Of a stretch of 40,897 bases of DNA, positions 1 through 40,897 are shown piece by piece. Under the pieces are notes generated by a model. The model saw only the letters and a list, made by a program, of their open reading frames with translations, searched no databases and had not been told where the DNA came from. The DNA is from Armatimonadota bacterium (GTDB taxonomy: Bacteria; Armatimonadota; UBA5829; DTLH01), in contig JACPPP010000110.1 in NCBI GenBank assembly GCA_016190935.1, positions 1 through 40,897 of the forward strand. Direction: 5' to 3'. Made by a program: the position numbers and the translations under genes. Positions within the stretch are counted from its first letter, which is position 1; each line of letters opens with the position of its first letter.

Positions 1-136
1 ACGGTCTGAAGTAGCTGTGGAATGAACGAAATGATGTGTATATCCTGCCAAAATCAACTGCTTCCATCTCAATAATCCCACAGCTATTTTACCCACACAA
101 TTATATGCCTCCCTCAATACAACGCGTCGTTATAAT

Positions 137-229
137 ACTAGGAGAGCGATTCCTTAATAACGATACAAGCATTTATGCTAGTTACAAGCACGGTTATATG
201 CAATGGTAATTAGAAATCGCTCTACTAGT
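137..229. repeat. Imperfect inverted repeat next to the aspS stop codon
   Basis: A 15-nt left arm (137-151) and a 15-nt right arm (215-229) are complementary at 14 of 15 positions and enclose a 63-nt AT-rich loop. The loop contains the octamer TACAAGCA twice and the small hairpin GCATTTATGC. The right arm ends on the aspS stop codon, so the structure would form at the 3' end of the leftward aspS transcript. It could act as a terminator or 3' stabiliser, but no clear U-tract follows. It could also be a short mobile-element remnant. The rest of the first 228 bases is AT-rich and shows nothing else I recognise. Confidence 0.4.
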
Positions 230-1998
230 CAGTCTTCTACTGTTCGGATATGCAATTCCCTAAGCTGCGCATCATCGACCGGTGATGGCGCTGAGGTCAT
301 CGGATCAACGCCGGTAGATGTCTTCGGAAACGCTATTACCTCCCGGATGTTGTCATCGTCGGTAAGCAGCATAACGATCCTGTCGATCCCCGGAGCGAAT
401 CCTCCGTGGGGCGGCGCACCGTACTCGAACGCCTCCAACATGTGGCCGAACCGCGCCTGTGCCTCCTCTTCACTGTAGTTCATCAGTTCGAAGACCTTCG
501 CCTGAATGTCCCGCCTGTGAATCCTGATGCTGCCCGATGATACTTCAGTCCCGTTGGCAACCAGATCATAGCTCCAGGCCCTGACTTTCGCCGGGTCCGT
601 TTCGAGAAGCGGTATGTCGTCCTCGTGTGGAGAGGTGAATGGATGGTGCATTGCGTCCCACCGGTTCTCGTCCTCATTCCATTCGACAAGCGGAAAATCC
701 ACAATCCAGCAAAAAGCCATTTCATTCTTGTCAGCCAGGCCGAGTTTCCTTCCGAACTCCGCGCGCATCCGACCCAGCGCGTTAGCCACCGTCGCTGGTT
801 TATCGGCCAAGATAGCAAGCAAGTCACCCGGCTTTGCCTCAGCGCGCTCCAGAATCGTAGACATTTGCCCATCGGTCAGAAACTTCGCAATCGAAGACTT
901 GACTCCGTCCTCGGTTACGGCGACGGTCACAAGCCCCCTGGCGCCGAAGGTCTTGGCGTGCTCGGTCAGCTCGTCGATCTCCTTGCGACTATAGCCTGCG
1001 CATCCCGGCAGGGCTATTCCCTTGACCTGCCCACCGGACTCTACTGTGCCTCTGAATACCTGGAACTCAGTCTTCGCCGCGATGTCCGACAGATCGTAGA
1101 GCTCCATACCGAACCTCAGATCGGGCTTGTCAGTCCCGAACCGCTCCACCGCCTCGTGATATTTTATCCTCGGAAACGGTTTCTGGAACTTCAGCTTCTT
1201 ATCAGACAGTTTCTCTACGACCTCCGTGAACAAGTCATCCATCAGCTCGAAGATGTCTTCCTGCTTGACGAAGCTCATCTCGAAATCGAGCTGAGTGAAC
1301 TCGGGCTGGCGGTCGGCCCGAGGGTCCTCGTCTCGGAAGCACTTGGCGATCTGGAAGTATCGCTCGAAGCCCGCGACCATCAGGAGTTGCTTGAGCTGCT
1401 GCGGCGACTGTGGCAGCGCGTAGAACTGGCCCGGATAAAGCCTAGCCGGGACGAGATAATCCCGCGCGCCCTCCGGCGTACTCTTTATCAAGATCGGAGT
1501 CTCTACCTCAATGAAGCCGCGGGCGTCCATGAAGTCCCGGATCAGTTTGACCACCCTGTGCCTCAGGAACAGCTTCGTTTGCATTTCGGGCCTTCTCAGG
1601 TCGAGATAGCGGTATTTAAGCCTGACCATCTCGTCGATATTGACCTGATTGGCAATCGGAAATGGGGGCGGTTTTGCGGTGTTGAGCACCTCGATGTTCG
1701 CGACCTCGACCTCGACCTCTCCGGTCGCGAGGTTCGGGTTCTCAGTTCCCTCCGGCCGGTGTCTGACTACGCCGGTCACCTCAAGCACATATTCGCTGCG
1801 CACGGCCTCGGCGACCTTAAACGTATCGGGCGTCTTTACCGGGTCGACAACCGTCTGAACAACGCCGGTCCTATCGCGCATGTCGATGAAAATCAGCCCG
1901 CCATGGTCGCGCATCCGCTGCACCCAGCCGTCGAGTCTGACCTCCCGACCGATATCCTCTGTTGTAACTTCGCCACACCATATTGTCCGCTTCAACAT
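229..1998 (-). CDS. aspS: Aspartyl-tRNA synthetase, probably non-discriminating (AspRS/AsxRS)
   Basis: This cytoplasmic class II synthetase charges tRNA-Asp with aspartate. At 589 aa it is full length for the bacterial type. Visible are the N-terminal OB-fold anticodon-binding domain (about residues 20-105), motif 2 ([14 protein letters not shown]), the bacterial GAD insertion and motif 3 at 537-546 ([10 protein letters not shown]). The anticodon domain has His32 (RDHGG) and Gly84 (RPEGT). These match the His/Gly pair of non-discriminating bacterial AspRS such as the Pseudomonas enzyme; E. coli-type discriminating enzymes have Leu and Lys there. It may therefore also make Asp-tRNA-Asn, which would need GatCAB. 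The ATG overlaps the stop of the upstream PIN gene by one base (TGATG), so the two are translationally coupled. Confidence 0.96.
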
Positions 1999-2414
1999 CA
2001 GTTGTGTCTGCCTTCTCTCTTATGCCGATACATCGCAGGTGTTAAGATCATCACACCCGCCACCTCTTTCCAGAAAAGGTGGTCGAAGTGACGAGTATTA
2101 CCGGTCAGCAGGTGCGATGCCTGCGCCTCAATCGCCGCCGCAAGTACCGGCCTATCCTTTATATGTAAGTCTATGTCTTCAGGCAGGTCATCGCTTGCAG
2201 CGGTCCCACCAGAAATGGTCATCTTTGAAACCAGAACCTCCAACTCGGACAGGCTCTCCGGTCGCTCCTTCCACACATTCTGTTTGGCCTCTTCCACCAC
2301 GTAGTATGAGGACACCAGTTCCACATCGCCGATGTCCCACAACCAGCGAACGCGGGAGGTCTTCTTGTAGGCAGCGGAGAAGATCACATTTGCATCGAGA
2401 AAGAGTCTGTCCAA
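1998..2414 (-). CDS. PIN-domain RNase toxin (VapC-like)
   Basis: A 138-aa PIN-fold protein, expected to be a metal-dependent endoribonuclease toxin. Acidic residues typical of the family are present: Asp7 in the first strand (LFLDANV), Glu41/Glu42 (VVEEA) and Asp87 ([10 protein letters not shown]). The C-terminal LLTGNTRHF segment has Asn106 where many family members have the fourth acid; TGN variants are common in PIN proteins, so this does not imply inactivity. The gene follows the AbrB-type gene by 5 bp and overlaps aspS by one base, so toxin and AspRS share a transcript. The pairing strongly suggests a type II toxin-antitoxin module with the upstream gene as antitoxin. The RNA target is not predictable. 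Confidence 0.85.
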
Positions 2415-2419
2415 TGGAT

Positions 2420-2722
2420 CTACTCCGGTTTCCGGTGAGGAATAGTCTCCGGATCAAGCCCCATTGCCTTGACCTCCTCCACGACTTCCGCGTACTCCTC
2501 CATATCCATACTGTTAGTCAGGAGGAACTCTGCTATCCGTTCCTTGGTGTAAATCTCGATCGGCATTGCGACCGCAGGACGAATGAGGATGCCATCCCCC
2601 CTGTCCTCGGCGATCACGAGAGTCCCTTCCTCGATCCCAAACCGCTTTCGCAGCTTGGCCGGAATGACTACAGTCCCTCTCTTCCCTACCCTGCTTATAT
2701 CACGCTCTTTCTGTTTTCGCAT
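2420..2722 (-). CDS. SpoVT/AbrB-type antitoxin
   Basis: A 100-aa protein with an N-terminal swapped-hairpin AbrB DNA-binding domain (residues about 8-48; RVGKRGTVVIPAKLRKRFGI is characteristic). A C-terminal acidic tail would neutralise the PIN toxin. Such antitoxins usually dimerise, bind an operator and repress their own operon. Here, however, only 26 bp separate the gene from the upstream hisS stop and no separate promoter is evident, so it is probably transcribed with hisS. A Shine-Dalgarno-like CAGGTGA lies just before the ATG. Function as an antitoxin is inferred from domain and neighbour. Confidence 0.85.
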   Translation of the reverse strand: MRKQKERDISRVGKRGTVVIPAKLRKRFGIEEGTLVIAEDRGDGILIRPAVAMPIEIYTKERIAEFLLTNSMDMEEYAEVVEEVKAMGLDPETIPHRKPE

Positions 2723-2748
2723 ATTTCACCTGCCGGAATATCTGAATA

Positions 2749-4041
2749 TCATGCATGGCTATTATCCGCGATACCGGCCACTCTGTCAAGCTCAAGCGCC
2801 TCCGCCACCTTATCCATGCCCACCTGCCTCTGCTCCTTCGCCGCCATGTCCCTCACCGTCACCACGCTCTGCTTCACCTCATCCTCACCTATGATCATGA
2901 CGTATTCCGCGCCGAGCTTGTCCGCAAGCTTCATTTGAGACTTAAGGCTTCTGCCGGTAAAGTCCGACTCGGAAGCAATCCCGTATCGACGGAGGTCGGC
3001 AAGCAACTTCACTGCCGCCGCCCGTGCTTCGCTACCGATGGCCGCAACGAACACCTTCGGCTTCGGCTCCGCCGGAAGCTCGATATTTAGTCGCTCCAGC
3101 GTCAGCAGGAGCCGTTCGACCCCCAGCCCGAACCCGAGCGCCGGAGTCGGCGGGCCGCCAAGCTCCTCGACCATGCTGTCATATCGACCTCCGCCGCAGA
3201 CCTCATTCTGAGCTCCCAATAGCGGCGTCTGGAAGACAAAGACCGTGCGCGTGTAGTAATCAAGCCCTCGAACCAGGCGCGGATCGAGCACGAAGCTGAT
3301 ACCCAGTCCCTCAAGAGACCTCTGGACAGTCTCGAAATGCGCCCGACACTCATCACATAGGAACTCCGCTGGCCCCGGCGCGTCCCGGAGCAGTTCCCGG
3401 CACCGCTCAACCTTGCAATCGAGCATCCTCAGAGGGTTCTTCTCGTACCGCACCTGACACTCCGGGCAAAGCTCCGAGACAAACGGCTCGGCGTATTTCC
3501 GCAGGGCCTCACGGTACACGGGCCTATCCTCCGGGCCTCCAAGCGAGTTCAGCCTGAGCTCAATGCCGCTCAAACCGAGCGACGAGAGGAACTGATGAGC
3601 AAGGGAGATCACCTCGACGTCCGCCGACGGTTCTCCTGACCCTATCATCTCGACCCCGAACTGATTGTGCTCCCGGTACCGGCCCGCCTGGGGGCGCTCG
3701 TAGCGGAATATGCGGCCGACGTAGTACAGCTTGGCGACCGGCAGGTCGGCCCCGATGTTGTGCTCAAGATACGCCCGCACCGCCGGCGCGGTCCCCTCCG
3801 GCCTGAGAGTAATGCTCCGCCCGCCGCGGTCGGTGAAGGTGTACATCTCCTTCGTAACGATATCCGTCGTCTCGCCTGTCGTGCGGGTGAAAAGTTCCGT
3901 CTCCTCGAACGTAGGCGTGCGGATTTCACGGAATCCGTAAAGCGCGCAGATCTCCCTGAATTTCCCCTCAATATACTGCCACCGCGGGGTCGCAATCGGA
4001 AGAACATCCTGCGTGCCCCGCGGCGCTTTAAACCTTGCCAC
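2749..4041 (-). CDS. hisS: Histidyl-tRNA synthetase
   Basis: This class II synthetase charges tRNA-His in the cytoplasm. Its 430 aa is the usual bacterial length. Motif 1 lies near the N-terminus, motif 2 in YVGRIFRYERPQAGRYREHN, the histidine-specific segment is LVRGLDYYTRTVF, and motif 3 (GFGLGVERLL) is at 303-312. A C-terminal anticodon-binding domain follows (about 330-420). The start codon is GTG; GGAGGAG at 4053-4059 on the minus strand lies 11 nt upstream and decides the start. It is the first gene of the operon hisS-abrB-PIN-aspS. The hisS-aspS pairing is common in Gram-positive and related bacteria, so the toxin-antitoxin pair looks inserted. Confidence 0.96.
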   Translation of the reverse strand: MARFKAPRGTQDVLPIATPRWQYIEGKFREICALYGFREIRTPTFEETELFTRTTGETTDIVTKEMYTFTDRGGRSITLRPEGTAPAVRAYLEHNIGADLPVAKLYYVGRIFRYERPQAGRYREHNQFGVEMIGSGEPSADVEVISLAHQFLSSLGLSGIELRLNSLGGPEDRPVYREALRKYAEPFVSELCPECQVRYEKNPLRMLDCKVERCRELLRDAPGPAEFLCDECRAHFETVQRSLEGLGISFVLDPRLVRGLDYYTRTVFVFQTPLLGAQNEVCGGGRYDSMVEELGGPPTPALGFGLGVERLLLTLERLNIELPAEPKPKVFVAAIGSEARAAAVKLLADLRRYGIASESDFTGRSLKSQMKLADKLGAEYVMIIGEDEVKQSVVTVRDMAAKEQRQVGMDKVAEALELDRVAGIADNSHA

Positions 4042-4064
4042 TGTTCAGCAATCTCCTCCGCAAT

Positions 4065-4093
4065 ATGGTAGCCAAAATAGACTGCTCTGTCAA
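4065..4093 (-). promoter_or_regulatory. Possible sigma70-type promoter of hisS
   Basis: On the minus strand a perfect -35 box TTGACA (4093-4088) is followed after 17 bp by TACCAT (4070-4065), which matches four of six -10 positions. It faces hisS. The predicted transcript start falls almost on the Shine-Dalgarno sequence, leaving a very short leader, so the assignment is tentative and another promoter may lie further upstream. Confidence 0.4.
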
Positions 4094-4461
4094 ACAAGAT
4101 GACGTGTGCGAGCTACGACCCTGGTTCGTTTAGGGTAGTTCTGACGGTTTCTCGGCTCTTAATCCCCTGGCATGCGCGAAACGGAACGGGATTGGATGTC
4201 CTGGACCATCCGCGGGCCCGAGTTGACTCTTTCTTTCTAATGCATAAATCTCGCGTTCTTGGAAAACGAAATTGAGCGTGGGCTGAGCGTGGAGATAGTT
4301 GAAAGTAGGCCGGTTGACCGGTCGACCCCGAAACCTGCTTGTATCTGTGTCACGACTTTGAACCCTTGTCAAGTGGTATTTTGGGCAACTGGGAATAGAA
4401 AAGTAGAAAAGAGCCTCCGTACGTATTGCATCACGAGAAAATCGCACCATGTGGTCTTTCA

Positions 4462-4680
4462 TGCATCGTGAGAGATCGCACCGACCGAGTCTGCCCGACG
4501 TACCTGCTGAGTCGGCTGGGGCGGGGTGTGGGTCAAGGCTGTGCAAGCACCGAAACAGGCTTGGCCTTGACGCACGCCTCCCCCAGCCGTACAATCCAAC
4601 CGGTCGGGCGGACGGAACACCTTTGGTGCGGTCCTATTTGATGCAACGATCCGATTTCGGTGCGATCTCTCGTGATTCAA
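4462..4680. repeat. Long imperfect hairpin, MITE-like or structured RNA
   Basis: The outer arms GAGAGATCGCACCGA (4470-4484) and TCGGTGCGATCTCTC (4657-4671) are perfect 15-nt complements. Further in, 4513-4539 pairs with 4564-4589 along about 26 nt with few mismatches, closing on a small stem CAAGC/GCTTG around a loop near 4549-4558. The right side carries about 45 extra nt relative to the left. A related sequence resembling the outer arm also occurs at 4429-4448. Together this makes one folded unit of about 210 nt without coding potential. It could be a miniature inverted-repeat element, a rho-independent structure for divergent transcripts, or a non-coding RNA. No target-site duplication is obvious. 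Confidence 0.5.
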
Positions 4681-4688
4681 TTCGCGTA

Positions 4689-4718
4689 TTGACATTGTGA
4701 AGGGGGCTGTAGTATCAT
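4689..4718 (+). promoter_or_regulatory. Sigma70-type promoter of tRNA-Glu
   Basis: A consensus -35 box TTGACA at 4689-4694 and a -10 box TATCAT at 4713-4718 are separated by 18 bp. Transcription would start about 40 nt before the tRNA 5' end. The strength and placement fit a stable-RNA promoter. A run of five G in the spacer is notable. Confidence 0.7.
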
Positions 4719-4765
4719 ATACCCACGATGACCTAGGCATAAGACTGTAAGACCATCGCAAAAGA

Positions 4766-4842
4766 GGCCCCGTCGTCTAGCGGTCCAGGATGCATGGTTC
4801 TCAGCCATGAGATCGAGGGTTCGAATCCCTTCGGGGCTACCA
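4766..4842 (+). tRNA. tRNA-Glu (anticodon CTC), CCA encoded
   Basis: The 77-nt gene folds into a canonical cloverleaf. The acceptor stem GGCCCCG/CGGGGCT has a G-U pair at position 1-72. The D-arm includes CGTCTAGCGG, and the anticodon stem CATGG/CCATG encloses the loop TTCTCAG with anticodon CTC at positions 34-36, which reads the Glu codon GAG. The T-arm GAGGG-TTCGAAT-CCCTT is standard. The discriminator A is followed by encoded CCA (4840-4842). It has its own promoter and terminator. The prophage does not abut it: the EamA gene lies between, so this tRNA is not the attachment site of the visible serine recombinase. Confidence 0.95.
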
Positions 4843-4847
4843 CATTA

Positions 4848-4890
4848 CCGGTCCAAAACACTCTCTAAGCGTTTTGGGCCGGTTTGCTTT
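4848..4890 (+). terminator. Rho-independent terminator of tRNA-Glu
   Basis: A 12-bp stem (CCGGTCCAAAAC at 4848-4859 with GTTTTGGGCCGG at 4871-4882, one G-U pair) encloses an 11-nt loop. It is followed by the T-rich stretch TTTGCTTT. It begins six bases after the encoded CCA, as expected for a single-gene tRNA transcript. Confidence 0.8.
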
Positions 4891-5161
4891 ATCCGGCGGT
4901 AATCCGCCTCGCCACGCGTGATTCCACGCTCAGATTGCCCGGTTTTCCTTCACCGCCACACGGACCATGACGACCGGTCTTGAAATCGGGGTCTGAAGCA
5001 TCAGTGCCCATATCGCCCCCCAACCGCCGTTTCTCTCTGAAACATGAGAACTTGAGGCTGCTCGATTTCAAGATTTCACGCTCAAAATCGGCAGCGAAAA
5101 CGCGGAGGTTCGAATCACAAGCGGTGAAAAGCGGTCGGTTTGCGAGGGTTCAAACCGGCAG

Positions 5162-6235
5162 CTACCGCGATTCGTGTTCGTGGCGATGGTGAATGTCCGG
5201 TGCGTGTGGGTGCGAGTGCCGATTGGCTTCGTGGCGATGCTGGTGCGAATGCGTCTCGTTCGGATTCTTCTCTTCTTCGTGCAAATGCGCGTGGTGCAGT
5301 CCGTCGTGTCGATGGCGGTGTTCGTGCTCCACAGTCAGATGTTCATGGACATGCGCGTGTTCTTCAGTGAGAAGCAGAGCAACTCCGACTACCATGAACG
5401 GGATCGATAGCACAAAGAAAGCGTTTGGCAGGGTCCGGAACAGGACGAAAGATAGCACAGCGCCCAAGAACGGAGCCGCCCCGAAATACGAACTCGTTCT
5501 TGCTGCCCCCAGGCTGCGCAAGGCAAGAATGAAGAGCATGATGCTGGCCCCATAGCTCACAAAGCCTAAGAGCATGGCCATCATCGCATTCCCCACGCTC
5601 GGAAGTGGCTGTCCGATCACTGTCGCCAACGATAGCGAAAACAGCCCCGCGCACAATCCCTTGATTGCCACAATCTGGAGCGGGTCCTTCGCCGAGATAT
5701 TGCGGGTCAGGTTGTTGTCTATGCCCCAAAAGATGCAGGCTGCTACTACCCCGACGGCTCCGGGCGAGATGCCCCATCTACCTGAGAGATCGCTGGAGAG
5801 CAATGCCCCTGCGAAAGTGACGCACGCTGCAGCCGCCCAGACGCGTCGCCCTACAGCCTCTCCGAGAAAACAAGCAGCTATGAGGACTGTCGCCACCCCC
5901 TCAAAGTTGAGCAAGAGGGAGGCAGTGGCGGCAGGTGTTGCCTTCAGGCTCAGCATCAGTGTGATAGGCGCAGCCACTCCGCCCGCAGCGACGGCTCCGA
6001 AAAGCCACGGCAGGTCACTTCTTGTCAGAGGCGCTTCTGTCTGTTCCCGCTGGTGCATGAAGCGCTGTGCCAACATGACCAGCACCGAGCCGATGCCACT
6101 TCCAAGATACAGCAAGCCCGCCAAGGCGAGCGGATGCACACTGTCGAGAAGCAACTTCGCAAACGGAGTGCTTGCGCCAAACAATACCGCAGCCATGATA
6201 GCCTGCAAGATTGGGTAGATGCGTGTTCGTTCCAT
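5162..6235 (-). CDS. EamA/DMT-family transporter with His-rich C-terminal tail
   Basis: A 357-aa inner-membrane protein with two tandem EamA repeats, roughly residues 8-145 and 158-290, and about ten predicted membrane helices. DMT-superfamily proteins usually export small metabolites or drugs. Helix 1 has the family-typical FGASTPFAKLLL segment. What is unusual is the cytoplasm- or periplasm-facing tail, residues 293-357, with 23 histidines in 65 residues arranged as HxH and HH patterns. Such tails bind Zn, Ni, Co or Cu in other transporters and sensors. A role in metal export or metal-gated activity is an inference. The gene starts at ATG 6235 with only a weak ribosome site, and belongs to the host just outside the prophage. 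The 270 bp between it and the tRNA terminator show nothing recognisable. Confidence 0.85.
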   Translation of the reverse strand: MERTRIYPILQAIMAAVLFGASTPFAKLLLDSVHPLALAGLLYLGSGIGSVLVMLAQRFMHQREQTEAPLTRSDLPWLFGAVAAGGVAAPITLMLSLKATPAATASLLLNFEGVATVLIAACFLGEAVGRRVWAAAACVTFAGALLSSDLSGRWGISPGAVGVVAACIFWGIDNNLTRNISAKDPLQIVAIKGLCAGLFSLSLATVIGQPLPSVGNAMMAMLLGFVSYGASIMLFILALRSLGAARTSSYFGAAPFLGAVLSFVLFRTLPNAFFVLSIPFMVVGVALLLTEEHAHVHEHLTVEHEHRHRHDGLHHAHLHEEEKNPNETHSHQHRHEANRHSHPHAPDIHHRHEHESR

Positions 6236-6261
6236 TGAGTTTCCACTCTGCTTCCGACTAC

Positions 6262-6290
6262 ATTATACTGCCTGAGTCCAGCACAATGCA
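6262..6290 (-). promoter_or_regulatory. Possible promoter of the EamA gene
   Basis: The minus strand carries a perfect -10 hexamer TATAAT (6267-6262), 27 bp before the ATG. The best-placed -35 (TGCATT, 17-bp spacer) is poor, so this may need an activator, which would suit a metal-regulated gene. No palindromic operator is evident. Confidence 0.35.
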
Positions 6291-6357
6291 GTAGATGGTG
6301 TAATGGTCGGCACGCTGTGGCGGTGATCACAGGCTAAGTGGATTGAGCAGATAGTTT

Positions 6358-6385
6358 CCCCCACACATATCCGGAAGTGTGGGGG
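6358..6385. terminator. Strong hairpin between the EamA gene and the prophage module
   Basis: CCCCCACAC (6358-6366) and GTGTGGGGG (6377-6385) form a perfect 9-bp stem with a 10-nt loop, 17 bp after the stop codon of the leftward HTH gene. There is no long T-tract on either side, so it may be a weak or Rho-assisted terminator. It lies in the interval (6236-6402) where the host-phage junction attL must be, and could instead belong to the junction. Confidence 0.45.
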
Positions 6386-6402
6386 TTGCTACCGTGCAGG
6401 GG

Positions 6403-6804
6403 CTACTCAACAAGGAATCCCCATCTCCGCCTCTGCTCCTCCCAATCCGGTGGAATCGCTCCGGTGAGCTTGGTCTGGGAGAAACCGTCCGGCTCCCGGC
6501 CGTCGAGGATCGCTTCGATGATGTCTGGGGCAAGTATGGTAAAGCGGAGCAGGCGGCTCATGTAGGTGGCGCAGACTCCCAGAGATTTCGCCATTTCCCG
6601 AATCGAACGATACTTCGCGGAGTCGAGCAACTCCTGCCAGGCGTAGGCACGCGCAATGGCTATCGCGAAGGGTTCGTCGTAGTCGGCCTTGCTCATTCGT
6701 TCCTGCAGTCCATCAGGAACGATTACTTCCTTCCTGCCGCCCCGCTTCTTCAGTTTCATCGGGATTCGGAGGAGAATGCCATTCTTCCCGCGTTCCAGGT
6801 TCAT
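6403..6804 (-). CDS. Small HTH protein of the serine recombinase module
   Basis: A 133-aa protein when started at the ATG at 6804, one base after the recombinase stop; a GTG 12 bases earlier (6816) would overlap the recombinase and is possible. The centre (SIREMAKSLGVCATYMSRLLRFTILAPDIIEAILDGREP, written in part here) is a ParB/recombination-associated helix-turn-helix. It is the kind found as a short separate gene directly downstream of serine recombinases in proteobacterial and phage elements. It probably binds the attachment-site region and aids or directs recombination (inference). It is translated from the recombinase mRNA and is the last gene of the prophage at this end. Confidence 0.7.
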   Translation of the reverse strand: MNLERGKNGILLRIPMKLKKRGGRKEVIVPDGLQERMSKADYDEPFAIAIARAYAWQELLDSAKYRSIREMAKSLGVCATYMSRLLRFTILAPDIIEAILDGREPDGFSQTKLTGAIPPDWEEQRRRWGFLVE

Positions 6805-6805
6805 C

Positions 6806-8191
6806 TCATCTATCACTGGGCATCCTTTCGTCGTATGCAGTCCTGGTCTCGCCAAGAACCGAGAGCAAGGAGTGCAGGCCACCTGTCTGCATCCGCACGT
6901 CAAGGCCGTCTTCGTTTACTGATATGCTCTCGACCAGGGCACCCACGATCATTCGCTGTTCAGCGGGGTAAAGCTCGTTCCAGATGGGATCGAACTGCTG
7001 GAGAGCATCGGTTACTTCCCATCGGGTAACGGCTGCCGAGTCGAGATCACAGGATGCGAGATATGTCTGAGCTATCATCTCCGGCGACTTGATGATCGAG
7101 CGGATCTGGTCTACCACAGCCTTCTCGATATCACCGGCGGGCAGAAGCCTCACTGGGCATGAGGTATAGCCGTTCTTGCCTGCCTTAACGCACAGGTAGT
7201 ACCGGTACGTCCGACCGCCCTTCCGGGTGTACGTGCTCGTCATGGCACACTCACAGTGTCCGCAGCGAATCACCCCTTTGAGGAGTGACGGCACCTTCTC
7301 ATGGGCAACCTGCTCTCTTGGCGGATTCGACTTCAGCATCGTCTGCACTCTGTCCCAGAGCTTGCGCGAGACTATGGCTTTATGCTCGCCTGGGTAGACT
7401 TTTTCCTTGTGTGCTATCTCGCCGACGTATGTCCGATTGTTCAGCAGTCGGTAGATATGCGATGCGTTCCAAGGCTTCCCCGGCCGAGTCGCGCCTTTGC
7501 GGGTGGTCCACGACTTGGTGGTTATTCCGAGTCCGTTCAGTTCCTTCGCGATTCCCAGTCCTGACCCGGTCTCTGCATGCCGCCTGAATATCCGGAGGAC
7601 GGTCTTTGCCTCCTCTTCGTTCACGATTAGCTTGTGGGTCAGCGGATCGGGATCGTACCCCAAGAGCGGTGTGCCGCCGGTATACTTACCTTTCTTCTTT
7701 GCGCCAGCGATCTTGTCGCGCACCCGTTCGGCGATGATGGCTCTCTCGAACTCGGCAAAGCTCATCAGAATGTTCAGCGTGAGTTTCCCAATGGCAGTTG
7801 TTGTCGAGAAGTTCTGGGTGATGCTCACAAAGGAGACGTCACGAGCCTCGAATAGCTCCATTAACTTCGCAAAGTCGAGCAGGGAGCGCGAGAGCCTGTC
7901 TACTTTGTATGTAACAACCACATCTATCTTGCTGGATCGAATGTCGTCGAGCATTCGCTGGAGGGCGGGACGGTCGGCGTTAGCGCCGGTGAAACCGCCA
8001 TCCGAGTAGACATCAGACAAGAGTGTCCAGCCCTCATGTCGCTGGCTCGCTACATATGCCTCACATGCCTCACGTTGGGCATCAAGGCTGTCGAACTCCA
8101 TGTCGAGGCCGTCTTCGGTGGATTTCCTGCAGTACACGGCGCACCGAAGCGTCTGCTGCGCAGTGGCAGGGGCTGTTGGAGCAGTCATCAT
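6806..8191 (-). CDS. Large serine recombinase (phage integrase)
   Basis: A 461-aa site-specific recombinase expected to catalyse attP x attB integration. The N-terminal resolvase domain (about 14-160) has the catalytic YCRKS motif with Ser24, plus YKVDRLSRS and the E-helix region. A recombinase domain with the typical YDPDP and SHIYRLLNNRTYVGE segments follows. A zinc-ribbon (CGHC...C...C, about 317-350) and a coiled-coil-poor C-terminus complete it. The start overlaps DUF2924 by four bases (ATGA) and the end is one base from the HTH gene, so all three are one translation unit. It is the integrase nearest the host junction and is therefore the likely integrase of this prophage. Confidence 0.93.
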   Translation of the reverse strand: MMTAPTAPATAQQTLRCAVYCRKSTEDGLDMEFDSLDAQREACEAYVASQRHEGWTLLSDVYSDGGFTGANADRPALQRMLDDIRSSKIDVVVTYKVDRLSRSLLDFAKLMELFEARDVSFVSITQNFSTTTAIGKLTLNILMSFAEFERAIIAERVRDKIAGAKKKGKYTGGTPLLGYDPDPLTHKLIVNEEEAKTVLRIFRRHAETGSGLGIAKELNGLGITTKSWTTRKGATRPGKPWNASHIYRLLNNRTYVGEIAHKEKVYPGEHKAIVSRKLWDRVQTMLKSNPPREQVAHEKVPSLLKGVIRCGHCECAMTSTYTRKGGRTYRYYLCVKAGKNGYTSCPVRLLPAGDIEKAVVDQIRSIIKSPEMIAQTYLASCDLDSAAVTRWEVTDALQQFDPIWNELYPAEQRMIVGALVESISVNEDGLDVRMQTGGLHSLLSVLGETRTAYDERMPSDR

Positions 8192-8658
8192 TTGCTTCTA
8201 TTCCTTGCGTCGATGCCGAAGAACGTGCGTCCGTTCCAATGGCAGCCGGTGATGGCCTTGGTTGCAGCGGTCAATGATCGATATCGCTTGCCCTGGTATT
8301 CGACCCCTCCAGACACAACGATCACCTCGTAGCGCGCTCCCTTCCATTCCCGGATGAGCTTTGTTCCGATAATGGGCATGTCGTCAGTAGCGCGTCTGCG
8401 CCTGCCGCTCTTCGTCTCAACTCTGATTCCGGTCTCATCATAGCCGTGCTCGATCAATAACTGCCGCAATCGGTCTCTGACAGTTTCCGGCAAGCCCCCG
8501 AAGGTGAACTCCTGGATGCGGTACGCAAGCCTGTTAATGATGAATGTGCGGTTGTAGGTTGGCGGCTCCGAACCAAACATCGTCATGTATAGAGCCTTCA
8601 GATCGTCGTGGCTCAGGCTGTGAAGGTTTGCCATCTGCTGTTGTACTAGGTCCGCCAC
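8188..8658 (-). CDS. DUF2924 protein, recombinase-associated
   Basis: A 156-aa protein starting at GTG 8658, preceded by a strong GAGGAGGT ribosome site at a short 4-nt spacing; the ATG 33 bases upstream has no such site. It matches DUF2924: an N-terminal helical part (ALYMTMFGSEPPTYNRTFIINRLAYRIQE), then the conserved C-terminal block (GTKLIREWKG...YEV...V.YQGKRYRSLTAATKAITG.HWNG..FFGI). DUF2924 genes repeatedly precede serine recombinases, and it may act as a recombination-directionality or accessory factor. That role is not established. It overlaps the recombinase start. Confidence 0.85.
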   Translation of the reverse strand: MADLVQQQMANLHSLSHDDLKALYMTMFGSEPPTYNRTFIINRLAYRIQEFTFGGLPETVRDRLRQLLIEHGYDETGIRVETKSGRRRRATDDMPIIGTKLIREWKGARYEVIVVSGGVEYQGKRYRSLTAATKAITGCHWNGRTFFGIDARNRSK

Positions 8659-8752
8659 GATACCTCCTCGATAACCGTTCCTCGTGACCATTCATCACTC
8701 ACGTCGGCAACAAAAGCAAGTTTTCAAGAACAGAGACTGCTCATTCCAGGCG

Positions 8753-9169
8753 CTATTTCCGAACAGCTTTTGCTGATGCCGCCGCGCGCATCTGGGCGAG
8801 CGTCTTGCCCTTGGTCCACTGGGCGTGCGGGCGATCCTTGAAGGTCTTCCAGCTTCCGCCCCATTCGAGGCCGCACTGCTGGGCGATCTTCCCGAACACA
8901 TCCCACGGGCCGTTCCAGGTAACCTTGCCGTTGATAACAAAGGCGTAGTCGGCTGCGAGACCGAAGTTGTGCCAGGAGTACCCGCCGCGCGCGTTGGTCA
9001 CGATGCTCCCGGGCGCGGTGCGGCCCTTGGCGTATAGCTGGTTCTGGCTCACGATGGACCTGTAGCCCCAAGTCAGAACGACCTTGATGCCATGGTCGGC
9101 AAGCTTCTTCTCGAAGAGGTTGAGCTTCTTGGCGAACTCGGGGTCAAGCCCGACTCTCGACGCGCTCAT
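8753..9169 (-). CDS. M15-family peptidase, putative phage endolysin
   Basis: A 138-aa protein of the VanY/CwlK-like M15 group, zinc peptidases that cleave peptide crosslinks or stems of peptidoglycan. The signature residues are present: Arg37 (GYRS), the zinc ligands His67 and Asp74 in SWHNFGLAADY, and the last ligand His115 in RPHAQW. Length is normal for a single-domain enzyme. There is no signal peptide and no holin-like gene next to it, so release would need an unseen holin. It has a GGGAGAG ribosome site and overlaps the preceding small gene by four bases. Lysis is the likely role; the position among integration genes rather than after tail genes is unusual. Confidence 0.85.
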   Translation of the reverse strand: MSASRVGLDPEFAKKLNLFEKKLADHGIKVVLTWGYRSIVSQNQLYAKGRTAPGSIVTNARGGYSWHNFGLAADYAFVINGKVTWNGPWDVFGKIAQQCGLEWGGSWKTFKDRPHAQWTKGKTLAQMRAAASAKAVRK

Positions 9170-9375
9170 CGGCTCTCTCCCTTCGGAAGCGATTTGGCGC
9201 TATGAACGCTCTTGTCAGCGAAAACATCAAGTCCAGAGTTCGCAAGCGTGCGGCCTTTATTCATCTGGTTCATCTCGCGTTTCCTCCTGCGCAGTATTCC
9301 GGCGGCAAGAATCCCCGCCACCTCAGCCATTCTGTCATCAAAGGTCAGCCGGTTCGGATAGCAGTCTGTAGGCAT
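9166..9375 (-). CDS. 69-aa accessory protein of the recombinase region
   Basis: The start at ATG 9375 is fixed by AGGAGGT at a 6-nt spacing; a longer frame from 9447 would run through the promoter-like element and is rejected. The product has an N-terminal segment PNRLTFDDRMAEVAGILAAG, a basic patch (RRRKR) and a C-terminal LDVFADKSVHSA motif. I associate this short motif with small proteins that accompany DUF2924/serine recombinase modules. Function is unknown. It is the first gene behind promoter element A, so it leads the operon M15 peptidase - DUF2924 - recombinase - HTH. Confidence 0.65.
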   Translation of the reverse strand: MPTDCYPNRLTFDDRMAEVAGILAAGILRRRKREMNQMNKGRTLANSGLDVFADKSVHSAKSLPKGESR

Positions 9376-9415
9376 GAACAACCTCCTGGGGCTTCGTAAG
9401 AGACTGAGCAGCCTC

Positions 9416-9455
9416 CAGTTGATATTTACTGGCGGGGATTCCAGCATGCCGGGAA
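9416..9455 (-). promoter_or_regulatory. Repeated phage promoter/operator element, copy A
   Basis: Read on the minus strand: TTCCCGGCA (9455-9447), 11 nt, then CCGCCAGTAAATATCAACTG (9435-9416). The 20-nt core is identical to copies B (13401-13420) and C (35569-35588) and the 11-nt spacing is kept in all three. It starts 1 bp after the stop of the sigma-like gene and lies 40 nt before the 69-aa gene. The core holds the dyad CCAGT-N8-ACTGG. Confidence 0.75.
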
Positions 9456-9456
9456 T

Positions 9457-10044
9457 CTACACGTACTCGTCCAACCCGTGTTCCAGGAACAGGAAAGCGA
9501 TCCGACGTCGAAGCTCGTCGATCTTGTGCCTGGAGACCCCGTCCTCGCGGGCGATATCGACAATCGTGCGCTCCTGCAGTCGCACGCACAGGTTCTGCAG
9601 ATCGGCGGGAAGAAGGGATACCGCGCATTGCACATCGATGCGCATCTCCAGAATGTCGAACGCTCGGCGGCTGATGCGACCCGTGGCCATCAGATACCCC
9701 TCGGCGTCGATGGCTTCCCCGCGCGACACCCTGTCACCCGTCTCGGTCTCGATTGTCTCGTCGAGGGAGCAGTCGTGCTGTCGGAAGTCGAACTGACTGG
9801 TGAGCCTCGCGCTGACCATGGTTCGGATCTTGTTGTCGAGCACGGTGTTGATGAACGTCTTGAGCGTTCCTTTTCGGGGATTGTGCTTGGGAAGTTGCTG
9901 GCGCAGGTGAAGCGACAGGTCCTGTTCGATGTCTTCTTGATCGCTTCTTGTGTAGCCCGCCTGACCTATCAGGCGGCGTGTCTTGTAGCGGATGAGGTTG
10001 GTGGCATAGTCGTTGAGCCCCTCAAATGGATTGGTGTGATGCAT
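9457..10044 (-). CDS. Phage-encoded RNA polymerase sigma-like factor
   Basis: A 195-aa protein of small-sigma architecture. An N-terminal region-2-like helical part (YKTRRLIGQAGYTRSDQEDI and following; residues about 18-90) is followed by a linker and a region-4 helix-turn-helix (about 140-190; LPADLQNLCVRLQERTIVDIAREDG). It should recruit host RNA polymerase to phage promoters. The three-copy element of this prophage is an obvious candidate target, because copy A starts just after its stop codon. It might alternatively be a terminase-like or HTH regulator, but the 2/4 layout favours sigma. Its own promoter is unclear; 10045-10316 has palindromes that could control it. Confidence 0.7.
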   Translation of the reverse strand: MHHTNPFEGLNDYATNLIRYKTRRLIGQAGYTRSDQEDIEQDLSLHLRQQLPKHNPRKGTLKTFINTVLDNKIRTMVSARLTSQFDFRQHDCSLDETIETETGDRVSRGEAIDAEGYLMATGRISRRAFDILEMRIDVQCAVSLLPADLQNLCVRLQERTIVDIAREDGVSRHKIDELRRRIAFLFLEHGLDEYV

Positions 10045-10166
10045 TTCGCCTCCTCGGTCGGTTCAGCTCTCGAACCTCCCGGGGAGGACTGCAGACCTTC
10101 GCGGATCACCGGTTGGGTTGCAGGCTCACGTGAGATGCTCTCGCCGAACCTTTCAACCGGGAATCT

Positions 10167-10312
10167 CGAAATTTCGCCGATGTAGATGGGGAGCAACGGC
10201 CAAATGCACCGTTGAGAGGGGTGTAGAGGATAGTACCAAGATGCAAAAAGGGCAGGAAAAAATCCGTAAGAATTTCTTCCTGCCCTCGTCTGGGGTCAGC
10301 GAAATTTCGCTG
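10167..10312. promoter_or_regulatory. Two palindromic sites upstream of the sigma-like gene
   Basis: The perfect palindrome CGAAATTTCG occurs at 10167-10176 and again at 10301-10310 (with c10300), the second time extended to the 16-bp perfect palindrome CAGCGAAATTTCGCTG (10297-10312). The region lies upstream of the leftward sigma-like gene, with the terminator of the preceding gene in between. Paired palindromes 130 bp apart are typical of dimeric regulator sites. No protein can be assigned to them. Confidence 0.5.
10245..10285 (-). terminator. Rho-independent terminator after the 350-aa gene
   Basis: On the minus strand GGGCAGGAA and TTCCTGCCC pair over 9 bp, with further A-T pairs inside, and TTTTT follows directly. 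It ends the leftward lexA-like/390-aa/350-aa operon 31 bp after the last stop codon, so the sigma-like gene downstream should have its own promoter. Confidence 0.75.
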
Positions 10313-10316
10313 GAGG

Positions 10317-11369
10317 CTATTCAGGCTCTATGTGGAAGCGGGCCCGCCAACCCTTTGTCTCTTTCACATAGAAGAACGGATCACCCGGAATCTTGAAGAA
10401 CACGCGGAGGTCCTTTGCGAGATTCTCCCTTCGCTTCTGGATGACTCGGTCCGCCGTCGGTCTGCTCCAGTCGAAGTCACCGTGACCCTTGGCGAACTCC
10501 CGAAGAAGGTTCCATTGCTCAGTGGGATCGCCGTTCTTCTTGTTGGCCATGCCCATTTGGGAGCAGTTAAAGACTCCGGTTTCCGACTTGACCTTGACTG
10601 ACACCTTATCTCCGTAAATGAAGCGGATTTCAAGATCGGACCACTGTGCGCCTGATGGTGTATTGAACCTGCGCACTCCATCTCCGGACCCCGCTGTGGA
10701 AACAACTGATGAATGGAATCTGGTCAGCGCGTCCCCGACAGTCGGATTACTGGTAGGCTTTCCGTCGCTGAGAATCATGATATCTGGAAGCGTAAGGAAT
10801 AGAGCCTCGTGGTCATCAAGTATTGATCTACAGGAGGGAGTGCAGAACTGTGCAGTTGGGGATATGAGGATGAAGGGTCCCGGCTGTCGGGCGGCGATTG
10901 TGCTGACTACGTCGTGGAAGTCTTCTTGTCTGAACTGTATCGTCATGAATACCGGAAAGACAGAACCCGCCAACGGCACATCTAACCCAAGTTGCGTGGT
11001 CTTCCGCAAATCCTGGAGCGCCTCAGCGTTCATGTCGAGGGAAAGCAATTCGCCGATTTTCGAGTGCAGTTTCCATCGGTCGAGTTCGTAGACGACCAAG
11101 TCCTGGGTGGCCGGATAGACCGTATCGCACATCGGAGGCTCGCATCGGCAAACCGCTGCGATGCGATCATCCGCCCTGTAGACCACCTCGTGGAAGCAGT
11201 TGCACGATCCTGTCGGACAAGGTATGGATGTGGCCGGAGTCTGCCGAGGCTTCAAGAAGACCCTTGCCATGTCGAGATCGTCTCCTGACTTGAGCCGCCA
11301 TTCCGCCTCGACTGCTGCGAGACCAGGAATCGATTCACAAGCAGACCAGAAGCTACGGTTCGTCCTCAT
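10317..11369 (-). CDS. Conserved protein of unknown function, 350 aa, with Cys cluster (second gene of pair)
   Basis: I cannot assign a known function. The N-terminal third carries a dense Cys/His cluster at about residues 50-81 (CPTGSCNCFH...CRCEPPMC), which looks like a zinc site. The middle part is alpha/beta-like, and the C-terminus (about 300-345; RENLAKDLRVFFKIPGDPFFY) has the look of a winged-helix regulator. The start overlaps the upstream 390-aa gene by 17 bases, with AAGGA as ribosome site, so the two products are probably made together. They share an operon with the LexA-like repressor and would be expressed in the lysogen. A defence, superinfection-exclusion or regulatory role is inference. 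Confidence 0.7.
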   Translation of the reverse strand: MRTNRSFWSACESIPGLAAVEAEWRLKSGDDLDMARVFLKPRQTPATSIPCPTGSCNCFHEVVYRADDRIAAVCRCEPPMCDTVYPATQDLVVYELDRWKLHSKIGELLSLDMNAEALQDLRKTTQLGLDVPLAGSVFPVFMTIQFRQEDFHDVVSTIAARQPGPFILISPTAQFCTPSCRSILDDHEALFLTLPDIMILSDGKPTSNPTVGDALTRFHSSVVSTAGSGDGVRRFNTPSGAQWSDLEIRFIYGDKVSVKVKSETGVFNCSQMGMANKKNGDPTEQWNLLREFAKGHGDFDWSRPTADRVIQKRRENLAKDLRVFFKIPGDPFFYVKETKGWRARFHIEPE

Positions 11370-12531
11370 CTTCCTTACCTTCAGGAGTGATGATGAACTC
11401 CCTCTTCTTCAACCATGCCTCGACCAACTCGCCATCGTCATCGCGTGAGAACTGCGCTACATTCGACGGTCGAATGCTGACTGTTCTCGGGTTCTTCGCG
11501 TCCTCGAACTTGACATGGAAGCCGGCCTTGAGAATGGGAACCCCCGATGGGATCTTGCGTTCCTTATCAGCAAGCATAGCGAAGATATCGTCAGCCTTCC
11601 ATATCTCGATCTCCTTGTAAGGTCCTCCCCAGAAGAACTGGAGTTCCTTGAGCTTTATCCATTCGATGCCTTCGATGTCGGAGCAAACCAGCGAATCAGC
11701 GCCGCTATCTCGAAGAGGCTTGAGAGTGTACTTCCCGTCACCCGGAAAGAAGTCTTCGTTCCCAAACAAGTGGAGACCCAACATCCTCTTGTAGAGGTCT
11801 ACTTCACCCCTTGTTCCTGCATTGATGCCGATCTCACCGGTGGCGGGCTGATAGATGAGTACGTCATGCTTCCCTGGGCGGTAGTACACGCAGCCTGGTT
11901 CACCGTCCACCATGCTGCCTTCCCGCTTGCACGGTTCGCCGTGGCGTACCAGAAACCACATGCCGTCTTCCCGGACGTAGTGGAACACCCTGCTGCCGCG
12001 CCCACGATTGTGTTCCACGAACCAGTTGTCTAGGTCGGTTTCGAGTGCGCGGATCACGTCTTCACTCGGAGGTGCGAGATCGGTATTCTCATCATCCTTG
12101 GCCTGGAAGTACTGAAACGTGCGCGCTCTGGTCAGCAACTGCTCCGAGTGCTTGCTCTCAAGAAGTCGCGGGTTCTGAAAGTAAACCTGGATTGCGACGT
12201 CTGTAGGCGTGGGATCGGGACGGCCGTCTATGACTATCCCCTCGACATCGGCCTCTCGCAAGAGCTCGTCCATCGCCTCAGGTGTGGACATCTCATTCAC
12301 CAGATGGAGTACCTCCACGAGATCGCTCGGGACGTGGTCGTCGGGAGTTATCAAGATAGCGGCAAGCGCGTCGTAGTCGAAGCCGTCGGCCTCCGTCTCG
12401 GGCGACGGTATCGTAAAGCCTCTGTTGGAAAAGTAGTGAGCGTGCGGGTACAGGAAACGAGTCAGGTTTTGGACTGACACGGCTTTCAGTGTGTCAGGCT
12501 GCGAGAAACGTCTGAGATTGAATGTGGGCAT
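11353..12531 (-). CDS. Conserved protein of unknown function, about 390 aa (first gene of pair)
   Basis: The start at ATG 12531 has GAAAGGAAAG just upstream; the longer frame from 12618 would run into the LexA-like gene and is rejected. The N-terminus (MPTFNLRRFSQPDTLKAV) and the C-terminal block (RTVSIRPSNVAQFSRDDDGE, then VEAWLKKREFI) read like a family I recall as conserved hypothetical in many bacteria, without function. The C-terminal block looks like a winged helix. There are no membrane segments or nuclease motifs. It lies 49 bp behind the LexA-like gene and is followed by the 350-aa gene with a 17-bp overlap. Confidence 0.7.
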   Translation of the reverse strand: MPTFNLRRFSQPDTLKAVSVQNLTRFLYPHAHYFSNRGFTIPSPETEADGFDYDALAAILITPDDHVPSDLVEVLHLVNEMSTPEAMDELLREADVEGIVIDGRPDPTPTDVAIQVYFQNPRLLESKHSEQLLTRARTFQYFQAKDDENTDLAPPSEDVIRALETDLDNWFVEHNRGRGSRVFHYVREDGMWFLVRHGEPCKREGSMVDGEPGCVYYRPGKHDVLIYQPATGEIGINAGTRGEVDLYKRMLGLHLFGNEDFFPGDGKYTLKPLRDSGADSLVCSDIEGIEWIKLKELQFFWGGPYKEIEIWKADDIFAMLADKERKIPSGVPILKAGFHVKFEDAKNPRTVSIRPSNVAQFSRDDDGELVEAWLKKREFIITPEGKEDEDEP

Positions 12532-12580
12532 GCTGCTTTCCTTTCTTGTTTCGATTCCTCTCGGAAGCGATATCGACCTT

Positions 12581-13243
12581 TCAGTCAGCGCCCCGGACAG
12601 CCACGACCTTCCCCACAATTCTCAGGTCGTCGTCTGGACCTATGGGCATCGGCTTGTATTTCGGATTCTCCGGCCGGAGTTCAATCCGGTCGTCCGTGAT
12701 ATAGAGCCTCTTTACTGTCGCCTCGTCCTCAAGCAGCGCCACGACTATGTCGCCACTCTCGGACACAGGCTGTTGGCGGACAATCAGCGTGTCTCCCTCA
12801 TTAATGCCCGCGCCTTTCATGCTGTCGCCTTGCACAGCAAGAGCGAAGAACCGACCGCCTGACACCACGCTGCTGTCCACCAAGACCTCACCAATAACAT
12901 TCTCGTCCGCCAAGATCGGTAGTCCTGCGGCTACCCTGCCGATCACCGGCACGGAGACAAGGCCCAAAACCGGGCTGACAGGTTCCCGGACGATTGCCAG
13001 TCCCCTGGCTTTGCCCGGATCTCTCTTCAGATAGCCCTTGCGAACGAGCTGGCTGATCTGGTCGTGAGCGCTCGCGTTCGTGATGCCCAGCAACTCGCCA
13101 AGCTCGGCCACGGTCGGCGGAAAGCCGTGCTGGTCAACAAACCTCTGAATTGCCCTGAGCGTTCTCAACTGCGTGTCGCTTATCTCCGCAGTCGGCTTGC
13201 GCCCAGGCTTGAGTCTTTCACTTGAGCTGTTCTTGGGGTCCAT
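12581..13243 (-). CDS. LexA-like repressor with self-cleavage domain
   Basis: A 220-aa protein with an N-terminal winged HTH (about 22-82; DQHGFPPTVAELGELLGITN) and a C-terminal S24 peptidase domain. The cleavage site Ala106-Gly107 (VAAGLPI), the nucleophile Ser141 (GDSM) and the general base Lys178 (ATVKRL) are all present, so RecA-stimulated self-cleavage is expected. It carries an extended basic N-terminus. Its position at the divergent centre of the prophage, opposite the replication operon, makes it the likely lysogeny repressor, although it looks more like LexA than like CI. It leads an operon with the two unknown genes. DNA damage would lift repression. Confidence 0.92.
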   Translation of the reverse strand: MDPKNSSSERLKPGRKPTAEISDTQLRTLRAIQRFVDQHGFPPTVAELGELLGITNASAHDQISQLVRKGYLKRDPGKARGLAIVREPVSPVLGLVSVPVIGRVAAGLPILADENVIGEVLVDSSVVSGGRFFALAVQGDSMKGAGINEGDTLIVRQQPVSESGDIVVALLEDEATVKRLYITDDRIELRPENPKYKPMPIGPDDDLRIVGKVVAVRGAD

Positions 13244-13283
13244 ACTACTTCACCACCAAAGAAGATAAGCCGCTATGCACAAG

Positions 13284-13301
13284 GCAAGCGACCGCAAGCG
13301 A
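13284..13301. promoter_or_regulatory. Tandem octamers at the lexA-like transcription start, candidate operator
   Basis: GCAAGCGA occurs twice (13284-13291 and 13294-13301), separated by two bases, just downstream of the -10 box of the lexA-like promoter. A tandem repeat on the start site is a natural place for autoregulation. A further 10-bp palindrome CACGTACGTG is centred at 13360. Neither is a known SOS box. Confidence 0.4.
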
Positions 13302-13304
13302 GAG

Positions 13305-13333
13305 ATTATATCACCTAATGGCTGTCTGGTCAA
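13305..13333 (-). promoter_or_regulatory. Sigma70 promoter of the lexA-like operon
   Basis: On the minus strand TTGACC (13333-13328) and the perfect TATAAT (13310-13305) are separated by exactly 17 bp, about 62 bp before the lexA-like ATG. This is the best host-type promoter in the prophage and suits expression in the lysogen. Confidence 0.8.
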
Positions 13334-13380
13334 TTGCAATATCCGCTCGGTTCTTCACGTACGTGGAAGCCGCGCAGAAA

Positions 13381-13420
13381 TTCCCGGCAACCACCCCCAA
13401 CCGCCAGTAAATATCAACTG
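13381..13420 (+). promoter_or_regulatory. Repeated phage promoter/operator element, copy B
   Basis: TTCCCGGCA (13381-13389), 11 nt, then CCGCCAGTAAATATCAACTG (13401-13420). It faces the replication operon, whose first start codon lies 65 nt downstream, and stands back to back with the lexA-like promoter. Sequence and spacing match copies A and C. Confidence 0.75.
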
Positions 13421-13485
13421 TGGACGGGCTGGCTGAGTCCAGTTTAGTCCCGGGGGCGCGCCTCAAACCTTGACTGGAGGACAGA

Positions 13486-13800
13486 TTGATACGAACGGTA
13501 TACAAGTTCACATTCGACGACAGCGTAGCGATGGACGACGTCGAGCGAATACTCGCATTGTCCGCTATTCCCGTGGAGTCGATCCACGGTGAGTCTGCGA
13601 TGTTGGTCGACGGCAGATTTGCCGTGAATAAGAGGCGTCGCACCTGCCTGATAGACGCGGAGTCTCAGCTCGGAAACGACCTCGCGAGAGTGTTCACAGG
13701 ATTCCTGAACGCCAACGCCGGTGGCAGCTTCCGAGTCGATTTCGGGGAGACCGGCGAGCGGCTCGGCGATGTGCTCGATCTGTATGGAGCATTCGCATGA
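13486..13800 (+). CDS. Small conserved phage protein, first gene of the replication operon
   Basis: A 104-aa protein that starts at TTG 13486; GGAGG lies 5 nt upstream and no ATG fits. It has an alternating beta/alpha pattern (TVYKFTFDDSVAMDDVERIL...CLIDAESQLGNDLARVFTGFL). I recall similar short proteins beside Cas4/RecB-like nuclease genes in phages, without known function. It overlaps the nuclease gene by four bases. A role as partner of that nuclease is inference. Confidence 0.65.
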   Translation: MIRTVYKFTFDDSVAMDDVERILALSAIPVESIHGESAMLVDGRFAVNKRRRTCLIDAESQLGNDLARVFTGFLNANAGGSFRVDFGETGERLGDVLDLYGAFA

Positions 13801-14825
13801 ACGAGCCGATGCTCACCACCTACTCATTCTGGAACTCGTTCCGCAACTGCCGGAAAGCCTGCGAGTGGAGGTATCTGAGAGAACTGGTCCCCATCGGTCG
13901 GGACCAGGCCCTCTCATTCGGAACGCTCATCCACACGTGCCTTGAGATGTGGCACGGCGGTGACGGCCTGGATTCCGTGCTCGACTTCCTCGACAGATCA
14001 CTGCCGAACCGGGCGCAGGACGAATCGCGGAAGTCCGACTGGCACTTGGCCAGAGCAATGATGACCGGCTATGCCGCACGGTACGCAACTGAGGATTTCG
14101 ATATCGTCGCTCTTGAGAAAACGTTCGAGGGCAAGATCATCAATCCCGCTACCGGAGCATGTTCCCGCAGCTTGACCATGGCCGGAAAGGTAGACGGCAT
14201 AGTGCGGATGCGGGCAACTGGTGAGCACTACATCCTCGAGCACAAGACGGCCTCGCAAGTGGACGCCGACTATCTGGAACGCCTATGGACTGATCTCCAG
14301 ATCACGCTGTATGCGCGCTACATCGAGCAGACGCTCGGTATTCGCATCGCTGGCGTCATCTACAATGTGCTCGTCAAGGCCAAGCTCCAGCAGGCCAAGG
14401 GCGAGACCGAAGCCGAGTTCGAATCCCGCCGCGCCGACCTGCTGTCCAAATCCAAGACCGGCAAGTCTGCCGCCACGCGCAAGTTGCCGGAATCGGATGA
14501 GGCATTTCAAAACCGGCTCGCAGCCAAGTACGCGGAGCCGGATATGTTCTGTCGAGAAGCTCTCTATATCTCGCGCGACCAGTTCGACGCGATGAAGAGC
14601 GACCTCTGGGAGCTTACCCAGCAGTTCCTCGACTGCAGACGGCGCGACGCGTTCTGCCGGAACACATCCTACTGCTTCGCCAACCATCGGACGTGCGCAT
14701 ACTTCCCGCTCTGTCGTTCAAACGGCAGCGAGAACGTGATCGCCAACTTCTACGAGACGAGACCGCCACACGAGGAGCTGCGGTCGGACTCTGAGATATC
14801 AACCGCCCACAAGGAGGCATTCTGA
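13797..14825 (+). CDS. PD-(D/E)XK nuclease, RecB/Cas4-like, with Fe-S cysteines
   Basis: A 342-aa protein of the PDDEXK_1 type. The active site is visible as GKVDGIV (about 130-136) and LEHKTA (E-x-K, about 146-151), with a QxxxY-like helix (LQITLYARYIE). A cysteine at about residue 18 and a C-terminal cluster (CRNTSYCFANHRTCAYFPLC) resemble the four ligands of a 4Fe-4S cluster in AddB/Cas4 enzymes. It should process double-strand ends in the phage recombination system, alongside the Sak4-like ATPase that follows. The stop overlaps the next start by one base (TGATG). Confidence 0.85.
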   Translation: MNEPMLTTYSFWNSFRNCRKACEWRYLRELVPIGRDQALSFGTLIHTCLEMWHGGDGLDSVLDFLDRSLPNRAQDESRKSDWHLARAMMTGYAARYATEDFDIVALEKTFEGKIINPATGACSRSLTMAGKVDGIVRMRATGEHYILEHKTASQVDADYLERLWTDLQITLYARYIEQTLGIRIAGVIYNVLVKAKLQQAKGETEAEFESRRADLLSKSKTGKSAATRKLPESDEAFQNRLAAKYAEPDMFCREALYISRDQFDAMKSDLWELTQQFLDCRRRDAFCRNTSYCFANHRTCAYFPLCRSNGSENVIANFYETRPPHEELRSDSEISTAHKEAF

Positions 14826-15559
14826 TGCTACTTCCAACCCAGAAGACACCGCCCAAGCCAAACCTGGCGGACCTCACGGTGCTGGTCTACGGCGCAACAA
14901 AGATAGGCAAATCGACCTGGTGCTCGAACGCGGACCGTGCGGTGTTCCTCTCGACCGAGCCTGGCTTGAACTCCCTGGAGGTATTCCAGGTTCCGATCCG
15001 GTCGTGGGACGAGCTGCTCGCGGCCTGCGGAGAAATAGCCGAGGGTAATCACGAGTTCAAGACCGTGATACTCGACACCGTCGACAACGCGTATCGAATG
15101 TGCGCCGAGCACGTCTGCCGCAAGTTCAAGGTCGAGCACGAGTCCGATCTCGGCTACGGCAAGGGCTTCGCTCTCACCAACAACGAGTTCCAGCGCGTCC
15201 TGAACAAGCTCGCTTTCATGCCCTGCGGCTTGTATCTCATCTCCCATTCCCAGGAGGTGGAGATAGAGACCCGCACCGGCAAGTACAACAAAACCGTGCC
15301 GACACTGCCGGAGAAGGCCAGAAAGATCGTTCTCGGCTTAGTCGACATGGTCCTCTACTGCGACATCGAAACGGCGGCAGGTACCGACAACAAGATGGCG
15401 GCTCGCCGAGTCATGCGCACTAAGCCCAGTCTTAACTATGAGGCCGGTGACCGTACCGGCAAACTGCCCGAAGTGATCGATCTCGACTACGCCAAGTTCA
15501 CCGAGGCGTTCAACGCCACGGCTGACACCAAGAAAACACCCAAGGAGGCAACCCGATGA
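14825..15559 (+). CDS. Sak4-like AAA ATPase (AAA_24), recombinase/annealing role
   Basis: A 244-aa P-loop ATPase with Walker A at 23-31 (GATKIGKST) and Walker B at about 81-87 (VILDTVD). The length and layout match phage AAA_24/Sak4 proteins, RecA-fold ATPases that promote single-strand annealing and recombination together with a single-strand binding protein. The next gene (DUF669) is the usual partner. AAGGAGG precedes the ATG. The gene overlaps both neighbours by one to four bases. Confidence 0.85.
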   Translation: MLLPTQKTPPKPNLADLTVLVYGATKIGKSTWCSNADRAVFLSTEPGLNSLEVFQVPIRSWDELLAACGEIAEGNHEFKTVILDTVDNAYRMCAEHVCRKFKVEHESDLGYGKGFALTNNEFQRVLNKLAFMPCGLYLISHSQEVEIETRTGKYNKTVPTLPEKARKIVLGLVDMVLYCDIETAAGTDNKMAARRVMRTKPSLNYEAGDRTGKLPEVIDLDYAKFTEAFNATADTKKTPKEATR

Positions 15560-16020
15560 ACCAGGATTACGACAGCACCGGCACGAGCGATCTTGATCTC
15601 GCTCAGTTTGACGACGACTTCGCCGAAGCGCCCGTCGAGGAGCGGGAGTTCGAGGACATACCGGACGGCAAGTATCAGGTGAACGTCGAGAAGGTCGAAC
15701 TCACCCGCGCCCAGTCTTCCGGCAACCCGATGTTGAAGTGGACGCTCAAGATTCTCGGCCCACGGTTCGCAGGACGTCTGCTCTGGCGCAACAGCGTGAT
15801 GGCTTCAAAGGAGAACCTAAAGTGGCTCAAGACCGACCTGCACACCTGCGGGCTGGACGTCGAGAAGCTCTCCGACCTCCCGGCCAGACTCGGCGATCTG
15901 CTCGATGTGAAGCTTGAGGTAACAAAGCGCACCAAGGGCGAGAGCGAGAACATCTACTTCAACCGGCGGATAGTGGTTGAGGACTTGGCTCCCGAGGACG
16001 ACTCGCTCGCCCCGTTCTAA
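15556..16020 (+). CDS. DUF669 protein, probable single-strand DNA-binding partner
   Basis: A 154-aa acidic protein matching DUF669 (IPDGKYQVNVEKVELT...GNPMLKWTLKILG...G..LW). These OB-like proteins sit next to Sak4-type ATPases in many phages and probably bind single-stranded DNA. The acidic C-terminal tail (EDLAPEDDSLAPF) resembles the partner-recruiting tail of SSB. It overlaps both neighbours (ATGA at its start, TAATG at its end), so stoichiometric co-translation is likely. Confidence 0.85.
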   Translation: MNQDYDSTGTSDLDLAQFDDDFAEAPVEEREFEDIPDGKYQVNVEKVELTRAQSSGNPMLKWTLKILGPRFAGRLLWRNSVMASKENLKWLKTDLHTCGLDVEKLSDLPARLGDLLDVKLEVTKRTKGESENIYFNRRIVVEDLAPEDDSLAPF

Positions 16021-16550
16021 TGGCGGAACTCATCACAGTCGTAGTCGATACGCGCGAACAGGAGCCGTATTCGTTTCCTCCTCGGCGGTTCGTGATCGAG
16101 CGGAGTGCTCTACCGGCGGGGGACTATTCCCTCGCCGGTCTGGAGCACGTAGTCGCCGTTGAGCGGAAGACGGCCGAGGACTTCGTCCACACGATCATCC
16201 GCGACAGGGACCGGTTCCGCAAAGAGTTGCTAAGGCTCGCTGAATACGACCGCGCCTGTGTGGTAGTGGAAGCCGGACTGGATGATCTCCTCAGCGGAGC
16301 CTATCGTTCCGGCGCGCATCCGAGTTCCGTCGTGGGAGCCGCGCTCTCGATCATCGTCGACTACGGCGTCCCTGTCTATTTCTGCTCCGACCGGCAGTGC
16401 GCACGCCGGTTCGTCGAAGAGTACTTGCTGCGCTACCATCGGAGGGCTCAGGATTCATGCCAACAGCAACAACAGAACACACCCGAATCCGGGGGGAGGT
16501 CGAGCGAGTATTCTTCTCATCCGCCAACTTCTCTGCCGGGCGGTTCATAA
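16020..16550 (+). CDS. ERCC4-domain nuclease
   Basis: A 176-aa protein with an ERCC4/XPF-type nuclease core: VVVDTREQEPYSF (7-19), LPAGDYSLAG (31-40) and VAVERKTAEDF (45-55), giving the catalytic Asp10, Asp35 and ERK (48-50). XPF-like nucleases cut branched DNA, so it probably resolves recombination or replication intermediates. The last about 30 residues (QQQQQ and Ser/Gly-rich) overlap the start of the helicase gene in another frame and are probably a non-conserved tail. Start at ATG in the TAATG overlap. Confidence 0.85.
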   Translation: MAELITVVVDTREQEPYSFPPRRFVIERSALPAGDYSLAGLEHVVAVERKTAEDFVHTIIRDRDRFRKELLRLAEYDRACVVVEAGLDDLLSGAYRSGAHPSSVVGAALSIIVDYGVPVYFCSDRQCARRFVEEYLLRYHRRAQDSCQQQQQNTPESGGRSSEYSSHPPTSLPGGS

Positions 16551-18649
16551 CAGAGCGCGGTGACCGGATACAGTTCGCCGGAAACGTGGTGGTTCAGGAG
16601 AACCAGCCGCTCGTGCTTCACGGCAAGTTCGTTCGGCACCCCAAGTATGGCTTCCAGTTCGAGGTCACGAGCATGGAGTTCGACCGGCAGATGGACGCCC
16701 GCGGGCTCGCCAACTATCTTGCGAACAATCCTGACATCAAGGGTATCGGCCCGGCAAAAGCAAGGATCATCGCTGAGCGGTTCGGCTCGGAGTTCGAGCA
16801 GCACCTAATCGATGAACCGGAGAAGATCGCGGACGCCGCGAAGGTGCCGATCTCGCTTATCGAGTCGCTGCGAGATCACTGGCTTGAGACGAGCAGTGTG
16901 AACCAGGCGATGACGGCGCTTGCCGCATACGGGCTCACACATCATCAGGTAACGAGGCTGGTGAAGAAGCTCGGCAACAATGCAGTCGGCATCATCGAAC
17001 GCGATCCCTATGTCATCGTCGGAGAGATCGACGGCTTTGGCTTCAAGCGGATCGACAAGATCGCTCGGCAGGTGGGCATCGCCAAGGACGAGCCGAGCCG
17101 TGTTCGCGCTGGAATTGTGTTCTGCGTCGATGATGCCCTGGATCAGGGCGACTGCTGGGTGGAGTACGAAGACCTGCTCGACCGGGCGAACGAGCTTCTT
17201 GTGATGGATTGCCTTGACAGCCGAGAGCAGATCGAGAAGCACCTGGACAATCTGATCGATGAGAAGTCCCTGACCTGCTACCCCGCAGACTGCCGGTTCC
17301 TCGTGGCGAAGCCGTTCATCCGGAGCACGGAAGAGGACCTGGCGCGTGTGTTCGCTGGCGGTGTAAAGCCCAGCCCGTGCCTTGGTGACAAGTCCGATCT
17401 GCAGACTGAGGTGAAACGTGTCGCGCCGCGACTCAATCCCAAGCAGCTTGACGCGGCCGTTAGTGCCGCCGCACACTCCATATCACTCATCTCCGGTGGT
17501 GCTGGATCCGGCAAGACATTCACCGTTGCCGCCATGACTCGGCTCTGTGACGAGCATGACCTGCGCGTAGTGCTCTGCGCGCCGACCGGCAAGGCCGCCA
17601 AACGAATGGAAGAGGCCACCGGGCGGGAAGCGTCAACGATCCATAGGCTGCTTGGTTTCAACGGCAAGACCTATGCGCGCGACTCGGAGAATCCTATCTC
17701 TGCCGACATGCTCATTGTCGACGAGGTTTCGATGGTCGATGTGGTTCTAGCCTGGCATCTGTTCCAGGCAATCGATCTTGACCGCACGGCCGTTGTTCTC
17801 GTTGGCGACCACAATCAACTTCCGCCTGTCGGCCCGGGCAACATCCTTCGAGACCTGATCGAGTCCAGAGTACTGCCGACAACAGTCCTCGACGATATAG
17901 TCAGACAGGCCGGTATCCTCAAAGAGAACAGCATCGCGATTCTCAAGGGCGAAGTGCCAAAGACTCCGCAGCGCGATACCTCCGCGCGGGGCGCATGGTA
18001 CGTCGCTGATCAGCATACCGATGCGGAACGAGTCCAGCGGTTCGTTCTCGACCTGTTCGAGCACACTCTCAACGAGAAGCTGGGCTTTGACATCCTGCGA
18101 GACGTACAGCTTCTGACTCCAACGCATAAGGGCCCGCTCGGCACAGTCGAACTGAACACTAAGCTCCAGCGCCTCATCCAGCGGAAGCTCTGGAACTACG
18201 ACGCGCCGCCCGTTCAGACAGGCAGACGTCCTAAGCTGCTCGTCAATGACAAGGTCATTCAGACCCGGAACAACTACGACCTCGGAGTCATGAACGGCGC
18301 GATGGGTATTGTCCGCAGCGTTGGTCTCGACGGGTCGCTAACCATCGAGTTCGAGGACAAGACGGTCCACATCGAGGCCGGGGTACCGCAGCGCAGTGAC
18401 ATCCAGCTTGCCTACGCGCTCACCATTCACAAGTCCCAGGGGTCGGAGTTTCCCTGTTCGGTGGTCATCGCACACAAGTCGCACTCGTTTATGCACCATC
18501 GGAACCTGCTCTACACCGGAGTGACCCGAGCCTCTCAGACCGCCATCATCGTCGGCGACCACTGGGGAATCGCCAACTGCGCCAAGCGCGTGCAGGTGGA
18601 TGCGCGGAAGACGTTCCTATCACTCCTGTTGAACAGGGGTGCCCAATGA
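16457..18649 (+). CDS. RecD2-like SF1 DNA helicase
   Basis: 730 aa from ATG 16457, with GGAGG 11 nt upstream; a start at 16397 is possible but lacks a site. The protein has an N-terminal OB-like region, helix-hairpin-helix repeats (IKGIGPAKARIIAERFG) and a SF1B motor. Walker A is near 347 (GGAGSGKTF), Walker B near 418 (IVDEVSMVD), motif III is VGDHNQLPPVGPG, and motif VI is near 686 (YTGVTRAS). It should be a 5'-3' helicase for recombination or replication restart. It overlaps the ERCC4 gene by 94 bp and the next gene by four. Confidence 0.9.
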   Translation: MPTATTEHTRIRGEVERVFFSSANFSAGRFITERGDRIQFAGNVVVQENQPLVLHGKFVRHPKYGFQFEVTSMEFDRQMDARGLANYLANNPDIKGIGPAKARIIAERFGSEFEQHLIDEPEKIADAAKVPISLIESLRDHWLETSSVNQAMTALAAYGLTHHQVTRLVKKLGNNAVGIIERDPYVIVGEIDGFGFKRIDKIARQVGIAKDEPSRVRAGIVFCVDDALDQGDCWVEYEDLLDRANELLVMDCLDSREQIEKHLDNLIDEKSLTCYPADCRFLVAKPFIRSTEEDLARVFAGGVKPSPCLGDKSDLQTEVKRVAPRLNPKQLDAAVSAAAHSISLISGGAGSGKTFTVAAMTRLCDEHDLRVVLCAPTGKAAKRMEEATGREASTIHRLLGFNGKTYARDSENPISADMLIVDEVSMVDVVLAWHLFQAIDLDRTAVVLVGDHNQLPPVGPGNILRDLIESRVLPTTVLDDIVRQAGILKENSIAILKGEVPKTPQRDTSARGAWYVADQHTDAERVQRFVLDLFEHTLNEKLGFDILRDVQLLTPTHKGPLGTVELNTKLQRLIQRKLWNYDAPPVQTGRRPKLLVNDKVIQTRNNYDLGVMNGAMGIVRSVGLDGSLTIEFEDKTVHIEAGVPQRSDIQLAYALTIHKSQGSEFPCSVVIAHKSHSFMHHRNLLYTGVTRASQTAIIVGDHWGIANCAKRVQVDARKTFLSLLLNRGAQ

Positions 18650-19209
18650 ACACGATCCAGGCAATTGAGACTCAGTACAACGGCTACAGATTCCGCAGCA
18701 GGCTGGAAGCACGATGGGCGGTGTTCTTTGACAGCCTCGGCGTCCCCTACCTCTACGAGCCTGAGGGGTTCGAGCTTGGCGACGGAGTCAGGTACCTCCC
18801 GGATTTCTGGCTGCCTGATCAGCATTGTTGGGTGGAGATAAAGCCTCCCGGCGAGTGGGACTATCACCTTGAATGCGATCTCCTCGCCGAGCGGTCCGAC
18901 TGCCAACTGTTACTCTACATAACGGGTAACCCCTGGCCAGGGGAGTATGGAATCGTGCCATACCCGGCCACAAGCGAACTACACAGTAGTTCGGCTTGGG
19001 TCTTTGCCCTGGGGCGCAAGAGTGATCGCGAGCTGTGGATATGCAACGACGATGTCGGCGCGGAATGCCTGAACCCCATCGCTCTTGAGGACGAGAAATA
19101 CCCTTCGGCAAATGCTCCACGGCTCATCGGCGCGTACAGGGCGGCCCGTCGGGCGCGCTTTGAGTTCGGTGAGCGGCGGCCGAGATACCGGGGGTGGCCA
19201 AATGGATAG
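18646..19209 (+). CDS. Small PD-(D/E)XK-like phage nuclease
   Basis: A 187-aa protein with the arrangement YRFRSRLEARWAVFF, then YLPDFWLP and VEIKP. These are the helix Glu, the Asp and the E-x-K of a PD-(D/E)XK fold, in the order seen in small phage proteins that resemble Vsr/restriction endonucleases. It is the second such fold in this operon. The start is ATG in an ATGA overlap with the helicase; its end overlaps the primase gene by eight bases. Substrate unknown; a replication-fork or recombination nuclease is likely. Confidence 0.7.
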   Translation: MNTIQAIETQYNGYRFRSRLEARWAVFFDSLGVPYLYEPEGFELGDGVRYLPDFWLPDQHCWVEIKPPGEWDYHLECDLLAERSDCQLLLYITGNPWPGEYGIVPYPATSELHSSSAWVFALGRKSDRELWICNDDVGAECLNPIALEDEKYPSANAPRLIGAYRAARRARFEFGERRPRYRGWPNG

Positions 19210-21829
19210 GAACACTCCGGAGGCCATGGTCTACGATCTGATACCGGACGAACTCAAAGCACTTCGGCAGTGGGTCTGCTACCGCATCGAGGATCGCAAT
19301 GGCATTCCCACCAAGATACCATACCGAACGGACAAAGTCGGACGCGGTAACGCCAAGACCAATGATCCGGCGACCTGGCATACTTTCGATGAGGTACTGG
19401 AAGCGGCCGCCAAGCCCGCAAACAGGTTCGACGGCATAGGGTTCGTACTATCTGAGTCCGACCCTTATGTGTTCGTGGATCTCGACCATGTGGTGAACGA
19501 CGGTGAGATGGAGCCCTGGGCGCTTGAGATGATCGGGCGCATTGGTTCCTACACGGAGTTCAGCCGGTCGGGAACGGGCATCCACATCGTCACGCGAGCA
19601 AAGAAACCCGGACCCAGGTGCCGGACACACAGCAGGCCGCAGTTCGAGATATACGACGACGTGCGGCTCGTCGTGTTTACGGGCAGGCTGTGGCCCGGCT
19701 CGCCAACCGAGATCAACGGCGCTCAGGAGGCAGTGAGCGAGATTTACTTCGACGTGTTCGGTGAGAACCCCCAGAACGTCCCGCCGAAGGAGAGCACAAA
19801 AAACGTCCGGCCGGTCGGAAAGTCCGATCCGGCGCTCATCGAGGAAGCCTTGTCCGCGACCAACGGAGAGAAGTTTGGGCGGCTGTGGAACGGGAACATC
19901 GGGGAGTACAACGGCGATGCCAGCGCGGCGGACATGGCGCTCTGCTGCATGCTTGCGTACTGGACGGACAAAGACCCTGCCAGGATGGACAGGCTGTTCC
20001 GCGAGTCGGGACTGATGCGCGACAAGTGGGATGAATCGCGAGGCCCGAAAACATACGGACAGATCACGATTGACGCAGCCAACGGTATAGTCAAAGAGAC
20101 CTATGCCGACCACACAGGCAAACGGAAACGGCGCGCGAAGCGAGATGCCGGAGTAGCTAAGACGCAAACGCGCCCCGTTGAAGGTCTACCTGCCATCCGT
20201 GCCGACTGCCAGGACCTTCGCAGCGTGACAGGTCAGTGCTGGGAGGCCATCGCCAGTGCCAACAACCCTCCGAGGTATTTCCGGTATATCGGTCTTCCTT
20301 CCAGACTCGAAAAAGACGATGATGGGATGCTGGTCCCCAGGGAACTGACTCCCGACAGGCTGCGACACGAACTGGCTCGTGTGGCGAATTGGGTAAGCGG
20401 GGAGCAGGATGAATCGGCCAAGCCTCCAGTCGATGTCGTGAGGGACGTGCTGGCGACTCCCAATCCTCCGCTGCCGGTGCTGGCGCGTATCACGGACGTT
20501 CCTGTGTTCGCTCCGGATGGTTCGCTCTCAATGGCCGAGGGCTACCATGCCGCCGGGCAGACATATCGGATGTCGAGGGCCGGGCTGAAGATTCCCGACA
20601 TACCGTCTGCCCCATCGTCAGGCGAGGTCGATGCAGCGAAGAGCCTGATCCTCGATATGATCTCAGAGTTCCCGTTCGTGGATGAAGCCGACCGCGCGCA
20701 TGCCGTCGGACTCCTTCTTCTCCCATTCGTGCGAGACCTTATCGACGGGCCGACGCCCAACCATCTTGTCGAGGCTCCGCAGGCGGGCACGGGAAAAGGA
20801 CTGCTGGCCGATGTCCTGCTGACACCCGCCTGTGGCAAGCAGGTGTCGACTATTTCCGAGGCCAGGGACGATGACGAATGGCGAAAACGGATAACCGCGC
20901 AACTCCGCAGCGCGCGCACGGTGGTTCTCCTGGACAACGTCACGCGGCCGCTCAACTCCGGGGCACTGGCTTCCGCGCTTACGGCAACGGTCTGGGAGGA
21001 CCGGATACTGGGCAAGTCTGAGAACCTGCATATCCCCGTGCGCTGCGTCTGGGTGACGACTGCCAACAATCCCACCATGACAACGGAAATCGCCAGGCGA
21101 TGCATACGCATTCGGCTGGACGCAAAGGTGGACCGTCCGTGGTTTCGTGACGGGTTCAGGCAGAAGAAGCTTCGCGGTTGGGCGCTTGCTAACCGCGGCG
21201 AACTGGTGGGCGCTGCTCTTACGCTCGTCCAGGCATGGGTGTGCGCCGGTATGCCCGCCTCCGAGACCAAGCCGCTGGGTTCCTATGAACAATGGACCGC
21301 GATAGTCGGGGGGATACTGCAGCACGTGGGTGTACCCAGGTTCCTGTCGAACCTCCTTGAGTTCTACGAGCAGGCGGACATCGAGGGAACGATGTGGCGG
21401 CAACTGGTCGAGGCATGGTCGGAGAAGTTCGGTCAGGAGCGCGTGGGAGTGAACGACCTGTTTGACCTGGCTTTGGAACTGGACGTGTTCGACTTCGGCA
21501 AAGGCGGCGAGAGGTCGCAAAGGACTGCTTTTGGCCGACGGCTCAGTCGGCAGCGTGATCGTGTGATAGGCGAAAATAGGATAATCGCTGCGGGGAAATC
21601 CAAGCGCGCGAGTCAGTGGATGCTGGTTCCTACAAGCGATCTGTTTTCCGGGAGGGTGAACATAGAGAACATCGGTGAACATTCCCCCTCTTCCCCTCAT
21701 GCGCCAGCGCACACACATGCATGCGCACATGCATGTGTAGACGAGGGTGAGAATGTTCACTCAGGTTCACTATGTTCACCCGACGAGTCTGCTCCGGCTT
21801 CGTCCATGCCGGGCTATGAGGAGTTCTGA
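19202..21829 (+). CDS. Phage primase-helicase (prim-pol plus P-loop ATPase)
   Basis: 875 aa from ATG 19202; an upstream frame from 19085 overlaps the nuclease and is rejected. The N-terminal half is an archaeo-eukaryotic-type primase/prim-pol: VFVDLDHV near residue 90 supplies the metal-binding acids, SGTGIHIV the Ser/His, followed by VFTGRLWPG. The C-terminal half is an ATPase with Walker A near 528 (QAGTGKG), Walker B near 574 (VVLLDNV) and a sensor segment (VTTANNPTMTTE). It should prime and unwind phage DNA. The last about 60 residues are low-complexity (His/Ala/Ser) because the DNA there carries inverted repeats that look like an origin. Confidence 0.85.
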   Translation: MDRNTPEAMVYDLIPDELKALRQWVCYRIEDRNGIPTKIPYRTDKVGRGNAKTNDPATWHTFDEVLEAAAKPANRFDGIGFVLSESDPYVFVDLDHVVNDGEMEPWALEMIGRIGSYTEFSRSGTGIHIVTRAKKPGPRCRTHSRPQFEIYDDVRLVVFTGRLWPGSPTEINGAQEAVSEIYFDVFGENPQNVPPKESTKNVRPVGKSDPALIEEALSATNGEKFGRLWNGNIGEYNGDASAADMALCCMLAYWTDKDPARMDRLFRESGLMRDKWDESRGPKTYGQITIDAANGIVKETYADHTGKRKRRAKRDAGVAKTQTRPVEGLPAIRADCQDLRSVTGQCWEAIASANNPPRYFRYIGLPSRLEKDDDGMLVPRELTPDRLRHELARVANWVSGEQDESAKPPVDVVRDVLATPNPPLPVLARITDVPVFAPDGSLSMAEGYHAAGQTYRMSRAGLKIPDIPSAPSSGEVDAAKSLILDMISEFPFVDEADRAHAVGLLLLPFVRDLIDGPTPNHLVEAPQAGTGKGLLADVLLTPACGKQVSTISEARDDDEWRKRITAQLRSARTVVLLDNVTRPLNSGALASALTATVWEDRILGKSENLHIPVRCVWVTTANNPTMTTEIARRCIRIRLDAKVDRPWFRDGFRQKKLRGWALANRGELVGAALTLVQAWVCAGMPASETKPLGSYEQWTAIVGGILQHVGVPRFLSNLLEFYEQADIEGTMWRQLVEAWSEKFGQERVGVNDLFDLALELDVFDFGKGGERSQRTAFGRRLSRQRDRVIGENRIIAAGKSKRASQWMLVPTSDLFSGRVNIENIGEHSPSSPHAPAHTHACAHACVDEGENVHSGSLCSPDESAPASSMPGYEEF
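21654..21781. other. Nested inverted repeats, candidate phage replication origin
   Basis: Three perfect inverted repeats are nested. The outer pair is GGGTGAACATAG (21654-21665) with CTATGTTCACCC (21770-21781). The next pair is GTGAACATTC (21675-21684) with GAATGTTCAC (21751-21760). In the centre ACACATGCATG (21713-21723) and CATGCATGTGT (21728-21738) form an 11-bp stem on a 4-nt loop. GTGAACAT is thus present four times, two per orientation, plus a partial GGTTCAC. Such iterons around a hairpin inside or beside a primase gene resemble lambdoid-type origins placed in the replication gene. Origin function is inference. Confidence 0.6.
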
Positions 21830-22767
21830 TGGCGTACCTCGATTCACTGACAAGACACGCCCTCAGGGCGAGCATTCAGCCGGACGGCAAGATCAGGCTG
21901 GAGCCGGACTGGCTTATCACGGACGGCATCCGGCAGATAGTCCACGAGCACCGTGAGGAGCTTGTCCGGGAGATCACCGAGAACGCGGCATCTGGCGATC
22001 CGTCCGAGGAGACCGTCTCCGACTATCACCTTCTTTGGGTCGCGACGGACCTCGACTCGTTCGAGGAATACGATCCCCGATTCGGTTACGAGCTGAGCTG
22101 CGATCCCGTTTACCGGATGCTGGACGCTCCCTACTATGCCTGGTTGCGACACCGGATGGAGAACGCCCGGAAGTCTCACGGAGCGGGACGTCTAGACGAC
22201 TCGGCGTTCGAGGTTCTGAGAACCCGGTTCAACACCATCCATTCCTGGGCTGTCCGGCACATCGGCGAGGAGGCTCTTCGGCGAGCGATCAGGACCACGA
22301 ACGTGAAGTCCTATGTGCCGCCATCAGAGCAAACCTTCTCGGCTTACCGCAAGACCTGGGACGACGCCTGGAGTGCCTATCAGCGAAATCAGGCTGCATG
22401 CAACCGGTCTGCGGAACCATCTGATCAGGCGCGCAGGCTCCAGCATCTGCTCGATACCCAGGGATACGCTGGCATTCGGTCATCCATCATCGACGATGTC
22501 GTTGTCTTCGTCCGGGATGAGTCGGTGGTAGTCCCTCACAAGTGGACAACCAAGGTCCGGTTCACGCTGGACGAGTTGCGCCTGATGGTCGGCTCCTCCC
22601 CGGACGCTGTAAAACAGATCCACGAGGTCAAGCGGGTGTTCGGCGGAAAGGTCGTGCCCTCGGGAGATAATCCATTCGCGGTCAAGGGATCCGGGGGAAA
22701 CGTCATGCCGATACCTGCTGCCCAGCAGACTCTATTCCAGGCCGGGACAACAGCAAGCGCAATATAG
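21829..22767 (+). CDS. Unknown phage protein, 312 aa
   Basis: I do not recognise a family with confidence. The protein is mostly helical and soluble. The N-terminus (RASIQPDGKIRLEPDWLITDGIRQIVHEHREEL) looks like a short docking-type module seen at the start of some phage and plasmid replication proteins. Cys is rare and no catalytic motif is visible. The start overlaps the primase stop by one base (TGATG), so it is the last gene of the replication operon and probably a primase-associated factor. Weak. Confidence 0.6.
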   Translation: MAYLDSLTRHALRASIQPDGKIRLEPDWLITDGIRQIVHEHREELVREITENAASGDPSEETVSDYHLLWVATDLDSFEEYDPRFGYELSCDPVYRMLDAPYYAWLRHRMENARKSHGAGRLDDSAFEVLRTRFNTIHSWAVRHIGEEALRRAIRTTNVKSYVPPSEQTFSAYRKTWDDAWSAYQRNQAACNRSAEPSDQARRLQHLLDTQGYAGIRSSIIDDVVVFVRDESVVVPHKWTTKVRFTLDELRLMVGSSPDAVKQIHEVKRVFGGKVVPSGDNPFAVKGSGGNVMPIPAAQQTLFQAGTTASAI

Positions 22768-22833
22768 GGCGCGAAGTGCCTCCCCCGCCCATCTCCGGAT
22801 TGCCGTAACAACTTGAGCGATAGGAACACATTG

Positions 22834-23343
22834 ATGATTGACGAAATGCGAACAGAACAGACAGAGCCTGAGATCGGAGCCAGGGATCGCGATGGGATGG
22901 ACCGCTGGCAGAGGAACACTGAGGCGAAACGCGGTCCCGGCGCTCCCGAGGGCAATACGAACGCCCTGAAGCATGGCATATACGCCGACCGATTCCTCTC
23001 ACCTGAGGAGCGCGTCATCTTCGACGCGATCATCCTGCAGCTTCACCAGGACTTCGTGTTCAACAAGAGCTCGGACTTCATGCAGGTGGAACTGGTGGCG
23101 GTCTACTTCTTGAAGCTGGAGCGTGCGCAGGAGGCAGGCGACTGGGAAGCAGCAGAACGGCTGGACCGGATGATACGCTGCCACCTCAAGGACCTCAAGG
23201 CGACCAAGATCGCGCGTGAGGGTGAGGAGCCGAAGGGTGCAGAGACTACTCCCGCCGAGTGGGCCACTGCGTTACTTGAGAAGCTGGCCGACGCGGAGAA
23301 GAACGCCCGGGCCGGGTCAGAGTCGGAGAAAACGCAGGAATGA
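22834..23343 (+). CDS. Phage terminase small subunit-like protein
   Basis: 169 aa from ATG 22834, behind AGGAA; a TTG at 22813 is an alternative. It has the N-terminal motif GPGAPEGNTNALKHGIYA, which is typical of phage small terminase and packaging-associated HTH proteins, followed by helices and an acidic tail. It should recognise the packaging site and hand DNA to the large subunit. The two terminase genes are unusually separated by a leftward recombinase pair of about 1.5 kb. Confidence 0.7.
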   Translation: MIDEMRTEQTEPEIGARDRDGMDRWQRNTEAKRGPGAPEGNTNALKHGIYADRFLSPEERVIFDAIILQLHQDFVFNKSSDFMQVELVAVYFLKLERAQEAGDWEAAERLDRMIRCHLKDLKATKIAREGEEPKGAETTPAEWATALLEKLADAEKNARAGSESEKTQE

Positions 23344-23543
23344 GTTCGGATAACACCAGTTTGGCTTTGGGGGATCGGCGCGATCCACGCGTGGATTTCC
23401 GACTGAGTGAGAAACTGAGTTCCGATAAGACGTGTTCTCGGAACTTTCTCACTGCCGGAATCCGCCGCTCGGAACAATGGCTGCCGGAAATGCTGGCTGG
23501 GGAAAGGTCGATGAGTGTTCATTTCCCCAGCAGTGAGGGTGAG
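23344..23543. other. Gene-free 200 bp with several inverted repeats, probable recombination region
   Basis: This region contains the 14-bp perfect palindrome ATCCACGCGTGGAT (23383-23396), GGATCG-gcg-CGATCC (23372-23386), the dif-like site at 23418-23445 with flanking GTGAGAAA/TTTCTCAC (23407-23414, 23445-23452), and GCTGGGGAAA/TTTCCCCAGC (23496-23505, 23522-23531). The arm motif recurs with one mismatch at 23343-23353. It lies directly behind the stop of a leftward tyrosine recombinase gene. The last hairpin may also act as a terminator between convergent genes. Confidence 0.55.
23418..23445. other. dif-like core site for a tyrosine recombinase
   Basis: AGTTCCGATAA (23418-23428), the 6-bp spacer GACGTG (23429-23434) and TTCTCGGAACT (23435-23445) give two inverted 11-bp arms, 10 of 11 positions matched, around a 6-bp core. 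This 11-6-11 layout with an inner ATAA is that of Xer/dif sites. The recombinase gene ends 99 bp away. It is a strong candidate for the cognate crossover site. Confidence 0.6.
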
Positions 23544-24461
23544 TCAGATCAGTTCGAGCGCATCCTCCAGCGCCTCGTCAGAGAGGTGCGTGTAGATTTC
23601 AGTCGTCGAGATGTCGCAGTGGCCGAGGGCGCGCTTCACCAGAAGCAGGTCGGAGGTTCTGGCGTAGAGGTGAGTCGCGAAGGTGTGTCGGAGGCCGTGA
23701 GGCGAGATACGCTTTGCGATGCCAGCCGCATCCAGCCAGCGCTTCAGCCGCTGCGCGATCTGCCTGTCGCAGAGCCGAGTCCCTCTGGAGGATACGAACA
23801 GGGCACGACATTCGCCAGTGTCGAGTCTGCGTCGTTCCTGGAGATAGCTCCTCAGCAGAGTGCGGAGAGACGACTTCAGAAACTTGACCTGCGGGATGTT
23901 GCCCTTGCCGGTAATGCGGATGTGCTTGCCGTCGAGGTCAACGTCGTCTATGTCCAGGTTCACCAGTTCCGCGAGCCGAATGCCGGTGCCGAGGAACATC
24001 TCGAAGATGACTCGGTCTCTGCGCGCAATCGGATTGGCGCGGTCATGGAGTTCCTTGAGGAGCCTGCGCTTCTCGGCCTCGGTCAGGAACTCCGGCGGCG
24101 TTCTCGCCAGTCGCTTTGTGGTAACGGTCTTAGCCGGGTTGGTCTCGGTGAGACCACTCTCAGCGGTCCAGGCGAAGAACGAACGGACGACGGCCTTCAG
24201 CCGATGCATTGTTGCCGGGGACTTGGGCGCGGCACCGTCGGAGTACGCGACTACAGGATCGATGAGCGCGGCGTCGATCATCCCAGGCGTGATGCTTCGC
24301 ATACCGTCACTGGGCAGCGCGCGGGCGAAGCATCGCAGGTCACGCAGATAGGCGGAGATGGTATGCTCCGAGCGACCTTGCGCCCGGAGCCTTACCGCGA
24401 AGTTGTCTATCGTCCGTTCGAGGTCGTCAGTCGGCTGCAGCAACCGGATCGGATTCGGCAT
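23544..24461 (-). CDS. Xer-like tyrosine recombinase
   Basis: A 305-aa XerC/XerD-type recombinase, complete. An N-terminal SAM-like core-binding domain (about 15-105) precedes the catalytic domain with Arg162 (GTGIRLAEL), Lys186, His255-x-x-Arg258 (HGLRH), His281 (LGHCD) and the nucleophile Tyr290. Strand exchange at a short site is expected: integration, resolution or inversion. It runs against its phage neighbours, between the two terminase genes, and its start overlaps the upstream core-binding gene by 35 bases. Since the prophage already has a serine integrase, this one may resolve multimers, invert DNA or belong to a second element. Confidence 0.9.
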   Translation of the reverse strand: MPNPIRLLQPTDDLERTIDNFAVRLRAQGRSEHTISAYLRDLRCFARALPSDGMRSITPGMIDAALIDPVVAYSDGAAPKSPATMHRLKAVVRSFFAWTAESGLTETNPAKTVTTKRLARTPPEFLTEAEKRRLLKELHDRANPIARRDRVIFEMFLGTGIRLAELVNLDIDDVDLDGKHIRITGKGNIPQVKFLKSSLRTLLRSYLQERRRLDTGECRALFVSSRGTRLCDRQIAQRLKRWLDAAGIAKRISPHGLRHTFATHLYARTSDLLLVKRALGHCDISTTEIYTHLSDEALEDALELI

Positions 24462-24822
24462 TGCTCACCTCCGGTGTTGCCTTGAGGCTGCGGCCCATGG
24501 GTGTGTCTTTCGGGAGTGGGAGCTTGGGGATGTAGCCCTGTTCCTTTGCCCAGACCAGGAACGTGCGGAAGACGCGGATGGTCTTCTTGACAGTGATCTC
24601 GGAGCGGTCCTTGTCGCCGTGCATCTTGAGGAGCGCGTCCGACTTGAGGAACCCGGATACGTGTGGGATCAGGATCGCCGAGAGCTTCTTGTCGGGACCG
24701 AAGAACGCCTCGACCTGTTCGAGGTCTTTTGAGTAGGTATAGAGCGTGCGTTCGCTCTTGCCCTGGCCCTTGAGATACTCAAGGTGCTCATGGACAGCTT
24801 CGTGAAGTGTCTTTTCCGTCAT
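24427..24822 (-). CDS. Stand-alone core-binding (SAM-like) domain of a tyrosine recombinase
   Basis: 131 aa from ATG 24822, preceded by AGGAGGT; the longer frame from 24876 is rejected. It matches only the N-terminal core-binding domain of phage integrases (HEHLEYLKGQGKSERTLYTYSKDL, then IRVFRTFLVWAKEQGYIPKLPLP) and lacks any catalytic domain. It is co-translated with the full-length recombinase downstream. It could be an accessory arm-binding subunit or architectural factor that pairs with the recombinase at the dif-like site. A truncated relic is less likely because the start, ribosome site and operon overlap are intact. Confidence 0.75.
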   Translation of the reverse strand: MTEKTLHEAVHEHLEYLKGQGKSERTLYTYSKDLEQVEAFFGPDKKLSAILIPHVSGFLKSDALLKMHGDKDRSEITVKKTIRVFRTFLVWAKEQGYIPKLPLPKDTPMGRSLKATPEVSNAESDPVAAAD

Positions 24823-24898
24823 TCTACTACCTCCTGATGGTTGGGTGTTGCATTCACATTCACGCTCAGGTTGCATGTGAAGTCAAGTCATTCTTGCC

Positions 24899-26458
24899 TT
24901 GAATGTGCAGGGAAATGCTGAGGAGAAACGGTTGGGTCGGATAACGTCGGAAGAAGAGAGGCTTGGAATGTCGCTCAGGGACCCTGTCCTGTGGGGCCAG
25001 GGATACTTGTGTAACCGGGACGGCTCTGCTCGCACATACTGGTCGCACCAGGTGGAGGACCTGCAGTGCGAGGACCGGAACATCATCCACCTTGACGGCC
25101 GCGACTCCGGCAAGTCCATATCGCTCACTACTGACGCGCTGCACTTCGCCTTCACCACTCGCGGTGGCCAGGGACTCGTCGCTGCTCCGCACCAGGGACA
25201 CCTCGACACGCTCATTGAGGAGATAGAGTTCCAGATCGATTCCAATCCCGAGCTGACGAGAAGTATCGCCGTCACGAAGTACGGCAAGCCAAAGATATAT
25301 CGCAAGCCTTACTTCCGGCTGGAGTTCACGAATGGCGCGGTCCTCTATTTCCGGCCTGCCGGTGCCTACGGCGACGCGTTCCGGTCACTGCACGTCGAGC
25401 GGGTGTGGGTCGACGAGGGCGCGTGGCTCACCGAGAAGGCGTGGAGGGCGCTTCGGCAGTGCTTGAAAGCTGGAGGGACGCTGCGCATATACTCCACTCC
25501 TAATGGGCTCAGGGACACGACATACTACCGTCTCACCAGCTCGAACCAGTTCAGTGTGTTCCGCTGGCCGTCTTGGCTGAATCCGGACTGGAGCGATGAG
25601 CGCGAGCGGGAACTGCTGGAGTTCTACGGGGGCCGAGACACAGCCGGCTGGCAGCACGAGGTCGCAGGCGAACACGGCAAGCCCTCATACGGTGCGTTCA
25701 ACGTGGAGTACTTGAACCTCTGCAGGCAGGAGGTCCTGGAGTATCGCAGGATTGCGATCACTGGCGAGGACTTGAGTTCGTGCGATACAGAGGAGGAATC
25801 CTACGACCGGCTTGAGATGCTGCTCAACCTGATGCCGCAGACTGGTGTGTTCTGGATAGGCGGCGACCTGGGTTACACCAACGACCCGACTGAGATCGTC
25901 GTGTTCCGGGAGACCGATCTGGGCGAGCGGTCAGTGCTCACACTGGTTGTGCGCATTCACATGGAGCACGTATCTTATCCGCACATCGCTCAGGTCATAT
26001 CGCTCCTGGAGCGTTACTATGCGCCAGTCGGCGTAGGCATTGACAACGGGGGTAACGGTCTCGCGGTCGTCCAAGAGCTTCTAACGCTCGACAAGTATCG
26101 CCCCCTGCAGTTTGAGGCCAGGCTCCGTGGCTACGACTTCGGCGGGGTGACTACTCTGGCTGTCCGGGATGGTCGAGAGGTTCGTAAGCGCACCAAGGAA
26201 CTCATGACCACTCTCATCAACGGCGCGCTGCAGAGGCGTCAAATGATCCTGCCTGCGGACGACTCGGAAATCGAGGACCAGTTCACGACGCACACTTACA
26301 CGCTCTCAAACGGCAACATCATCTATTCCAAGGGCAACGACCACATCATCGACGCGGTCCGCTGTGCGATGCTGGCCCACGAGCAGGCGACCTTGGATAC
26401 GGTGAGCGAGGAGACGGTCTCGGTGATACCAGTGCTGACGAACCCGATTTTCATCTGA
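24899..26458 (+). CDS. Terminase large subunit
   Basis: 519 aa from TTG 24899; ATG 24968 (496 aa, starting MSLRDPVLWGQGY) is perhaps the true start, with GAGAGG before it. This is the DNA-packaging motor, with an ATPase N-terminus: Walker A-type GRDSGKS and Walker B VWVDEGAW. The RNase H-like nuclease half has GGDLGYTNDPTEI, GIDNGGNG and DHIIDAVRC, supplying the acidic metal ligands. It cuts concatemers and pumps DNA into the procapsid through the portal. The start lies just across from the divergent core-binding gene. Confidence 0.93.
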   Translation: MNVQGNAEEKRLGRITSEEERLGMSLRDPVLWGQGYLCNRDGSARTYWSHQVEDLQCEDRNIIHLDGRDSGKSISLTTDALHFAFTTRGGQGLVAAPHQGHLDTLIEEIEFQIDSNPELTRSIAVTKYGKPKIYRKPYFRLEFTNGAVLYFRPAGAYGDAFRSLHVERVWVDEGAWLTEKAWRALRQCLKAGGTLRIYSTPNGLRDTTYYRLTSSNQFSVFRWPSWLNPDWSDERERELLEFYGGRDTAGWQHEVAGEHGKPSYGAFNVEYLNLCRQEVLEYRRIAITGEDLSSCDTEEESYDRLEMLLNLMPQTGVFWIGGDLGYTNDPTEIVVFRETDLGERSVLTLVVRIHMEHVSYPHIAQVISLLERYYAPVGVGIDNGGNGLAVVQELLTLDKYRPLQFEARLRGYDFGGVTTLAVRDGREVRKRTKELMTTLINGALQRRQMILPADDSEIEDQFTTHTYTLSNGNIIYSKGNDHIIDAVRCAMLAHEQATLDTVSEETVSVIPVLTNPIFI

Positions 26459-26579
26459 CGCGCCAGGTCGCGATCCTCGCGGCAAACTCGACAGGCGGCT
26501 CATTAGTCGTGGCAGGAGACACTCGCGCTGTGCGCGCGAACGTGGCGCGAACAGTCGCTAACCCGACAGGAGGTCTTGA

Positions 26580-28100
26580 TTGAACAACACCAACTCGGAA
26601 GCTCAAGAGTCCATGGAACAGAACGCTGCATACGGAATTGTGATCCCCGCGCTGGCGGCCGCCGCCGCGCTTGACTCATCCACGTTCAGCAGCATCAATG
26701 CCAACGACGCGATCCCAGCGAATTGGGATGACCGGGCCAGGAAAGCCTGGGAGTATTACGTCGAGGAGCCGCTGGTGAAGAACTGCGTGAACTCCTGGCG
26801 CACATTCGCCGTGGGAGACGAGATCAAGATCACGAGCGACGATGACGCAGTCAAGAGCGAAGCCAATGAGCTTGCCGACCGCCTCGGTGTCTCCGAGTTC
26901 GTGAAAGACATGATCCTCCAGCTTCTGGTCAAGGGCGATGCTGTCGGGTTCAAACGCTACACCAAAAACGGCAAGGACATCGAGGAAGTCACCTGCGTCA
27001 ACCCGATCTCGGTCAAGGTGAAATACGCGCAGGGACAGCTCGTCGAAGTTCGGCAGTATCCTGAAGACAGTCCAACGGCCGGAGAGGGACTTGAGCTGCC
27101 GGTCGAACAGACGCTGCACCTGAAATGGGATGCTCCCGAGTTCTCGCCGCGCGGCAACTCGCTCGTGCTGCCTGCGTTTCAGTCCATCGAACTGCTCCGG
27201 GATTACCGGCGCGCCGAACAAGCCATAGCCAAACGCTGGGCTACGCCATTCCGGCTGCTCAAGGTCGGAGGCGCGTTCGGTCAGAAGATGGTGATGCCCG
27301 ACCAGAAGATGCTTGAGCAGGTCCGCGACATGATCAACAAGATGGACATGAAGAGCGGTCTGGTCGTGCCGTTCTACGTGACTGTCGAGACCCACGGCAC
27401 GGAAGGCCAGGTCCTCAACGTCGAGGACAAGGTCAAAGAGGTCAAGGAAGACATCGTCGTTGCGCTGGGGCTATCGCGTTCTCTTGTCACAGGCGACGGT
27501 CCCAACTTCGCAACAGCGTCGGTCAGCATGCAGAAGATGCTCATCATGATCCGGGAGATAAAGCACGCCGCGCGCACCATTCTCGAATGGATATACGACG
27601 ACTGGCGGGAGCTTGCCGGGCACGCGGGCAAGAGCATCCAGTTCCTCTTCAACGACCTCGACCCGACCGATGCGGTTGATTTCAAGAAGCTCCTCATAGA
27701 GCTATACGACCGCAAGCTGATAAGCCGCTCGTCCCTCCAGCTCAAGATGGACCTCGACCCGGATATCGAGGAGGCCAACCGGCAGAACGAATGCAAGTCC
27801 GTCGATCTGCTCGATGAGAAACAGGTCAAGCCCATCGTCGATATGGTCGTGGCCGGAATCATGAGTGTCGAGACCGCTCAAGAAATGCTTGGTCTTGACC
27901 CGGCGAAGAACCCGGCAGGTTCCAGGTCGGAGGCGGCGTGGGCAGGATTATTCAGTCACGGCGGTCATAGCGGAGAGGTCTGTGACTCCTGCGCATACTT
28001 CGGTGAAGATGACAATCGCTGCAGAGTTACTCAGGCTGAGGTGGCCTTCGATTCCCCGGCGTGCCGGTTCCTCCAGCTCAGGAAGGTCGAGAGCAAGTGA
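26580..28100 (+). CDS. Phage portal protein with Cys-rich C-terminus
   Basis: A 506-aa head-tail connector of the portal family, starting at TTG 26580 behind AGGAGG. The central stretch (PEFSPRGNSLVLPAFQSIEL...RRAEQAIAKRWATPFRLLKVG) and the later VALGLSRSLVTGDGPNFA are typical. The C-terminus is unusual: HGGHSGEVCDSCAYF...CRVTQAEVAFDSPACRFLQL has four cysteines and two histidines in a zinc-knuckle-like arrangement. The 121 bp upstream carry the octamer GCGCGAAC twice (26534 and 26545). The stop overlaps the next start by four bases. Confidence 0.9.
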   Translation: MNNTNSEAQESMEQNAAYGIVIPALAAAAALDSSTFSSINANDAIPANWDDRARKAWEYYVEEPLVKNCVNSWRTFAVGDEIKITSDDDAVKSEANELADRLGVSEFVKDMILQLLVKGDAVGFKRYTKNGKDIEEVTCVNPISVKVKYAQGQLVEVRQYPEDSPTAGEGLELPVEQTLHLKWDAPEFSPRGNSLVLPAFQSIELLRDYRRAEQAIAKRWATPFRLLKVGGAFGQKMVMPDQKMLEQVRDMINKMDMKSGLVVPFYVTVETHGTEGQVLNVEDKVKEVKEDIVVALGLSRSLVTGDGPNFATASVSMQKMLIMIREIKHAARTILEWIYDDWRELAGHAGKSIQFLFNDLDPTDAVDFKKLLIELYDRKLISRSSLQLKMDLDPDIEEANRQNECKSVDLLDEKQVKPIVDMVVAGIMSVETAQEMLGLDPAKNPAGSRSEAAWAGLFSHGGHSGEVCDSCAYFGEDDNRCRVTQAEVAFDSPACRFLQLRKVESK

Positions 28101-31100
28101 ATCTGTCTTCCCCGATGATGTGCGCTGTCGCGGACCTCGACTGGCAGGCCAGGGCGATACGCGAGGCGACTGACAAGAGCCTCATGGCGCGCGACATGTA
28201 TGCCGAACAGGTGGCGTTCCAGCTTACGCAGTCGCTCAAGACCGCGCAGGAGCACGTCCACAAAGCGCTTCTGGGCTACAAGGATGTCGGCTCGCTGCCT
28301 GAGAACAAGCTCGCGGCGGTCAATGGTCTTGAGAAGCTGGACGCGCAAATCCAAGAAGCGATGCGCGCCCTTCGCAAGGGCCAGTCCCTGATGTTCCGCA
28401 AGGCAAGCCGCGCGTCCTTCCGCTCCGGCGTCTATCGCGGGATAGAAGAGTTCGCGACTGCACAAATGCCATTCTACAAAGACCTTACACCAGACGAGAT
28501 CGACAAGGTCACGACGTCGGTGTTCACGCTCATCGACACTGACGCCCTGGACTTCATGGCCAACTACAACCTGGTCCTGGTGGGCGATGTGCACCAGGAG
28601 CTTGCGAGCGGCATCAAACGCACCATCCTTTCCGGGATCACCACAGGCAAGAACGCCCGCGACATCGTTCGAGACATGGGCAGCGTCATCGAGGACAAGG
28701 AGTCCTTCCGGCACGCCGGTACAAAGGTGTTCTCCAAAGCTCAGTACCGGATCGAGATGATAGCGCGCACAGAGGTGCTGCGCGCGCACAACCAGGGGCG
28801 AATCAAGTTCCACCAGCAGGTGGGGGTCACGAAGCTCGAATGGATGACCATGGAGGACGAGCGTGTGTGCCCGGTCTGCGGTGGGCTTGATGGCAAGGTG
28901 TTCGACACCGACCATTTCCCCAGTCAGCCCGCGCATCCAAACTGCCGATGCACGAGTGTTGTCGCGTGGCCGTTAGTCATCTGCGGCGGGGAACTCGGGG
29001 CGACGGCCGCTGTGGGGCAGAGCGCATGCATACTGCCCCCGCAGGCAATACACGACCAGGCAAAGCAGCAGGCCGAGGAAGAGAAGAAACTCAAGGGCGC
29101 ATTTGGGTCCGGTCAGATGGCGGATCTGTCGGGGCTTACGGTGAAGCAGCTCCAGACTCTCGCCAAGGGCAACGGCATTGGGGTTGCCCGCACCAAGACC
29201 GACTTCATCAAGCTCCTCGACGCGGCAGAGCCGGGGATCGGACATGCCGACCTCTCCGGCGCGGCGCTGCAGGCAAAGATCAAGCAATTCAATATCGCGG
29301 CGCTGCGTAGCAAAGACGACCTCACGAAACTGCTCGCCGAGAAGCAGGCCGTCATCAAGCAGGCAAAGGCCCTGGAGGAAGCCGCGAAGAGCGCAGCGCC
29401 TCAGACCGATCTCTCCAGTCTTACCGTGACTCAGCTCAAGGACATGGCCAAGCAGCACGGCGTGTCTCTGAACCTCACGAAGTCCGATGTCATCGAGATG
29501 CTGGACGCGCTTGAGCCGCACATAGACCATTACAACTACTCCGGCAAGACCCTGATCGCCGCCAAGCAGAAGTACGGGATCCCGCCACTCAAGAACAAGC
29601 AGCAGCTCGTGAAAGCCCTGGAAAAAGCGGCGGGCAAGCAGATGGCTGATCAGGTCAAGCAGCAGGCTCTGGACGTGGCGAAGACCGAGGCTCTGAAGAA
29701 AGCCGAGCTTGCCATAAAGGATGCCACAGCGCAGGTGGTGATGCCGTCGTCTCCCGCGCAGTATTCATCGTTCCTCGATTCGGTGAAAGCCGTCGAAGGT
29801 GAACTTGCTAAGGACTCAGGGCTGCCCGCATCGGTTCTTCAAGAGCACGCAAAGGAAGTCGCCGTGAAGAAGCTGGCGTTCCAGCAACAGGTTGCGGCGA
29901 TGAAGTCCGGAGAACTCAAAGACCTAGCGAAGCAGACCAAGGTCACGCACTGGCAGTGGGCCACGAAAGATGAACTGACAACTCTGTTCAGCGAAACCGA
30001 TCCGGGCAAGATTGCGGCGGCCAAAGCAGGCATCGAAGCAAAGCACGCGAAGTGGGCCGAAAAGCACTTGGGGAAGTCCGGCAAGCCCGTGGCGAAGCTG
30101 CCGAGCCCGCCGCCGACTCATCACGCCGTTGAGCACATAACACCGGCGGCCCCCGCATTCACCAAGAAAGGCTCGGAGTTTGACGCTGCCGATGATGCAT
30201 GGAAGTCTGAGGGCAAGCCCGAGAAGTTCAAGTATGAAGGCAAGGCCAAAGTCGGCGGGGCTCATGAGAAGGAGTTCTGGATCGACGAGAACGGCGACAA
30301 GTGGCTATTCAAGCCGGTCGGTAAAGGTAGTGACGACTTCATAGCCCACGGCGAGGAGGCCGCTTACAGGTTGGGCAGGCTCATCGACCCTGACGCCGTG
30401 GAAGTCAGGACAATCCGTATGAACGGTCGCACCGGCTCGATCCAGAAATGGCGCAATGATCTGGCAGCGAAATATGACTTCTCCAGTTTTGATGTAGCCG
30501 ATCTCTCTGCAGATGAGATAGCGCAGGTCCAGCGCGAGCACGTCCTTGACTGGCTTATCTCAAACCATGACGGCCACGCCAAGCAGTTCCTCCGGGCGAA
30601 GAACGGCAAGGTCTACGGCATCGACAAGGGCCAGCTATTCAAGTTCCTGGGTTCGGACAAGCTCTCCGTAGACTATCACCCCAATGGGGTCTGCGGAGAA
30701 AGTGAACCTTTCTACAACACTCTCTTCCGCGCGGCAAAGCAGGGTAAGGTGACGGTCGATCCGTCGACCACTCTGCGCTACATTCGCGAAGTGGAGCGCA
30801 TATCGGACGACGACTACCTCGGACTGCTGCGGCCTTACGTCGAAGGCAAGTTCGGAAGCGACGAGGCCGGTAAGCGGGCGTTCTACGAACTGGCTCTGGC
30901 GCGGAAGCACAACCTGCGCCGGGACTTCGAAGAGTTCTATTCGGATGTCCTCGGAAAGAAGAGGTTCGCATTCGACGACGCGGCAGATATCCCGGCCAAA
31001 GGTCGGATCGGGAAGGCAGAAGAGAAGATCATTGAAGATGCCCGCGTTCTCGGCTGGCAGGGCAAGGCGCTTCCGATAGACGAGGATGACATAGAGGACC

Positions 31101-32674
31101 AGAACGCGCTCATCTTCACCGAGACGGCGAAAGGCCAGCAGCGCACGGTCATCAAGCTCAAGGTCAGGCCGGAGGCAGAGGCAAAGATACTGGCCAAGCT
31201 CCGCAAGGCCACAAAGCAGGTCAGCAAGGTCGGGGAGCGCCTGCCGGAAGACGACTTCGCCGCTGATATCCTCGATGCCGCGAAGAGCGTGAATCACCAC
31301 GCGGGTGATGGCAAGTACAACCAGGCCAAGATTGATAAGGCCGCCGGACACATCAAGGCTCTGAGGCAGCTTGCGAAATCCGATGACCCCGACATCCGTG
31401 AGATGGCCGAGACCTACATCGACTGGGTGGACAGAGTCCAGCAGGCCGCGATTCAAGGCAAGTCTATACCTGAGCGCTTCGAGGGTTATCTGAAGAAGGT
31501 CGTCACCAAGGCCAAGAAGACCGATTCGGACTTCACGGTTCGTAAGACAAAGGTGCTGCTCGAAAAGCGTAGCGTCAGCAAGGGTGACTTATCTGTCGAA
31601 AGCGATGCCGCCGATCTGGACTCCATGTTCGGCGGACGCCACCTATCCGATGGCGAGCAGTATGAGATAGACTTCGGTGACGGCGTCCGCGCGGTCTACC
31701 GCCCGTGGTCATCGAAGAACCTGTATGCGCATTCCGGGGAGTTCGAGATGGTTGTTCCCGACCGGCCCGATGCAAAGAGCCTGGACAGGGCGCTGGAGCG
31801 CATGGAGAAGATAGGGCTGAAGGCTAACGTTGCCACCCCCGAGGATGCGGAGATCCTCTATCTCCACAAGCAGGCATATCTGACAAAGGCCGACAAGTCC
31901 CCGGAATACACGCAGATGGTCTCGTCCCTTGACCAGCGCAACGCGTCCAAGACCGAGCGTGTGCAAAGCATGCGCGCGTTCTGGGAGAAGCGGCTCGGGG
32001 TTTCGGATATCACGAAGACGCCCGGTTATGACCCGGTCGGTGAGTATCAGCTCGGGTTCAAGGACCAGAAGATCACGGGCGGCTACCGCCACCAGTATCG
32101 GTTCGATATCTCTGATGCGGATATGGAGCGCGATATGGCAGGCTACAGCCTACACCACAGCCTGACGAACAGCTCCAGCATGAGCGGGTTCCTCGATGCG
32201 GCTCTGGAGAACAACGGCACCATGATAAGCACGGTCGAGAAGCTCAGGGTCGGGGTGCAGCCGCGCGGCATGTCGCCGGAATCGGACATGAGAAGCGGCG
32301 GCGCGTCTTATGTGTTTACACGAATCAAGAAGTCCCCACTCTCCGGCGCTTCCGGTGAGAACGGGCTCTACTTCAAGAAGCGACTTCTGCGGCGCATGGA
32401 TGCTATTAGCTACAGTCACGACGCCTTTGGCAAGGTTACCGAAGACTATGTGCCCACGCACCGGGGCAGCGATCCCAAGACCTGGAAGACCTATGCGCGC
32501 AACTCAAGCAACGAGACTATCCTCAAACACTCCGTGACGCTGCTTGATAACCTGGAAGCGATAGTGGTGGGAAGCGAGTCCGAGCGGACCAAGGTGCTCG
32601 CGATATTCAAGAAGCACGGCATATCCAAGCTGACCGACGGCCGCAAGGTCGAGGAAATCGTTCTGGTGAGGTGA
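28097..32674 (+). CDS. Giant MuF-type head protein with SAP-like repeats, HipA-like kinase region and C-terminal toxin-like domain
   Basis: 1525 aa from GTG 28097, in the GTGA overlap with portal; an ATG at 28061 lies inside the portal. Residues to about 290 are a phage head-morphogenesis (SPP1 gp7/Mu F) domain ending in CPVCGGLDGKVF...HPNCRC. Three helical repeats resembling SAP/Rho-N modules follow (LSGLTVKQLQTLAK near 343, LSSLTVTQLKDMAK near 438, GELKDLAK near 604). From about 715 to 850 there is a HipA-like kinase region: the ATP-site Lys in KWLFKP (734), the loop DWLISNHDGHAKQF (Asp kept, the usual KN replaced by KQ) and YGIDKGQ. The last about 200 residues (SGGASYVFTR...SNETILKH) resemble an ADP-ribosyltransferase-like layout; this is tentative. 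MuF proteins can carry toxin domains into cells. Confidence 0.75.
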   Translation: MNLSSPMMCAVADLDWQARAIREATDKSLMARDMYAEQVAFQLTQSLKTAQEHVHKALLGYKDVGSLPENKLAAVNGLEKLDAQIQEAMRALRKGQSLMFRKASRASFRSGVYRGIEEFATAQMPFYKDLTPDEIDKVTTSVFTLIDTDALDFMANYNLVLVGDVHQELASGIKRTILSGITTGKNARDIVRDMGSVIEDKESFRHAGTKVFSKAQYRIEMIARTEVLRAHNQGRIKFHQQVGVTKLEWMTMEDERVCPVCGGLDGKVFDTDHFPSQPAHPNCRCTSVVAWPLVICGGELGATAAVGQSACILPPQAIHDQAKQQAEEEKKLKGAFGSGQMADLSGLTVKQLQTLAKGNGIGVARTKTDFIKLLDAAEPGIGHADLSGAALQAKIKQFNIAALRSKDDLTKLLAEKQAVIKQAKALEEAAKSAAPQTDLSSLTVTQLKDMAKQHGVSLNLTKSDVIEMLDALEPHIDHYNYSGKTLIAAKQKYGIPPLKNKQQLVKALEKAAGKQMADQVKQQALDVAKTEALKKAELAIKDATAQVVMPSSPAQYSSFLDSVKAVEGELAKDSGLPASVLQEHAKEVAVKKLAFQQQVAAMKSGELKDLAKQTKVTHWQWATKDELTTLFSETDPGKIAAAKAGIEAKHAKWAEKHLGKSGKPVAKLPSPPPTHHAVEHITPAAPAFTKKGSEFDAADDAWKSEGKPEKFKYEGKAKVGGAHEKEFWIDENGDKWLFKPVGKGSDDFIAHGEEAAYRLGRLIDPDAVEVRTIRMNGRTGSIQKWRNDLAAKYDFSSFDVADLSADEIAQVQREHVLDWLISNHDGHAKQFLRAKNGKVYGIDKGQLFKFLGSDKLSVDYHPNGVCGESEPFYNTLFRAAKQGKVTVDPSTTLRYIREVERISDDDYLGLLRPYVEGKFGSDEAGKRAFYELALARKHNLRRDFEEFYSDVLGKKRFAFDDAADIPAKGRIGKAEEKIIEDARVLGWQGKALPIDEDDIEDQNALIFTETAKGQQRTVIKLKVRPEAEAKILAKLRKATKQVSKVGERLPEDDFAADILDAAKSVNHHAGDGKYNQAKIDKAAGHIKALRQLAKSDDPDIREMAETYIDWVDRVQQAAIQGKSIPERFEGYLKKVVTKAKKTDSDFTVRKTKVLLEKRSVSKGDLSVESDAADLDSMFGGRHLSDGEQYEIDFGDGVRAVYRPWSSKNLYAHSGEFEMVVPDRPDAKSLDRALERMEKIGLKANVATPEDAEILYLHKQAYLTKADKSPEYTQMVSSLDQRNASKTERVQSMRAFWEKRLGVSDITKTPGYDPVGEYQLGFKDQKITGGYRHQYRFDISDADMERDMAGYSLHHSLTNSSSMSGFLDAALENNGTMISTVEKLRVGVQPRGMSPESDMRSGGASYVFTRIKKSPLSGASGENGLYFKKRLLRRMDAISYSHDAFGKVTEDYVPTHRGSDPKTWKTYARNSSNETILKHSVTLLDNLEAIVVGSESERTKVLAIFKKHGISKLTDGRKVEEIVLVR

Positions 32675-32676
32675 GT

Positions 32677-33147
32677 ATGAAAGAGTTCATAGCAAGCGAA
32701 AAGGCGAGACTGCAAGCCCTGTTTGACGAGTTCAACCGCGACGGGTCGATCATGGTAATGCGCGAGGGGCGGGATACGCCGCTGTCGTTGGGGCTTGTCG
32801 ACAGCTACACGGTGACCCGGTTAGCGCCGATATTCGATGCCGCGGGCAATGTTACGAAGACAGACTTCTGGGTCATGTTCAAGTCGGTTGGCTATGACAA
32901 CGGCTACCAGTATGCGCACACCATCAAGGTCGTTGGATGGGGCAGCGAAGACAGTTACGAGCTTGACCTCACCGATGATCGTGGCCGCCGCTACCACATC
33001 GAACTGATCATGGACATAACGGAACACGACTATGTTGTCGACTGGCGCGCGTGGCAGAGCTACAAAACCGCAAATGCCGCCGAGTTCGAGATCATCGACG
33101 CCCAGCTTCTCGACGAGCATACGGCGATTGCGGAGGAGTGGCAATGA
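32677..33147 (+). CDS. Unknown 156-aa protein behind the MuF fusion, possible immunity protein
   Basis: The start is taken at ATG 32677, since the GTG at 32671 overlaps the MuF stop codon. The product is acidic, compact and beta-rich by its alternation, with no transmembrane segment. I recognise no family. It directly follows the toxin-like C-terminus of the MuF fusion and is co-translated with the next small gene. By analogy with polymorphic toxins, it may be a cognate immunity or chaperone protein. That is inference from position only. Confidence 0.6.
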   Translation: MKEFIASEKARLQALFDEFNRDGSIMVMREGRDTPLSLGLVDSYTVTRLAPIFDAAGNVTKTDFWVMFKSVGYDNGYQYAHTIKVVGWGSEDSYELDLTDDRGRRYHIELIMDITEHDYVVDWRAWQSYKTANAAEFEIIDAQLLDEHTAIAEEWQ

Positions 33148-33485
33148 GGCTTCGATACATGATTGAACACGCGCTTCGGGATCGGGACATGAACCCGCGC
33201 TATGAACCCATCGGCGTTTGGGTTCAGGGTTCCGGCCCAGGGCTGGATATCGTGATGGAATACCTGCCGGGCAATGAGGACGCCCAAGAGGAAGCGGACT
33301 GGGTCATCAACCGCTTGGTGGAGAACGATATCAGGTCCCTGCCGGGTGACTTCCTGGAGTATCACCGGTCCACGATGTCCCCGTATCGCGGCATGCGCGG
33401 AGAGATAGTGGAGACCGAGGAGTATGCGACGGCGGAGGAGTGCGCCGCACGTGTGCTTTCGGGTCTACCAAGACCTCCTACTTAG
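33144..33485 (+). CDS. Unknown 113-aa protein, second small gene behind MuF
   Basis: ATG 33144 overlaps the preceding stop by four bases; a longer frame from 33051 is rejected. It is acidic with a mixed alpha/beta look (ALRDRDMNPRYEPIGVWVQG...EADWVINRLVENDI). No family is recognised. Together with the 156-aa gene it forms a two-gene tail of the MuF transcription unit. Its stop overlaps the end of the convergent AbiEii gene by eight bases, so the insertion of that cassette appears precise. Confidence 0.6.
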   Translation: MRLRYMIEHALRDRDMNPRYEPIGVWVQGSGPGLDIVMEYLPGNEDAQEEADWVINRLVENDIRSLPGDFLEYHRSTMSPYRGMRGEIVETEEYATAEECAARVLSGLPRPPT

Positions 33486-34446
33486 TTTTGTGCTGCCTGA
33501 CATTCAGCGCCTTCCACAATATCCCAGGGTGGATGCTTATCCGTTCCTGCATCTCATGGTCGGCGGTAAGCAGGTCCGGTCGCACATCGCCGTGATCCAG
33601 AATGAGGTCGAGGAATTCTGTCTCGTTGCTCTGAAAGGGAAGGACAGCGCTCAAACCCGCGCGGCACTCGTCGACGAGGCTTTGTGCCCACGTTCTTCGA
33701 TCCGCCACATGCGATAGGGCATCGCTGCGAAGCACCGGTACTAACTGGTTCTCCAAGTCGCCCAGATCGAAACCGACATCATCACTCTTCACAGTGCGCC
33801 AATCCTTCCGGTTGATTGCGCCGTAGACGACGAAGGCCAGTCGCAGCTTGTTGGCATCCAACAAGCCGCATTGAAGAAGGCGGTGTGAGTCGTAAAGGTC
33901 TCTCGCCGCTCGTCGAGACAACAGCGCCGCGAACTTGCCTGCCGTGATCTCATGCACGTCCAGCATGGGTATGCCCGAAGCGGAGTAACTGCCTATTGGA
34001 AACGAGTCCCGGAGCGTTACAGGCCACAAGGGAACGCGGAGCATGAAGTTCAGGTCAAGCTGCAGGATCCCAGTCGGCGTCACCGCGCTCTCATACTGCA
34101 GCCGGAACTTCCCACCAGCATGTTCCGAAGGACTCCTGGTGATGACATAACCTTCGCGTCCGCATATCGCGGCAATAGCTCGTTCAAGTAAAGGTCTATC
34201 CTCTTCCATCGACGCACGGTCTTGGGAACCAACATAGTTCAGGTCGATATCGACTGAGAGGCGAGGAACCTGCAGCAGGAAGAGATTGAGCGCAGTTCCG
34301 CCTTTCAATGCCAGCTTCCCCTTGAGTTGGGGATGTGAGTTCAGCATCTCCAGCAAGGAAAGCAGATGGATAGCTTTCTCTAGTATCTCCGGCCTGAACC
34401 CCGTGGACTCGGACTCAGCAATCAAGCGATCTCTCGAAATCCTCAT
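33478..34446 (-). CDS. AbiEii-type nucleotidyltransferase toxin
   Basis: A 322-aa protein of the AbiEii/MNT family. The nucleotidyltransferase signature KGGTALNLF (48-56) and the metal-binding D-x-D, Asp66 and Asp68 in RLSVDIDLN, are intact, as is the ARDLYDSHRL helix. Such enzymes transfer nucleotides to tRNA 3' ends and stop growth, aborting infection by other phages. The gene overlaps its antitoxin by four bases (ATGA). It sits on the opposite strand within the head-gene cluster, a typical place for a phage-borne anti-competitor cassette. Confidence 0.9.
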   Translation of the reverse strand: MRISRDRLIAESESTGFRPEILEKAIHLLSLLEMLNSHPQLKGKLALKGGTALNLFLLQVPRLSVDIDLNYVGSQDRASMEEDRPLLERAIAAICGREGYVITRSPSEHAGGKFRLQYESAVTPTGILQLDLNFMLRVPLWPVTLRDSFPIGSYSASGIPMLDVHEITAGKFAALLSRRAARDLYDSHRLLQCGLLDANKLRLAFVVYGAINRKDWRTVKSDDVGFDLGDLENQLVPVLRSDALSHVADRRTWAQSLVDECRAGLSAVLPFQSNETEFLDLILDHGDVRPDLLTADHEMQERISIHPGILWKALNVRQHKTK

Positions 34447-35237
34447 TGCTCGTCCCAGTGCCTTTCGACTATGAAGTCCGGCACAACCAGGTTCCAGTCC
34501 TGGAATAACTTACTGTTGCCCTTGTGTGACCGCTCAAGGTAATGAGGTGACTTCGGACACCGGGCCTTGAGGCGTTCCAGGTGAGAAGGATCGACCATCA
34601 ACTGCTCGCGATGCTGATCCAGGAAGAATCCAACCTTGGCAGCGGTAGTGGCATTGTCCAATAGCTCGACGTATTCAACTATCTTGTCCAGATGGTAATA
34701 CTCTACCATCTCCAGTGATCGCCAGACTTCCTCCCAGCCGCCGGAGAGTTCCGGTCTCTGCAACATGTCTACCATGGTCCGCTCCAGGCTTGTCACGCGC
34801 AAGGTTTCACCATGAGATTCGGCATTGTCCACGGCAAATGCCTCCTGGCCTGTGGTAAGCAGAGAGCGAGGAAACAACACTGCCTTGAACGTTTGTCCCT
34901 CGAAGCCGAAGGAATGAACGCGTGAACGAGAGCAGCAGACGTAGTCGTTGCGCAGTGTGTAACCCTTGCCGTGGAATTGAAGCGCTGTGTGATATGCGAG
35001 AACTGCGTCAGGAGCCATTTTCGTGCATATCAGATAAGGGTCGGCGACTACAGGTATACCGGGAGGCGCGCTGAGGTAAAGCCCTTTTCGCACTTGCTTG
35101 ACCCGGCCGGTGTGAAGATAGTACTTGAGCAAGGCTCTCCGTCCGGTCGTCTTGCCTGGACGTTCGCGTGAGTAGAATTCCTCGAAGTCCCGCGAATCGA
35201 ATACCGTCTTTCTGTTCAGAAACATCTGAGCCTTCAT
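34443..35237 (-). CDS. AbiEi-type antitoxin
   Basis: A 264-aa protein of the AbiEi family. An N-terminal winged helix (about 13-60; LLKYYLHTGRVKQVRKGLYL) precedes the C-terminal domain that counters AbiEii. The family represses its own promoter and neutralises the toxin without direct binding (type IV). GAGGAGG precedes the ATG. A 12-bp palindrome lies in the promoter, in line with autoregulation. The pair with AbiEii is complete. Confidence 0.88.
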   Translation of the reverse strand: MKAQMFLNRKTVFDSRDFEEFYSRERPGKTTGRRALLKYYLHTGRVKQVRKGLYLSAPPGIPVVADPYLICTKMAPDAVLAYHTALQFHGKGYTLRNDYVCCSRSRVHSFGFEGQTFKAVLFPRSLLTTGQEAFAVDNAESHGETLRVTSLERTMVDMLQRPELSGGWEEVWRSLEMVEYYHLDKIVEYVELLDNATTAAKVGFFLDQHREQLMVDPSHLERLKARCPKSPHYLERSHKGNSKLFQDWNLVVPDFIVERHWDEQ

Positions 35238-35549
35238 GTCGCAACCTCCTCGTACTTGATAATGTGTAGCGCAAGGTATAATTATACTACCCTATTCGAC
35301 GCACGCAGTCAAGTCCATTATCGGTTACCGCCTGACGCAACTTGAGTCCGTGTTCTGATAAGCATAGACATTTTATACCCTTTGGCGCTCGGCATCAAGT
35401 GGCACGCAGTCTTTGAGGCACAGGATTGAAAACCAGCAAGGGCTCCTGTGGTCTCAACGGCAGGCAACTTTCATTTGCGTAGACCGCCAAAAAACGTCCG
35501 TTTGCGCAGATGATTGTACGAGTTGGGTCACTCTCTTACTCAGAAAAGA
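35238..35549. other. Gene-free 312 bp between the AbiE cassette and the capsid operon
   Basis: The left part holds the AbiE promoter and operator. From about 35313 to 35549 I see only AT-rich sequence without a reading frame. It could contain the right border of the AbiE insertion, but no repeat matching the left side (33478-33490) is visible. The promoter element C follows at 35550. Confidence 0.5.
35276..35312 (-). promoter_or_regulatory. Promoter and operator of the AbiE cassette
   Basis: On the minus strand TTGACT (35312-35307) is followed after 20 bp by TATAAT (35286-35281); the wide spacing is non-standard. The -10 box lies inside the perfect 12-bp palindrome GTATAATTATAC (35276-35287). 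AbiEi antitoxins bind inverted repeats in their promoter, so this palindrome is a plausible operator. Confidence 0.5.
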
Positions 35550-35588
35550 TTCCGGCACGCCGTGAATTCCGCCAGTAAATATCAACTG
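35550..35588 (+). promoter_or_regulatory. Repeated phage promoter/operator element, copy C
   Basis: TTCCGGCA (35550-35557), 11 nt, then the invariant 20-nt core (35569-35588). It lies 44 bp before the start of the capsid-operon fusion gene. Differs from A and B only by one missing C in the upstream box. Confidence 0.75.
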
Positions 35589-35632
35589 GAGAGGTTCCCT
35601 GCCAATGGGAACTGCATGTGTCGGAGTGATTG

Positions 35633-38600
35633 ATGCAGCTTTTCGCCACGGACAATGACCGGCTTGTCTTTCTTCTGGAGACGGACGCCTCGCGTCACCT
35701 GGAGCGGTTGCTCGCTCAGGCGGCAGAGCTCGTCACCGAGGAACTGCCGGAAGACGAGCGTCCGAAATACATAACCAACTACATCGGCTCCAAGCAGAAG
35801 CTCATCGACTGGATCTGGAAGCACACTCCCGAAGGGGTGGATTCGGTCATAGACGCGTTCTCCGGCTCCGGCGTCGTGGCCTACATGTACAAGACCAAGG
35901 GCCTGCGGGTGCTGGCCAACGACCGGCTTCGTTACTCCTACCACGCTGCCCGCGCAATCGTCGAGAACTCAAGCGTCCGGATAAGCGAGGACGAGCTTGC
36001 CGCTCTGCTTGCGGATAATCCAAAGGCTGGGACCTTTGTCCGAGACAACTTCAAAGGGATATTCTTCGCAAGCGGAGTTCACGGTGTCATCGACCAGATC
36101 CGGGCCAGCGCCGACAAGCTGGAGGGCTACAAGAAGGACATCGCGCTCTTCGCGCTCGGTAAGACTTGCATGTCCGGCAAGGGCGGCTTCGGCCACTTCT
36201 CATCCTCGACCGATTACGGAAAGCGCCAGGACACGCCAGAGGAGTTTCGGCAGCGCTTCGCCGATAACATCGCGCGCATCAATGCGCTCATATTCGACAA
36301 CGGCAAGGAGTGCAAGGCATCGAACAAGGACATCAACGAAGTCCTGTCGGAAGCCAAGGTCGACCTTGCCTACTTCGATCCGCCCTATGCCACCGAGTTC
36401 TCCACAACCAACTACGAGAAGAGCTACCACTTCGTCGAAGGTCTCATGACCTACTGGGACGGTCTCACGCTCGTTGAGGATTCCAAGACTCACCACTACG
36501 AGACCGACCACAAGACGGTGACCAAGGCCAACGCGCAGGAGTTCTTCTCGACGTTTCTCACGAACGCGAAGCATATCCCGAACTGGCTCATCTCTTACCG
36601 CGACCATGCCTACCCAAACGAAGGCGAGATGAAGCAGATCATCTCGGCAAGCGGCATGTCGAGCCGGATGCAGTCTCACCAGCACAGGTATCACATCTCA
36701 TCGAAGCATTCCGAGAACTCAGTCGCGATGGAGCATCTCTTCGTGTGCTCTCGCTCAAAGGAGATGAAGAAGGCCGCGAGCCTCTGTCCTGTCTGTTCTC
36801 AGCAGGCAATGGAGGCCGAGGCCATTTGGGACGAGACGGAAAACGAAATCCGCTACCGCGTCCGCGATCCAGAACAGTTCGACCCCGACAGTTTCAGGCG
36901 GAAACCACTCGACGGCGTGAACGGCGTTGCGATCATCGTTGGCAGGCTGAAGAAGGAGAGCGTTCCACAGGGGCGTGACCCGCAGGCGATGGTCCTGCAG
37001 GCATACCGGTTCGCCAAGAAGACGGACAGCAACCCCGAAGGCTGGACAACCGAGAAAGCCAAGGACTGGATAAAGCAGCATGAGCCTGAGGCGTCCAGCG
37101 CAGAGATTCGGATCGAAGAGAACATGCAGGCGCTGGCCCACGCGCCGCTGTCGGACGACCTTGACCTGCTCTGCTGCCAGGCCGGAATGGACCCGGTCAA
37201 GGTGACGGGCTACATGGGCAACAAGTTCGTGATGCTCGGCTGGATAGAGCGGCAGGTCCCCAAGGACGCAAAGACCGTCGTTGACGCGTTCTCCGGCGGG
37301 GCGAATGTCGCCTACCATCTCAAGCGCAAAGGGATGAAGGTCATCGCAAATGACCTGCTGCTCTTCCCATATCATATCGCACGGGCGGTCGTTGAGAACT
37401 CCCGCGAAGTCTTGACTGACGAGGATATAGAGAGGATTCTTTCTCCCAACCCCAACGCGGGCACGTTCATCGTCGACAACTTCAGCGGTTACTACTACAC
37501 CAAGCGGGTGCTCTCCTGGCTTGACCAGGTGTGGGCTAACATCCAGAAGCTTTCCGGCTACAAGAAAGACCTAGCGCTGGGGGCGCTCGGAAACACGGTC
37601 AAGGCTAAGTCTCTCTACGGTCAGTTCCATCGCTCGAAGATCAACCTCAAAGGCGAACTCGGCACGGAAGCCGACGCGGAGATGGAAGCGGATGCTGGTG
37701 GGTTCAAGGAAAGCCAACTCACCAGCATTCCCATCTCCAGCATGGTGGAGAGCTTCAAGCGGTACGCGAACCAGCTTAACCGGCTGGTCTTCGACAACGG
37801 CCAGGAGTGCAAGGCTTTCCATGGCGACGCGGTAGAGGCGGTGCGGAAGTACGGCGCGGACGTGCTGTATCTCGATCCACCCTACATAACGGAGTTCTCG
37901 AACAACGACTACGAGTATTCGTTGCACTTTGTCGAGGGCTTGATGAACCGCTGGGCGGACAAAGAGCTTCTCGACGACAACCGGCGCAGCTACAAGTCGC
38001 GGACTCACTTCGACCGCGAGAGCATCCGCGCTCTTATCGAGAACCTGGCTTCGGAGGCGCGGGGCAAGTACAAGACTGTGATCATGTCCTACCGGGACCA
38101 CGCGTTCCCGACCGAAAAGGAAATCCGCGACATCTTCGCTGAGCGTTTCGGGCAGGTTCGGGTCAAGGGCATGGATGTCGAGTATGGCATCGTCCTCGGC
38201 AAGGGGGGTGAGGGCAAGAACGGGCGCGAGCTTCTATTCGTGGCGTCCAGTTCCAGGCAGGCTCCCAGGTCAATCGCTTCGGCTGGTGTCTCAAACTGCC
38301 ACACTGCTATCCCCGTGGAAGTGAGTCTGAACAACAAGGACGGACTCTCGTCCGAGGCGATTGACCTCAACCCCAACGCTGGCGATCCACAATTCAGCTT
38401 CATCATGTGTCGCGCTGGCACGAACAAGAACGGCGACCACTTCACCCCGGACGAACTCGCCGCACGCTACACCACGGCCATAAACAGGAAGATCGACCTC
38501 AAACACTCCCAGGAACTCACGGACATCGTGGGCGGCATAGTCGCGGCCGAGTTTGTCGAGGACGAGACCGGCGGGCGCGTCGAGTGCGTAGGCGAGCTTT

Positions 38601-39523
38601 ATGCGGCGGAAGCCCCAACCGCCGCGCTCGCCTACAAGCTCATGAAGAAGGGCATCATCTCCCAGGTCTCGATGGAGTGTGACTACGAGTCCGGAGAGTG
38701 CTCGATTTGCGGGAAGACTGTGAGCAACAAGAACGACTACTGCGTGCATCTGAGAAAGTCCAAGGGCTCGGAGTATCAGGGCAAGCCGGTATTCGAGATA
38801 CTGCACGGCGTCACATTCACCGGCCTTGGGCTTCTGGACCGCAAAGGAGCCGACGATAACGCGCGGATAACTCAGGTCGCCTCGGACAAGACGGGGCAGG
38901 CAGAAGATACAAACTCAGGAGGCACCTCATTGGAAGACGTTAAGAACGAACACGAGACCGACGAGCAGCGTGAAGAAGCTGCAAAGAAGAAAGACGCTCC
39001 CGGCGGCGGGGCCGCTCCTCCGGTCGACGACAAGACCCGGGTGAAGGAGCTTGAAGCGGAGAACAAGGACCTCAAGAACCAGGTTCTGGAGCTTCAGAAG
39101 CAGGTCCAGGAACTCGAGGCGACAAGCAAAGCCGCCGCGAACAAGGCGCGTGCGCAGAAGCTTCTGAGGAAGCTGGAGAAGGCGGGAATGTCCTTTGCCT
39201 CTGACGAGGACAAGGACCAAGAACTGAACCGTCTTGCCGGACTTTCGGACGATGCGTTCGCCGCGACCGAGGCTGCCTATGACAAGGCCATCCAGTCAAA
39301 GTCCGAGTGTCCGAATGCCGGGAAGCAGGACGGGGACAAGGATGCCGGTGATAGGGAGAATTCTGCTTCCGCTTCGACGGATCGACAGATGCGCTCGCAC
39401 GCGGACGTGCGACCCGCCGATGTCGACGACAAGAAGCTCTCCCTTGAGGACAAGCTTCGCGACGGATTCATGACTGCCTACCGTGAGCGAGTCGGTCTCG
39501 CTGGCGCGGGCAAGAGCAACTAA
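35633..39523 (+). CDS. Fusion of two D12-type adenine methyltransferase domains, XkdF-like domain, prohead protease and scaffold
   Basis: 1296 aa from ATG 35633 (GGAG 6 nt upstream; TTG 35630 is an alternative). Domain 1 (about 45-375) is a Dam/D12-class N6-adenine methyltransferase: NYIGSKQKL, DAFSGSG (75-81) and DPPY near 250. Domain 2 (about 520-860) repeats this: GYMGNK, DAFSGGANVAY near 552 and DPPY near 748; its AdoMet motif is altered. Between them lie a CPVC motif and an XkdF-like domain (VRDPEQFDPDSFRRKPL, then IIVGRLKKES). From about 915 follows a capsid protease with His near 959 (LKHSQ), Ser near 1015 (SQVSMECDY) and a CSIC zinc knuckle. The tail is coiled-coil scaffold (about 1137-1170). 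All motifs look intact; a fusion of methylase and maturation protease is exceptional. Confidence 0.85.
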   Translation: MQLFATDNDRLVFLLETDASRHLERLLAQAAELVTEELPEDERPKYITNYIGSKQKLIDWIWKHTPEGVDSVIDAFSGSGVVAYMYKTKGLRVLANDRLRYSYHAARAIVENSSVRISEDELAALLADNPKAGTFVRDNFKGIFFASGVHGVIDQIRASADKLEGYKKDIALFALGKTCMSGKGGFGHFSSSTDYGKRQDTPEEFRQRFADNIARINALIFDNGKECKASNKDINEVLSEAKVDLAYFDPPYATEFSTTNYEKSYHFVEGLMTYWDGLTLVEDSKTHHYETDHKTVTKANAQEFFSTFLTNAKHIPNWLISYRDHAYPNEGEMKQIISASGMSSRMQSHQHRYHISSKHSENSVAMEHLFVCSRSKEMKKAASLCPVCSQQAMEAEAIWDETENEIRYRVRDPEQFDPDSFRRKPLDGVNGVAIIVGRLKKESVPQGRDPQAMVLQAYRFAKKTDSNPEGWTTEKAKDWIKQHEPEASSAEIRIEENMQALAHAPLSDDLDLLCCQAGMDPVKVTGYMGNKFVMLGWIERQVPKDAKTVVDAFSGGANVAYHLKRKGMKVIANDLLLFPYHIARAVVENSREVLTDEDIERILSPNPNAGTFIVDNFSGYYYTKRVLSWLDQVWANIQKLSGYKKDLALGALGNTVKAKSLYGQFHRSKINLKGELGTEADAEMEADAGGFKESQLTSIPISSMVESFKRYANQLNRLVFDNGQECKAFHGDAVEAVRKYGADVLYLDPPYITEFSNNDYEYSLHFVEGLMNRWADKELLDDNRRSYKSRTHFDRESIRALIENLASEARGKYKTVIMSYRDHAFPTEKEIRDIFAERFGQVRVKGMDVEYGIVLGKGGEGKNGRELLFVASSSRQAPRSIASAGVSNCHTAIPVEVSLNNKDGLSSEAIDLNPNAGDPQFSFIMCRAGTNKNGDHFTPDELAARYTTAINRKIDLKHSQELTDIVGGIVAAEFVEDETGGRVECVGELYAAEAPTAALAYKLMKKGIISQVSMECDYESGECSICGKTVSNKNDYCVHLRKSKGSEYQGKPVFEILHGVTFTGLGLLDRKGADDNARITQVASDKTGQAEDTNSGGTSLEDVKNEHETDEQREEAAKKKDAPGGGAAPPVDDKTRVKELEAENKDLKNQVLELQKQVQELEATSKAAANKARAQKLLRKLEKAGMSFASDEDKDQELNRLAGLSDDAFAATEAAYDKAIQSKSECPNAGKQDGDKDAGDRENSASASTDRQMRSHADVRPADVDDKKLSLEDKLRDGFMTAYRERVGLAGAGKSN
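38930..39523 (+). CDS. Internal in-frame start: separate scaffolding protein
   Basis: Inside the fusion gene, AGGAGG (38917-38922) is followed 7 nt later by TTG 38930, in the same frame at residue 1100. This would yield a 197-aa protein comprising only the acidic linker, the coiled coil (VKELEAENKDLKNQVLELQK) and the C-terminal capsid-binding tail. The arrangement is that of lambda C/Nu3, where the scaffold is translated from an internal start of the protease gene. The strong ribosome site in mid-gene is direct evidence; use of a TTG start fits TTG starts at the portal and capsid genes. Confidence 0.65.
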   Translation: MEDVKNEHETDEQREEAAKKKDAPGGGAAPPVDDKTRVKELEAENKDLKNQVLELQKQVQELEATSKAAANKARAQKLLRKLEKAGMSFASDEDKDQELNRLAGLSDDAFAATEAAYDKAIQSKSECPNAGKQDGDKDAGDRENSASASTDRQMRSHADVRPADVDDKKLSLEDKLRDGFMTAYRERVGLAGAGKSN

Positions 39524-39534
39524 GGAGGCGCAAC

Positions 39535-39897
39535 ATGGCATTTCTGAACCCCAACCATCGAGGGCTGGCCTACGGCGACGGCTACATGCAGGGCGCGGGA
39601 TCGTGTGGCCAGTTCGTGAAGCTGGTCGGCAATGATCTCTTCGCCGTGAACACCGACTCGCAGGACAAGAGCTTCGGCGTGCTCATCAAGGACTACAAGG
39701 CAGGCGATATGCCCGGCATCTTCTGCATGGGCGGCGTCTACGAGACCGACGTCTACGAGGGCACAATCAACGCCGGTGATGATCTCAAGGTCTCCGCAAA
39801 TGGCAAGCTCACAGCGGGTGTCGAGGAGGGCGACGATGTGGTCGCCAGGGCTATCTCAGTATCGAGCGGGACGCTGAAGTTCCGCCTGCTCATCTAA
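39535..39897 (+). CDS. Capsid decoration/stabilisation protein
   Basis: A 120-aa beta-rich protein between scaffold and major capsid genes. This is the normal place for a head-decoration protein such as lambda gpD or DUF2190-like capsid cement. The segments QFVKLVGNDLFAVNTDSQDKSFGVL and INAGDDLKVSANGKLTAGVEEGDDVVARAI match the beta-sandwich look of the DUF2190 group. AAGGAGG precedes the ATG. It probably trimerises on the capsid surface. Confidence 0.75.
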   Translation: MAFLNPNHRGLAYGDGYMQGAGSCGQFVKLVGNDLFAVNTDSQDKSFGVLIKDYKAGDMPGIFCMGGVYETDVYEGTINAGDDLKVSANGKLTAGVEEGDDVVARAISVSSGTLKFRLLI

Positions 39898-39912
39898 GGA
39901 CGGGAGGGACAA

Positions 39913-40776
39913 TTGGAAGCAACCCAGCTCAACATTCACAGCCAAGAATACATGGAGACCATGGCCCGGCTCATGACCGAAGCTCTGGAATCCCCAGAGG
40001 GCATGCGCGCGCTCGCGGCGGCAATCGCCGATCCAATCGAGCAGGAGATCAAGCGCAAGGAGATAACCTCGCTTCTCCTCACGCAGCACACTCTGCCCAA
40101 GGGTGAGCGGCCGATCTACCAGAAGAAGCCGAAGGTCAAGGCTTACTGGATCAGCACGGAGGGTGAGGCGCGAGAGCAGGAACTCGGTCAGGACGAGGTC
40201 GAGTTCCCAACTAACCGAATCCACTCCACACCGATGGTGGACGTATCGGTGCTGAAGAACGGCAACATCGGCACCCTGATGGACATCCAGACATCTTCGG
40301 CGGACGAGATTCGCAAGGAGATCGACAAGAGAACACTCACGGTCCTCTCTGCGGCCGTGCCGGCCGCGAACACTATCGAGGTCACGGGCGGCAAGCTCAC
40401 CGACGATGCCTTGAACGAGGCCATCTCCATCATTGAGGACCTGGAACTCTCGGTCAAGTACATCGTGATGCGTGGCCGGCGGTTCAACGATATGCGCGAC
40501 TGGGATCTCGACCCGGAGACCCGGGCGGAACTCAGAACCAAAGGTGTCATCAAGAACTACGGCACCGGCGGCATTCTGCTTACCGCTTCCGCCAGCATGA
40601 CTGAGATTCTGTTGGTGCCGGACGATGAGATCGGCAAGATGCCGATTCGCGAATCACTCAAGACCGAGTCCATCGAGCAGAAGACCCGGTTCAAGACGGG
40701 CTGGCTCGTCTGGACGGAGCTTGGGCAGGGCGTCACCCGGCCCGAGATTCTCGCCAAGATCAGGATACTGCCGTAA
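39913..40776 (+). CDS. Major capsid protein, HK97-type
   Basis: A 287-aa protein starting at TTG 39913 behind GGGAGG. Position after scaffold and decoration genes and the layout (N-terminal helix; PTNRIHSTPMVDVSVLKNGNIG, then KRTLTVLSAAVPAANT, a long P-domain-like helix with TDDALNEAISIIED, and the C-terminal LLVPDDEIGKMPIRESLKTE with TGWLVWTELGQGV) fit HK97-fold capsid subunits of siphophages. An N-terminal helical delta-domain-like segment could be trimmed by the fused protease. Confidence 0.8.
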   Translation: MEATQLNIHSQEYMETMARLMTEALESPEGMRALAAAIADPIEQEIKRKEITSLLLTQHTLPKGERPIYQKKPKVKAYWISTEGEAREQELGQDEVEFPTNRIHSTPMVDVSVLKNGNIGTLMDIQTSSADEIRKEIDKRTLTVLSAAVPAANTIEVTGGKLTDDALNEAISIIEDLELSVKYIVMRGRRFNDMRDWDLDPETRAELRTKGVIKNYGTGGILLTASASMTEILLVPDDEIGKMPIRESLKTESIEQKTRFKTGWLVWTELGQGVTRPEILAKIRILP

Positions 40777-40787
40777 GGAGGGCTGAC

Positions 40788-40811
40788 GTGACTAAGTACT
40801 GTAACTCATAA
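40788..40811 (+). pseudogene. Start of the next head gene, cut after seven codons
   Basis: AAGGAGGG lies 3-4 nt before GTG 40788, 11 bp after the capsid stop, as expected for the next head gene. But the frame reads only seven codons (VTKYCNS) and ends at TAA 40809-40811. The sequence that follows is more AT-rich and has no phage-like frame on this strand. The simplest reading is that an insertion or rearrangement has interrupted the gene here; an assembly join is also possible. Confidence 0.4.
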
Positions 40812-40833
40812 ATTCGATGACGTATTATTATGA

Positions 40834-40897
40834 TCAGGCCGCTTTTGCGGTGGGGTAAGAACAGGCAGAGAGCTTTGACATCAACCGTGCCAGATCC
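40834..40897 (-). CDS. Possible C-terminal end of a transposase (partial, runs off the window)
   Basis: On the minus strand a frame open at the window edge ends at TGA 40834-40836, encoding DLARLMSKLSACSYPTAKAA. Only 20 residues are visible, so no family can be named. A protein end about 25-45 bp from the apparent break point in the phage gene is where an insertion-sequence transposase would stop before its terminal repeat. Highly tentative. Confidence 0.2.
   Translation of the reverse strand, partial: DLARLMSKLSACSYPTAKAA

Follow-up and report, generated by a model that had tools for sequence, protein, structure and literature searches.

A conserved Xer-type recombinase, lone core-binding domain and two-part site between the terminase genes of a temperate phage family: a probable phage-borne resolution module

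Why should a prophage that has a large serine integrase keep, in addition, an Xer-like tyrosine recombinase with a dif-like site at its side between its terminase genes? Several groups of phages carry an Xer-like recombinase of unexplained role in the virion gene block besides their integrase, the Tyroviruses being the published example. In the window, by which we mean the whole stretch of 40,897 nt of DNA that was analysed, the genes for the small (TerS, 22813-23343) and large (TerL, 24899-26458) subunits of the terminase are both on the forward strand. Between them, on the reverse strand, are the recombinase TyrR (23544-24461) and a small gene, SAM (24427-24822), which overlaps the start of TyrR. 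The site occupies the gap of about 200 bp between the convergent TerS and TyrR genes.

TyrR is an XerC/D-like tyrosine recombinase of 305 aa with a core-binding and a catalytic domain. Its match to the Phage_integrase family PF00589 (E-value 1.3e-40) places it among the tyrosine recombinases and the site is conserved together with it, which bears out the original prediction that a tyrosine recombinase adjoins the site. Residues R162, K186, H255, R258, H281 and Y290 are invariant across 16 homologues and, judged by these active-site residues, TyrR is catalytically complete. It scores 222.6 bits against the NCBIfam XerC model (cut-off 335.2) and 203.5 bits against the XerD model (cut-off 329.6) and so is an equivalog of neither, lying below all NCBIfam Xer cut-offs. 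The TyrR family is monophyletic with 100/100 support and separate from the cellular Xer proteins; among solved structures, TyrR is closest to XerD. A search for the family in the reference genomes of 84,980 species recovered only cellular Xer proteins (33-39 % identity), and among sequenced phage isolates no close relative above 60 % was found.

The small gene next to TyrR had been taken for a core-binding protein, and its predicted fold and profile comparison make it look like one. The longest open reading frame starts at 24876; the ATG at 24822 is the conserved start and has a good ribosome-binding site. The folded part of the predicted structure (pLDDT about 90) matches core-binding domains of integrases, and profile comparison relates SAM to the N-terminal domain of TyrR, the protein being a free-standing core-binding (SAM-like) domain without a catalytic domain. 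Such a domain, alone and partnering a full recombinase, is unusual. Wherever a locus extends far enough, SAM is present beside TyrR. A second gene for a lone SAM-like core-binding domain is found elsewhere in the same genome (L277, 7067-7516, contig C328), where it adjoins a serine integrase and a primase; neither TyrR nor the site was found on that stretch.

The 11-6-11 site that had been predicted at 23418-23445 is present as described. On the forward strand its 28 bp read AGTTCCGATAA-GACGTG-TTCTCGGAACT, and from the strand of the recombinase AGTTCCGAGAA-CACGTC-TTATCGGAACT, the arms being complementary at 10 of 11 positions. Two imperfect 11-bp arms around a 6-bp centre constitute the layout of a dif-type site, and many family members show the dif-typical inner ends ATAA/TTAT; its location, however, is not the chromosomal terminus of a dif site but a prophage, between TerS and TerL. 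When the 201-bp intergenic region is shuffled with its dinucleotides preserved, inverted repeats of this kind (11-6/7/8-11 with at least 10 of 11 matches) arise in 0.3 % of cases. Since the window as a whole holds six of them against 1.4 expected, the inverted repeat by itself is weak evidence. It is evolutionary conservation, far above chance, that argues decisively for a real site: the 11-6-11 core and an accessory arm can be read directly in about 40 loci.

The strongly conserved core arm is the TTATCGGAACT half. The left core arm is degenerate, with unrelated sequence in its place in three loci (L053, L272 and L027), and the central hexamer is variable (CACGTC, CAGGTA, CAGGGG, CATGAG, CATGCC, TACGTC and others). 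One relative (L244, with a TyrR of 45 % identity) has no recognisable site, and L008 (4900-5125) and L009 have a core that is turned round with respect to the accessory arm, with a centre of 7 bp (GATAA-GTAGGTG-TTCTC). Three further half-arms TTATCNGAA were seen away from the site, at window positions 8364, 31486 and 35353.

An extra arm with one mismatch had been proposed at 23343-23353, and it proves to be a real accessory arm (AGTTCGGATAA on the forward strand), kept at a fixed spacing across relatives. Its first base is also the final one of the TerS stop codon; it has the orientation of the conserved core arm and lies 75 bp from it. In relatives it always reads GTGTTATC.. or near it, and in almost all loci of the family (about 40) the two arms are 75 or 76 bp apart; a core with adjacent accessory DNA at a fixed spacing is the layout of cer and psi. 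In the most distant clade (L062/L063) the spacing is 96 bp, that is, two helical turns more, and both arms have changed together to another sequence (AAATGCGACG and AAATCTGACG). A scan for the two-part motif, in which only the DNA of 2.9 million viral contigs was used and 11 spacings were allowed, gave 29 matches. Twenty-eight of them fall in the TyrR phage family, all at 75 or 76 bp, and the remaining one, spaced at 81 bp and without any module genes, is a chance match. The accessory arm matches the conserved core arm at a mean of 5.55 of 7 variable positions against 4.75 (sd 0.15) on shuffling, none of 5000 shuffles being as high, and co-variation between the left and right core arms is weaker (p 0.003), both being statistics that ignore kinship.

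The original prediction saw in the gap a complete recombination site with accessory sites. The recombinase module, the 11-6-11 core and one true accessory arm stand; a weaker arm near 23467, the hairpin and a CATTGTT element fall away. The claimed 14-bp inverted repeat and the hairpin are both real as sequence. The former is a perfect palindrome (ATCCACGCGTGGAT, 23383-23396) within the 75-bp spacer, of which CACGCGTG is retained in the closer clade and missing from others, and it is possibly the site of an accessory protein. The hairpin, GCTGGGGAAA(16 nt)TTTCCCCAGC (23496-23531), has perfect 10-bp arms, lies between the site and the recombinase gene and is kept only in close relatives without an insertion at that place. 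The weaker arm (CGCTCGGAACA, about 8 of 11 positions) exists, but relatives do not keep it as an arm; in that region only an overlapping AACAATG recurs, in the closer clade. Read on the reverse strand this is the CATTGTT element (23473-23479), which lies on the recombinase side of the core, overlaps part of the weak arm and is conserved in the closer clade only. As the hairpin and CATTGTT are absent from several relatives, they are dispensable for the basic module.

An inverted repeat between the convergent TerS and TyrR genes could also be a bidirectional transcription terminator or an RNA hairpin, and a 54-nt region indeed folds well on both strands (z -3.7 and -4.0). However, a T run is absent and no terminator is predicted at the site, left-right pairing (4.86 of 7) is weaker than the direct-repeat similarity of the right arm and the accessory arm, and several relatives have other sequence in place of the left arm. 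This explanation is very unlikely, and we have rejected it.

Viral contigs were searched with TyrR, SAM and TerS. The order of a forward TerS, the site, the reverse genes TyrR and SAM and a forward TerL is kept in all of the approximately 50 contigs that encode a TyrR at least 39 % identical and reach the junction, and also in five prophages from genomes of the host's order. Among TerS relatives with enough downstream sequence, none is without TyrR and SAM; where exceptions seem to occur, the sequence ends early or inserted toxin-antitoxin genes occupy the place. At the level of sequence, TyrR, SAM, the core site and the phased accessory arm are shown to form one conserved unit between TerS and TerL.

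Several relatives have foreign genes between TyrR and the site. In some of these loci the left arm has been replaced up to the core, with the right arm, spacer and accessory arm kept; identity breakpoints between relatives reveal such replaced left flanks in L053/L055 and L272. In L053 (5107-6039), and likewise in L055, an ORF with a weak match to endonucleases of the MTES_1575/DUF559 type is inserted exactly at the core in place of the left arm, and it looks like a homing-type insertion that targets the conserved site. A Fic/Doc-type toxin and a partner gene lie between TyrR and the site in L194 (6729-7388), where the site stays with TerS, and such a pair is also inserted after the TyrR stop in L002 and L003. 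No hybrid second site was found flanking the inserted genes and, given this and the endonuclease-like nature of one insert, the breakpoints are no proof of TyrR activity.

The arms might, instead, serve TerS/TerL as a packaging signal (pac or cos), with the recombinase as a mere neighbour. Pac sites are commonly located in or near terS, and the right half and the accessory arm remain by TerS when foreign genes part TyrR from them (L003, L194 and L053). Nevertheless the motif has the palindromic 11-6-11 form of Xer sites and its hexamer varies, and the constant company of TyrR and SAM downstream of TerS also argues against a mere neighbour. We consider a pure packaging signal unlikely; a joint role, with the recombination site placed at pac, may apply.

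Whether TyrR integrates the phage is a more obvious question, for PHROGs annotates it as an integrase and one intact site beside its gene resembles an attP. Moreover, the Fic/Doc-type toxin pair, the MTES_1575/DUF559-like endonuclease and another ORF have been inserted repeatedly on the recombinase side of the core, as might be seen if the site were the attP of TyrR-driven or cassette integration with an attB partner in the host. However, the prophages are already integrated, and an attP would by then be split into attL and attR, whereas the 28-bp site is whole and internal. It lies 15 kb further in than a large serine integrase of the same prophage (6806-8191, reverse strand), which adjoins host genes (aspS, hisS and others). 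Nearly all relatives carry a separate serine integrase: large ones were found in 11 of 14 related viral records, a twelfth having another tyrosine integrase, and serine integrases in all five prophages of the host's order, on the same contig and 16-23 kb from the module in four of them and on another contig in the fifth.

A second copy of the site had been expected in host or phage, and this expectation failed. None was found in the own genome with up to 3 mismatches, and in the related phage records whose site fits the search pattern it occurs once per phage, the two copies in one 83-kb record belonging to two tandem prophages. A single-copy site is what multimer resolution or circularisation would lead one to expect, so the missing second site counts only against integration or inversion. 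For integration it adds to the absence of hybrid sites around the inserted genes. With an intact, internal, single-copy site and a separate serine integrase, the view of the site as the attP of TyrR is already largely refuted, and we have rejected it as highly unlikely. The serine integrase at 6806-8191 is likely to be the integration enzyme, outside the resolution module. One viral record (G004; L024, L027 and L045) contains two different prophages of the family in a tandem arrangement, at a distance of about 51 kb; each has a TyrR module and a serine integrase of its own, and the core hexamer is CAGGGG in both.

The dif-like layout, together with the Xer-like genes that the host has of its own, raises the alternative that host XerC/XerD use the site, as at plasmid cer/psi or in phage CTX. 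The dedicated phage recombinase beside the site argues against such use. Pattern counts for a host dif did not exceed those of the control, and the two leading host dif candidates, both weak, differ from the site in arms and hexamers. We give this alternative hardly any credence.

TyrR and SAM could also be DNA-binding regulators, with the arms as operators for terminase expression or for the choice between lysis and lysogeny. MrpR of SPbeta offers a precedent, a protein with the fold of tyrosine recombinases whose phage uses a serine recombinase for integration (PMC10516654). TyrR and SAM oppose the direction of TerS and TerL, and the window has a few additional half-arms (5 of TTATCNGAA against 0.6 expected). 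However, MrpR has lost its catalytic residues and binds many operators (PMC10516654), whereas TyrR keeps all six residues in every homologue and has one site. The complete site, moreover, occurs once per genome and lies between convergent gene ends, not at promoters. As the catalytic residues are conserved and the site is unique, a regulatory role is the less likely, and we regard it as rather improbable.

We consider it reasonably probable that the locus is a phage-encoded, single-recombinase resolution module of Xer type, which would act on site copies in multimers or terminally redundant DNA to give monomeric circles. Like Cre/lox, it combines one site per phage genome with a phage-encoded recombinase. 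TyrR would bind both core arms and the TerS-side arm, and SAM would join it on the DNA as a non-catalytic partner or an architectural subunit, which may occupy either the degenerate left arm or the accessory arm. The spacing of 75 bp, about seven helical turns, would let the accessory arm fold back on the core to form a synapse, within which two copies of the site in the same orientation would undergo strand exchange by TyrR at their 6-bp cores. Paired copies are expected only where phage genomes are multimeric, prophages lie in tandem or the linear DNA is terminally redundant, and recombination between them would yield a monomeric circle. The accessory arm could confer a single direction on the reaction, like the accessory DNA at cer and psi (PMC5357621). 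If the site lies within the terminal redundancy of the packaged DNA, recombination could circularise that DNA after injection, as lox does in P1. As the site is beside TerS, where pac sites often lie, it may sit in the terminal redundancy; this position suggests a P1-like circularisation, which is the least certain step of the proposal.

Certain observations count against a resolution module, namely the degeneracy and replacement of the left arm, the relative that has no site (L244) and the flipped core of L008/L009. In addition, the phage carries a probable homologous-recombination cluster (AAA_24), which could circularise its DNA unaided. More tentatively, the locus is possibly a two-protein Xer system, comprising a recombinase and an empty core-binding partner, that is positioned at the packaging origin of a temperate phage and couples circularisation or monomerisation to the terminase, with the phased arm at the TerS stop. 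To our knowledge, no described phage system combines a full recombinase, a core-binding-only partner, a packaging origin and a phased accessory arm.

The resolution module thus proposed can be set against known systems. In P1, lox lies near pac. In Cre/loxP of P1, too, one site serves a tyrosine recombinase that the phage itself encodes, and genome dimers are resolved there (PMC8138268, PMC10999674); however, lox has a 13-8-13 layout and works without an accessory arm, the P1 prophage is a plasmid while the TyrR phage integrates by a serine integrase, and TyrR resembles Xer, not Cre. XerH/difH and XerS/difSL consist of one recombinase and an 11-6-11-type site next to its gene, with unequal half-sites; for XerH/difH, the site is kept beside the gene and its two half-sites are bound unequally (PMC5357621). 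These systems, in contrast, are chromosomal, FtsK-dependent and without an accessory arm, and the XerH/XerS proteins have about 355 aa against the 305 aa of TyrR. ColE1 cer and pSC101 psi share a core of 28-30 bp with adjacent accessory DNA that gives directional resolution (PMC5357621), but they depend on host XerC/D with ArgR, PepA or ArcA, whereas here the phage encodes both the recombinase and the candidate helper, and its accessory arm is similar to the core arm.

In TnpS/TnpT with rst of Tn4651-type transposons, too, a tyrosine recombinase has a helper protein dedicated to it, and the site contains two pairs of repeats; however, the helper has no homology to recombinases, the genes are divergent with the site between them, and the system acts on transposon cointegrates and not on phage DNA (PMC7157771). 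The nearest published case is gp50 of the Tyroviruses (Bacillus phages Thrax1 etc.), an XerC/D-like recombinase encoded among the virion and packaging genes and directly followed by an inverted-repeat site of 11-6-11 layout, the same phage having other recombinases as well (PMC9703825); the likeness to TyrR is one of layout and description. The site is a putative attP, and the authors doubt lysogeny (PMC9703825). Unlike TyrR, which lies between TerS and TerL, gp50 is located between neck and tape-measure genes and is reported without a core-binding partner protein or a fixed accessory arm, and the Tyroviruses are large (~160-170 kb) with direct terminal repeats (PMC9703825). We propose that the TyrR module works like Cre/lox, XerH/difH or cer and yet belongs to none of them, since its layout is not Cre-like, it lies below the Xer cut-offs, it is not chromosomal and it has no known dependence on a host helper.

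Deep conservation defines the site, a probable helper and their geometry, and thereby makes the role of such second recombinases testable. If the proposal is true, integrating phages would also use site-specific recombination at the packaging locus, and the module would provide a recombinase that is compact, perhaps directional and equipped with an accessory arm of its own.

Three other features of the window were noticed. An ORF of 1297 aa (window 35630-39523), which sits just before capsid-like genes, contains two stretches of D12-type adenine methyltransferase followed by other sequence, an unusual fusion. A Mu-F-type head protein of 1537 aa (window 28061-32674) has a very long C-terminal extension, and an AbiEii/AbiEi-like toxin-antitoxin pair (window 33478-35237) lies on the reverse strand within the late gene block.

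What the first reader, a model, noticed from the sequence alone, without database searches (positions are those of the whole stretch)
28097..32674. MuF head protein carrying a HipA-like kinase region and toxin-like tail
A 1525-aa MuF protein contains three SAP-like repeats, a region with HipA-type signatures (KWLFKP; NHDGHAKQF; YGIDKGQ) and a C-terminal domain with an ART-like layout. MuF fusions are known as polymorphic toxins or injected effectors. The combination of a kinase and a second effector in one virion protein is unusual. The catalytic Asp is kept but the metal-binding Asn of HipA is Gln.
Basis: partly seen in the sequence, partly recalled or inferred. Interest (0 to 1): 0.85.

Follow-up and report, generated by a model that had tools for sequence, protein, structure and literature searches.

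The report
Phage head protein with kinase–ADP-ribosyltransferase pair
A temperate phage makes a head protein that is probably injected with its DNA and carries two enzyme-like domains, a kinase-like fold and a DarT-like ADP-ribosyltransferase; across many phages this kinase is almost never found without an ADP-ribosyltransferase, which suggests that the two work as one module.

Summary
The 1525-aa MuF protein is real (28097-32674). It lies in a prophage, between portal and capsid genes, and belongs to a large family (over 40 distinct full-length homologues). AlphaFold gives a confident protein-kinase fold at aa 705-959 (pLDDT 94.8; best solved match the HipA-type kinase CtkA). The C-terminus (pLDDT 90.8) holds a domain whose only credible structural matches are four DarT entries, with conserved H1354, R1384, Y1405 and E1473. 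New here: of 41 kinase-domain clusters with an intact 3' end, 38 carry a detectable ART (22 DarT-like, 16 ADPrib_exo_Tox-like); the others are one IS-truncated ART, one ART seen by eye, and one true loner. So the pair is a recurrent kinase–ART module, not an oddity. Most likely it is an injected MuF effector whose kinase-like domain primes or regulates the ART. Injection, activity, substrate and immunity are untested. It is a new variant of a known kind (MuF toxins, polyvalent proteins).

The parts
28097..32674 (+). MuF–HeH repeats–kinase-like–ART head protein, 1525 aa, GTG start, 4-nt overlaps with the portal gene and with the next gene
   Evidence: full-length homologues
28613..28954 (+). 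Phage_Mu_F (SPP1 gp7-like) domain, aa 173-286, with CPVC...NCRC
   Evidence: Pfam 7.6e-17, NCBIfam 8.7e-20
29123..29350 (+). tandem unit 1, two HeH/SAP-like motifs, aa 343-418
29408..29635 (+). tandem unit 2, two HeH/SAP-like motifs, aa 438-513
   Evidence: sub-threshold Rho_N 0.0022 and SAP 0.0028
29894..30004 (+). weaker fifth HeH/SAP-like motif, aa 600-636
   Evidence: 2 of 1000 shuffles reach its score against the first motif of unit 2
30239..30961 (+). kinase-like domain (KIN), aa 715-955; K739, E753, D825, Q830, D843, Q846
   Evidence: AlphaFold pLDDT 94.8, Foldseek kinase fold, conservation
31004..31966 (+). modules CT1/CT2, aa 970-1290 (alpha-beta unit, helical bundle, beta-rich unit); no known family
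   Evidence: AlphaFold; no Pfam match for the query
32069..32671 (+). DarT-like ADP-ribosyltransferase domain, aa 1325-1525; H1354, R1384, Y1405, E1473
   Evidence: AlphaFold, Foldseek DarT probability 0.99-1.00, conservation
32671..33147 (+). 158-aa downstream gene (ds158), candidate immunity or accessory protein
   Evidence: conserved directly downstream in 130 loci; pattern KIN-ART-ds158-ds112 in 142 loci
33144..33485 (+). 113-aa downstream gene (ds112), candidate immunity or accessory protein, 4-nt overlap with ds158
   Evidence: conserved in 140 loci
26580..28100 (+). portal protein
   Evidence: phrog_2739 1.6e-66
24899..26458 (+). terminase large subunit
   Evidence: phrog_2 9.2e-28
39913..40776 (+). 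major head protein
   Evidence: phrog_2522 2e-86
6806..8191 (-). large serine recombinase (phage integrase): temperate phage, next to host genes
   Evidence: phrog_95 1.3e-120, Resolvase 4e-42

Best explanation
This is a head-packaged, portal-associated MuF effector of a temperate phage. The N-terminal MuF domain docks it in the head, and the HeH/SAP repeats may bind DNA (inferred). The protein is probably ejected into the cell with the genome (inferred from MuF toxins and T4 Alt). There the C-terminal DarT-like ART uses NAD+ to ADP-ribosylate a host macromolecule, possibly nucleic acid. The kinase-like domain is not a separate second weapon but the ART's partner: it most likely primes the ART's substrate or controls the ART in cis. 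One or both small genes directly downstream probably protect the producing cell.
For: Shown: a kinase fold and a DarT-like fold with conserved active-site-like residues; purifying selection on both domains similar to the MuF domain; a head-gene position between portal and capsid, with a serine integrase and host flank. Coupling: 38 of 41 KIN clusters with an intact 3' end carry an ART by profile, 22 DarT-like and 16 exotoxin-type. Of the other three, Phrappuccino has an ART-like C-terminus by eye, L326 has an IS element inside the ART, and L175 is a true exception. Ten exotoxin-type C-termini checked separately all matched Pfam ADPrib_exo_Tox. Most of the KIN diversity came from scans with KIN patterns only. 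A KIN profile search of 291 genomes found KIN only in long open frames of 1305-1651 aa, never alone; five of the six, the query included, reach the DarT-like ART in the stretch read, and the sixth stretch is cut off before it. The reverse does not hold: phage Pan1 has the DarT-like ART without KIN. Literature: MuF-ART toxins with small immunity genes are known (PMC5576092; PMC11699363).
Against: Nothing here shows packaging, ejection or any activity. The DarT link is by fold only: profile-profile comparison with real DarT was not significant, and the TM-score to DarT is about 0.5. Clusters are not independent lineages. The priming-or-control role of the kinase rests on co-occurrence alone. One stand-alone kinase domain exists (L175).
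Confidence: 0.5

Rival explanations
1. Two independent effectors in one polyvalent protein: the kinase phosphorylates one host target (as HipA or the T7 kinase do) and the ART modifies another, with no functional link between them.
For: Polyvalent proteins often string unrelated enzymatic domains together, and kinases occur among them (PMC5512222). The active-site Lys and both Asp are invariant.
Against: With random stringing, the kinase should also turn up without an ART or with nucleases and peptidases; it did so in only one of 41 clusters.
Confidence: 0.25
2. Polymorphic toxin for competition between bacteria: lysogens release phage that poisons non-lysogens, and ds158/ds112 are immunity proteins. 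(This concerns the purpose and can be true together with the best explanation.)
For: Temperate phage, MuF toxin layout, small overlapping genes downstream conserved in 142 loci. Bxa and Apk2 precedents with two immunity proteins. The mycobacteriophage versions carry their own unrelated small downstream gene.
Against: The C-terminus is not polymorphic within the clade: the same ART is kept across 22 clusters. Small downstream genes may be structural. ds158 is conserved rather than diversified.
Confidence: 0.3
3. Self-directed DNA modification: the DarT-like ART marks the phage's own DNA in the head or on entry to evade restriction, alongside the tandem DNA methyltransferase fused to the prohead protease next door.
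For: DarT fold, putative DNA-binding HeH repeats, and a neighbouring head gene with two Dam-type methyltransferase domains.
Against: DarT modification blocks replication in known systems (established knowledge); no DarG-like reversal enzyme was detected among the head-module genes scanned.
Confidence: 0.12
4. Virion-structural role with dead enzyme-like domains.
For: The metal-binding Asn is Gln in most members; a few members lose H or Y of the ART.
Against: Invariant Lys/Asp/Asp and Glu under strong purifying selection. In a sublineage the kinase-ART part is a separate gene from MuF, so it is not needed for the MuF fold.
Confidence: 0.13

Closest known systems
MuF polymorphic toxins (Jamet 2017 PMC5576092; Bxa and Apk2 in PMC11699363; EFV toxin)
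   Same: MuF N-terminus, head-module position, temperate phage, C-terminal ART (in some members), small genes downstream
   Different: Extra kinase-like domain and HeH repeats; DarT-like rather than exotoxin-type ART; C-terminus constant within the clade
Phage polyvalent proteins (Iyer 2017 PMC5512222)
   Same: Large multidomain virion-associated protein with ART and kinase domains
   Different: Their kinase group is described as lacking the C-terminal subdomain; this one keeps a helical C-lobe
Mycobacterium phage capsid–ART fusions (prophiFSQJ01-1 gp54, McProf gp54, Onyinye gp16)
   Same: Same kinase-like domain (about 30-35% identity) followed by an ART
   Different: ART is ADPrib_exo_Tox (PF03496); the kinase domain is not annotated in those records
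Pseudanabaena phage Pan1 head morphogenesis protein
   Same: MuF plus the same C-terminal ART family (30% identity)
   Different: No kinase-like domain
DarT DNA ADP-ribosyltransferase
   Same: Fold; His, Arg and Glu at matching places in the order of secondary structure elements (inferred)
   Different: No Pfam DarT match, no significant profile match, no DarG partner detected nearby, fused to a virion protein
HipA / CtkA kinases
   Same: Best structural match by TM-score is CtkA; HipA_C weakly matched by 59 of 67 members
   Different: Below the Pfam cut-off, Gln for Asn at the metal site, no HipA N-terminal domain found; paired with an ART

Membership tests
Phage_Mu_F / SPP1 gp7 | profile match above curated cut-off | tested here: met
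   62.5 bits vs cut-off 29.6; TIGR01641 71.1 vs 39.65
MuF polymorphic toxins | MuF plus C-terminal toxin-type domain in the packaging/head module | tested here: met
MuF polymorphic toxins | encoded by a temperate phage | tested here: met
   serine integrase and host tRNA-synthetase genes on the same contig; relatives in bacterial chromosomes
MuF polymorphic toxins | small ORF directly downstream | tested here: met
   158-aa and 113-aa ORFs, conserved
MuF polymorphic toxins | C-terminal domain exchanged among relatives | tested here: inconclusive
   constant within the clade; different (DarT-like vs ADPrib_exo_Tox) between clades that share the kinase domain
MuF polymorphic toxins | toxicity and immunity | not testable with these tools
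   needs expression
HipA kinases | HipA_C profile above cut-off | tested here: not met
   21.5 bits for the domain alone, 16.1 for the whole protein, vs 30.5
HipA kinases | kinase fold with Lys and two catalytic/metal Asp | tested here: met
   K739, D825, D843 in 67 of 67; fold
HipA kinases | metal-binding Asn five residues after the catalytic Asp | tested here: not met
   Q830; N in only 16 of 67
DarT | DarT fold | tested here: met
   four DarT entries top the list, probability 0.99-1.00, TM-score by target length 0.47-0.52
DarT | sequence-profile relation to DarT (PF14487) | tested here: not met
   no Pfam match; hhalign probability 1.5%
DarT | DarG or NADAR partner | tested here: not met
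   none among the neighbours scanned
DarT | ADP-ribosylation of DNA bases | not testable with these tools
   needs biochemistry
Polyvalent-protein kinase group (Iyer 2017) | loss of the C-terminal kinase subdomain | tested here: not met
   six helices after the active site in the model

The most novel reading that the evidence does not exclude
The kinase-fold domain is a dedicated ART-activating, priming or restraining enzyme used by phages: a kinase–ART two-step module that has been joined to at least two unrelated ART families and is delivered in the virion. One form would be control in cis that keeps the ART silent until ejection, loosely comparable to the kinase-fold glutamylase SidJ acting on SidE-type ARTs (analogy from general knowledge, not tested).
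Probability: 0.3. Interest if true: 0.85.

Novelty: new variant of a known kind. Interest (0 to 1): 0.62.

Why it matters
MuF-borne ARTs are known, but none of the papers that could be searched describes this kinase-like domain, although it accompanies ARTs in phages of Desulfobacterota, mycobacteria and others. A near-obligate kinase–ART pairing across two unrelated ART families would mean that many phage ARTs need, or are controlled by, a kinase-fold partner, which point mutants can test directly. A DarT-like ART carried by virions would also turn a known anti-phage chemistry into a phage weapon.

Tried and rejected
PDB sequence searches with the full protein and both alignments gave nothing significant. 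Pfam on the C-terminus gave no credible family. Profile-profile ART vs DarT was not significant; the planned KptA control failed because no KptA seed was found, so that output line is a stale copy and is ignored. The idea that relatives L157 and L160-L167 lack a kinase was rejected: they carry a divergent version of the same domain (a type-B profile finds ordinary members at 4e-9 to 5e-6; the hhalign is contaminated by ordinary members and is not used). ds158 vs the small genes behind Pan1 and the type-B loci: co-linear but not significant. L030 looked like a kinase-less variant but is a degraded gene. Literature searches found no description of a kinase domain in MuF-ART fusions; subscription papers and preprints were not searchable.

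Full report
The gene. ORF 28097-32674 encodes 1525 aa with a GTG start overlapping the portal stop. The order is terminase small and large subunits, portal, this gene, two small genes (32671-33147 and 33144-33485), an AbiE-type toxin-antitoxin pair on the other strand, a large methyltransferase fusion, a scaffold/decoration-like protein and the major head protein. Left of it lie a replication module, a serine integrase and host genes for AspRS, HisRS and a transporter. The window is contig 46 of a 3.84-Mb draft genome. It is therefore the left part of a prophage in a bacterial contig, cut at the right end.

Family. Full-length homologues at 60-93% identity occur in viral contigs. Wider searches found 184 viral contigs with the kinase-like region and 84 with the C-terminus, and 37 bacterial contigs, mostly Desulfobacterota, including complete chromosomes of Desulfosarcina. 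The architecture MuF–HeH–KIN–CT1–CT2–ART is kept in most complete ORFs. In one sublineage MuF is a separate gene that overlaps the start of the HeH–KIN–ART frame.

Kinase-like domain. AlphaFold on 67 sequences gave pLDDT 94.8, pTM 0.92. Foldseek against the PDB found 579 matches at E<=0.001. The list is dominated by protein kinases, with the best query TM-score for Helicobacter CtkA (0.57) and about 0.50-0.53 for PI3-kinases. Pfam HipA_C is weakly matched by 59 of 67 members, PI3_PI4_kinase by 17 and Fam20C by 15. K739, D825, D843 and Q846 are invariant; the position of HipA's Asn is Q in 48, N in 16 and A in 3. It is a kinase fold near HipA and the PI-kinases, not a HipA member.

C-terminal domain. 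AlphaFold on 45 sequences gave pLDDT 90.8. The four top PDB matches are all DarT (E 0.008-0.019, probability 0.99-1.00, TM by target length 0.47-0.52), and the rest are noise. Viral models gave uncharacterised mimivirus, Yasminevirus and Bacillus phage CP-51 proteins. H1354, R1384, Y1405 and E1473, with invariant R1409, D1435, Y1439, D1442 and K1477, make an ART-like constellation. By order of secondary structure elements R1384 would correspond to DarT's catalytic Arg and E1473 to its catalytic Glu; this is inference, since no coordinates could be superposed. Profile comparison with 30 real DarT sequences (found) was not significant. The substrate is therefore open.

Selection. Across 13 full-length homologues, dN/dS in KIN is 0.04-0.15 and in ART mostly 0.02-0.3 where synonymous sites are not saturated, similar to MuF. 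Homologue L009 is nearly identical in KIN (pN 0.017) but about ten times more diverged in CT1-ART (pN 0.14-0.22), a sign of recombination at the KIN/CT1 boundary.

The pairing. KIN-containing proteins were clustered at 70% identity: 45 clusters, 41 with an intact 3' end. By profile, 22 carry the DarT-like ART, 16 an exotoxin-type ART and 3 neither. Of those 3, Phrappuccino gp195 ends in ART-like sequence by eye, L326 has a transposase gene where the ART breaks off, and L175 is a 469-aa frame that stops after the kinase. Ten exotoxin-type C-termini checked separately all matched Pfam PF03496, nine above the cut-off. The mycobacteriophage proteins annotated only as capsid-ART fusions have the same kinase. 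In 291 genomes of the window's phylum the kinase profile found only six long ORFs (1305-1651 aa); five, including the query, reach the DarT-like ART in the stretch read, and the sixth stretch is cut off before it. The converse fails: Pan1 has the DarT-like ART without the kinase. So the kinase seems to depend on an ART, but the ART does not depend on the kinase. A published survey reports ARTs in 14% of MuF toxins (PMC5576092), so the pairing is not the background rate. Clusters are related by descent, so no p-value is claimed.

Downstream genes. ds158 and ds112 follow the DarT-like KIN proteins in 142 loci and were not found with the exotoxin-type ones. The latter have their own small gene (McProf gp55 and Onyinye gp17 are homologous, 35%). 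This fits immunity genes that track the ART; a structural role is not excluded. Bxa, a MuF-ART toxin, has two adjacent immunity proteins (PMC11699363).

Working model. Shown: folds (predicted), conserved sites, head-module position, temperate context, pairing. Inferred from MuF toxins and T4 Alt: packaging and ejection. Inferred here: the ART is the business end, the kinase-like domain primes its target or controls it, the HeH repeats bind DNA, and the small genes protect the producer.

Noticed in passing
window 35630-39523 (+): 1297-aa head-module protein with two tandem D12-class DNA methyltransferase domains (DPPY at 250 and 749) followed by a region similar to an annotated capsid maturation protease (Gordonia phage Stormageddon gp13, 3e-4) and a coiled, scaffold-like tail: a methyltransferase–methyltransferase–protease fusion conserved in about 120 loci.
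   Followed up: partly
window 33478-35237 (-): AbiEii/AbiEi type IV toxin-antitoxin pair inserted between the MuF operon and the methyltransferase fusion; seen in only a few relatives (L028, L112).
   Followed up: partly
window 6806-8691 (-): Large serine recombinase with an adjoining DUF2924 gene at the left end of the prophage, next to host genes.
   Followed up: no
L157, L160-L165, L167: MuF proteins with the same ART and a divergent 'type B' kinase-like domain (NWDV...DNLL...IDTGG) in which a canonical Asp-Asn pair is kept in several members; weakly detected from the ordinary type.
   Followed up: partly
L099, L105, L320, L321: MuF is a separate gene with a short overlap into the HeH–kinase–ART frame, showing that the effector part is separable.
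   Followed up: partly
L175:4376-5782: The one kinase-like domain of this family without an ART, a 469-aa frame in what looks like a tail-gene region.
   Followed up: no
L323, L335, L326, L030: Copies broken by frameshifts, deletion or an IS element, so some prophages have lost the protein.
   Followed up: no
window 28097-32674: PHROG 6577 (1066 positions, 'unknown function') matches this protein at 1.5e-207, so the family is already clustered but unnamed.
   Followed up: no
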